A DNA stretch of 41,719 nt from Candidatus Schekmanbacteria bacterium (lineage in GTDB: Bacteria > CSSED10-310 > JACPHN01): contig JACPHN010000194.1 in NCBI GenBank assembly GCA_016188575.1, forward strand, positions 1 through 41,719. Direction: 5' to 3'. This document shows positions 1 to 41,719 of the stretch, piece by piece (within the stretch, counting starts at the first letter, position 1; every line of letters begins with the position of its first letter). The position numbers and the translations under genes were made by a program. The notes beneath the pieces are model-generated. The model searched no databases, was not told the origin of the DNA, and saw nothing but the letters and a program-made list of their open reading frames with translations.

Positions 1-1
1 C

Positions 2-21
2 CGTATCGCTCCATTGATACG
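2..21. repeat. Small hairpin at the window edge
   Basis: CGTATC at 2-7 and GATACG at 16-21 are perfect inverted repeats around an 8-base loop. The hairpin lies just beyond the stop codon of the truncated RHS-like frame, where the RHS core should have continued. It may be part of a repeat that interrupted that gene. The window ends here, so its extent cannot be judged. Confidence 0.3.
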
Positions 22-85
22 CTTCGTCGTCGTTCCTCGCCAGCGGCCTTCTCGCTCGGCCTCGGTGCTTGACACAGTTATTTCG

Positions 86-754
86 TTACGGGTCCTTATA
101 GGAGCTGGTAATGGCCAGGTCGAGGCCGCCCTTGCCTGGCAGGCGCAGGTCCGTGTAGGTCAGGAGCAGATTGCCGTTGAACAGGTTGACGGTTTCCTCG
201 CTGATCCCGGGCTGGTAGCCGCCGCCGTTCTTGACGCCGGCCTGATCGAAGAACCAGTCCTGCTGAAAGGCCGCGAGGTCCTCGACGAGGTAGAGCACCT
301 CGCAGTAGATCGCGATGCGCGCTGCCTGGTCCGTCAGCCAGTCGTTCGCGGGGTCGCCGGCGAAATCCCCGTCGACCTTGGGAGCGACGTCCTGGCGCAG
401 CTTGTTTTCGGCAGCGCCGAACGCTCCCTGAGCGATCTGGGCCCGGGCGACCGCGATCTTCTTCGCGAGCACGCACTGCCGCAGCGAGGTCGGCGGATCT
501 GAAACATCCTGGCACCCGGCCGCCGGCGCGGAGCCCCGCGCCGCCGCCCCGAAGGCCCCGGCCGGCAACCCCTCGATGTAGGTGATGATGCGGTCGGCGT
601 GCGATACGAGGTGATCTACGGGCGCAAGAGCATGTAGCGGGGGGGGGCGGGTGAAAAGCAGAGCTAGCAGCAGCGCGCTACGAGGAAAGACAGCGCCATG
701 CAGGGAGATGCTGGACATTTTCAGCCGTCGGTATACGCCACTCTGTCTTGCCAT
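86..754 (-). CDS. Truncated N-terminal segment of an RHS/YD-repeat-type secreted protein
   Basis: This frame of about 222 residues starts at ATG 754, which has GGAGG six bases upstream; an ATG directly before it at 757 is too close to that site. A basic N-terminus and a hydrophobic stretch (ALLLALLF) look like a secretion signal. The C-terminal part, with VNLFNGNLLLTYTDL and LPGKGGLDLAITSSY, matches the conserved entry into RHS/YD-repeat barrels, where the text normally continues as a long series of YD repeats. Instead a TAA stop follows at once (86-88). The stretch before it (about residues 80-180) has no fold I recognise. I read it as the decayed or cut 5' end of a large RHS protein. The rest may lie outside the window in another frame. 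A free-standing short protein is possible but less likely. Confidence 0.6.
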   Translation of the reverse strand: MARQSGVYRRLKMSSISLHGAVFPRSALLLALLFTRPPPLHALAPVDHLVSHADRIITYIEGLPAGAFGAAARGSAPAAGCQDVSDPPTSLRQCVLAKKIAVARAQIAQGAFGAAENKLRQDVAPKVDGDFAGDPANDWLTDQAARIAIYCEVLYLVEDLAAFQQDWFFDQAGVKNGGGYQPGISEETVNLFNGNLLLTYTDLRLPGKGGLDLAITSSYKDP

Positions 755-923
755 CATGGTCCTCCATCGCCTCTGCGTTCGAGGTTGTGCGAACGCGCTG
801 CAGACATTGCAGCTCCCGGCGCAAAATGTGCCCCCGGCCGGTATGAGATCGCATACCAACGGCGATCGCAGTTGTCAAGGCCATGGAAAACCGCCATAGA
901 CCTAGCCGGAAGTCGGCGGCCCT

Positions 924-945
924 GCCTGCCTGCCGGCAGGCGGGC
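924..945. repeat. GC-rich palindrome (REP-like)
   Basis: The core CCTGCCGGCAGG (929-940) is a perfect palindrome. Pairing extends outward to 924 and 945 with one G-T pair. It sits in non-coding DNA with no T-run on either side, so a repeated extragenic palindrome is more likely than a terminator. Confidence 0.45.
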
Positions 946-1325
946 GCGTCATGCGATGGGCTCCTCGCTGAAGTCAGGCAGCGGACCGGCGGTCGAACCG
1001 ACTTGCGGATCACCAGCGACGAGCATCGTCCGGACGAAACTGCGATCAAGAAGGCCTACCAGATCCAACAGCCGTCGCCCACCACAGGGCGACGGCAGAA
1101 TGCCCTGTTTCCTCACTTGCACTTTTCCCCGCCAAAGACCCACTCGTTTCGCAACGATGAAGGCTCTTTATTGGTTTCGGGGAGCTCCTGGAGAGCAAGC
1201 GCCGGCTCGCCGGTGATACCGTGCGGCTGGCGAGCGCGCTGCAGGTGACGGAGGCGGAGCGGCGCGACTGCCTGGATGCGGTGGTGAGCGGGTGGCAGGC
1301 GGGGCTGGTGAGTGGTGGCCAGACC

Positions 1326-1488
1326 GGCCGTACTTGCCGCAGATAAAACATCTGAGGCGATTCTGGCCGCCAATTCGCCTCAATTCGCCCCGTTTTCGGC
1401 CACTTTTCGCGCAGATGGCCGTATCTAGGGCAAGTATGGCCGGGTTTTCAGGAATTTCCCGGCCAAATTCGCGTTAGATGTTTTATCT
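1326..1488. mobile_element. Short inverted-repeat element (MITE or insertion-sequence end remnant)
   Basis: AGATAAAACATCT at 1341-1353 and its exact reverse complement at 1476-1488 bound a 148-bp element. A second inverted pair is nested out of register: GGCCGTACTTGCC (1326-1338) against GGCAAGTATGGCC (1429-1441), with one mismatch. CAATTCGCC is repeated directly at 1371-1379 and 1381-1389. Multiple end-proximal repeats like these occur at the ends of some insertion sequences, for example the IS21 family, and in MITEs. No transposase is encoded inside, and I did not identify a target-site duplication. Confidence 0.5.
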
Positions 1489-1550
1489 CATCGGAAAGTG
1501 GCCGGTCCATCGTCTGATCCTCGCGCGGCTCCGCTCTTCGCGTGACCGTA

Positions 1551-1572
1551 GCGGCGCGATTCATCGCGCCGC
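1551..1572. repeat. Perfect 10-bp hairpin (REP-like)
   Basis: GCGGCGCGAT and ATCGCGCCGC form a perfect 10-bp stem with a 2-base loop. No T-run follows in either direction, so a repeated palindrome is favoured over a terminator. Confidence 0.5.
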
Positions 1573-1810
1573 AATGCCCGTGCAGGCGCGACAATGTGCA
1601 GCACGCGTTGCAGGGCAGGGTCTCAGACCGGCCGACGAATGGATGAGGCATTGTTGCGGAACGAGTGGGCCAGAAACGGTCGCATTGGTGTAAAGCACAT
1701 TCCGCTGACGCCAGAAACTTGGCGCCCGGCGCGCTTCGCGTTGCGCCGCCGCGCGCAAGCTGCTACTGTACCCCCCGTGTCGTACCACTCGTTCCTCCCT
1801 CCCGCTTCCC

Positions 1811-2839
1811 ATGGATTCCGACCCCAAGCGACTGATCAGCGAAGCTCCATCCACAACGGGTGAGACCATTCTCGTCGTCGACGACGAACCGCACAACGCG
1901 GCGATCGTGCAGATGGCGCTGAACGCCCGAGGGTATTGGGCAGTCACGTGCTCCGGTGGTCGCGAAGCAATCGAGGCGATCCTCGCCTCCCCTCCCTCGC
2001 TCGTGGTGCTCGACGTCATGATGCCTGACATGAGCGGCTTCGAGGTCATCCAGGAAATCCGCTCTCGTCCCGACCTCGCGGACCTCCCGGTGATCCTGCT
2101 GACGGCACGCGCCGAGGTCCCCGACCGGCTCAAAGGATTTGCTCTCGGCGCCGACGACTACGTCACCCGGCCGTTTACCATGGATGAGCTCATCGCGCGC
2201 ATCGAGGCGGCGCTGCGCAAGCAGCGGCGGATCTCCTGCTTGAGCAAGGAGCTCGACGAGATGTCCTTACGCTCGGTTACCGACGAGCTCACGCAGGTCC
2301 GCAACCGCCGCTACCTGATGGAACGGGCGGCCGACGAGGTATCGCGATCGGCGCGAACGAGTCAGCCGCTGAGCTGCGTGATGTTCGATATCGACCATTT
2401 CAAGGCCATCAACGACACCCTCGGTCACGCCGTGGGTGACGCGGTGCTGCGCGAGGTTGCGGGACGTCTCGCGAGCAGCGCGCGAAACTCCGACGTACTT
2501 GCCCGCTACGGAGGGGAAGAGTTCTGCCTGCTGCTTCCGGATACGTCGCTCGAAGGGGCGGAGAAACTCGCCGAAAAAGCGCGGTTCGCGGTGTCGGGCG
2601 AGCCCGTGGTGACGCAAGGAAACCGCGTCACGGTCACCATCTCCGGCGGCTGCTCCGCGGGCGCCCCCCGCCGGCATGGGGCCGACGTCGCGCGCGAGCT
2701 CATTCGCCGCGCCGACATGGCGCTGCTGGAGGCGAAGCGGCGGGGGCGAAACCAGGTCGTCACCTTCGCCCGCCTCGTCGACGGCATGGACACCACACCG
2801 CTGCCGCGCTCGACGCGGACCAGAGGGAACGCGGAATGA
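1811..2839 (+). CDS. Response regulator with GGDEF domain (PleD-like diguanylate cyclase)
   Basis: Predicted to make cyclic di-GMP from two GTP in the cytoplasm under control of a phosphorelay. Residues about 18-135 form a receiver domain: acidic pocket D24/D25, phosphoacceptor D68 in VVLDVMMPDMSG, and T98. The usual lysine before the final Pro-Phe is Arg120 (VTRPF), a substitution that could alter phosphorylation chemistry. A short linker leads to a GGDEF domain (about 155-320) with active-site GGEEF at 234-238. An intact inhibitory I-site RxxD (R225, D228) lies five residues upstream, so product inhibition is expected. Length, 342 residues, suits a single REC plus GGDEF. No partner histidine kinase is in the window. 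It is the first gene of a four-gene operon and overlaps the next gene by 4 bp (ATGA). No clear Shine-Dalgarno precedes ATG 1811. Confidence 0.95.
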   Translation: MDSDPKRLISEAPSTTGETILVVDDEPHNAAIVQMALNARGYWAVTCSGGREAIEAILASPPSLVVLDVMMPDMSGFEVIQEIRSRPDLADLPVILLTARAEVPDRLKGFALGADDYVTRPFTMDELIARIEAALRKQRRISCLSKELDEMSLRSVTDELTQVRNRRYLMERAADEVSRSARTSQPLSCVMFDIDHFKAINDTLGHAVGDAVLREVAGRLASSARNSDVLARYGGEEFCLLLPDTSLEGAEKLAEKARFAVSGEPVVTQGNRVTVTISGGCSAGAPRRHGADVARELIRRADMALLEAKRRGRNQVVTFARLVDGMDTTPLPRSTRTRGNAE

Positions 2840-3465
2840 CCCGAGAAGCTCCGGCCGCAGCAGACGAAGGCGCCCTCTTGCGCACCCATCGCAGCGACAT
2901 CGATCGCGCCGAGGCCGCCATCCACGAGCTCATCGACGCTCTCGGCTTCGACCCCGACGCGGCCGAGCTCGCGGCGACCCCCGCTCGCGTCGCCCGGACG
3001 TTGATCCAGGCGACCCTGGGAGGCTACGAAAGAGATCCGCAAGAGATCCTGTCCGCCACTTTTCGCGGACCCTATCGCGATCTCGTGCTGGTCACGGACA
3101 TCTTTTTCGTTTCCATGTGCCCCCACCATCTCCTGCCGTTCTCGGGGCACGCGCACCTGGCCTACCTCCCGCGCGATCGCGTGGTCGGGCTCGGGCGCGT
3201 TACCGATCTGGTGCAGGCCTTCGCCTGCCGCTTTCAGTTTCAGGAGAAGCTCACCCAGGAGCTCGCCGATGCGATGATGGACCACCTGCAGCCGTTTGGC
3301 GCGGCGTGCCGCATCGAGGCGACGCACTACTGCGAGCGGGTGGCACACGAAGAGCGCGCGCCGAGCCTCGTCATTACCGAAGCGGTGCGCGGGCGCTTTG
3401 CCGACGATCCCGAGAGCGGCGACCGTTTTCGCCGGGCGCTGGCCGATCGGCGCGGCCGCTCCTGA
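2836..3465 (+). CDS. folE: GTP cyclohydrolase I (FolE-type), somewhat divergent
   Basis: FolE converts GTP to 7,8-dihydroneopterin triphosphate, the first step toward folate and other pterins. The 209-residue protein matches the family core: MCPHHLLPFSGHAHLAYLP (94-112), VVGLGRVTDLVQAF and the QFQEKLTQELADAM helix. Predicted zinc ligands are C95, H98 and C166, with spacing close to E. coli C110/H113/C181. The segment after the last cysteine reads ERVAHEERAPS, whereas typical enzymes have a conserved MRGV-type stretch, so part of the active-site rim differs. Activity is likely but not certain; a specialised pterin role is possible. Translation is coupled to the diguanylate cyclase gene by a 4-bp overlap, and 23 bp separate it from the next gene. 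Confidence 0.88.
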   Translation: MTREAPAAADEGALLRTHRSDIDRAEAAIHELIDALGFDPDAAELAATPARVARTLIQATLGGYERDPQEILSATFRGPYRDLVLVTDIFFVSMCPHHLLPFSGHAHLAYLPRDRVVGLGRVTDLVQAFACRFQFQEKLTQELADAMMDHLQPFGAACRIEATHYCERVAHEERAPSLVITEAVRGRFADDPESGDRFRRALADRRGRS

Positions 3466-3488
3466 CCCGGCACGGTGACAACGTCGAA

Positions 3489-5411
3489 ATGAGCGCGGTA
3501 ACCCCATCTACCCGAACAAACATTCGCTTCGCGAAAGCCGTGGAGCTGGATTTTCACGGCGACATCGCCACCCTGTCCCGGACCGCCAAGGCACTGGCCA
3601 TCATCGATGTCGACGGTACTCTCACGGCCGGCAGCGTCACCGCCGGGGATCGCTATATTCCGATCGCGGGCTGTTGGAGTCAGCTCCACATTTTCAACGG
3701 CACCTATGACGACCCGGGCACTGAGCGCGACGGCGCGGAGACGCTCGTCGCGCGTTTCCTGACGACGCCCGTGGAGCTCGGAGGCGGCGGGATGACGCCC
3801 GCGGACTACGTCCACATCGTCGGGGCGGGGCCGAACCGCGCCGCAAACGTCCTCTACCTGGAGACCTCCGATCCCGTCAGCTACGAGGATTTTTGCCGGG
3901 CCGACATGGAGCTGTTGCTGGACTCCGGGCTGACCCGGGACAAGGCGCTGGCGATCGTCCGCCGCATTCCCCGTTTCCCTGGCGGAAAGGAGCTCGTGGA
4001 CGAGCTGCAGGGTCGCGGCTACGCCGTCGTGCTCATTTCCTCGGGTCTGGAAATCCACGTTGCGGAAGTTGCCCGCGAGCTCGGCGTTTCTCACTTCGCT
4101 GCGAACCGCTTCGGCTTCACACCGGGCGGTGTGTTGACGGGAGAGCTGCTGGTGCAGGTCGGCTGGACGTTCTCCCAGGGCGACCCTGACGACTTTCTCG
4201 GGAAAGCGGGAGTGGTAGAGGAGCTGCGGCGCCGCTCGGGGTTGCCCGTGGAGCTCGCGGTTGGCGATTCGCCGGGCGACTTTGGCGTTTTTGCGCAAGC
4301 GCGGCGCGCCGTCCTGGTGCCCGACGCCTCGCACCCCCCGCAGCTCCGGACGCTTCTGCAAGGTCGCGTGGCCTCGCGAGCCCGTCGAGAAATCGGCCGC
4401 ACGCTCACGGCTGTGCAAAGCCTGGACGAGGTGCGACATTCCTGCCTGTCCATGCCGGTCAGCCTCAGCGAGCTTATGTCGAAGCGATTTTTGCTCGTGT
4501 CGGGCAAGGGCGGGGTCGGCAAGAGCACGGTCGTCGCGACGCTCGCGCTGCTCGCCATGCGCCGCGGCAAGAAAGTGCTCGTGATGGAGCTCGACACCAA
4601 GGAACGCATACCGGCCATCTTCGGGCATGCGGACGTCGGCACCGAAATCGCGCAAATTTACCAGTCGATCTGGTCGGTCAACGTTGTCCCGCAGGTGGCC
4701 GTCAACGAGTACGGCCTCATGAAGCTGCGCCTGCACTCGTTGACGCGGCTGGTTTTCGACAACCCGGTCGTGCGCCATTTTCTTAACTTCCTGCCCGGCA
4801 TGCGAGAGCTGGTCCTCATCGGCAAGGCGTACTATCACGAGCTCGAAGTCGATCCGGAGACCGGCCGGAAAGTCTGGGACATGATCATTCTGGACGGTCC
4901 CGCGACCGGCCACGGAATTCCCCTGTTCCGCCTCCCCCAGGTCATTCTGGACGTCGTTCCCGTTGGCCCGCTGGCGGCGGAAGCGCAGGAAATCCAAAAC
5001 CTCCTGACCGACGACAAGCGCACGGCGCTCAACATCGTCACGCTGCTCGAGGAGATGCCGGTCAACGAGACCATCGAGCTCTACGAAGGCGTCAAGGAGC
5101 AACTTGAAGTGCCGCTCGGTCTGCTGTTCATCAACAGCGTCTATCCTCCCCTGTTCGCCAGCCCGTCGACCACGCACTGCTTTCGCACCGCCACGCCGTG
5201 CGAAAACTCGCGCGATCCGCTGGTGCGCGCCGCGCTCAAATACGCCGAGCTCCGCCTGCGCCGCACCGACCTGCAGCAGTCGTACATCGACAAGCTCGAG
5301 CAACGGCTGCCGCTGCCAAGCGTGCGCCTGCCCTACCTTTTCGCCGAGCGCATCGACCTTGCCAGCATCGATCAGCTCGCCAGAGTCGTGGAGGACTCCC
5401 TTGGCCCCTGA
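3489..5411 (+). CDS. HAD phosphatase fused in frame to an ArsA/Get3-type ATPase
   Basis: One open frame of 640 residues from ATG 3489. Residues 36-290 are a SerB-like HAD domain: motif I DVDGT (D40, D42), motif II around S184/S185 (LISSG), K239, and motif IV GDSPGD (D260, D264). Residues 330-640 are an ArsA/Get3 ATPase with deviant Walker A SGKGGVGKST (338-347), including the signature lysine. It has a switch-like LDGPATGHG segment and a C-terminal helical part. ArsA-family proteins act as ATP-driven dimers in membrane-protein targeting or anion handling. Internal ATGs at 4452 and 4476 could start a separate ATPase, but there is no stop codon between the halves, and the nearest purine-rich sequence is weak. 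A true fusion is the direct reading. A lost stop by sequencing error is the alternative. The HAD substrate is unknown. Confidence 0.85.
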   Translation: MSAVTPSTRTNIRFAKAVELDFHGDIATLSRTAKALAIIDVDGTLTAGSVTAGDRYIPIAGCWSQLHIFNGTYDDPGTERDGAETLVARFLTTPVELGGGGMTPADYVHIVGAGPNRAANVLYLETSDPVSYEDFCRADMELLLDSGLTRDKALAIVRRIPRFPGGKELVDELQGRGYAVVLISSGLEIHVAEVARELGVSHFAANRFGFTPGGVLTGELLVQVGWTFSQGDPDDFLGKAGVVEELRRRSGLPVELAVGDSPGDFGVFAQARRAVLVPDASHPPQLRTLLQGRVASRARREIGRTLTAVQSLDEVRHSCLSMPVSLSELMSKRFLLVSGKGGVGKSTVVATLALLAMRRGKKVLVMELDTKERIPAIFGHADVGTEIAQIYQSIWSVNVVPQVAVNEYGLMKLRLHSLTRLVFDNPVVRHFLNFLPGMRELVLIGKAYYHELEVDPETGRKVWDMIILDGPATGHGIPLFRLPQVILDVVPVGPLAAEAQEIQNLLTDDKRTALNIVTLLEEMPVNETIELYEGVKEQLEVPLGLLFINSVYPPLFASPSTTHCFRTATPCENSRDPLVRAALKYAELRLRRTDLQQSYIDKLEQRLPLPSVRLPYLFAERIDLASIDQLARVVEDSLGP

Positions 5412-6648
5412 CGACGGCGTGCACCGTTCCGCGGTGAGCGACGCTTCATTCGCGCCGGCCGTTCCCTTGCCGAGCCGGGATGCCGAACGTTGGGAAGCGC
5501 TGCTGAGCAGCCGTTTCATCATCTGCGTCGGCAGCGGCGGCGTCGGGAAAACGACCGTCAGCGCCTCCATCGCGTACGCGGCGGCGCGCCAGGGCAAGCG
5601 GGCGCTGGTCATCACCATCGATCCGGCGCGGCGGCTGGCGAACTCTCTGGGGCTCGAGCGCCTGCCCGGGCACGAGGTGGCGATCGCGAGCCAGACGCGA
5701 GGCGAGATGCTCGCCATGACCCTCGATACCAAAACGGTGTTCGACGGCATCGTGGAGCAGTTTATCGACAACCCCGCGACGCGGGCACAGATCACCGAGA
5801 ACGCGTTCTACGGACACATGGTCAACGCGCTATCGGGAACACAGGAGTACATGGCGGTTGACAAGCTGTTTCAGCTCTCCCAGCGCGCGGACATCGACCT
5901 CGTCGTGCTGGACACGCCGCCGATGGCACACGCGCTGGACATTCTCGACGCTCCCCGGCGGATGCTGGCACTGATCGACAGCCGGGCCTTTCAGTGGTTC
6001 GTGCGGCCGGCCATGGGGCCAGGCGCCTTCGGGTTGTGGGTCATCGGCAAGAGCAGCTCGATCATTTTGCGCTCGCTCGCCGTGTTCGTCGGCAAGCAGT
6101 TTCTGCGGGACCTGGCGTCCTTCCTCGCCGGCCTGGGGTCGTTGCTGCCGGCGCTGACCGAGCGCAGCGCCGCCGTCGAGAAGCTGTTGCGTGGACCGCA
6201 AACGCGCTTTGTGATCGTGACCAGCCCCGCGGCGGCAACGGCCGCTGAAGCCAGCTACTTGCGAGGCTGTCTTGCCGAGCGCGACATGCCGTTTGCGGGA
6301 TACGTCGTAAACCGCGTCCATCCGCGTTTCCCGGGCACGGAAGCGCCGCTCGGCGAGCTCGAGCCCGAGACCTTTCTTGCGGCCTGCCCGCCGGCGAACC
6401 TGTACGCATCCCGGCCCGAGCTGGCGCGGGAGATCGCGGCCGGCTTGATCGAGAACTTGCGCCGGTATGCGCGCCTGGCCGCGCAGGATGAGAGCGTGGT
6501 CGCCGAGCTGGCGACGCGGGCAGGCGGCGGCACTGCCGCCGATCTCATCGCGACGATCCCCATGTTTCCCGAGGACGTGCACGACATCGACGGGCTGGCG
6601 CGCATCGCGGCCGCGCTCTTCGACCGCGGCGGCGGTGGCGACACCTGA
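5401..6648 (+). CDS. ArsA/Get3-family ATPase, second paralogue
   Basis: About 415 residues if started at TTG 5401, which has GGAGG six bases upstream and overlaps the preceding stop; GTG 5419 is an alternative. The ATPase motif is GSGGVGKTT (44-52): the Walker A lysine is kept, but the signature lysine of the deviant motif (KGGVGKT) is replaced by serine, unlike the upstream paralogue. IDPARRLANSLG, DTPPMAHALDIL and a long C-terminal helical region follow the ArsA pattern. Paired, non-identical ArsA-like ATPases also occur in other bacteria, for example the Rv3679/Rv3680 pair of mycobacteria. I infer a heterodimer with the upstream product. The hydrophobic central region (SSIILRSLAVFVGKQFL) could contact membranes or client helices. 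The client or substrate is unknown. Confidence 0.88.
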   Translation: MAPDDGVHRSAVSDASFAPAVPLPSRDAERWEALLSSRFIICVGSGGVGKTTVSASIAYAAARQGKRALVITIDPARRLANSLGLERLPGHEVAIASQTRGEMLAMTLDTKTVFDGIVEQFIDNPATRAQITENAFYGHMVNALSGTQEYMAVDKLFQLSQRADIDLVVLDTPPMAHALDILDAPRRMLALIDSRAFQWFVRPAMGPGAFGLWVIGKSSSIILRSLAVFVGKQFLRDLASFLAGLGSLLPALTERSAAVEKLLRGPQTRFVIVTSPAAATAAEASYLRGCLAERDMPFAGYVVNRVHPRFPGTEAPLGELEPETFLAACPPANLYASRPELAREIAAGLIENLRRYARLAAQDESVVAELATRAGGGTAADLIATIPMFPEDVHDIDGLARIAAALFDRGGGGDT

Positions 6649-6722
6649 GCGGCCCGGAAGCGGGGTGTAGCGGCGCGGTGGCGAGGTGAGGCGAGGCGAG
6701 CACCATGCCGGCGCTGCCGGCT

Positions 6723-8477
6723 TCAGGACGAAACGATCACGCGCACCGCGGAGAGCGCCAGGTCGACGAGGCCGCGCAGTGTCAGCGCACAGGATCGCGT
6801 CTGGATCTGCGGTTCATCGCGGTCGGCGTCGCGCGTGACGATGAGCTCCTGCAGCCAGCGCTCGTTATCCATCTCCGGGTAGTCGGTCCGGGAGTGGAAC
6901 TGTCCGTGTCCGAACCGCGACTCCGTTCGCAGCAAGGCGGTGCGCGCCATGATCCGCGACAGCCCGAGCAGCGCGCGCGTTTCGTGCAGTCGCATGAGCT
7001 CGTGGGGGTTGCGGGCGCGCAGGTGCTCGGCGCGCTCCGCAAGCTCGTCCAGAAGCACCGCGGCGCACTGCATGCCGGCCGCGTCCCGCGAAAATCCCAG
7101 GTAGCGCGTATTGATGTCGCGCATCTCGCGCTCGATGTCACGCCAGAGCAGCGGCGCGTCGTCGTCCAGCAGAAGCGTCACGCTGCGAGCCACGTCCGCG
7201 GCTTCCCCGTGCCGAAAAGCGGCGAGCGGCCCGGTATCGGCGGCAAGGTAGCCATCGACTGCCGCGGCTGCTCTCCGGCCACCGACCATGGCGCCCATGA
7301 CGGCAATGGGCAAAGTCCCACTGACGTCACCCGCCGCGAACAGTCCCGGCAGGGAGGACCGGGCGTGGTAGTCCGTGGCGACCTTGGCCATGGAGAGCGC
7401 CAGGTGAGGTTCCACATCGATGTCGTCAACGCCGAGGCGGATTCCGCGCTGCTCCACATACTGGCGCATCAGCGGCACTTCATTGTCCCACGCGAAGAGA
7501 ATTTTCGGCAGATCCTGCGCGGCGATCGCCGAGGTTTCCAGGCGGAGCGGGCCGCGCCCCGCCCGCAGCTCATTCACGCATGCCTGCACCGTCTGCTGGC
7601 GCGGCATCCGCTCGCCGAGCCGGGCGTCCGCCCGCCGCGCAAAGGGCTCTCCGGTGCCGTTGACGAGCTGCGCCCCGGCCGAAAGAAAACCTGAAATCCC
7701 CGCGCACCCGTAGCCGACGGGGGCGAGCGTGGCGCACGCAAACTCCGTCGCGACCAGCTCCGCACCGGCGCCGTAGGCGGCCATCAGCGCCTCCGCATTG
7801 TTGTAGGGAGAATAGACGAGGTCGAATGCCCGTTCGTCACCAGTGGCCGGCGCCGGATGCCACAGGCGGGTCGACGAACCGCTGGCGATTACCACGGCGC
7901 GGGCCGCGAATGCAGTGAGCTCGCCCGTGCGGACGTTCATCGCCAGGGCTCCGGTAACTCGGTTGGCGTCGCGAAAGAGGCGAACGACCTGAGTCCGCTG
8001 CCAGATGCGGCATCCAGCGGCGCGGATGCGCCGGGCGATGGTCGGCTTGAAATCCTTGCCAGCGATCCAGATGGCAGGGGCGCCCGCGCCCCAGACGACG
8101 CGAAAGCGCCCGTCGTCGAGGCGGACGTCAATACCCCAGCGCTCGAGCTGCATGAGCTCCTCGTACGATTCGCGGGCGACGGAGGCGCCGACCGTGCTCA
8201 GCTCGAAGACGTCGGTGCGCCGATTTCGGGTGAGCGCGGCGCGGAAAAAAGGGAGGAATCTCCGCGCGCCTCCGCCACAAAAGAACTTGTGCGAAAAGGC
8301 CGCAACCCAGTGGTCGATGCCTGTAGCTGTGCAGCCGCCGCGGCGCAACGTGGACTTCTCGACGATGCCGATCACCAGATCGGGTCGGCGCTCGGCGAGA
8401 TACAAGGCGGTGGCGCTCCCGGCCGCGCCACCGCCAACCACCAGTACGTCCAGGTGTTCGGTGCGCAGCGCGATCAT
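6723..8477 (-). CDS. FAD-dependent oxidoreductase, fumarate reductase/AprA-like flavoprotein subunit
   Basis: About 584 residues from ATG 8477, which overlaps the upstream ferredoxin stop as ATGA. This start places the FAD motif VLVVGGGAAG at residues 11-20. The layout fits the succinate dehydrogenase/fumarate reductase/APS reductase alpha family: an N-terminal dinucleotide fold, a central capping domain, a second flavin segment (LPGLFAAGDVSGT), and a C-terminal helical domain with conserved Arg/His-rich segments (RTESRFGHGQFHSRTDYP). The partner is a two-cluster ferredoxin, as in AprBA. No membrane anchor subunit is nearby, which favours a soluble complex. AprA-specific catalytic residues cannot be confirmed by eye, so APS, sulfite, fumarate or another electron acceptor all remain possible. 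I see no sulfur-assimilation genes around it. Confidence 0.82.
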   Translation of the reverse strand: MIALRTEHLDVLVVGGGAAGSATALYLAERRPDLVIGIVEKSTLRRGGCTATGIDHWVAAFSHKFFCGGGARRFLPFFRAALTRNRRTDVFELSTVGASVARESYEELMQLERWGIDVRLDDGRFRVVWGAGAPAIWIAGKDFKPTIARRIRAAGCRIWQRTQVVRLFRDANRVTGALAMNVRTGELTAFAARAVVIASGSSTRLWHPAPATGDERAFDLVYSPYNNAEALMAAYGAGAELVATEFACATLAPVGYGCAGISGFLSAGAQLVNGTGEPFARRADARLGERMPRQQTVQACVNELRAGRGPLRLETSAIAAQDLPKILFAWDNEVPLMRQYVEQRGIRLGVDDIDVEPHLALSMAKVATDYHARSSLPGLFAAGDVSGTLPIAVMGAMVGGRRAAAAVDGYLAADTGPLAAFRHGEAADVARSVTLLLDDDAPLLWRDIEREMRDINTRYLGFSRDAAGMQCAAVLLDELAERAEHLRARNPHELMRLHETRALLGLSRIMARTALLRTESRFGHGQFHSRTDYPEMDNERWLQELIVTRDADRDEPQIQTRSCALTLRGLVDLALSAVRVIVSS

Positions 8478-8704
8478 GCCGTAGCCTGCTTTCGCGAAGG
8501 CGCGGGCGCCGCTTGAGGCGCCCCGAAAAGGCTCACCGTCACCGCACCGGTGCGGCATTCGAGCACACACGTCCCGCAACCCCAGCACTCGCCGGGATAG
8601 AGCACCACGACTTCGCCGCCAACAGGATGGATGATGTCTCCGGGGCAGTATTGCGCGCACCTACCGCAGCGGTTGCAGCGTCGCGAATCGATCTGGGCTG
8701 GCAT
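8474..8704 (-). CDS. Ferredoxin-type 2[4Fe-4S] protein, AprB-like electron partner
   Basis: A 76-residue protein with two CxxCxxCxxxC clusters: C10, C13, C16, C20 and C40, C43, C46, C50. Each should bind one [4Fe-4S] cluster. The order (CNRCGRCAQYCPGDII, then CWGCGTCVLECRTGAV) resembles the N-terminal core of APS reductase beta. The long AprB C-terminal tail is absent and replaced by an Ala/Pro-rich end. An AAGGAC Shine-Dalgarno precedes ATG 8704. It is coupled to the flavoprotein by a 4-bp overlap and most likely passes electrons to or from its FAD. Confidence 0.9.
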   Translation of the reverse strand: MPAQIDSRRCNRCGRCAQYCPGDIIHPVGGEVVVLYPGECWGCGTCVLECRTGAVTVSLFGAPQAAPAPSRKQATA

Positions 8705-8899
8705 CCGACCGTCCTTTGCTAATGGGATTGTGAGGTCGCCGAAGGCGTATCGCCCACAGATAGGCCCAAGTTGTTACAAGCGTGTGACACCCCGCGCGGT
8801 CCCGCAGCGGCGGCGCGGCGATCGCGGCTTGCTTGCACGGGCTCGGTGAGGTTCGGGCACCGGTCGCGCGATGGCCTGGCCTGTTCGTTCGCGGCGCGA

Positions 8900-10345
8900 T
8901 CAGCGCACGATGAGCCCCGGAATCGCGCGCGCGGAGCGGATCGTGTCCTCCACGAGCCCCTCGGCCTCCTTGCGGATGCCGGGCTCGTAGACGAAGGTGA
9001 CGGTGCGCACGGTAAGAGCATCCCGCGCGATCATCGTGCGCTTGCCTTCGATGCACGCCAGCAGCTCGCGGCAGCTCTGGTGGCGATCCGCGGGATCTTT
9101 CGCGGTGGCCTTCAACACGAGCTGGTTGAGCTCCTCAGGCACGAAGGGATTGAGTGAGCGTGGCTCCGGAAGCGGCTCGTTGAGGTGACAGGCCAGCACC
9201 TCGGCAACCGTTGTCGCGGAGTATGGATACTTGCCGGTGAGCATCTCAAAAATGACGATGCCGAGCGCATAAATGTCGGACCGCGCATCGGCGTCGCGGC
9301 CCAGGAGCTGCTCGGGCGACAGATATCGCGGCGTGCCAAGGGTGCCGCTGGCTGCGGGGTCGCTGTCCGGCTCGGCTCCCGCCGCCGCCGCCGCCGCGGT
9401 TCGCCCCGCGGCAATGCCGAAATCCATGAGCTTCACCATGCCGGCATCGTCGACAAGGATGTTCCCGGGCTTCACGTCGCGATGGATGATGCCATTGGCG
9501 TGGGCGTGATCGAGAGCCGCGAGGAGCTGGCGCAAGATATCGCGCACCTTGGCGACCGGCAGCGGCCCATTCGCCAGCAACGATGACAGCGGTCGGCCTT
9601 CCACATGTTCCATGACGATGAAGAGAGTGGAATAGGCCTTCTCACAATCGACAACGTTGACGATGTTCGGGTGCCGCAGCCCGGCAAGACACTTCGCCTC
9701 ATTCAGGAACCGCTCGCGCAGGTCCTTGCGCAACATGAGCGAATGTGGCAGCATCTTGATGGCGACGCGGCGGTCCAGCAAGCGATGCACCGCGCCGTAC
9801 ACGATGCCCATGCGGCCGCGTCCGAGCTCGCCGGTCAGGACGTAGTTGCCGACCGAGCGGATCCATCTGCCGCGTTCGAGCCGCTGCCCGAGAATCTCCG
9901 TGAGCACGGTCGCTACCCGGGGGTGCTCCGCAATCGTCGCGAAGAGCGCCGCGCGGGTAATGCGGAGCAGAACCGCAGGTGAGAGGGTCGTCACGTCCGC
10001 CGTGCGCGGCAGGCCGGTTAGCACCGAGATCTCGCCGAAAAGGTCACCCCGCCGCAGCACCGCGCGAAACGCCTCCTTGCCATCCTCATCGACGACCGGG
10101 ATCTCGACCATGCCGTCGAAAACCAGGTACATGCTGTCGCCCGCGTCGCCGCGGCGAATGACGGTGGCGCCGGCGGGAAAGCTGCGGGCGCTCAGCGATC
10201 GCCCCAGTCGTTCCCGATCGTCGGCGCCAAGCGAGCTGAAAAGCTCCAGGCTGCCCAGGAAGCGCCCGATTTCCGCCGCGCCCATGGCGCCGGCGTCCAG
10301 AGAGTCGGGCGTGGCCGTTTCCTCGGCAATAGCGGGAGTGCTCAT
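8900..10345 (-). CDS. Serine/threonine protein kinase with N-terminal cyclic-nucleotide-binding domain
   Basis: A 481-residue soluble protein from ATG 10345. Residues about 28-150 form a CNB/CRP-like domain with phosphate-binding cassette FGEISVLTGLPRTADV (103-118). Residues about 167-435 form a Hanks-type kinase: glycine loop GELGRGRMG (172-180), K197 in VAIK, HRDVKPGN (288-295, catalytic D290), DFG (308-310) and an SPEQ segment replacing APE. All catalytic residues are present. An Ala-rich insertion (315-325) sits in the activation segment. The last 45 residues match nothing I know. There is no transmembrane helix. It would be a cyclic-nucleotide-gated kinase in architecture, resembling eukaryotic PKG, and such combinations are seen in Myxococcota-like genomes. 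An upstream in-frame ATG at 10429 exists but lacks domain support. Confidence 0.92.
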   Translation of the reverse strand: MSTPAIAEETATPDSLDAGAMGAAEIGRFLGSLELFSSLGADDRERLGRSLSARSFPAGATVIRRGDAGDSMYLVFDGMVEIPVVDEDGKEAFRAVLRRGDLFGEISVLTGLPRTADVTTLSPAVLLRITRAALFATIAEHPRVATVLTEILGQRLERGRWIRSVGNYVLTGELGRGRMGIVYGAVHRLLDRRVAIKMLPHSLMLRKDLRERFLNEAKCLAGLRHPNIVNVVDCEKAYSTLFIVMEHVEGRPLSSLLANGPLPVAKVRDILRQLLAALDHAHANGIIHRDVKPGNILVDDAGMVKLMDFGIAAGRTAAAAAAGAEPDSDPAASGTLGTPRYLSPEQLLGRDADARSDIYALGIVIFEMLTGKYPYSATTVAEVLACHLNEPLPEPRSLNPFVPEELNQLVLKATAKDPADRHQSCRELLACIEGKRTMIARDALTVRTVTFVYEPGIRKEAEGLVEDTIRSARAIPGLIVR

Positions 10346-10493
10346 TGAGTATTCGTCTCGCTTCCTGTTTCGGGGCGCTTGCGAGCTTGTCGAAGGGGCG
10401 TCGCCGCGCCGGGCCTGCCAGCACGGCATGCCCGTGGCTGAGAAAGGTTACGATCGAGCACGAGCACGAGTCAATGCCGGCCAAGGGGGCCAG

Positions 10494-11504
10494 ATGGCGG
10501 ATCCGGCGGCGCAGGTGCCGGACGCGGGCGCCCAGGCGCCGAGCCCCGCCGCCGCGGCCACGTCCCCGGCAGGCGGTTCTCGTCCGCTCATCGAAATGGA
10601 GCTGCCGGCGTTCGGCGAATACCAGACGGCGGGGCCGATGTATCGGGCGTTCGTGCTTCAGGGCAAGGTCAACCTGTCGGAGCCGTGGTGGGTGGAGGAG
10701 TGTTTCTGCGAGACCACGATGAGCGAGCACTGCGGGGACGTCATCGAGCACGACACCCTGCGCTCCGTTCTGGATCTCTGGGACGAGGGCGTCTCCGATG
10801 ATGTGGCGACCTATTGCGGGGGCCAGTACCCGGTAGGCAGCCCCGAGCTGACGCGCGCGCTCGCGCGTCCAAGGCTTCGCGACGCCGAACGTTCCAAGCT
10901 AGGTTGGTGGCGCGGCCCGCCGGAGAAGATAGCGCGCTCGGGCACCGACCGATTCGCCATCGACCTGTACACTGGACACCATACCGCCAAGGGATATCGT
11001 TCCGCTTTCCTGCTCTACACGGACGAGTCGGCGGCGCGGGGTGGGGCGTTGGCCATTGCTTACGCCGGCCCGTTTCCGAAGTCACAGCTTCTTCCGGGTG
11101 GCCGCGAGCCGCTGGTCGGCTGCTGCAGCGGCTCCGCCTGGCAGCCATCGAACGAAGAAGACGCCTTTTTTCGGCTCTCGGTCGTCGGCGGCGGCAAGGG
11201 CGTCTACCTGGCAGACTGGGAATCCGACGGCACGATCGACGCGCGCTTTCTGGAGAGAGAGCTGCTCGAGCAAAATAGAGGGGGGCCGTACCACCACTAT
11301 GACCGGCCCGGGTTCTACATGGCGACGATCTTCGATTGCGGCATCGAGGAGGCCCCGAGACCGTTGGAGCAGTGCGGCAGCAGCGCGATCATGGTGACTG
11401 TGGATCCGCTCGGCTGGTGCAAGCGGGACGATCGCGGGCTGCCGCTGGCCGCGGACCAGCAGGAGGACAGCCGGTGCCCGCTGTCCCCAAAGCATGGCAA
11501 GTAG
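10494..11504 (+). CDS. Hypothetical protein next to a secreted hydrolase
   Basis: A 336-residue protein I do not recognise. ATG 10494 is chosen because AGGGGG precedes it closely; the frame is open further upstream, where it only shadows the kinase gene. The N-terminus is Ala/Pro-rich and low-complexity (about 1-40) with no signal peptide. The remainder is acidic and Trp/Cys-containing (WWVEECFCETTM, GCCSGSAWQ, FDCGIEEAP, DPLGWCKRDD), which suggests a compact, possibly disulfide- or metal-stabilised fold. It is divergent from the kinase gene and lies 40 bp before the phospholipase/nuclease-like gene, so it is probably co-transcribed with that gene and may assist or regulate it. No function is assigned. 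Confidence 0.75.
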   Translation: MADPAAQVPDAGAQAPSPAAAATSPAGGSRPLIEMELPAFGEYQTAGPMYRAFVLQGKVNLSEPWWVEECFCETTMSEHCGDVIEHDTLRSVLDLWDEGVSDDVATYCGGQYPVGSPELTRALARPRLRDAERSKLGWWRGPPEKIARSGTDRFAIDLYTGHHTAKGYRSAFLLYTDESAARGGALAIAYAGPFPKSQLLPGGREPLVGCCSGSAWQPSNEEDAFFRLSVVGGGKGVYLADWESDGTIDARFLERELLEQNRGGPYHHYDRPGFYMATIFDCGIEEAPRPLEQCGSSAIMVTVDPLGWCKRDDRGLPLAADQQEDSRCPLSPKHGK

Positions 11505-11544
11505 CGAGGCGGCATGGCAGATTGAGGAGGAAGGGAGGATGGGA

Positions 11545-14406
11545 ATGCGGAAGCTGACGAGAGTGCTGTGCGGGATGTCGGTGCTTGCCGCGCTCGCCGC
11601 GGCGACAGGCGCGGGAGCCTGGTATATCGAGACCCACCGGGTGTTGACCAAGGATGCGTTTCGCTTCGCTCGCGATCCGCTGCGCCCGGAGCGCTACCTG
11701 GTGGACGCGCTCAGGGAGCAGTACGGAATCGACGCCGGCCAGGGCGGCGACCCGGGAAACTCCTTGCTCGGCCAGTCGCTGGCGGGCCCCGGAGTGCCCG
11801 TGGGCCCGGACAGCAAATACTATCAGAAGATGTCCGATACCGAATTCATTGACGAGTGGATCGATGAGGACAAGCTGGTTGGAAAACCATTCCCTGTCGA
11901 AGACCTCTGTTCCCAGATCTCGATGGTCGGGAGACTGACGCCGGGGGGCTGGGTCCGCCACGGCGCCGGTGCCGAGGACGAGTACCTCGAGAACAAGGAC
12001 GACTACGAAGCGTGCGCTACTACGCTCGTTCCCGGCACTGATGATGACTATTACAGCGCCAACATCCGGGCCGCGAATCACTTCTACAACCCCTTCTGGG
12101 CCACCAGCGGCTATCCCCACTGGGCGGCCGGCCGCCAGCAAGGAGGCCTCGACGACGTCAGCTATGTGCCCTGGACGAAGCTCTTCTATGGAATGAAGCG
12201 GACCTTCAACCGCGGCAAGCCCGCGCGCGACTGGGCCGTGGACGCGTCGCGAATCACCGGCGTAATGTCCGACTTCGCGCGCGGCGACTCCCGCGACAAC
12301 GATTGGGACCACGAGGCGGCCCGGCGCTACTTGTGGGACGCCCTCACGCTCGGGGCGTGGTCGTGCGCCGGACAGGAGCTCGAGCTCGACGCGGGTCGCA
12401 GCCCCTGCCGCGAGGTGGGCTGGGCGCTGACGTTCCGCGCGATCGGCCACGTCATGCACCTGGTCGAGGACGTCTCCCAGCCCGAGCACGCGCGCAACGA
12501 CGCCCACCCGCTGTACACCGGCATGGACAAGTGGCCGGAAACCAAGGAGGGCCGAATCAGGAACCCCGAACCCTACCTCGCGGCCGCCGGCCGGCTCGAC
12601 TACCGGCGGCTGTCCGGCTGGAGCCCGGAGTCGAGCGCGCCGCCTGCCCCGATCACCGCGGACGCCTTCTTCTCGACCGATCAGGGCGTGCCGCTGCGCG
12701 ACGACCGCACCCCCGGCGCCGCCGAGCTCGCCAACCTCTACTTCCTCACGTCCCACACCATTCCGCCGCGGAGCTCCGTAACCTGCGGCGCCGGGACATC
12801 CGCGACTACCTACGCGAGTTTGGAGCTGCAGGATAGCGCAACCCGTGGCGTCTTTGCCTCACCCACCTTCGCCGACCTCGAAGTCGTCTGTTCAGCGGAC
12901 ACGCCTTTTCTCACCGCGTACATCCCCGACCCGGCAGACCCCACCACGCTATTCCCCGACGTCAAGCTCCTCGCCTACAAGAAGGACGACCGCCCCGACG
13001 TATGCTATCCCTATCACGGAGTCGGTGAAGGCGAGAAGTGTCATCAGCTCCCGAAGAAGCCGGCCGACAACCCCTGCCCGATCGAAAGCCGCGAGGACCC
13101 CCGCTGCTACGGAGGATTCACCACGGGCTTCGTACGCTCACGGACCTTCTGGACCTCCAACGACGACACCGTGAAGACCGACGTCGCCAGGGTCGTGCTC
13201 TACCGCGCCGCCAGCTACGCGTCGGCCTACCTGGAGTGGTTCTTCCGCGGCCGGCTTTCGGCCGCCCCGGCGGCCCTGCTGCGGCAGCCCGGCGGCGCCT
13301 GGGTTGTTCAGGTCGTCTTGCAAAATGACTCCGACGAAGACCTGACGGTCACCGACCTCGCCTTTACTGCCGCGCGGCGGCGTGCCAGTCAGGCCACCGG
13401 CGCGCCCGAGGGGAACGCCTACTATCCCCTCGCTCCCACCGGCACCCTCCCCGCGGCATTGCCCGGAAAGCTGGCGGCGCCGGACGCCGCGCAACGCCGC
13501 ACCGCGGAGCTCCGCCTGCCGTTGCCCGCCGCGCTGCAGAACGTCCCCGCCGGCGAGATCGAGATCGTCGCCGCCGTCCGCGGCACGCTCGGCCGGGAAG
13601 CGGGCGCGGTGCTCGGGCTCACCGTGCGGCCCAAGGAGTACGTCCCCGTGCTGGCGCCCATCTCGCTCGTGGCTCCCGCGGTGGTGAAGCATGACGACGA
13701 GAAGTTCTGCTACTGCTACGACGACGTGTGCATGCCCGACTCGACGCAGTGCTTGCCCTACACGCCGCCGGAGTGCTCCTGTCGCGCCGCCGGCTACGGT
13801 ACCGACGGCAGCGTCCTCAGCCACCCGACCTCGGACTTTCCGTCGTTTTCGGATGCTCCCCGCCTCGTGGTCACCGCCCGGCTCGAACCCAAACAATCTT
13901 CCTGTTCCTCGGCGGTGTACCGATATACCCACGACGGCACCGAGTACTGCTATCCCGAGATCCCGGAAGATCTGATTCCGGCCACGACGGCCGCCTACAA
14001 GACCGCATACCAGCCCTGGTGCCATGTCCCTCTCCAGGGCTGCTGCGGCCACCCGACCGGGATTGTCCGCTCGAGCGTGCAGCTTCGCTACGCCGACCCG
14101 CAGTCCGCGCAGCAGATGCCCGTGCTGGCGTCGTGGCCGAGGGTTTCCCGCCGGGAGTGCGGCGGTGCCTCGGCGGCGGCGCTCGATACCTGTTACAAGA
14201 CGGAGATCCCGCTCCCGGAGCTGCCCGGCCGCCCGCTGACCTTCGATCCCAGCTTTTTCGATGAGGGGCCCTGGAATTCGGGTTTCTCTTACGACGACTG
14301 CCTGAACGCCCCCGGCGCCCAGAGCTTTGAGGTTGGCATGGGTTTTCCCTCGTGGATGTATCTGACGCTGCCGTCAGGGCAAGAGGTGCCGGCCGGCGCG
14401 CACTAG
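11545..14406 (+). CDS. Secreted phospholipase C/P1-nuclease-like zinc enzyme with a large C-terminal extension
   Basis: About 953 residues from ATG 11545 (GGGAGG six bases upstream; ATG 11539 is also possible). Residues 1-25 form a clear signal peptide ending AGA. Cleavage there would expose WYIETH, with Trp1 and His6, matching the mature N-terminus of P1 nuclease, where the Trp1 backbone and His6 are zinc ligands. Further motifs are H302 and HLVEDVSQPEHARND (305-319), like the HxxxD..QPxH zinc segment of this superfamily. The zinc phospholipase C/P1 nuclease core is about 250 residues. The rest contains Cys-rich stretches near 13710-13800 (CYCYDDVCMPDSTQC) and a beta-rich segment, probably for cell-surface or substrate binding. 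Phosphodiester hydrolysis of lipid or nucleic acid is inferred; which one is open. Confidence 0.72.
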   Translation: MRKLTRVLCGMSVLAALAAATGAGAWYIETHRVLTKDAFRFARDPLRPERYLVDALREQYGIDAGQGGDPGNSLLGQSLAGPGVPVGPDSKYYQKMSDTEFIDEWIDEDKLVGKPFPVEDLCSQISMVGRLTPGGWVRHGAGAEDEYLENKDDYEACATTLVPGTDDDYYSANIRAANHFYNPFWATSGYPHWAAGRQQGGLDDVSYVPWTKLFYGMKRTFNRGKPARDWAVDASRITGVMSDFARGDSRDNDWDHEAARRYLWDALTLGAWSCAGQELELDAGRSPCREVGWALTFRAIGHVMHLVEDVSQPEHARNDAHPLYTGMDKWPETKEGRIRNPEPYLAAAGRLDYRRLSGWSPESSAPPAPITADAFFSTDQGVPLRDDRTPGAAELANLYFLTSHTIPPRSSVTCGAGTSATTYASLELQDSATRGVFASPTFADLEVVCSADTPFLTAYIPDPADPTTLFPDVKLLAYKKDDRPDVCYPYHGVGEGEKCHQLPKKPADNPCPIESREDPRCYGGFTTGFVRSRTFWTSNDDTVKTDVARVVLYRAASYASAYLEWFFRGRLSAAPAALLRQPGGAWVVQVVLQNDSDEDLTVTDLAFTAARRRASQATGAPEGNAYYPLAPTGTLPAALPGKLAAPDAAQRRTAELRLPLPAALQNVPAGEIEIVAAVRGTLGREAGAVLGLTVRPKEYVPVLAPISLVAPAVVKHDDEKFCYCYDDVCMPDSTQCLPYTPPECSCRAAGYGTDGSVLSHPTSDFPSFSDAPRLVVTARLEPKQSSCSSAVYRYTHDGTEYCYPEIPEDLIPATTAAYKTAYQPWCHVPLQGCCGHPTGIVRSSVQLRYADPQSAQQMPVLASWPRVSRRECGGASAAALDTCYKTEIPLPELPGRPLTFDPSFFDEGPWNSGFSYDDCLNAPGAQSFEVGMGFPSWMYLTLPSGQEVPAGAH

Positions 14407-14489
14407 CCGCTCCTTGTCCTGGTCCTGGTCCTCGTCCGTTCCCGCCCCCTGTTCTCCGCAGGCATCTGGAAACAGGGGAAAGGCCGTTG

Positions 14490-14519
14490 TTGACAATGAG
14501 GGAGCGGGTGAGCTATAGT
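14490..14519 (+). promoter_or_regulatory. Sigma70-like promoter for the rpmH operon
   Basis: A perfect -35 TTGACA (14490-14495), an 18-bp spacer and a -10 TATAGT (14514-14519) lie about 90 bp before rpmH. Position and match quality suit a strong housekeeping promoter. I see no DnaA boxes in this gap. Confidence 0.75.
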
Positions 14520-14606
14520 CGGTAGGCCGCGCGAACCCCAGTCAAGGCCTCGCCAACGGCGCGCATGCGGCCGGCCTCTCTTTGCTCCTGGTTCGGAGGA
14601 TACATC

Positions 14607-14741
14607 GTGAAACGGACATATCAGCCAAGCGTTCGCAAGCGCAAGCGCTGCCACGGGTTTCTCAAGCGCATGAGCACGCGCGACGGGCGCGCGGTGCTTT
14701 CCCGCCGCCGCCGCGTTGGGCGGAAACGCTTGACGGTCTAA
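14607..14741 (+). CDS. rpmH: 50S ribosomal protein L34
   Basis: A 44-residue highly basic protein: [20 protein letters not shown], then [20 protein letters not shown], the textbook L34 pattern and length. It starts with GTG 14607, preceded by GGAGGA. It binds 23S rRNA in the large ribosomal subunit. As usual it is directly followed by rnpA (59 bp) and is the first gene behind the promoter at 14490. The Cys in place of the common Thr/Ala of the KR(T/K)HGF segment is a minor variation. Confidence 0.98.
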
Positions 14742-14800
14742 GCGCTGCATGCGGAAGTCAACGTGCTCCGGAACAGCAACAAACATGATGGCCCGGCAGC

Positions 14801-15163
14801 ATGGCGTCTCCGATTCCGACGATTAGGCGGGGTGCGTCCTTCAAGGCGGTTTTTGCCGAGGGACGCCGGTATTATTCCGACTTGCTTGTCTATGTGCTGC
14901 TTCGCCGTGCCGTCGAGCCGGTGCCGAACGATGTCGCGCCCTTGCGCGTAGGATACGCTGTGACCAAGCGCCACGGCGGCGTAGTGAGGAGAAACCGCGT
15001 GCGCAGGTGCCTCAGGGAAGCGATTCGCGTGCTCCCCGTGCGCCGCTCCGAGCCCGCCGCGCTGGTGCTGATTGCCAAACGCGAGGCGTTCTCGGCTACT
15101 TTCCACGCCCTGATGGCCGATGTCGAGCAAGGCTTCGCGAGGATGCGGCTTCTCGATGGGTAG
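14801..15163 (+). CDS. rnpA: Ribonuclease P protein component
   Basis: A 120-residue basic protein, the protein cofactor of RNase P for tRNA 5' maturation. The RNR signature region RRNRVRRCLREAIR (about 65-78), the central PLRVGYAVTKRHG strand and FKAVFAEGRR at the N-terminus identify it. A stop codon at 14786 in the same frame and no other start codon in between fix ATG 14801 as the first possible start. It overlaps yidD by 8 bp. Confidence 0.95.
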   Translation: MASPIPTIRRGASFKAVFAEGRRYYSDLLVYVLLRRAVEPVPNDVAPLRVGYAVTKRHGGVVRRNRVRRCLREAIRVLPVRRSEPAALVLIAKREAFSATFHALMADVEQGFARMRLLDG

Positions 15164-15380
15164 TTCCGTGATTGGCCGGATGCTCATTGGTATCATTCAC
15201 TTCTATCGATTAACCCTGGGGGCAATATTGCCGCCCGCGTGCCGCTTTACCCCATCTTGCTCGCGCTACGCGGAGGAGGCGATTCGCCGGTACGGACCGC
15301 TGGCGGGATCCTGGTTGGGAATCAAGCGCCTGGCGCGCTGCCAACCTCTCTGCAATGGCGGTTACGACCCCGTTCCCTGA
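15156..15380 (+). CDS. yidD: Membrane protein insertion efficiency factor YidD
   Basis: A 74-residue protein with the YidD hallmark CRFTPSCSRYAEEAIRRYG and the terminal CNGGYDPVP. The N-terminal amphipathic/hydrophobic segment (MLIGIIHFYRLTLGAIL) should lie at the inner membrane, where YidD assists YidC. ATG 15156 inside the end of rnpA gives the normal family length; earlier in-frame codons would add an unrelated extension. It lies 27 bp ahead of yidC. Confidence 0.95.
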   Translation: MGSSVIGRMLIGIIHFYRLTLGAILPPACRFTPSCSRYAEEAIRRYGPLAGSWLGIKRLARCQPLCNGGYDPVP

Positions 15381-15407
15381 GATTCCGCGAAACAAGGCAG
15401 TCATGGA

Positions 15408-17060
15408 ATGAAGGAATCCGATAACTCTGGCGGCAGAACCGTTCTCGCCCTGGGGCTCTCCCTGGTGGTTCTCTTCGCATACTACGTCCTGGTCTCCAAG
15501 TACTATGGAACCACTCCGCCTCTCGACGCCCCGCTCGGGCAATTTGACTCGCCCACGGCGGCCACAGCTACGGCGAGCCCGGCCGGCACGGCGACAGTGC
15601 CGGCCGAAGGTGGCGGTGCGCCGACTACCGCTACCGACGTGCCGGCCGCTGCGGATATTCCTGAAGAATTCGTGGAGATCAACACGGGGCTGATGCGCGC
15701 CACCCTCAGCAATCGCGGCGCCGTGCTGCAAAACGTGCGGCTCACCGACTACACCGCCAGCGACAAGAGACCCGTAGACGTCGCTGCGGTCCCGCCGGAG
15801 CTGGTGAAGGTGCTCGCCCTGGTCGACAGCAACGGCGAGCCCGTCGCGACGGCCAACTACCAGGTCACCCTGAGCGGCCCCAACGTGCTGAGCGCGGCCG
15901 AACCCGAAACCCGCGTCCGCTTCGAGGGCAGCCTCAATGGCAGCAACGTGACCAAGGAGCTCGTTTTTCACCATGATTCCTACACGATCGGCGTCACTGT
16001 CTCCGTGATCGGGGCGGGCGCATACTCGCTCGCTCTCGGCGCCACTCCGATTTGGGTCGCCGAGGAGCACAAGCTCAATCCGTCCTCGTACAATCACATC
16101 GGCCCCGTATTCCTCGCGGGTACGGAGCGCGAATCGCCGACCCTGGGCGGCCAGTCCGCCGCCGCGCAGTTCGGAGCGCCGGAGCGGCTGTCCTTCTTTG
16201 GCTGGGAGTCCGCCTATTTCGGGCTGGCACTCGCGCCTCACCCAGGCCAGGCGCTCATCGCCCGGCTCTGGCCCCGCGGCGAGGATTACCTGATCGCTGC
16301 CGACCTCCCTCGCGACGGCTCCATCCGGGAGGCAACTCTCTATGCCGGCCCCAAGAAGCTCGAACGCCTCGCCGCCGCCAGCCCCGTCTTCGAGCAACTC
16401 GTCGATTTCGGCACATTCTCCATTCTCTCAAGACCGCTGCTCTTTCTGCTCAACTACTTCTATCGTTACGTGGCCAATTACGGAATCTGTATTATCCTGT
16501 TAACCGTTCTTGTTCGCGTTTTGTTTTTCCCACTGACAAGCACGTCATTCAAGTCAATGCGGAAGATGCAAAAACTCCAGCCTAAGATGAAGGCGTTGCG
16601 AGAGCGATTCAAGAAAGATCCGCAAAGAATGAATGAGGAGATGATGAAGCTCTTCAAAGACAACAAGGTAAATCACCTATCAGGTTGTCTCCCAATGCTT
16701 CTACAGCTTCCAGTTTTCTTTGCGCTCTATAACACGTTTTACGTAGCGATAGAGCTCCGCGGGGCTCCCTTCTTTCTTTGGATCAACGATCTGTCTGAAA
16801 AGGATCCGTACTACGTTACTCCAATCATCATGGGAATTACCATGGTGATTCAGCAGCGGATGACACCGATGCAAGGCGATCCCAGACAGGCTCAGATCAT
16901 GGCGATCATGCCCATCATCTTCACGTTCATGTTTCTCAAGTTTCCCTCCGGCCTGGTACTGTATTGGCTCGTGAGCAATCTCCTCACGATCGCTCAGCAA
17001 TACGTGCTGAACAAGTCCGCCGACCATGGTGACGGCGAACCTGCTGCCAAGGCCGCATAG
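15408..17060 (+). CDS. yidC: Membrane protein insertase YidC
   Basis: A 550-residue insertase of inner-membrane proteins. An N-terminal helix (about 11-30) is followed by a Pro/Ala/Thr-rich spacer (35-85). A periplasmic beta domain (about 85-330) and the conserved five-helix core follow: NYGICIILLTVLVRVLFFPL with the groove arginine R370, the cytoplasmic hairpin MRKMQKLQPKMKALRERF, then GCLPMLLQLPVFFALYNTFY, WINDLSEKDPYYVTPIIMG and FPSGLVLYWLVSNLLTIAQQ. The large periplasmic domain marks the Gram-negative type. The DNA for the core region (about 16460-16960) is far less GC-rich than the 5' half: 26 of 60 bases are G/C from 16501, against 44 of 60 from 16261, although the protein is fully conserved. 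Confidence 0.98.
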   Translation: MKESDNSGGRTVLALGLSLVVLFAYYVLVSKYYGTTPPLDAPLGQFDSPTAATATASPAGTATVPAEGGGAPTTATDVPAAADIPEEFVEINTGLMRATLSNRGAVLQNVRLTDYTASDKRPVDVAAVPPELVKVLALVDSNGEPVATANYQVTLSGPNVLSAAEPETRVRFEGSLNGSNVTKELVFHHDSYTIGVTVSVIGAGAYSLALGATPIWVAEEHKLNPSSYNHIGPVFLAGTERESPTLGGQSAAAQFGAPERLSFFGWESAYFGLALAPHPGQALIARLWPRGEDYLIAADLPRDGSIREATLYAGPKKLERLAAASPVFEQLVDFGTFSILSRPLLFLLNYFYRYVANYGICIILLTVLVRVLFFPLTSTSFKSMRKMQKLQPKMKALRERFKKDPQRMNEEMMKLFKDNKVNHLSGCLPMLLQLPVFFALYNTFYVAIELRGAPFFLWINDLSEKDPYYVTPIIMGITMVIQQRMTPMQGDPRQAQIMAIMPIIFTFMFLKFPSGLVLYWLVSNLLTIAQQYVLNKSADHGDGEPAAKAA

Positions 17061-17080
17061 CTCACTTTGGAGGTTTTACC

Positions 17081-17914
17081 GTGCGCCTGATCGAGCAAGA
17101 AGCTGCTACTACCGACGAGGCCATCGCGCTGCTCCTGTCAAATCTGGGACTCCCCCGTGACCAGGTCAAGGTCGACGTTGTCCGGCATGCGGAAGAGATT
17201 CCCGGACCTTTCGGCTCCCCGATCGCTCGACCTGCCCGCGTGCGGGCGCTGGTGGGCACACCCGAACCACCCGTGGTGGAAAAGCCCAAGGCAAAGGAGT
17301 CGACGCCGCGGCAAGGCGGCGCCGCAGGAAGGGACGCGAGCGCTGAGCCCGGGCAGGAGCCGGCCACCCTGGTCATTCCGACACCGCCCGCGCCGGCGCC
17401 ACAGGCGGCGCCGTCCGCGCCGCGGCGCGAAGCGCGCCAGCAGGCGGCGCCGCAATCCGCGCCGCAGCCCGTCGAGCTGCCTGCGCTCGCGGAGGATGAG
17501 GACGAGGAAGAGGAGGAGGAAGCGGCCGGGTTCGACGATGAAGGATTCGACGATGAGGGTGAGGCGGATAGCGAGGAGACGCCTGAGAATCGCGGTCCCG
17601 TGGACCCCTCGGAGCGCGCCGACGTCCTGGTTCCGCGGTATCTCAGCAAGATCCTCGAGCTGATGGACGTTCACGCCAGCGTGGAATCCCGCCAGGAGGA
17701 TGGTGTCGTGGTGCTCGAGGTCGATACGGAAGACGGCGCGCTGCTGGTGGGCAAGCGCGGGTCTACCAAGGAGGCCATGGTCTACCTGTTGAAGAAAGCC
17801 GCCGCAAAGCGGCTCGGCGGCAACGGCCCGGCGATTCGGCTGGAGATCCCAGGCGGCAGCGAGAATGGCAGCGGCGGGCGATCGCGGCGGCGCCGGGAGT
17901 CGCCCAAGCCGTAG
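17081..17914 (+). CDS. Jag/KhpB-like RNA-binding protein lacking the R3H domain
   Basis: A 277-residue protein from GTG 17081 with GGAGG upstream, directly after yidC as jag usually is. Residues 1-55 are a Jag_N-like domain. Residues 60-175 form a Pro/Ala linker followed by a strongly acidic run (about 138-167). Residues about 183-257 are the KH-like domain, with its nucleic-acid loop GKRGST (224-229). In most Jag/KhpB/EloR proteins an R3H domain follows; here the protein ends in a Gly/Ser and Arg-rich tail (GRSRRRRESPKP). The basic tail might replace R3H in RNA contact. Truncation by a sequencing frameshift is possible, but the next gene starts 13 bp later, leaving no space for a missing R3H. 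Confidence 0.85.
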   Translation: MRLIEQEAATTDEAIALLLSNLGLPRDQVKVDVVRHAEEIPGPFGSPIARPARVRALVGTPEPPVVEKPKAKESTPRQGGAAGRDASAEPGQEPATLVIPTPPAPAPQAAPSAPRREARQQAAPQSAPQPVELPALAEDEDEEEEEEAAGFDDEGFDDEGEADSEETPENRGPVDPSERADVLVPRYLSKILELMDVHASVESRQEDGVVVLEVDTEDGALLVGKRGSTKEAMVYLLKKAAAKRLGGNGPAIRLEIPGGSENGSGGRSRRRRESPKP

Positions 17915-17926
17915 TCGGACGGGGTC

Positions 17927-19408
17927 TTGCAGGACACGGACACGATTGTCGCTGTCGCCACGCCGCCGGGCGAGGGAGGCGTGGGTATCGTGCGCCTGAG
18001 CGGCCCGACGGCGCAGGCCGTGGCCGCGTGCGCGCTGCGCTCGCCGGCCGGGGCTGCCCTTGCTGCGGCGTGGCCGGCCCGTACTGTTCGCGTCGGGCTG
18101 CTCGTGGATCCCGGCGCTGACGGCGAAGTGATCGACGAGGTGATTTTCGTATATTTCGCCGCTCCGCGGTCCTATACCACCGAGGACGTGATCGAGATCC
18201 ATTGCCACGGCAGCCCCGCGGTGCTGCGCCGGGCCGTGTCCCTCCTTGTGGGGCTTGGTGCGCGTCTCGCCGAGCCCGGTGAGTTCACGCGGCGCGCCTT
18301 CGAGGCCGGGCGTCTGGATCTGAACCAGGCAGAAGCCGTCGCGGATCTGATTCGCGCGCGGTCGGACGCGGCGCGGCGCCTCGCCGTCACGCAACTTCGC
18401 GGCGGCCTCGCGACAGTGCTGGCAGCGTCCCGCCAGGCCCTCGCCTCGGCTCGCGCCCGCATCGAGGCGGCAATCGACTTCCCCGACGAGGATCTCGACC
18501 TGCTCGATCCGCACCGACTCATCGCGGACCTCACGCAACTGCGCGAAGGACTCGCAGAGCTGCTCGAAAACGGCATCCGCGCGCGCGTCCTCAAGGAGGG
18601 GCTTACCGTCGTCCTGGCCGGCCGCCCGAATGTGGGCAAGAGCGCTCTGCTCAACGCTCTCCTCGGCAAGGACCGCGCCATCGTCGATGCGACTCCCGGC
18701 ACGACGCGGGATTTCCTCGCGGAAGAGGTCCTCTGGCATGGCAGCCCATTCACTCTCGTCGACACGGCGGGACTGCGCGCCGACGCCGGTGAGGTTGAGC
18801 GACTGGGCATGGAGCGCGCGCGCGCCAAGCTGGCCGAGGCCGACGTCGTGCTCTTCGTGCTCGAAGCGACCGCGGGCTGGACGCCCGAGGACCGGGCGAT
18901 TTTCGCCGAGCTGAGTGATGGCGATGGCGGCGGCAGCGGCGGCGGCGGCGCCGGCGACACAAATGGTCACAGCAGGAGCCTGGTGTTGGTGTGGAACAAG
19001 ATCGACCTGCTTGACACAGGGTGGCGGCCGACGCGCCTTGGGGAGGCGACTGAAACCGCGGCGCCGGGCCCCTTCGCGGCGTCCGGCGTGCCCGCTCTGT
19101 GGCTGTCGGCAACCCGCGGAGACGCGCTGGACGAGCTGCGCGCGCTGCTTCGCGAGCGGCTGCGGGAGCGGGCGTTCGGCGCGGAGGCGCACGAGGTGCT
19201 GGCGTTGACGATTCGCCACGAGCAGGCGCTCCAATCGTGCTGTTGCGAGCTGGATCGCGCGGTGAGCAACCTTGGGGCGAAGCAGCCGGTCGAGCTCGCT
19301 GCCCTCGACCTACAGCGCGCTTCGCGATTTCTCGGCGAGCTGGCGGGTGAAACGACCAGCGATGCCGTGCTCGCCGAAATCTTCAACACGTTCTGCGTGG
19401 GGAAATAG
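17927..19408 (+). CDS. mnmE: tRNA modification GTPase MnmE
   Basis: A 493-residue GTPase that with MnmG makes 5-carboxymethylaminomethyl-type modifications at U34 of certain tRNAs. Domains in order: an N-terminal folate-binding domain with DTIVAVATPPGEGGVGIVR, a helical domain, and an inserted G domain. The G domain has G1 GRPNVGKS (232-239), G3 DTAG (279-282) and G4 NKID (357-360). The invariant C-terminus FNTFCVGK (486-493) carries the catalytic cysteine. The start is TTG 17927, 12 bp after jag; no better start preserves the conserved N-terminus. A Gly/Asp-rich low-complexity insertion (331-348) lies before G4. Confidence 0.97.
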   Translation: MQDTDTIVAVATPPGEGGVGIVRLSGPTAQAVAACALRSPAGAALAAAWPARTVRVGLLVDPGADGEVIDEVIFVYFAAPRSYTTEDVIEIHCHGSPAVLRRAVSLLVGLGARLAEPGEFTRRAFEAGRLDLNQAEAVADLIRARSDAARRLAVTQLRGGLATVLAASRQALASARARIEAAIDFPDEDLDLLDPHRLIADLTQLREGLAELLENGIRARVLKEGLTVVLAGRPNVGKSALLNALLGKDRAIVDATPGTTRDFLAEEVLWHGSPFTLVDTAGLRADAGEVERLGMERARAKLAEADVVLFVLEATAGWTPEDRAIFAELSDGDGGGSGGGGAGDTNGHSRSLVLVWNKIDLLDTGWRPTRLGEATETAAPGPFAASGVPALWLSATRGDALDELRALLRERLRERAFGAEAHEVLALTIRHEQALQSCCCELDRAVSNLGAKQPVELAALDLQRASRFLGELAGETTSDAVLAEIFNTFCVGK

Positions 19409-19411
19409 CCA

Positions 19412-21355
19412 GTGCAGGCCGATGTCGTGGTAATCGGCGGCGGACACGCCGGTTGCGAGGCCGCTCTGGCGGCGGCGCGAATGGGCATGCGAACGATTCT
19501 GGTTACTCACGATCGGGAACGTCTCGCCCAGATGAGCTGTAACCCCGCGATCGGGGGGCCGGGAAAATCTCACATCGTGCGCGAGATCGACGTTCTTGGC
19601 GGCATGATGGCGCGCGCCGCGGATCGCGTTGCCCTTCAGTATCGCCTGCTCAATCGCAGCAAGGGACCCGCGGTGTGGTCTCTGCGGGTGCAGTGCCCGA
19701 TCAGCGGATATTGCGCCGCAGCAAGGGATTTCGTGGCGCGGCAGGAGCGCTTGCTGGTCGTGGAAGGAGACGCGATGGATCTGGTGGCGGAAGGACCGGT
19801 GATCTCCGGCATCCGTCTGGCAAGCGGCACAGAGCTCGCGGCAACCGCGGTCGTGGTCACGACGGGGACGTTTCTCGGCGGCAGATGTTTCATCGGCTTA
19901 CGTTCCTTCAGCGCCGGGCGGTGGGAGGAGCCGCCGAGCGTGGGGCTCACTGCCGCGCTCGTTCGCTTCGGGCTACAGGTGGGGCGACTGAAGACCGGAA
20001 CTCCGCCGCGCCTGGCGCGGCAGTCGATCGACTGGGAAAGGTTTGCCGAGCAGCCTTCGGAGCCCGAAGCAGGGCGATTCTCCTACTTCACCGGGCCGCT
20101 TCCCGAGCACCAACGGCAATACTGCTGTCATGTCGGTTACACGACGGAGCACACGCACGAGATCATCCGCGCCGGGCTCGACCGGTCGCCGCTGTACGCG
20201 GGCATGATCCGGGGGGTCGGGCCGCGCTACTGTCCGTCCATTGAGGATAAGGTCGTCCGCTTTCCGGACCGGTCCCGCCATCAGCTTTTCCTGGAGCCGG
20301 TCGAGCGCGACGGCGACATGATCTATCCGAACGGCATCTCGACCTCGCTTCCGGAAGACGTCCAGCTCGCCTTCGTGCGCTCGATCCCCGGACTGGAGCG
20401 TGCCGAGCTCATGCGGCCAGGATACGCCGTCGAGTATGACTTCGTCCAGCCGACCCAGTTACGGATGGATCTGGGGACGCGGGCGATCCGCGGGCTCTAC
20501 CTTGCCGGTCAGATCAACGGCACCACCGGGTATGAAGAGGCCGCCGGGCAGGGGCTGTGGGCCGGCATCAATGCCGCGCGCTACTGCCAGGGAGCTCCAG
20601 CGTACGTCCCCGATCGCTCGCGGTGCTACCTCGCCGTGATGATCGACGATCTTGTGACCCGCGGCTGCGATGAACCCTATCGCATGTTTACCTCGCGCGC
20701 CGAGCACCGCCTGGCACTGCGCTTTGACAACGCGCACGTGCGCCTGCTGGACGATGCGCAGCATCTCGGTGTGCTCGCGGACGCGGATCGCGCTCTACTC
20801 GAGGCCCAGCGGGAGCGGTTGGCGCGCGAGCGCGATCACCTCGGGAAGAGAGTGCATCCGCGCGAAGCGATCAATGCCCGGCTCGTCGTGGCGGGCTCCG
20901 CGCCGCTGCACGCCGCGAGCTCTCTGGACGAGCTCCTCGCGCGTCCAGAGCTCACCTACATGGACGTGCGCGACATCGAGCGGATCGCGTCGGGGGTGGA
21001 CGCAGGCGCGGCGAGCAGCGGTGGCGGCGAGGGTGCCGGCGGCGACGATCGCCCGGAGGTTTCCATCGCGCCCGGGTCCATTGGGTTTCAGGTGCAAATG
21101 GAAGTCAAGTACCGCGGCTACATCAATCGGCAGGAAGAAGAAATCGCTCGATTTCGCCGTCTCGAGGCGCGGCAGATTCCGGGCTCCTTCGACTATGGCC
21201 GGGTGACCGGGCTGTCCATCGAGTCGCGCCAAAAGCTCGCCGCCGTGCGGCCGTTGTCGCTGGGGCAGGCCAGCAGGATTCCCGGGGTCACGCCCGCGGC
21301 GATCGCCCTCCTGTCGGTTTTCTTGAAGGCCCAGCCCCGGGATCCGAGGCGCTGA
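19412..21355 (+). CDS. mnmG: tRNA uridine-5-carboxymethylaminomethyl synthesis enzyme MnmG
   Basis: A 647-residue FAD protein, partner of MnmE. FAD motif VVIGGGHAGCEAAL (6-19), SCNPAIGGPGKSHIVREIDVL, the cysteine-bearing region PISGYCAAARD, TGTFLGGRCFIG, and INGTTGYEEAAGQG are all present, as is the C-terminal helical domain that binds MnmE and tRNA. GTG 19412 begins 3 bp after the mnmE stop. A glycine-rich insertion (GAASSGGGEGAGGDD) falls in the linker before the C-terminal domain. The last 68 bp overlap the end of selB on the other strand. The common rsmG-parA-parB continuation is absent. Confidence 0.97.
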   Translation: MQADVVVIGGGHAGCEAALAAARMGMRTILVTHDRERLAQMSCNPAIGGPGKSHIVREIDVLGGMMARAADRVALQYRLLNRSKGPAVWSLRVQCPISGYCAAARDFVARQERLLVVEGDAMDLVAEGPVISGIRLASGTELAATAVVVTTGTFLGGRCFIGLRSFSAGRWEEPPSVGLTAALVRFGLQVGRLKTGTPPRLARQSIDWERFAEQPSEPEAGRFSYFTGPLPEHQRQYCCHVGYTTEHTHEIIRAGLDRSPLYAGMIRGVGPRYCPSIEDKVVRFPDRSRHQLFLEPVERDGDMIYPNGISTSLPEDVQLAFVRSIPGLERAELMRPGYAVEYDFVQPTQLRMDLGTRAIRGLYLAGQINGTTGYEEAAGQGLWAGINAARYCQGAPAYVPDRSRCYLAVMIDDLVTRGCDEPYRMFTSRAEHRLALRFDNAHVRLLDDAQHLGVLADADRALLEAQRERLARERDHLGKRVHPREAINARLVVAGSAPLHAASSLDELLARPELTYMDVRDIERIASGVDAGAASSGGGEGAGGDDRPEVSIAPGSIGFQVQMEVKYRGYINRQEEEIARFRRLEARQIPGSFDYGRVTGLSIESRQKLAAVRPLSLGQASRIPGVTPAAIALLSVFLKAQPRDPRR

Positions 21356-23288
21356 ATGCCGGACCGCGAACGCGGCCCTCTCCCGCGCGCCGTGTCAGCC
21401 CCATGGCGTCGAAGTGCTCGAGCAACGGAATCAGATATTTTCGCGACAGGTTCAGCTCTGACTTTAGCGGCGCCACGGGCAGCTCTTCGCTTGCCGAAAG
21501 CAGGCGGCGAATCGCCGTTTCCACTCGTGCCAGACAGTCGCGGTGAAAAACGAGCTTCGCCGAGAGTCGGACGAGCTCTCCCTGGGCGATGAGCAGCTCG
21601 AATAGTTGCTGCCGGGTTTCCGGAGGCACGGCGACGGCCAGCGACCCGAGCAGCGCCGAGGCGTCCGGCGGCGCCAACCCGGCGCTGCGGAACTGCTCGC
21701 GCACCGCGTCCAGCGCCTGGCGTTGCCGCTCGCTGAGCTCCACGGCAAAGTCCCCGCGCCGCATCATGTCGCCGTCCCGCACGATCTCGCCGGCCGCCGC
21801 CATGACCTCCAGAAGGTTGTCCAGAACCGCACCTGGCAGCTCCTGCGGGACTGCCTCCACCACCGAGCGGTGCGGCATTCCCGGCCGCAACGGGTAGCGG
21901 GCATGAAAGGCCTCCAGACGGTCCGCGATGGTGCGGCGCACCTTCGGCAAGCGGTCCGCGGCAAAGATCCAGGCGCTGCCCCTGGCATGTGCCACCGCGG
22001 CAATCTGCTCTGCCTGCAGGCGGGCAAGCGCGGCCTGGGTGTCGAGACCGAGAGCGCGGCACGATCGCGCGAAGACCGCTTCGGCGATCCCCGCGTAGCC
22101 TGCTCGCCCCAGGCAGTGCTCGAGGTATCGGGCTGGCCCGTCCGCGTGTGCCATGCCGGCGAGCAGCGCCAGCGTACGGCGCGCGGCGCCCCGGGTTCCA
22201 GGGCGGTGCTTTTGCGGCGCGGGATCGAGGACGACGCCACCGCCAAGGGTGCGAATCGGTGAGAAGGTGCGTGCGACGAACCGATCGCCGTGCACGGCCG
22301 CTACCGGAGACTCCAAGTGGAGCTGGGCGAGTGCCGATTCGCCCGGCTTGAGCGCGGGGCGATCAAGCAGAATTAGGCGGCCATAGATCTCTGCCGTGCC
22401 CAGGTGAAAACGCAGGCGCGCCCGCTGCTCGACGGGCCCCTTCGCCGCGGGCGCCAAACTGAGCGCAACGTCCAACAGGTACGAGGGCATGAGCGCCTCG
22501 CGCTCGGACAGCACGTGCCCGCGCTCCAGGTCCTCGGTCGTGAGCTCCGGGAGGTTCAGGGCGCACCGCTGCCCGGCATGAGCCACGTCGTGTCGCTGGC
22601 CGTGAACCTGGATTGCCCTCACGCGCGAGGTCTTGCCGGCAGGATAGCACGCGACTGCATCCCCTACAGACACGGACCCGGAAACGACCGTGCCGGTAGC
22701 CACAGTCCCGTGCCCGTGCATGGTAAACACGCGATCGATGGGCATGCGAAACAAGATCCCTGCCGCCTGCTTGGGAGGGCATGCGGCGGCGGCCTGGCCG
22801 AGCGCGCGGCGGAGCTCGTCGAGACCGGCGCCGGTGAGCGCGGACACGGCGACGATGGGCAGGCCCGCCAGTCGCGAAGGCGCCAGCAGGGCGCGCACGT
22901 CCTCCTTGACCAGTGAGATCCAGGCATCGTCGGCGAGATCGCACTTGGTCAGCACCACGACGCCGCCCTTGACCGCGAGATTCTCGCAGATCAACAGGTG
23001 CTCGCGAGTCTGTGGCATGACGCCCTCGTCGGCGGCGACAACGAGCAGCACGAGGTCGATGCCGCCGGTGCCGGCGAGCATGTTCGTGACGAAGCGCTCG
23101 TGGCCGGGGACATCGATCACCGCCAGGTGACCATCTGCGAGCGGCAGCGCGGCGAAACCGAGGTCAATCGTGATCCCGCGCTCCTTCTCTTCTTTCAAGC
23201 GATCCGTATCCACGCCGGTGAGCGCCTTGACGAGCGCCGTCTTGCCGTGGTCGACGTGTCCGGCTGTGCCGAGTATGAGATGTTTCAT
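21288..23288 (-). CDS. selB: Selenocysteine-specific elongation factor SelB
   Basis: A 666-residue translation factor delivering Sec-tRNA to UGA codons marked by a SECIS element. G1 [11 protein letters not shown] (7-17), the switch region [11 protein letters not shown]3 DVPGH (59-63) and G4 TKCD (114-117) define the EF-Tu-like part. Beta-barrel domains follow (about 170-380). The C-terminal half is a series of winged-helix domains that in SelB bind SECIS RNA. IDLGFA is typical of SelB rather than EF-Tu. The start ATG 23288 is followed by the canonical [17 protein letters not shown]. Its presence implies selenoprotein synthesis, although selA, selC and selD are not in the window. The 3' end overlaps mnmG tail to tail. 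Confidence 0.96.
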
Positions 23289-23347
23289 GAGCTCCTCACT
23301 GGCTGTCCCACCTGCGCCCGGGGAGACTTACCGCCAGCGGTGGCGTC

Positions 23348-23376
23348 TTGCAAGCGGGCGCTGCGAGTGTTAGGAT
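23348..23376 (+). promoter_or_regulatory. Candidate sigma70-like promoter for the envelope/transport gene block
   Basis: TTGCAA (23348-23353) and TAGGAT (23371-23376), each 4 of 6 to consensus with an ideal 17-bp spacer, lie in the divergent gap between selB and the lipoprotein gene. Position supports it; sequence match is only moderate. Confidence 0.35.
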
Positions 23377-23482
23377 TGCATCGGGCAGCCGGGACCGCAG
23401 ATGGGCCAAGCCCGGCGCGAAGCGCGTTTCACGGCGGAACGAGCGCCCGAGATCTGGTATTTTCTTCCGGTATGTGACGCTG

Positions 23483-24163
23483 ATGGCAAGAATGGTCTCC
23501 CGTACATGTCGCGCAATACTTCTGGCCGCGGCCCTGCTCGCCATGGGCTGGCCCGGCTGCGGCGGTCAGGCAAACCGACCCGACGCGCTGACGGGCAGCA
23601 TCGTCGGCAAGGGATCCGAAAACCCGGTGGCGGCGGCGACAGTGCATATCACGGCGGTGGATGGCAACACGACCATCGCTCAGACCATCACCGACGCCTC
23701 GGGACGCTTTCTCATCGTGGGGATGCGCGACGGAGTCTACAAGGCCTGGGCCAGCAAAGATGGGTATTTCGAGGAATCCCGCACGTTTTCGTTTCCTGAG
23801 GAGCGCCGCATGGAGTTCACCATGCAGATGCTCAATGAAGCGACCGGGACCGTGAAGCTTCCCGACGGGGCTGTCGGCGTCGATGTGGTCATCACCTTTC
23901 AGAATCTCACCTCCGGTGAGGTGCAGACCACGCGGTCCCTCGAAGATGGCAGCTATCGCCTCCGCGATCTGAAACCGGGCGACTACCGGGTCCGCGCCTC
24001 GACCGAGAAAGGCGACATGGAGTGGGCGCGCACAGTAACCATCTCCGGCGGCACGACGCAGCTCGAGGTGCTCCTGGATGACGCCATCAAGAGCACCGAA
24101 GGGGTGGAACATACCGGAGAGGTGTCGCCGCAGCACGGCGCGGACCCGCCGAAGCTGAACTGA
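23483..24163 (+). CDS. Probable lipoprotein with carboxypeptidase-regulatory-like beta domains
   Basis: About 226 residues from ATG 23483; ATG 23492 is equally possible. The N-terminus is basic, then hydrophobic (AILLAAALLAMGWPGCGG), with a cysteine placed for lipid attachment though the lipobox is imperfect. The mature part holds two Ig-like regulatory folds: LTGSIVGKGSENPVAAATVH with TITDASGRFLIVGMRDG and GYF, then TGTVKLPDGAVGVDVVITF with DGSYRLRDLKPGDYRVRA. These are surface or structural modules without catalytic residues. It is first in a run of nine same-strand genes, 28 bp ahead of the zinc-ribbon gene. Its role is unknown; the context suggests a periplasmic or envelope partner. Confidence 0.78.
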   Translation: MARMVSRTCRAILLAAALLAMGWPGCGGQANRPDALTGSIVGKGSENPVAAATVHITAVDGNTTIAQTITDASGRFLIVGMRDGVYKAWASKDGYFEESRTFSFPEERRMEFTMQMLNEATGTVKLPDGAVGVDVVITFQNLTSGEVQTTRSLEDGSYRLRDLKPGDYRVRASTEKGDMEWARTVTISGGTTQLEVLLDDAIKSTEGVEHTGEVSPQHGADPPKLN

Positions 24164-24191
24164 CCATCGCCCCACCGCCGGAGGTCCCTTC

Positions 24192-27100
24192 ATGATCTGC
24201 AGCCACTGCGGCGCCTCGAACTTGGATGATGCAGTCTTCTGCAAAGACTGCGGCGAGGTTTTCCTGGACAGCGACGCCTTCCCGAGCGCGCCGGCGAAGC
24301 GACCCACGGCGGCGTCGCGGGCGCCGTCGAAAAAAGAGCTTTTCGACCGCGGCCTGTCCAAATACGAACAAGGTCTGTATCGCGAAGCGATCGAGGAGTG
24401 GACGAAGGTACTCGCTCTGGATCCCGACAACGATACGGCAAAAACCCTGATCAATGAGGCCCGCATCCAGCTCGGCGATTCCGACCGCGACGCCGACGTC
24501 CCGGAAGGCTCCTTTGCGGATCGCGAATTCGAAGCCACGATGCAGGGGCCGCCACGCGAGTCGCCGCGCGAACCGCCGCGCCGGCAACGCCCCGAGAAGC
24601 CGGTCCCGCCGGAAAAGGTCGACAACGCGTCCATGGAGACCGCGCGCACGCTGATCCCGCCGGAGCTCCTGAAAAAAAGCACCAAGGGAATCTCGGGCGA
24701 AGCGACGATGGCTCTCGCACCGTCGGTACATCAGGCCGAAACGGTTCCCGAGCTCGGTTCGTCGACGTTCGTGGAGGACGAGCTCGAGCCCGATTTCGGA
24801 ATTCCCGAAGAGCTCGAGCCCAGCTTTCAGGAGGAGTCGCCGACACTGGGGGGGGCTGGATTCGTCGTCGGTGGGCAGCGAGACACCGAGCCGATCGCCG
24901 AACCCAAGCCACGCGACCGCCTGTCGTCGTCATTCTATGAATCCAAGACGCAGGTCTACGACGAAGAACCCTCGTCGGCGCTACTTCCGGGCGCCGATGA
25001 GGAGCTCGCAGCGCCCCGGCCGTTGATGCGCTCCGTGACGCTCCCGCCGCCGCGGCGCACCAGTGGCGGCAAGCTACTGCTCTTTGCCGTGTTCGGCGTG
25101 ACGCTCGTGGGCCTTGCCGCCGCCGCAACACTGCTCCTGCTCCGGCCGCCTTCGCTCGTTGCCGAGATCGATCGGGTGTTTCTCGAGCAAAAGGACGACG
25201 CACACACCAAGGCGCTGGAGCTCGTCCAGAGCCAGGCCGCCGCGGCGCTCGAATCTGATCCCGAGGAGGGACCCAAGGTGCTGGCGCGCCGTCAGTTCCT
25301 CCTGGGATTCAAGAAGGCCATGGAGAAGCGCGACGAGCACAGCTACGAGACGGCACGCACCAACCTGCGCGAGCTCCAGGGATTGGTGCCGCCGTTCGAG
25401 GAGCTGCTGCGCAAGAAAATCAACGACACGGCCGAGGACCAGGCGGCGTACGTAAGCAAGATTCTGGAGCGGGCGCAGGAACGCCTGAGCGACCCGGCCA
25501 GCTACAGTACCGCTGTCAATCAGTTCGAGTTCATACTCACCAACACCGAGATTGCCGAGGATCCGACGCCGATTCGCGAGCGTATCGACCAAATGCTCAC
25601 GGACGCGGTCACGCGTTTTCGCGACGCGGCGGTGTCCGAAGCGCAGGCCGGAAGCTACGACGCCGCGATCGCCAGCGCCGACAGTGGCGCGAAGCTCCTG
25701 GATTCCGCCAAGAAATACGTGACGCGGGCCGAGGCGCTCGAGACCGAGCTGGCCGAGCTCAAGAAAAATCTCCAGGCCGACCGCAAGATCATCGCTCTTG
25801 CCGAGTCGAAGGCGGATGCACCGGAGGCGGCGCGCACCCGGGCGGCCCAGCAACTCGACGAGATCCATTACCCGGGTGCACAGGTTGCGCGGCTGCGGGA
25901 AAAACTCACTGCCAAGGCGACAAGCCCCGCGCCGGCGGCATTCATGCCGACGCTCAGCGTGACGGCGACCCGCGGTGGCGGCGGTGCGCTCGCGGAGGTC
26001 GAGCTGTATGTCGACGGCCGCCTCTCCGGCCGGACACGCACAAACGGCAAGACGACAGAGCAGGTCAAGGGGTACAAACCCGGCGATCGCGTATCCGTAC
26101 GGTTTCACCACGCCCACTACGACATCGCTCCCACGTTCGCCGAGGTCACGCTCGAGGAGGGCAAGACCAGCTACGACCTCGCGGTTGTCGGCACTCCGAT
26201 TCTTGGCGAGCTGGCGCTGAAAATACGCCACGGAGTGACCGGCGAGCCGATTGGCGAGGTCGCCGTGCAGCCGCGCGGCGAGCCCGCCGTGATGTCCGGC
26301 GGGGACGGCGTCGCCAAGGTTCGCCTGCCGCGTGGGCAAGCCTACGAAATCAAGGTTTCGCGCGACAAGTTCCAGACCGTCGTCAGCACGGGGACGTTCC
26401 GAGAAAGCGACAAGGAGATCGTCGTGGACCTGCTTCCCTTCGCGGAGGACGTCGCCGCGCTCATCTCCGTGGTGCCACCCACGGCCGTGCCGACGGAGGT
26501 GCCGCCAACCGTTCCTCCGACGATGCCTCCCGCGCCGACCGCAACTGCGGTAGTGATCGCGCCCACGGCGCCGCCCGCCGAGACGGCTGCGAAAGCGCCC
26601 TCTAGCGAGCCGACCATGGGCAAGGTGCAGACGTTTCCGGCGATCGTCGGCGTCGAAACGGAGCCAACCGGCGTGCCTTCGCTCGCTCCCACCGCGCAGC
26701 CCACCCTCGAGCCGACACTCGCGCCGACACTCGCGCCGACACTCGCGCCGACGCGGGAGCCCACCCGGGCTCCCGAGCCGACTTCGCCGGCGGCGACCGC
26801 TCCAGCAACGCCGCCGCCGTCGGCCGTGCCGGCTGAGACCCCGCGCGACGTCGCGAGCCTCGTCCCGCCGGCAGCAGGTAACATCGCCAGTGACGACTAT
26901 TTCGGGAAAGCGGATTACTTCTTGCGTCTCGCCAAGGAAAAGAAAGATCCGACCTACTACGAGTACGCGATATCGAGCCTGAAGAAAGTCCGCTCCTCGC
27001 AAGATGACCGCAACAACTACGTGCGCGCACAATTCCAGGTCGGCAGAATCTACGCGCATGATCTTGAGCAGTACGATAACGCGCTGGCCGCCTTTGAAAA

Positions 27101-27491
27101 CATGTTGCAGGTAGATGCACGCCAGAGCGTTGGCTTTTTCGAGCGCGGCCTCGTTCACTTTCACCTGGGCAACTTCGAGGAGGCGCTGCGAGACCTGGAA
27201 AACGCCTTCCGACTGCTGTCCATCTCGCCACCACCGAATCCGCTGGACCGTAAACGCGTGGTCGTGGACGGGTACTATTTCCGCGCACAGGCACAGGAGG
27301 CAATATATAATCGAAATACAGAAGATATAAATACGCTCAAGAAATCCATAAAGAACTGGCAGGATTTTCAGGACAAATGTGATCGCTTCACCGAGGTCTG
27401 CGACCAAAGCTACTTCGGGCAATCCAAGAAGCACCTGGTCCGGCTCAGTAATCAGCTCACCATGATGCTTCTCAGCGGAGGTGGTCAGTGA
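24192..27491 (+). CDS. Large zinc-ribbon, TPR and PEGA-like membrane protein
   Basis: 1099 residues from ATG 24192 (GGAGG upstream). Order: zinc ribbon with C3, C6, C17 and C20; one or two TPR-like helices (48-85; YEQGLYREAIEEWTKVLALDP); a long charged, disordered stretch (95-290); one transmembrane helix (294-317); a helical, coiled-coil-like region (about 320-575). Two carboxypeptidase-regulatory/PEGA-like beta domains follow (about 585-755; VELYVDGRLSGRT and GYKPGD), then a Pro/Thr-rich linker with tandem repeats (about 757-890), and a C-terminal TPR array (about 900-1090; QYDNALAAFENMLQVD). The zinc ribbon would face the cytoplasm and the rest the periplasm. This architecture suggests a scaffold connecting the two sides. 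The specific function is unknown. The DNA near 27290-27440 is unusually AT-rich. Confidence 0.85.
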   Translation: MICSHCGASNLDDAVFCKDCGEVFLDSDAFPSAPAKRPTAASRAPSKKELFDRGLSKYEQGLYREAIEEWTKVLALDPDNDTAKTLINEARIQLGDSDRDADVPEGSFADREFEATMQGPPRESPREPPRRQRPEKPVPPEKVDNASMETARTLIPPELLKKSTKGISGEATMALAPSVHQAETVPELGSSTFVEDELEPDFGIPEELEPSFQEESPTLGGAGFVVGGQRDTEPIAEPKPRDRLSSSFYESKTQVYDEEPSSALLPGADEELAAPRPLMRSVTLPPPRRTSGGKLLLFAVFGVTLVGLAAAATLLLLRPPSLVAEIDRVFLEQKDDAHTKALELVQSQAAAALESDPEEGPKVLARRQFLLGFKKAMEKRDEHSYETARTNLRELQGLVPPFEELLRKKINDTAEDQAAYVSKILERAQERLSDPASYSTAVNQFEFILTNTEIAEDPTPIRERIDQMLTDAVTRFRDAAVSEAQAGSYDAAIASADSGAKLLDSAKKYVTRAEALETELAELKKNLQADRKIIALAESKADAPEAARTRAAQQLDEIHYPGAQVARLREKLTAKATSPAPAAFMPTLSVTATRGGGGALAEVELYVDGRLSGRTRTNGKTTEQVKGYKPGDRVSVRFHHAHYDIAPTFAEVTLEEGKTSYDLAVVGTPILGELALKIRHGVTGEPIGEVAVQPRGEPAVMSGGDGVAKVRLPRGQAYEIKVSRDKFQTVVSTGTFRESDKEIVVDLLPFAEDVAALISVVPPTAVPTEVPPTVPPTMPPAPTATAVVIAPTAPPAETAAKAPSSEPTMGKVQTFPAIVGVETEPTGVPSLAPTAQPTLEPTLAPTLAPTLAPTREPTRAPEPTSPAATAPATPPPSAVPAETPRDVASLVPPAAGNIASDDYFGKADYFLRLAKEKKDPTYYEYAISSLKKVRSSQDDRNNYVRAQFQVGRIYAHDLEQYDNALAAFENMLQVDARQSVGFFERGLVHFHLGNFEEALRDLENAFRLLSISPPPNPLDRKRVVVDGYYFRAQAQEAIYNRNTEDINTLKKSIKNWQDFQDKCDRFTEVCDQSYFGQSKKHLVRLSNQLTMMLLSGGGQ
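26711..26746 (+). repeat. 12-bp tandem repeat inside a Pro/Thr linker
   Basis: Three perfect tandem copies of GCCGACACTCGC, followed by a partial fourth, encode a PTLA repeat in the extracytoplasmic linker of the zinc-ribbon protein. The copy number could vary by slippage and change linker length. Confidence 0.85.
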
Positions 27492-28798
27492 CGTTGGCCG
27501 TCCGTAACGCAAACTTCGGGCGGGTCCTTTCCGGAATCGCTCGCATCGCAATCCTTGGCACCGTTTTGGCCGGCGTCGCCGGCGCCGGCGCGGCCGCGCC
27601 TAAGCTGAGCAATGCCAAGGCGGTGTTTGCCGCCGAGCAGGTGCCTATCGGCCAGCAGCTCATCGCCCCAGCTCCGGCCCCCGACGGAAAGACACTCGCA
27701 TACGAAGCGCTGAAGGGAAACAGTCGGTTCCTCTTTCTCTACGACGGCGAATCCGGTTCGGTGCAACAGGTCAAGGCCCGTAAGTCCCTTCTCACTCAGG
27801 CATCCGCTTACGAAGGGGAGCTAGACTGGTGCCTGGCTACGGCCTGCGCCGGAAGCTTCGTGTTCGTCAGCGGCTCGCAGAACAACCTCGACATCTACGC
27901 CGGAAAGGTCGGCGCCACCGAAGCTCCCACGCCACTGACGGCGCACAAGTCCCTGGACTTTCAGCCGCGTTTTGATCCGGCCGCCAACCGCGTGGCCTTT
28001 TTGTCCGGCCGCGACCGCAAATCCGGCTCCGACCTCTACTTGCTCGACCTGGACAAATTGGCCAGCGGCGTCGCGCTCATGCGCCTGACGAATCTGCCCA
28101 ACGGCGTCCTTTATCCGGAGTGGTCGCCGGATGGCCGCTACATCGTCTTCAGCGCCGAGGGCCTGAGCGCCGAAGGCGGCAACACGCCCAGCTTCGACCT
28201 GTGGCTGATGGATTTGCGGCGGCTCCCGGAGACCCTGCCCGCGGCAGCACGGTCTGAAGGAAACGGCGGGGAGCCTGTCATCGACCTCTCCGCGGACCTG
28301 CAGCCAGCTCGCGTCACCAGCGTCGACGCTTCAGACGAGCTGGCGGCGAGCTTCGCTCCCGATGGCACCGCTCTCGCCTTCTACGTCAGCGATGCTGCTG
28401 ACGCGACGGGAACCGCGGGCCGTAAAGGGCAGAAGGAGCAGCGTTTGGCGCTCGTCGAGCTGAAACGCGGCGACGGCAGCGACGCCGCGCCCGCGCTCGG
28501 CGAAATCCGCACACTTGTCGATCACGTTGCGGATCCCAACGAGGACTCCACGCTCCGAGGGCCAGTGTGGCTCGCGGACGGGAGCGCCCTGTTGGTCGTT
28601 CGCGACGATCCGGAGACCTTCAACCCCATCGTCCTCGTCGACAGAAGCTCCGGCGAGATCGTTTCCAGCTTGGCCGAGACCCACGTGAACAAGGATCTGG
28701 CGCTGGCGCGTCATTCACCGAGTGCGGGAATTCGCCTGTTCTTCAGCGCTCATGAAGGGCAGAGCACCGGATTGTACGAGGTACGGATCCAGCCGTGA
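27488..28798 (+). CDS. TolB-like periplasmic beta-propeller protein
   Basis: 436 residues from GTG 27488, overlapping the previous stop by 4 bp (GTGA). The N-terminus is a signal peptide (VLSGIARIAILGTVLAGVAGAGAAA). The rest shows TolB/PD40-type propeller blades: IAPAPAPDGKTLAYEA, FQPRFDPAANRVAFLSGRD with DLYLLDLD, LYPEWSPDGRYIVFSAEG with FDLWLMDL, and a later RGPVWLADGSALLVVRDD. Such propellers bind proteins or peptides in the periplasm. It lacks the TolB N-terminal domain and any Tol/Pal neighbours, so it is not TolB proper. A structural partner role in the neighbouring assembly is the likely reading. Confidence 0.82.
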   Translation: MTLAVRNANFGRVLSGIARIAILGTVLAGVAGAGAAAPKLSNAKAVFAAEQVPIGQQLIAPAPAPDGKTLAYEALKGNSRFLFLYDGESGSVQQVKARKSLLTQASAYEGELDWCLATACAGSFVFVSGSQNNLDIYAGKVGATEAPTPLTAHKSLDFQPRFDPAANRVAFLSGRDRKSGSDLYLLDLDKLASGVALMRLTNLPNGVLYPEWSPDGRYIVFSAEGLSAEGGNTPSFDLWLMDLRRLPETLPAAARSEGNGGEPVIDLSADLQPARVTSVDASDELAASFAPDGTALAFYVSDAADATGTAGRKGQKEQRLALVELKRGDGSDAAPALGEIRTLVDHVADPNEDSTLRGPVWLADGSALLVVRDDPETFNPIVLVDRSSGEIVSSLAETHVNKDLALARHSPSAGIRLFFSAHEGQSTGLYEVRIQP

Positions 28799-30309
28799 TT
28801 CCTGCAAATTGGAAAAACGCGTTCGGCAGCGTCGCTGTCGCCGGGCTCATCTTCAGTGCGCCGTTTCAGGTCTTCTACGAAACGCAAAACGAGCGGATCA
28901 CAGAAGGCTATGAGGCGCTGTATTTCAATCGCTTTGCCGATGCGGTCACGCGCTTCTCGCGAAAAGACGGTCTGGCGGACCTCGTCGGCCTCGCCACCGC
29001 CTATCAGGAACGAGGAAAGTTCGCTGAGGTCGTTTTCGCGGACACCGTCGAGGTCGGCTGCCGCTACTTCGAGGATGTCGTGTTTCCGGCGGATTTGGAG
29101 AAGATCGAGGCGAGTCGGAGCGTGCCGGCCGCGGCGTTTCTGTACCGGGCGGAGTTTCTGGCGCTGTGCGGCAAGGCCGATCAGGCTGCGCAACAGTTGC
29201 AGACATTCGTGGAACGCCTCGCGGCTTCACCGGATGCGCGGCCGCTGCTGCCGGCAGCCCGGAGCTGGCAGTGGGCGCTCGCGAGCTCCCAAGCTGGGCG
29301 GAGCACGCCGCTGCCGGCGGAGGCTTCGCAGACCGAGGCACGGCTGGCGCAGTGGGCGATCGCCCAACGCCTGTCGCCGACCTCGGCACCACCAGCCATC
29401 GGCACCAGCGCCGATCCCAAGTTGTCAGCCGAAAGAAACCAGCGAAACCTCGTATTCGCTCTGGCCGCGGAACAGAAGCCTGCCGAGGCGCTCAAGCAAC
29501 TGGCCGCGCTGGACATGCGAGCTCCCGAGCTGGAGATGAAAGTGGGCCGTTTTGGCCTCGTGCGCCTCTACGACCCGTTGATCCCGCTCGCTGCCGCGCG
29601 CGCGTACCTGGCGATGAGCGCCTCATTCTTCTCCGAGGCGCTCGCCGCCAGCAGCGCGGGCGACGCCGAGGCCGCGCTACTCGCCGATGATTTGCGGGCG
29701 AGCGCCGGCTACGCATTGCTCTTGACTGGGGACGCCAAGGCCGCACGCAGGGTGCTCGAAGCCGGGCGCAGCGAGATTGCGGCCGTGTATCGCGGCCTGG
29801 CACAGGTGGCCGACGGGCAGGCCGCGCTGGCTCGCAGCCAGCTCACCGTCGTCGCGCAGTCTGCCTCCCCCGCCGTCGTGCTCCATCTCGGGCGCGCCTA
29901 CTGGCAGCTCGGCGACCGGCAGCAGGCGCTTGCGGCAACCGAGAAGTCGTGGCGGATGCTCGCTGCCGTGGAAAGCACCCAACCCGAGCTCTACGAAAAA
30001 TACACGCAACGCAACGCCCATCAGCTCGTCCGCATGACGCTGGCGATGAATGATCCTCAGGCTGCGCGCAAGGCACACCAGCGAGGAAAGAAGAGCCAGC
30101 AGCTCGACTCGCCCGAGCACAACCTGCCCGAGTTCCTTCTTGACCAGGCGCTTCTCGCTTCCCGCTCCGGAGCGCGGGAGTTTCCCACCGCGATGGGCAT
30201 CTACAGCAGCCTCGAAAGCCTCTTTTCGGAGTGCCATCCGCTCGCGGACATGTTTCAGGGCATCTATGCCGCGGCGGCCTCTCAAGGCGGAGAGATGCCC
30301 AAGCTATGA
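28795..30309 (+). CDS. TPR-like helical repeat protein
   Basis: 504 residues from GTG 28795, again overlapping the previous stop by 4 bp. A short hydrophobic N-terminal segment (FGSVAVAGLIFSAPF) may be a signal or anchor. The body consists of degenerate TPR-like helix pairs (EGYEALYFNRFADAVTRFS, AEFLALCGKADQAAQQLQTF, HLGRAYWQLGDRQQALAATE). No catalytic motif is visible. The tight double GTGA coupling across three genes suggests their products are made in fixed proportion, as for subunits of one complex. A 54-bp gap separates it from the peptide-binding protein gene. Confidence 0.78.
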   Translation: MIPANWKNAFGSVAVAGLIFSAPFQVFYETQNERITEGYEALYFNRFADAVTRFSRKDGLADLVGLATAYQERGKFAEVVFADTVEVGCRYFEDVVFPADLEKIEASRSVPAAAFLYRAEFLALCGKADQAAQQLQTFVERLAASPDARPLLPAARSWQWALASSQAGRSTPLPAEASQTEARLAQWAIAQRLSPTSAPPAIGTSADPKLSAERNQRNLVFALAAEQKPAEALKQLAALDMRAPELEMKVGRFGLVRLYDPLIPLAAARAYLAMSASFFSEALAASSAGDAEAALLADDLRASAGYALLLTGDAKAARRVLEAGRSEIAAVYRGLAQVADGQAALARSQLTVVAQSASPAVVLHLGRAYWQLGDRQQALAATEKSWRMLAAVESTQPELYEKYTQRNAHQLVRMTLAMNDPQAARKAHQRGKKSQQLDSPEHNLPEFLLDQALLASRSGAREFPTAMGIYSSLESLFSECHPLADMFQGIYAAAASQGGEMPKL

Positions 30310-30363
30310 GAACCCGCGCCCGCTGTGCCCCCGGTGGCGAGAACATCTGACGGAGTTCGCACC

Positions 30364-32160
30364 ATGAAACGCTACAGAATCCTGCCTGCCGTCCTCATCG
30401 CCGGGTTCGTCCTTGCCGCGGCTGCCGCCGCCGATGCCCAAATGCAGCGAGATAAGGGCGGGACGATGCGCTACAGCTCCACGAAGCAAATCAAGGCCCT
30501 CGACCCCATAACCTCTACCTCGCTTGCCACTCTGCGCATGACCAGTCTGATCTACGAGTCGCTCGTCGAGCGGGATGAGTTTGGCACCGGCCTCAAGCCC
30601 TTGCTGGCGGACAAGTTCGAATCCGCCCCGCGGCTGATCACGTTCTTTCTCAAACATGACATAAAATGGCACGACGGAGCGCCGTTTACCGCGGAGGACG
30701 TGGCTTTTACCTTCAAGGTCCTGCGCAACCCCAAGACGGAAACAGCGCTGCGCGACGAGTTCAAGTTCGTAGGGGACGTCAGCGTCAAGGACGCGCACAC
30801 CATCACGTTCACCTTTCTTGACCCCGTGTACAAGCCGGAGTACCGGTTCATGGCGCTGAAAATCCTGCCGCGCCACACCTTTGAGGTGCTCGATCCGGAG
30901 TACACGCCGACGGCCAAGGGCGAGGCGCAGCTCCGCTTTCCCGATGTGCCCCTGCTTTCGGCACCGCGTGCGGACTCCCGCACGACCCGCGAGCTTCCCA
31001 ACAAGGCCATCATCTCTATTCTGGAGAGCCGCGGAGACTATGTGCGGGCCAAGGTGCTCAGGGCAGGGCCGGTGGGCGCGGAAGGTTGGATTGAGAAGTT
31101 CAAGGACCACATCGCCCGCGACGAAGGCAGCTTCATCCTGCATCCCATCGGCACGGGGCCCTACAAGTTCGAGAGCATCGGCACGCGCGGAATCAATCTG
31201 CGGCTCAACGAGGAATACCATGGAGACAAGGCGTACATCGAGTTCGTTCGCCGAACGCGTGCGCAGGACAAGAACACCATGGTGAACTATCTGTTAAACG
31301 AGTTCTTGAATCTTCTGCCCGATACACCACTTGAGGATATCGCGAGGATAGAGAAATCCGGTGTTGCCAAAACAACGCAATACTCATCCCTGAAATTCGC
31401 CGGTTTTGTGTATAATACGCAGAAGAAAGGCCTGGGTAAACGTGAAATGCGCCGGGCGATGACACTGGCACTCAATCGCTCCCAACTCCTGGAAACGTTC
31501 TATCAGGGGAAGGGCGACATCGTTGCCGGCCCATTTGCGCCGGATTCCTGGGGTGTGTCGCTCAGTCTGAAGCCGCTAGGATTTGATCTCGATGCCGCCA
31601 ACAAGCTGCTCGACGAGGCGATCGGGCTGCCGAGGGAGGATGGTTCGCGGCGTATCGAAGGACAACCCGCGGCGTATCGGCTAATCATCTCGAACGAGCA
31701 GAACCCCGCCGATTACAACATGTGCCACGCTTACAAGGACGCCATGGCAAAGGTCGGGATTCAGGTAGAAGTAGACACCGTAGAAAAAGGAAAGTACATA
31801 GACGATCTACGAGCAGGCGATTTCGACATTGCGTACCTCGAGTGGAACTTTGGGATTAGCTATAATATCAAGCCGATTTTCCATCCCGAAGGGTTGAACA
31901 ACTATGGGCGCTACGTCAACCCCGAGGTCGGAAGGCTCTTCGACGAGATGGATCGTCAGAATGATGGTGAGGCGCGCCGCGAGCTATCGTACAAGATTCA
32001 GGAGATAATCGCCGAGGATGCGCCGTACACGTTCCTGTGGACGCTCAAGAATGTCGCATCATCGAGCATTCACATCCGCGATATTGGCCCGGAGACAATC
32101 GATCCGTACGAGTTCTTTACCTGGATTGAGCGCTGGTACATTCCCCGCGATGTGCAGTAA
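30364..32160 (+). CDS. Peptide ABC transporter substrate-binding protein (family 5) with inserted SH3-like domain
   Basis: 598 residues from ATG 30364, with a signal peptide ending ADA. Family 5 (OppA/DppA) features: GGTMRYSSTKQIKALDPITS, the LIYESLVERDE segment, IKWHDGAPFTAEDVAFTFKVL, the GTGPYKFE segment, and a C-terminal lobe. Between the first-lobe segments, residues about 199-250 read like a bacterial SH3 module (RELPNKAIISILESRGDYVR, then GAEGWIEKF), which is not part of the usual fold. SH3b domains often contact peptidoglycan. The binding protein may thus be held at, or take peptides from, the cell wall. Two islands in the gene (about 31270-31480 and 31690-32060) have much lower GC than their surroundings. 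Confidence 0.9.
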   Translation: MKRYRILPAVLIAGFVLAAAAAADAQMQRDKGGTMRYSSTKQIKALDPITSTSLATLRMTSLIYESLVERDEFGTGLKPLLADKFESAPRLITFFLKHDIKWHDGAPFTAEDVAFTFKVLRNPKTETALRDEFKFVGDVSVKDAHTITFTFLDPVYKPEYRFMALKILPRHTFEVLDPEYTPTAKGEAQLRFPDVPLLSAPRADSRTTRELPNKAIISILESRGDYVRAKVLRAGPVGAEGWIEKFKDHIARDEGSFILHPIGTGPYKFESIGTRGINLRLNEEYHGDKAYIEFVRRTRAQDKNTMVNYLLNEFLNLLPDTPLEDIARIEKSGVAKTTQYSSLKFAGFVYNTQKKGLGKREMRRAMTLALNRSQLLETFYQGKGDIVAGPFAPDSWGVSLSLKPLGFDLDAANKLLDEAIGLPREDGSRRIEGQPAAYRLIISNEQNPADYNMCHAYKDAMAKVGIQVEVDTVEKGKYIDDLRAGDFDIAYLEWNFGISYNIKPIFHPEGLNNYGRYVNPEVGRLFDEMDRQNDGEARRELSYKIQEIIAEDAPYTFLWTLKNVASSSIHIRDIGPETIDPYEFFTWIERWYIPRDVQ

Positions 32161-32171
32161 GGCCACCGGCT

Positions 32172-33119
32172 ATGGCGGGGATGGTGCGCGTGATCCTGCG
32201 GCTCGCCGGGGAAAACTTGGCGGTGTTCTTTCTGGCGACGTTTCTGATCTTCTGGATCATCAATCAGGCGCCGGGAGATCCGATCGATATCTGGCATCCT
32301 GAACCGGGGATGTCGGCGGCAGACCGCCAGGCGATCGCCCAGGAGCTGGGCCTTCAGCGGCCGCTGGTCGAGCGCTATGCGAGGCTGTTGTGGCGCACCG
32401 TGCGGCTCGACCTCGGGGCATTTGACGGCGTGCCCATCAGCGAGCGGCTGCTGCACGGCATCGGCGTGACGCTCTTGCTCGCGCTGAGCGCCAGTGCGGT
32501 CAGCGTCGCGGTCGGCGTTCCGCTTGGCGTGCTCGGTGGGCTGGAACGCGGCGGCCCGCCGATCCGTGTCGCCACCATGATCGTGTATGTGGCGAGCTTG
32601 CTGCCGGTGTTCTTGCTGTGCTACCTCGTGCACCTCTTCTTCTTGAACACCGTTGGTGTGCTGCCCACGCCCCAGTCGGTAGAGAATCGCGCAACCATCT
32701 GGAAAGTCCTGACCGCGCTGTCGATGGCTAGCGTCCTTGGAATCGGGGACGGCACGGCCACCGAGATACTGCGCTATGTGCGCAGCGAGGTGCGGCGGAT
32801 CTCAAACAGTCAGTTTATCCGCGCCGCCCGGGTGAACGGTGGTAGTGTGACGCGCCACCTCGCCCGCAACACGCTCGTTCCGATCGCAACGATCATCAAC
32901 CTTCGCATGCTGTACTTCCTCGGGGGCGCGGTCGTCGTCGAGGCGATTTTCCAGTTGGATGGGCTCGGTTGGCTCACGTGGCAGTCGATCGACAGTCGCA
33001 ACTACGAGCTACTGTTTGCCGTGTCGGTTGTCAGCGTCATCGCCGTTTGCGCGGTCAATCTCCTAAATAACGTTACGATCGGGCTGATCGATCCGCGTGT
33101 TCGCGCCCGATCGGGGTGA
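32172..33119 (+). CDS. Peptide ABC transporter permease, OppB/DppB-type
   Basis: A 315-residue inner-membrane protein: an N-terminal helix (FFLATFLIFWIINQ) followed by APGDPIDIW, then further helices including LLLALSASAVSVAVGVPLGV and YVASLLPVFLLCYLVHLFFL. The permease EAA loop FIRAARVNGGSVTRHLARN contacts the ATPases. APGDP after the first helix is diagnostic of OppB-type permeases. It starts 11 bp after the binding protein. Confidence 0.93.
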   Translation: MAGMVRVILRLAGENLAVFFLATFLIFWIINQAPGDPIDIWHPEPGMSAADRQAIAQELGLQRPLVERYARLLWRTVRLDLGAFDGVPISERLLHGIGVTLLLALSASAVSVAVGVPLGVLGGLERGGPPIRVATMIVYVASLLPVFLLCYLVHLFFLNTVGVLPTPQSVENRATIWKVLTALSMASVLGIGDGTATEILRYVRSEVRRISNSQFIRAARVNGGSVTRHLARNTLVPIATIINLRMLYFLGGAVVVEAIFQLDGLGWLTWQSIDSRNYELLFAVSVVSVIAVCAVNLLNNVTIGLIDPRVRARSG

Positions 33120-33129
33120 GCAACGAAGC

Positions 33130-34086
33130 GTGTGGACCACATACGAAACGGACCGGCGCGGTCCCAAGGCGTGGGCCCTGCTGAGCAGCATGGGGCGAGG
33201 CGACGGCCAGATGGCGGGGGTGCTCAGCCTGATTGGCGGCGCTGTGATCATCGCGTCCTTCGCGTTGGCCTGGCTGATCGCGACCCTGGGGCTCGCGGGA
33301 CTGTCGGATCGCACCAATCTCGAGCAGGTATACGAGCCCCCTGCGCTCACGCCGCTGAAGTGGCTACTCGATCAGCGAGACGTGCGCGCGAGCACGCTGT
33401 TCGGAGCACCGCCGCAGGCGGAGGGTTTCCATGTTCTGGGCACGGATGGCGCCGGGAGGGATATCCTCAGCCTGCTGGTCCTGGGCACGCGAACCTACCT
33501 GGTGCCGGGGCTGCTCGCCGTATCCATTGCGCTTGGGCTCGGCATCTTGCTTGGAACGATTCATGGCCATTATGGCGGGTATGCCGCAAAAGCCGTCTCG
33601 TGGTTCGTGAAGACGGTGCATTCGGTACCGAAGCTCCTGCTGCTGTTGGTGATCGGTGCGGTGACGGATTTCGACGTGAAATGGCTGATGTTCGGCTTGG
33701 GCTTCGCGGGTGCACCACGCGTCACCGAAATGGTGGCGGCGCGCATTGCGTCACTTCGCCGCGCCGATTTCATCGAAGCCGCGCGCGAGGCCGGGCTGCG
33801 CGAATGGGTGATCGTGGCCAAGCACGTGCTGTGGTACAACTGCCGCCACCTGCTCGTCATCCAGGCGTCCTTTTTCATGGCCGAGGCGATTCTCATGGAG
33901 ACGACGCTCAGTTACCTGAACTCGGGAGCCCAAGGTCTGAGCTGGGGCCGCATGGTTCAACACGGAAGTAACGACCTCTTTCAGGGAATATACTGGACCA
34001 GTGCTGCCCCGGCCGCTGCCGTGGTCACCACGATTCTGGGATTCTACCTGCTTGGCGATGGCCTCAACCGAATCCAGCAAAGCTAG
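33130..34086 (+). CDS. Peptide ABC transporter permease, OppC/DppC-type
   Basis: About 318 residues from GTG 33130, 10 bp after the oppB-like stop; a GTG at 33097 would overlap that gene by 23 bp. Membrane helices include SLIGGAVIIASFALAWLIAT and VPGLLAVSIALGLGILLGTI. The segment HVLGTDGAGRDILSLLVLGT is the OppC/DppC hallmark. FIEAAREAGLREWVIVAKHV is the EAA loop. It forms the transmembrane channel with the OppB-like partner. The next gene begins inside its 3' end. Confidence 0.92.
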   Translation: MWTTYETDRRGPKAWALLSSMGRGDGQMAGVLSLIGGAVIIASFALAWLIATLGLAGLSDRTNLEQVYEPPALTPLKWLLDQRDVRASTLFGAPPQAEGFHVLGTDGAGRDILSLLVLGTRTYLVPGLLAVSIALGLGILLGTIHGHYGGYAAKAVSWFVKTVHSVPKLLLLLVIGAVTDFDVKWLMFGLGFAGAPRVTEMVAARIASLRRADFIEAAREAGLREWVIVAKHVLWYNCRHLLVIQASFFMAEAILMETTLSYLNSGAQGLSWGRMVQHGSNDLFQGIYWTSAAPAAAVVTTILGFYLLGDGLNRIQQS

Positions 34087-35161
34087 CAAGGTTCCCGCAT
34101 TGCTTCGCGTCGAAGGGCTCCGCGCGTACTTTTCGCTGCGGCAAGGCATGCTGCGCGCGGTGGAGGACGTGAGCTTCGAGGTCCCCGTCGGGCGGATCGT
34201 CGGCCTCGTAGGTGAATCGGGCAGTGGGAAAACCGTGACTGCATACAGCACTGCGGGTCTGGAGATCGGGCGGCCCGGTATTATTGGCGGACACGTCTTC
34301 CTGGGCGATCGCGATCTGTTTTCCGGGCTGGAGCAGAGCTGCAGGATCGACGCCGCAGCGGGATCCGGAAAGACGCGGGTGCGCAAGAACAGCGGCAAGT
34401 GGTCCCGCCAACTGGCGGCAAATTACCGAGGGGTGCGTGGTTCACGAATTTCGATGATTTTCCAGGAGCCGCAGTCGTCGCTGGACCCTTTGTTCTCGAT
34501 AGAGCGACAGATCACCGAGCCTCTGTTGCGGCACGGGCAGTGCAGGAGTCGCCGCGAAGCGCGAGGCGAAGCGCTCGAATGGCTTCGCACCGTCGCCATC
34601 CACGCGCCCGAGCGCGTCCTCTCGTCGTACCCACACGAGCTCTCCGGCGGCATGTGCCAGCGCGTCATGCTGGCCATCGCCATGGCGTCGCGGCCGCAGC
34701 TTTTGATCGCGGACGAACCCACCACGGCGCTCGACGCCACCATTCAGGTACAGATCTTGAGCCTGTTGCGCCAGCTCAACCGCCAGCGGAGCGTGTCCGT
34801 GCTGCTAATCACCCACGACATCCAGATCGTGTACCACTACACCGACCTGGTGGTGGTGATGTATGCGGGATACGTCATGGAGCGGAATAGCACCGCGTGG
34901 CTGCTTGACCCGCGGCTGGAGGACAAGCACCCGTATACGCGCGCGCTCCTGGCGTCCGTGCCGTACGAGCAGGGGGCGATCAAGGTGCGGCGGCTGACCG
35001 CGGTGCAGGGCGAGTCGCCGAATCCCTTCGATGTTCCGCAGGGGTGCCCGTTCCATCCGCGCTGCCAGATGGTGGTGGGCGAGCAATGCCGGCGCGAGCT
35101 CCCGCCGCTGCTGGAGATTGCTCCCGGGCATCACGTGCGCTGCTGGCGGTGGTCGGAATGA
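34058..35161 (+). CDS. Peptide ABC transporter ATP-binding protein, OppD/DppD-type
   Basis: 367 residues from ATG 34058, overlapping the permease by 29 bp. Walker A GESGSGKT (52-59), Q-loop IFQEPQSSLDP (134-144), signature LSGGM (195-199), Walker B LLIADEP (215-221) and an H-loop in ITHD are intact. The C-terminal oligopeptide-transporter domain includes GCPFHPRC, which fits the Cys motif that can carry an Fe-S cluster in this family. A basic insertion (about 95-128) separates the switch region from the Q-loop. It powers import together with the OppF-like partner. Confidence 0.93.
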   Translation: MASTESSKASKVPALLRVEGLRAYFSLRQGMLRAVEDVSFEVPVGRIVGLVGESGSGKTVTAYSTAGLEIGRPGIIGGHVFLGDRDLFSGLEQSCRIDAAAGSGKTRVRKNSGKWSRQLAANYRGVRGSRISMIFQEPQSSLDPLFSIERQITEPLLRHGQCRSRREARGEALEWLRTVAIHAPERVLSSYPHELSGGMCQRVMLAIAMASRPQLLIADEPTTALDATIQVQILSLLRQLNRQRSVSVLLITHDIQIVYHYTDLVVVMYAGYVMERNSTAWLLDPRLEDKHPYTRALLASVPYEQGAIKVRRLTAVQGESPNPFDVPQGCPFHPRCQMVVGEQCRRELPPLLEIAPGHHVRCWRWSE

Positions 35162-36297
35162 ACGAGCTGATCCGGGCGGTGGACATTCACAAGGTTTATC
35201 GCAAGCGCCGCGGGCTACTGGACTTCATTCGCGCCGATGGGGGCGGGCGCGAGGACGGCTCGGGGGCCGTCACCGGGGGTGCGGCGGCGGCGGGCCCGCC
35301 GCTCACCGTGGAGCGCGACGCGGCTGGTCGCGACGGATTTCGGGTCGCTGCGGTCGACGGCGTGACGCTGGCCATCTCCGAGGGGGAGACGCTGGGTTTG
35401 GTGGGAGAGTCGGGCTGCGGGAAAACGACGCTCGCCCGCACCCTCTTGATGTTGACGCGCCCGAGCGCCGGCCATGTCTTCTTCGCCGGTCATGATCTCA
35501 CCTTGCTTCCCCGCGGTGAGCTCCGCAAGCTGCGCCGACAGATGCGACTCATCTTCCAAAACGCCGACGCGGCCCTGAATCCTGGAATGCGCGTCGGCGA
35601 CATCTTGACCGAGATCCTGGCCAACAATACGGCATTGCCGAGGCGCCTGAGGAGCGCCAAGGCCGGCGAGCTGCTCGAGCAGGTGAATCTCTCGGCGGAT
35701 TTCTTGACGCGGCGCCCGGACCAGCTCAGCGGCGGGCAAAAGCGGCGGGTCACGATTGCGAGGGCACTGGCGGGGAATCCCAGGCTGATCGTCGGTGACG
35801 AGCCGGTTTCCGGCCTCGACGTGTCAATCCAGGCGCAGATCATCAACTTGCTCAGAGATCTTCAGGCGGAGCATCGGCTCGGTTTCCTGTTCATCAGTCA
35901 TGACATCGCCATGGTGAAATATATCAGCCATCGGATCGCGATCATGTATGCAGGAAAGATCGTCGAGGTCGGGCCAAACCAGGTGGTGACGGCGGACGGT
36001 GGCATGCACCACCCGTATGCGCTGATGCTATTCTCGTGCGTGCTGTTTACGCGCATGGCGGAGAGCAGCGCGGCGGCCGCCGACTGGGAGATTCCGCAGC
36101 TCGCGGCGATTCCGCGATCCGGCTGTCGGTTCCGCCCGCGGTGCGAGCGCTACCGCGGGCTCGGTCAGCCCACGCGCTGTGCGGAGGCGGAGCCGGAGCT
36201 GCTCTCGGCAGGGCCCGGGCACTTCATAGCGTGTCACTATCCGGAGGCGGCGACGCCGGTCGCGCCGGGGGCTGTAGCTGGATTCCCGCAAGCCTGA
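35158..36297 (+). CDS. Peptide ABC transporter ATP-binding protein, OppF/DppF-type
   Basis: 379 residues from ATG 35158 (ATGA overlap with the preceding gene). Walker A GESGCGKT (83-90), Q-loop LIFQNADAALNPGM, signature LSGGQ (190-194), Walker B LIVGDEP (210-216) and ISHD are present. A C-terminal Cys motif GCRFRPRCERY is retained. Residues 26-60 form a Gly/Ala-rich insertion near the N-terminus that is longer than usual. The last 74 bp overlap the end of the argG-like gene on the other strand. This completes an OppABCDF importer set. Confidence 0.93.
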   Translation: MNELIRAVDIHKVYRKRRGLLDFIRADGGGREDGSGAVTGGAAAAGPPLTVERDAAGRDGFRVAAVDGVTLAISEGETLGLVGESGCGKTTLARTLLMLTRPSAGHVFFAGHDLTLLPRGELRKLRRQMRLIFQNADAALNPGMRVGDILTEILANNTALPRRLRSAKAGELLEQVNLSADFLTRRPDQLSGGQKRRVTIARALAGNPRLIVGDEPVSGLDVSIQAQIINLLRDLQAEHRLGFLFISHDIAMVKYISHRIAIMYAGKIVEVGPNQVVTADGGMHHPYALMLFSCVLFTRMAESSAAAADWEIPQLAAIPRSGCRFRPRCERYRGLGQPTRCAEAEPELLSAGPGHFIACHYPEAATPVAPGAVAGFPQA

Positions 36298-37552
36298 GAA
36301 TGCGCTTGAGAACGCTGCTGTCGAGCGAGGAGGAGGGGCCGACATCATCGGCTTGGCTTCCCGCGCTCGGTGCCAGGGCGGCAAACGCCCGCGTCGACAG
36401 GCCCAGGCTCTCTGCCAGCCCTTCGACCGCACGGCTCTCCAGGTCGAGCACCGCGGCGCGACGCCCCTGCAGCACCACGGGAGGCACGAGCGCCTGCTCG
36501 GAGCGCCGCCCAACAACTCTGGCAACGCCGTCAGCGAGGCGAACTCTGATGTCCCCGGTAACGGGATTCTGGGTTTCCGCCAAGAACGCCTCAAGAGCGT
36601 TGAGCAGCGGCGAAAAATAGTGCCCCGAATACACGAGCCGCGCGTATTCTTGCTCCACGGATCGCTTGAAGAAGAGCAAATCCTGAGGGCAGGTGAGGTT
36701 TTCGATCTCGCGATGAGCGAGGATGAGCACCCGCGCGCCCGGCGCTTCGTATAGGGCCCGCCGCTTGAAGCCGAGGATCCGGTTTTCCACGATGTCGGCG
36801 CGGCCGATGCCGCGGCGTCCCGCCTCCCGGTTGAGCAGCCGGAGGATCGCGGCCAGCGAGCACGGGCGACCGTCCAACGCCGTCGGTACGCCGCGATCGA
36901 AGCCGATTTGCAGCACGAGCGGCGCCGCCGACGGGTCACGGACGGACCAGCGAAAACCGTCCTCGGGGGCGTCGAGCCACGGATCCAGCGACGAGTAGGT
37001 CAGGCAGCGCCCCCAAATGTTCTCATCGACCTGGTAGTCGCGTTCGATCTGCGAGAATACTCCGATACCGCGTGTCCGAGCCTCTTCGAGCAGGGCCTCG
37101 CGCGGTAGGCTGACGCCGCGAAGCGGGGTGAGGATTTCGATTTCGGGTTCGAGGGCCCGTGCATAGCTGTTGAAACGGACAAAATCGTTGCGGTGTCCGG
37201 CCGCGCCATGAGCGATCGCGCCACAGCCATGCTCGCGATAGAAGTCGACCAGCTTCTCGACGATCAGCGGTCGCGACAGTGCGGCGGACAGATGGTAGCC
37301 GCCGTCATACTCGGGATGCGCCGGCAACGCCTTGGCGAGGATCTGGTTGGCGAGCTCGTCACTGGCGTGCAGCGAATACGAGGCCGCGGCGCCAAGGCGA
37401 AGGCCTTCCTTGCGGATGCGTTCGGCGTTTTCCTCGTTGTCAGCACCGAGCATGTCGACGTGGACACAGACGACCTCATGCCCCTGCTCGCGCAAGGCGT
37501 GCAAGCTCACTGCCGTGCTCAGTCCGCCGCCATTACCCAGTACGACTCGCAT
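36224..37552 (-). CDS. Argininosuccinate synthase-like protein with degenerate PP-loop
   Basis: 442 residues from ATG 37552 (AGGAAG upstream). Similarity to ArgG runs throughout: LSAALSRPLIVEKLVDF, HGAAGHRNDFVRF (115-127), YQVDENIWGRC, GVPTALDG, GIGRADIVENRILGFKRR and YSGHYFSPLLNALEAFLAETQ. The ATP-pyrophosphatase loop, normally AYSGGLDTS in ArgG, reads GNGGGLSTA (6-14): the first Ser is Gly, the Asp is Ser and the last Ser is Ala. In HGATGKGND the Thr and Lys are also changed; Asn, Asp and Arg remain. Normal ATP activation of citrulline is doubtful. I infer a paralogue with a changed or lost activity, not the main arginine enzyme. The C-terminus is about 40 residues longer than usual and overlaps the OppF-like gene antisense. 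No other arginine genes are near. Confidence 0.85.
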   Translation of the reverse strand: MRVVLGNGGGLSTAVSLHALREQGHEVVCVHVDMLGADNEENAERIRKEGLRLGAAASYSLHASDELANQILAKALPAHPEYDGGYHLSAALSRPLIVEKLVDFYREHGCGAIAHGAAGHRNDFVRFNSYARALEPEIEILTPLRGVSLPREALLEEARTRGIGVFSQIERDYQVDENIWGRCLTYSSLDPWLDAPEDGFRWSVRDPSAAPLVLQIGFDRGVPTALDGRPCSLAAILRLLNREAGRRGIGRADIVENRILGFKRRALYEAPGARVLILAHREIENLTCPQDLLFFKRSVEQEYARLVYSGHYFSPLLNALEAFLAETQNPVTGDIRVRLADGVARVVGRRSEQALVPPVVLQGRRAAVLDLESRAVEGLAESLGLSTRAFAALAPSAGSQADDVGPSSSLDSSVLKRILRLAGIQLQPPARPASPPPDSDTL

Positions 37553-37590
37553 CGCGCTTCCTGACTCCCGACTCGCCAGCGGCGCCATGA

Positions 37591-37628
37591 TAAAGGGGGA
37601 AGGAACCGATTGCAAGGCCCCTTCCCCC
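37591..37628 (-). terminator. Probable terminator downstream of the phasin gene
   Basis: Read on the minus strand, GGGGGAAGG (37628-37620) pairs perfectly with CCTTCCCCC (37603-37595), a 9-bp stem, followed by TTTA. It lies between the phasin stop and the argG-like start. The T-run is short, so termination may be partial and could act as attenuation of read-through into the argG-like gene. Confidence 0.55.
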
Positions 37629-37666
37629 ATTGTAGCGGTCCCGGCCGCCGGCCGCCGCTCGACCGT

Positions 37667-37684
37667 GCGCCTGATTTCAGGCGC
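37667..37684. repeat. Perfect 8-bp hairpin after the phasin gene
   Basis: GCGCCTGA and TCAGGCGC are perfectly complementary around a 2-base loop, 40 bp past the phasin stop. Without a T-run it could be a transcript-stabilising 3' hairpin. Confidence 0.4.
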
Positions 37685-37724
37685 GCCTGGGACCGCGCCA
37701 CGGCAAGCTCCTGGCGACCTTGCT

Positions 37725-38279
37725 TCAGACGGTAGTCTCGGTCTCCAGCTTCTTGAGCCGCCCGTCAATAGCCTCCATGACCGTCACGCGATTCTTGTGC
37801 TCGGCCTCGTGCGCCCGTAGCGCGTTCATCTGCTCGACATCAAGCTCTTCGAGCTTGACCTGGATTTCCTTGGCGGTGAGCTTGTCGTACTCGTGCACGG
37901 GGAGCTCCGCCACGGTGGCCTCGAGCTTCTTGAGGCGCGACTCGAGATGCTCGATGGCGGTCGCCAGCAGGTCAAACCGGCCCTGGACCGAGGTGCGAAA
38001 GCGCTCGAGCGTGCCTTCGGCGTAGGAGACGACCTCACGACGCCAGCTCTCCAGGATGTCTTTTTGTTCTGTAAGCTGCTTGCGCAGATACTCCTTGCCA
38101 TCGTGCTCGACCTTCTCGCCGCGGGTGACCAGCTTGTCGACGAGGCCGGAGCTTTGCTCGCGAGCGATTTCGAAGACGCCGAGCGAGGCGAGGTAGGTTT
38201 GACTGATCAGATGCGTTCCTTTGGTTGCCAGGTCACGGCTGCTTTTTTCAAAGGAATCGAGAAGTGCGCTTCTGGCCAT
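37725..38279 (-). CDS. Phasin-like granule-associated coiled-coil protein
   Basis: 184 residues from ATG 38279 with AGGAGG upstream. The sequence is almost wholly helical and amphipathic: an N-terminal helix region (SLGVFEIAREQSSGLVDKLVTRGEKVE) followed by heptad-like coiled coil (LLATAIEHLESRLKKLEATV). The N-terminal part resembles PhaI/PhaF-type phasins, which coat polyhydroxyalkanoate granules. The C-terminal segment with two similar DGRLKKLE / ESRLKKLE heptads may oligomerise. No PHA synthase is in the window, so the granule link is inference; a generic coiled-coil protein is the alternative. The GntR gene lies just upstream on the same strand. Confidence 0.7.
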   Translation of the reverse strand: MARSALLDSFEKSSRDLATKGTHLISQTYLASLGVFEIAREQSSGLVDKLVTRGEKVEHDGKEYLRKQLTEQKDILESWRREVVSYAEGTLERFRTSVQGRFDLLATAIEHLESRLKKLEATVAELPVHEYDKLTAKEIQVKLEELDVEQMNALRAHEAEHKNRVTVMEAIDGRLKKLETETTV

Positions 38280-38365
38280 GGATTTGCCTCCTGAGTCTGG
38301 GTAGCGGCTGCGTTGCCGCACCGCGTCATCAACATCCCGGTATATAACGCATCGCGTCAATCGTG

Positions 38366-39193
38366 TCAAGCGCGGTCGCTCGAGGAGGCGCGCTCCCGCC
38401 GCAGCGCGTCGCTCTGCAGCAACCCCCGAAAGCGCTCCAGACAGGCGGCATTGAACTGCCGAAAGGCCGCCTCGGCCTGCGCAATGTCGCTCGCGTTCAG
38501 GGTACCGCGCTCCCATTTGTCGAGCAGCCGGTGCCAGACCGAGAGGTTGAAGGCGGGGTCCGCGTACATGGCGCCGACGACTGCCGGGACCTGCATGAGA
38601 ATGTCGACGATCGAGTTGAACACGGCCAGGATGACGGGGTGGTCCAGTGGCAAAATCATCGCGCGCGCCGCGCGCAGCTCGGCCTGTGCCAGGCGCAACG
38701 GCTGCGGCGGACTTTCCCCCGCCAGCAGCTCAAATTGCTCGACCGCTCGCCGCACGGGTCCGGGATCGTAGCGCCGGCAGTCCGCGGCAATGAGCCTGAC
38801 GACCTCGAACAGGAGCACCAGGCGGGTCGTCAAGAAGTCGGCGAAGATCCTGGTTGCCTTGTCAGGAAGGCGCTGCGAGAACCGGAAGAAGTAGTGCCAC
38901 GTTTCGATGCCTCCGTACCGCGCGACGTCGCGGACGACCATGCCAACGCGCGGCACGGCTTCGATGAGCCCCGCTTGCCGGAGCCGTGCCAGCACGACCT
39001 GGACCGTCGAGGCGTTGATCCGGTGGTCGCCCGCAAGCGCGCGCACGGCGGGCAGCCGATCTCCGGGAGGGAAGACCCCGGCGACGATCTCGAAGGCGAT
39101 CTGGTCGGCAACCTCGTCAACGATGGACCGGCGCGGCGGGGTGCGCGACGGCGAGGCGGTGGATCTGTCGGAAAGATGCGAGGGAGAGCGCAT
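38366..39193 (-). CDS. GntR-family transcriptional regulator (FadR/FCD-like)
   Basis: 275 residues from ATG 39193. Residues about 22-88 form a winged helix-turn-helix (IVDEVADQIAFEIVAGVFPP, LPAVRALAGDHRINASTVQVV, GLIEAVPRVGMVVRD). An all-helical C-terminal ligand domain of FCD type follows (about 100-260). The metal-binding His/Asp residues typical of FCD proteins cannot be placed by eye. It is divergent from the flavin monooxygenase and lies 86 bp upstream of the phasin gene on the same strand, so it may control either or both. The ligand is unknown, perhaps an acid metabolite. Confidence 0.88.
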   Translation of the reverse strand: MRSPSHLSDRSTASPSRTPPRRSIVDEVADQIAFEIVAGVFPPGDRLPAVRALAGDHRINASTVQVVLARLRQAGLIEAVPRVGMVVRDVARYGGIETWHYFFRFSQRLPDKATRIFADFLTTRLVLLFEVVRLIAADCRRYDPGPVRRAVEQFELLAGESPPQPLRLAQAELRAARAMILPLDHPVILAVFNSIVDILMQVPAVVGAMYADPAFNLSVWHRLLDKWERGTLNASDIAQAEAAFRQFNAACLERFRGLLQSDALRRERASSSDRA

Positions 39194-39227
39194 GGCATGG
39201 TTCCCGTTGCCGAAAAGACTGTTGTGT

Positions 39228-39246
39228 GGTACAGATATGGGTACAG
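39228..39246. promoter_or_regulatory. Direct repeat, possible GntR operator
   Basis: GGTACAG occurs at 39228-39234 and again at 39240-39246, 12 bp apart (about one helical turn), 35-53 bp upstream of the GntR start in the divergent gap. This is a plausible autoregulatory site, supported only by position and repetition. Confidence 0.35.
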
Positions 39247-39422
39247 CGCGAAACTCGCGTTTTCAACTCGTGATGCCTCTGGAGGGCCAGACGATGGGGT
39301 CGAATTTCTGGCGCCGGCCGAATGTGCTTTACGCCATGGCGAGCGCAATGCGCTTGGACACTCGTAAAGGAGCATCACCCGACATTCGGCCGACGCCCAA
39401 TTTCTCGCCCGCCTCCCGCGTC

Positions 39423-40916
39423 ATGCATGACCCGGCGCTCACCTGCGAAATCGCCGTGGTAGGGGCGGGTTTTTCCGGTATCGGCGCAGGGATCCGGCTG
39501 AAGCAGGCCGGCTTCCATGACTTTGCCATTTTCGAGCAGGCCGGCGACCTCGGCGGCACCTGGCGAGACAACACCTATCCGGGAATCGCCGTCGACATTA
39601 CCTCCTTTACCTACTCCTTTTCGTTCGAACCCAACCCCGACTGGTCTCGGGTTTTTGCGCCGGGGCATGAGCTCAAGGCCTACGCGGACCACTGCGCCGA
39701 CAAGTACGGAGTGCGCGGCCATATTCGCTTCCACACCCGCATCGTGCGCGCGGTCTTCGACAGCGACGCCGGCGTGTGGCGCCTGCACAGCGGCGACAAC
39801 GAGGTGATCGTCGCGCGCTATCTGATCTCCGCCTGCGGCGGACTGACGCAACCGAAAGTCCCGGACATCGCGGGGCTGGGCTCGTTTGCCGGCAAGGTAG
39901 TGCACACGGCGCGCTGGGACCATGCTCACGACCTGAGCGGCCGGCGCGTGGCGATTATCGGCACCGGCGCGACGTCGGTCCAGCTCACGCCCGCCATCGC
40001 CCCACTGGTCGAGCGCCTCTTCGTCTTCCAGCGCACGCCCATCTGGATATTGTCCAAGCCGGACGCGGAAATCCCGGCGGCCTTGCGAACGCTGTTTCGC
40101 TACCTTCCCTTGACGCAGACGTCGGTGCGCGCGGCTACCAGCCTGTTGACGGAGATCATCATGACCTTCGGCATTGTCTACAACCGACAGCTTCCGTGGT
40201 TGGTGCGCGGGCTGGAAAGGATCTGCCTGAACCACCTTAATGCGCAGGTGCGGGATGCGGAGCTGCGGCGCAAGCTGACTCCGTCCTACGGGTTCGGCTG
40301 CAAGCGCCCGAGCTTCTCGAAAGACTACTTTCCCGCGTTCAATCGCGCCAACGTCGAGCTCGTCACGGACCGTATCGACCGGATGACGCCGGGGGGCATC
40401 CGCACTGTCGATGGGCGGGAGCGCACGGTTGACACACTGATTCTGGCGACGGGGTTCAAGGTGTTTGAAAAAGGGAACACGCCGCCATTCGAAGTGTATG
40501 GCCGCGGCGGCATCGAGCTCGGCGATTTCTGGGACCGGCACCGGTATCAGGCGTACGAAGGGGCGACGGTGCCGGGGTTTCCGAACGCCTTCATGGTGCT
40601 CGGCCCCTACGCGACCACGGGGTCTTCCTGGTTTTCCATGGTCGAGGCGCAGACTACGCACGCTGTTCGCTGCCTTTCGGAAGCGCGCCGGCGCGGCGCC
40701 CGCGTGATCGAGATCAGGCAGGAGCCTCACGACGCCTTTTTTCAGGATATTCTGCGCAGGCAAAAAAACACGGTGTTCTTCAACAACAATTGTGCGCGAG
40801 CCAACAGCTACTACTTCGATCGCCATGGGGACGCTCCATTCTTGCGGCCGGCGTCGGGAGCCGAGCTGTGGTGGCGATGCCGAACCTTCGACCTCGACCA
40901 TTACCAATTTTCCTGA
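39423..40916 (+). CDS. Baeyer-Villiger-type flavin-containing monooxygenase
   Basis: 497 residues if started at ATG 39423. The FAD motif VVGAGFSGIGAG (12-23) is followed by DLGGTWRDNTYPG (42-54). The Baeyer-Villiger fingerprint FxGxxxHxxxW[PD] is present as FAGKVVHTARWD (155-166), and the NADPH motif is IIGTGATSVQ (178-187). The later DTLILATGFKVFEKGN segment is typical of the family. Such enzymes insert one oxygen of O2 into a ketone using NADPH and FAD. The substrate cannot be read from sequence. The start is uncertain: in-frame ATGs at 39336 and 39348 lie upstream, and an AAAGGAG at 39366-39372 precedes no standard start codon in this frame. Divergent from the GntR gene, which may regulate it. 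Confidence 0.92.
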   Translation: MHDPALTCEIAVVGAGFSGIGAGIRLKQAGFHDFAIFEQAGDLGGTWRDNTYPGIAVDITSFTYSFSFEPNPDWSRVFAPGHELKAYADHCADKYGVRGHIRFHTRIVRAVFDSDAGVWRLHSGDNEVIVARYLISACGGLTQPKVPDIAGLGSFAGKVVHTARWDHAHDLSGRRVAIIGTGATSVQLTPAIAPLVERLFVFQRTPIWILSKPDAEIPAALRTLFRYLPLTQTSVRAATSLLTEIIMTFGIVYNRQLPWLVRGLERICLNHLNAQVRDAELRRKLTPSYGFGCKRPSFSKDYFPAFNRANVELVTDRIDRMTPGGIRTVDGRERTVDTLILATGFKVFEKGNTPPFEVYGRGGIELGDFWDRHRYQAYEGATVPGFPNAFMVLGPYATTGSSWFSMVEAQTTHAVRCLSEARRRGARVIEIRQEPHDAFFQDILRRQKNTVFFNNNCARANSYYFDRHGDAPFLRPASGAELWWRCRTFDLDHYQFS

Positions 40917-40947
40917 GAGCGGCGCGCGCATTGCCGCGGGGAGCTGG

Positions 40948-41550
40948 CTAGGCGAGTAGCGCGAGCTCGGCCACGCGCGCCGCGAGCGCCGGGAATCCCA
41001 TGACATGGTGTGCCTGTAATCCCACGCGACTGGCGGATTCAACGTTTGGTGGCGCATCGTCGAAGAACACAATGGCCTCGGCCGGGACGCCGAGGAGCTC
41101 CACCACGCGGTGGAAGATCGCCGGGTCCGGCTTGACCAGACCGAGGCGGTGCGACGAAAAAAGGTCATCGAAAAGCGTTCCGAGCTCCGGCCGGGCGGCG
41201 AGATGCAGCTCGTTCGAGTTCGTCAGGCAGCACACGCGATAGCGCGCGCGCAGCGCCAGTAGCAGCGTCTCGGCACCTGGATAGAGCGCCCTGGGCCAGT
41301 GCTCGAACTCGCGAAGAAAGCGTTCCGGAGACCACGGCAGCCGCCATTCGCACACGAACTGCCGGGCGAATTCGTCGGCGCCGATGCGTCCGAGCTCAAA
41401 CGCGCGGAGGGCCGGAGAAGCGAGCCAGCGAATGCGAATGCAGTCCTCACCCGGGGAGTCGGGGCAGATGGCCTGCAGGCGCGCGAAGGCGTCGAGCTCG
41501 ATGAGGACGCCGCCAAGGTCGAACAGAAGCACCCTCGGGGCGGTGGGCAT
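40948..41550 (-). CDS. HAD-superfamily hydrolase (subfamily IA, YihX-like)
   Basis: 200 residues from ATG 41550 with GGAGA eight bases upstream. Motif I is LLFDLGGVL (nucleophile D11; the usual second Asp is Gly, as in YihX and epoxide-hydrolase N-domain relatives). Motif II is CLTNSNE (T110, N111), motif III is K140 in LVKPDPAIF, and motif IV is VFFDDAPPNV (D164, D165). A small helical cap lies between motifs I and II. YihX-like members are sugar-phosphate phosphatases, but the Gly at the general acid position makes the activity uncertain. It is convergent with the monooxygenase, with a 31-bp gap and no clear terminator. Confidence 0.92.
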   Translation of the reverse strand: MPTAPRVLLFDLGGVLIELDAFARLQAICPDSPGEDCIRIRWLASPALRAFELGRIGADEFARQFVCEWRLPWSPERFLREFEHWPRALYPGAETLLLALRARYRVCCLTNSNELHLAARPELGTLFDDLFSSHRLGLVKPDPAIFHRVVELLGVPAEAIVFFDDAPPNVESASRVGLQAHHVMGFPALAARVAELALLA

Positions 41551-41719
41551 GAGCGGTCTCCGGAAAGAGAGTGGTGCTGCGAGCAGAGTTGCGCGTCGGC
41601 CGCGCCTTATCGGTGACGGGATGAACACCGCTCCGGTGCCGCTGCAGAGTATCGTCAGGAGCCCGCCGCCCGCAAGGCGGCCTCCCGCCCAAGAATCCAC
41701 CGCCGCTTCGACGTCGCCG

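Follow-up and report, generated by a model that had tools for sequence, protein, structure and literature searches.

The usual picture of a peptide ABC importer is a machine of five subunits that has no envelope proteins dedicated to it. In the stretch of DNA analysed here (the window, 41,719 nucleotides, making up all of contig C38 in G000, a genome of 9.2 Mb in 275 contigs), the genes for four envelope proteins, P1 to P4, lead directly into a complete set of importer genes, raising the question of whether the nine genes form one system or are a run of neighbours by chance. A previous reading of the window, made from the sequence alone, had proposed a dedicated assembly, and we followed up this proposal in the phylum of G000, which is small and was sampled by 8 species/genomes, and in other phyla. 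Judging by its recurrence, whole or in part, in several unrelated bacterial groups, the nine-gene set has the look of an import-and-sensing system not described before, more than of genes adjoining by chance.

Organization of the nine-gene block

The nine ORFs of the block (Table 1) lie on the same strand, with normal GC3 values (0.73–0.81), and are separated, in order, by 28, -4, -4, 54, 11, 10, -29 and -4 bp, exactly as the sequence-only reading had given them. The block is bounded on one side by selB, which is divergent from it, and on the other by a convergent argininosuccinate-synthase-like gene. No match to the sigma-70 consensus was found in the intergenic region next to selB. The gap between P4 and the gene for the solute-binding protein (SBP), positions 30310–30363, had been singled out as the place where a promoter or terminator of its own would separate the envelope genes from the importer; neither a sigma-70-type promoter nor a terminator-like site was seen there.

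Table 1. Features of the nine-gene block and its flanks, with positions in the window
Feature	Position	Strand	Evidence or remark
selB	21288..23288	-	
selB-to-block divergent intergenic region	23289..23482	.	Probable promoter region, from position alone
Block, gene order P1, P2, P3, P4, SBP, OppB, OppC, OppD, OppF	23483..36297	+	
P1, secreted, probable lipoprotein, two carboxypeptidase-regulatory-like (beta-sandwich) domains, 226 aa	23483..24163	+	Pfam CarboxypepD_reg 5e-24
P2, N-terminal zinc ribbon and TPR, one transmembrane helix, extracytoplasmic part, 1099 aa	24192..27491	+	
P2 zinc ribbon, residues 3-21, predicted cytoplasmic side	24198..24254	+	Pfam Zn_Ribbon_1
P2 transmembrane helix, residues 299-317	25086..25142	+	Hydropathy 2.37 over 19 residues
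P3, secreted TolB-like beta-propeller, 436 aa	27488..28798	+	PD40 6e-14; TolB profile 59 bits
P4, secreted or anchored, all-helical, TPR-like, 504 aa	28795..30309	+	Sub-threshold TPR match
Family-5 solute-binding protein (SBP), 598 aa, Sec signal	30364..32160	+	SBP_bac_5 1.8e-57; signal from hydropathy
SH3_3 (bacterial SH3) insert in SBP	30952..31092	+	Directly before GTGPY motif
OppB-type permease	32172..33119	+	BPD_transp_1 1.5e-18
OppC-type permease	33130..34086	+	BPD_transp_1 1.2e-7
OppD-type ATPase	34058..35161	+	ABC_tran, oligo_HPY; Walker A, signature, Walker B intact
OppF-type ATPase	35158..36297	+	ABC_tran, oligo_HPY; Walker A, signature, Walker B intact
Argininosuccinate-synthase-like gene	36224..37768	-	

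The importer and its binding protein

The complete OppABCDF set recognized in the sequence-only reading was borne out, with one SBP_bac_5 protein, two BPD_transp_1 permeases, both above the cut-off, and two ABC_tran ATPases, although the oligo_HPY match of OppF (26.4 bits) falls just short of its cut-off of 27.1. Because both ATPases retain the Walker A, signature and Walker B motifs, as read off the translations, the importer looks functional. By its subunits, it is an Opp-type (family-5 SBP) ABC importer, with peptide as the presumed substrate. No protein of the block reached a listed cut-off of the named Opp, Dpp, Nik, Gsi and Sap equivalogs of NCBIfam.

The best PDB match of the SBP was AppA (1xoc), and its nearest solved structures are of the AppA and DppA types. 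It carries an insert of about 65 residues, absent from the sequence-only reading, that is present in five homologues. Pfam places SH3_3 in this insert in G002 at C17 (3e-11), C517 (5e-6) and C389 (3e-4), while the window insert (0.009) and that of the copy at C217 (0.019) are both sub-threshold; in bits, two homologues pass the cut-off of 27 (43.7 and 27.1) and the window copy alone reaches 16.7. An AlphaFold2 model of the SBP, made with 24 insert-free relatives, is confident except in the insert, where it is undefined, leaving the fold of the insert unconfirmed. Outside the phylum of the window, the insert was not found: a scan with a five-SBP alignment gave 80 loci of relatives from other groups, all free of it (0/80), and a scan of GTDB contigs with the single SBP sequence gave no match. 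Domains of the SH3b type often bind peptidoglycan, so in this lineage the insert may serve to anchor the SBP on the cell wall or favour muropeptide ligands.

The envelope proteins

P1 to P4 have, by sequence, binding-type folds, and are predicted to be secreted, lipidated or membrane-anchored both in the block and in their counterparts. P1 is probably a lipoprotein; its own lipobox is atypical (WPGC), but its counterparts have better ones. Homologues of P1 occupy the same slot in G000:C217 (z 15.0) and G002:C389 (z 13.6). P2 had been described as a zinc-ribbon/TPR/PEGA membrane protein. Its TPRs stand, and its zinc ribbon is borderline (Zn_Ribbon_1, 24.6 bits vs a cut-off of 25), with a match that is also weak in the copy at C217, but PEGA has no Pfam match in the window P2 and was found by Pfam in the counterparts of G250, G151 and G594. 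Beyond the membrane helix, P2 continues with a Pro/Thr-rich linker, extracytoplasmic repeats and a C-terminal TPR.

The TolB-like propeller assigned to P3 was supported by its PD40 repeats and TolB profile match, and its homologues in G002:C517 (702 bits) and G000:C217 (556 bits) stand far above the next match in the phylum (51 bits). The TPR label given to P4 is less secure, as the match is sub-threshold, and an AlphaFold2 model of P4 alone is all-helical and of low confidence, too poor for use. Among 98 relatives, no convincing homologue of the window P4 was found.

Related loci in the same phylum

Close homologues of P2, P3 and the block SBP are confined to two of the eight genomes of the phylum. 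Besides the window, G002:C517 carries P2-P3-SBP-B-C-D-F, beginning at the contig edge, whereas the importer is not adjacent in G002:C389 (P1-P2-P4 slot-SBP) or in G000:C217 (P1-P2-P3-P4 slot-SBP). The SBP stands alone in G002:C17, and C550 holds a P2-like C-terminus alone. Across the eight genomes, homologues of the P2 C-terminal part were found only in G000:C217, G002:C389, C517 and C550, the next match scoring 38 bits. Homologues of P2 adjoin a block-type SBP at four of five loci, and those of P3 at three of three. The proteins in the P4 slots of C389 and C217 look helical, but alignment did not establish their homology to P4.

The sequence-only reading had held that finding the first four genes regularly without the importer would speak against it. 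This is half the case: of the four sets of this phylum, two have the importer next to them, and all four keep the SBP. Given the non-adjacent importer in G002:C389 and G000:C217, the firm core, as read from these loci, is the envelope genes plus the SBP, with an importer that is sometimes unlinked.

An importer set without an SBP, OppF-B-C-D, was detected in G000:C250. Its OppC, although long-branched, groups with the OppCs of C38 and C517 with 100/100 support against 20 other permeases of the phylum. In G000, therefore, both the P1-P4-SBP set and the importer of the subfamily are present twice, and one copy of each is unlinked. Most economically, the C250 importer would serve the C217 set although the two are unlinked, and the G002 SBPs that have no importer beside them would all use that of C517. 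A model for such unlinked SBPs is found in Pseudomonas aeruginosa, where DppA1–A5 all serve the one importer DppBCDF (PMC4206461). The presence of two P1-P4-SBP units in G000 suggests partners that must match.

Related loci in other phyla

A profile search of 290 genomes recovered the SBP in three, and the one relative from outside the phylum was that of G250. In this complete genome from another phylum, the genes follow the order of the window, P1-P2-P3-P4-SBP-B-C-D-F; P1 is a lipoprotein and P2 a lipoprotein with PEGA and TPR. A P3 profile run over 386 relatives of G250 detected P3-type propellers in seven genomes, among which G002 (the C517 set) is counted, and each of the seven adjoins P2-/P4-type genes, a block-type SBP or the importer. 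Both searches thus point to a low prevalence in the genomes sampled.

Most of the relatives are incomplete assemblies. In the family of G250, G589 has P2-P3-P4 and G594 has P2-P3-P4-SBP-B, each up to the end of a contig, with P3 split into two ORFs in G594. A rearranged form, P1-P2-P4-SBP-B-SBP-C-D-F-TPR/PEGA-P3, occurs in L067 (Myxococcota) and similarly in G270 and G134. The set of G151 reads P2-P3-large Ig protein-P4-start of SBP, and its P2 consists of a Ser/Thr kinase (residues 7–279), a transmembrane helix (521–539), PEGA and a C-terminal TPR. This kinase-headed P2, seen once, makes the 'non-catalytic' scaffold of the sequence-only reading doubtful as a general description. L059 (Rhodothermota) has Ig protein-P4-SBP-B-C-D-F, and an SBP search in the phylum around it gave one further strong SBP (G402) and otherwise none. 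The set of L135, with SBP, permeases and a propeller, has diverged further, and alignment did not establish P4 homology for the protein in its P4 slot. The window P1–P4 sequences, used as queries on 80 SBP loci, found no partners; L067 and L135 were brought out only by later queries with G250.

The homology links across phyla differ in strength. With profiles built from the phylum of the window only and E-values set for 5000 proteins, P3 was detected in G589, G594, G250, G151 and G270 at 4e-33 to 3e-22, in L067 at 2e-14 (51.5 bits) and in L135 at 1e-7 (29 bits); as a generic TolB-like protein scores 51 bits, the last two are indistinguishable from generic propellers by score. The SBP profile finds all the sets, but a control SBP outscores the block SBPs of Myxococcota, and the claim for the SBP consequently rests on its tree rather than on its score. 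Homology of P4 across phyla appears weak to moderate: the window P4 aligns to those of G250, G594, L059 and L067 with z of about 8–12 (controls, -0.6 to 1.6), and a P4 profile from the G250 family reaches G151 at 6e-8 and L059 at 4e-5, against 0.008 for a control TPR protein. For P2, cross-phylum homology is weak, and its counterparts were proposed from their architecture and position; the profile made from the TPR at its C-terminus was dropped as evidence, since control TPR proteins outscore these counterparts. The correspondence of P1 rests on domain type and position.

Co-inheritance of importer and envelope genes

In a tree of OppC, the nine block-linked proteins fall on one side of a branch with 100/99 support, opposite 28 other permeases that come partly from these genomes, as paralogues, and partly from other phyla. 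This split was present in 100% of the bootstrap trees, and linkage to the block requires one change on the tree, compared with a mean of 8.3 after shuffling (0 of 500 shuffles were as low). The 13 block-linked SBPs likewise form one group (100/99) against 33 other family members. The outgroups are the nearest available matches, so that an unsampled family could still interleave with these groups, and the L135, L059 and C250 sequences are long-branched, with exact places that are unsure. Since both trees give a single group, the importer and the envelope genes are, on this phylogenetic evidence, inherited together. Recurrence and trees combined indicate that the nine-gene arrangement is more than chance. 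The dedicated assembly proposed from the sequence alone thus holds up, with the same order in G250, partial or rearranged forms elsewhere, and an importer and SBP of one subfamily.

Comparison with known systems

The importer itself is of a known kind. Like the Opp, Dpp and Nik importers, the block has all five subunit types, intact ATPase motifs and an SBP fold nearest to AppA and DppA; it differs in failing the equivalog cut-offs, in the separate group formed by its permease and SBP, in the SH3b insert and in the four linked envelope genes. P3, as a secreted PD40 beta-propeller, resembles TolB of the Tol-Pal system, but its score of 59 bits is far below the equivalog cut-off (343), and Pal, TolA, TolQ and TolR are absent among the nine block genes and the other window proteins scanned; membership in Tol-Pal was rejected on these grounds.

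Two systems offer analogies for sensing through an SBP. In GlnH-GlnX-PknG, an SBP is coupled via a membrane protein to a Ser/Thr kinase (PMC6069109, PMC9769921, PMC8546545), which makes it a functional analogue, with no homology claimed, of the reporter role that we propose for P2; there, however, the SBP is another one and the kinase is a separate protein, while a kinase is fused to P2 only in G151. In Vibrio, the chitin-oligosaccharide SBP serves both uptake and control of the membrane sensor ChiS (PMC10667598, PMC10208484). The likeness is again one of analogy, within the same SBP fold family (1zty is among the matches of the block SBP), and the block has no counterpart of ChiS. We know of no propeller or TPR partners of the Vibrio proteins, nor of envelope partner genes of the P1–P4 kind described for the P. 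aeruginosa DppBCDF importer.

In the open-access literature we found no description of the block subfamily, of the four linked envelope genes or of an SH3b-bearing SBP, in agreement with the sequence-only reading, to which no described system so composed was known. That the block represents a distinct import-and-sensing system is nevertheless a minority prospect in our estimate.

Proposed function

We favour P2 as a transmembrane reporter of the state of the SBP, in view of the Ser/Thr kinase that its G151 counterpart has in place of the zinc ribbon and TPR. The family-5 SBP would capture a peptide or peptide-like ligand and dock on OppBC, with OppDF powering uptake. P1, P3, P4 and the outer part of P2 may together build a complex in the periplasm or at the outer membrane in which the SBP is held; P2, spanning the inner membrane, would most likely report ligand or transport state to the cytoplasm. 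Its N-terminal domain appears exchangeable, being zinc ribbon plus TPR in the window and a Ser/Thr kinase in G151; receptors typically vary their cytoplasmic heads in this way while the outer part stays similar. Transmembrane signalling by P2 cannot, however, be general, given that in G250, G594 and L067 P2 appears to be lipidated and not membrane-spanning. Overall, we put the chances at about even that the block encodes a subfamily of Opp-type ABC importers equipped with an envelope complex of its own, in which P2 reports state to the cytoplasm. A bolder version, to which we would give roughly a third of the weight, is that of a trans-envelope import-and-sensing machine apart from every known peptide transporter, in which a conserved complex of propeller and helical-repeat proteins reads the SBP of a distinct importer subfamily, the ligand or transport state is passed via P2 to exchangeable cytoplasmic output domains, and the unit is inherited across several phyla.

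The lipoprotein form of P2 in those three sets fits an uptake scaffold without signalling, in which P1–P4 would catch large or scarce peptides, or guide them across the envelope, for delivery to the SBP, and the N-terminal domains of P2 would be anchors or regulators of P2 itself. The most constant part of the sets, the importer subunits and SBP of one subfamily, and the protein-binding repeats of the accessory domains agree with such a scaffold, but it leaves unexplained both the Ser/Thr kinase of G151 and the cytoplasmic zinc ribbon and TPR of the window P2, and we regard it as unlikely, if worth keeping in view. Less probable still is that the envelope proteins and SBP are a sensor or wall-associated structure with no part in transport, and the importer an occasional neighbour. 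The sets without an adjacent importer in G002:C389 and G000:C217, the lone SBP of G002:C17 and the frequent affinity of SH3b-type domains for peptidoglycan would suit this; against it, the permease of each lineage tested falls in the block-specific group, an orphan importer that matches is present in G000, and both window ATPases keep their motifs. An ordinary Opp operon lying by chance downstream of unrelated envelope genes is very improbable and was rejected, for although TPR and TolB-like proteins are common, and Geobacter-type genomes also have TPR lipoproteins ahead of an SBP-DppBC set, the order recurs in several lineages, the trees are single-group, and P3-type propellers occur in just 7 of the 386 genomes, all beside block-type genes.

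That this subfamily and four envelope proteins have been inherited together in several phyla points to a larger assembly into which some importers are built. The block also supplies gene partners for proteins annotated only as TPR, PEGA or TolB-like, and the kinase-headed P2 of one lineage makes control of a Ser/Thr kinase by an SBP, via a dedicated membrane protein, directly testable.

Loci outside the window

The helical-repeat protein P4 is preceded by an Ig-type repeat protein in genome G151, where the TolB-like propeller P3 lies on its other side, and also in the Rhodothermota record L059; this protein may be a lineage-specific additional component. In Geobacter-type genomes, the stop of a long TPR lipoprotein gene overlaps the start of a Dpp-type binding protein (SBP) gene by 4 bp, and two permeases follow. 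This pairing is a recurring arrangement, distinct from the nine-gene block.

In the window's own genome (G000), contig C250 carries an orphan OppF-B-C-D set lacking a binding protein, upstream of which, with other genes intervening, are a Ser/Thr kinase-like and an FHA-like gene. In G002, of the same phylum, a lone SH3b-type SBP is followed on the same strand by comEA-like and comEC-like genes. The OppC encoded on contig C194 of G002 is identical to that of contig JAJRTK010000270.1 (L101; bacterium isolate Dive96_bin1.51).

Coordinates of features in the window and in related loci
Feature	Locus	Position	Strand	Score
Big_1/Invasin_D3 repeat protein, 2613 residues, between P3 and P4	L195 (G151:C194)	8960-16801		
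TPR lipoprotein-SBP pairing, Geobacter-type	L060	8124-10004		
TPR lipoprotein-SBP pairing, Geobacter-type	L062	8169-9875		
TPR lipoprotein-SBP pairing, Geobacter-type	L072	7370-9091		
Orphan OppF-B-C-D set	L159 (G000:C250)	511-3037 and 6979-11438		
Lone SH3b-type SBP, then comEA-/comEC-like genes	L055 (G002:C17)	8938-13639	minus	
Cyclic-nucleotide-binding domain, then Ser/Thr kinase domain, one protein	window	8900-10429	minus	
Consecutive rnpA, YidC-like gene, jag, MnmE-like gene, mnmG	window	14801-21355		
selB	window	21288-23288	minus	
Argininosuccinate-synthase-like protein	window	36224-37768	minus	306 bits, above TIGR00032 cut-off

Other genes of the window

The window carries selB. Its 41,719 nt yielded no tRNA genes, whatever their type. 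Gene orders of the rnpA/yidC/jag/mnmE/mnmG type are frequent close to the replication origin. The N-terminal loop customary in argininosuccinate synthase is SGGLDTS, in place of which the translated argininosuccinate-synthase-like protein reads GGGLSTA; the activity of this protein may be changed.
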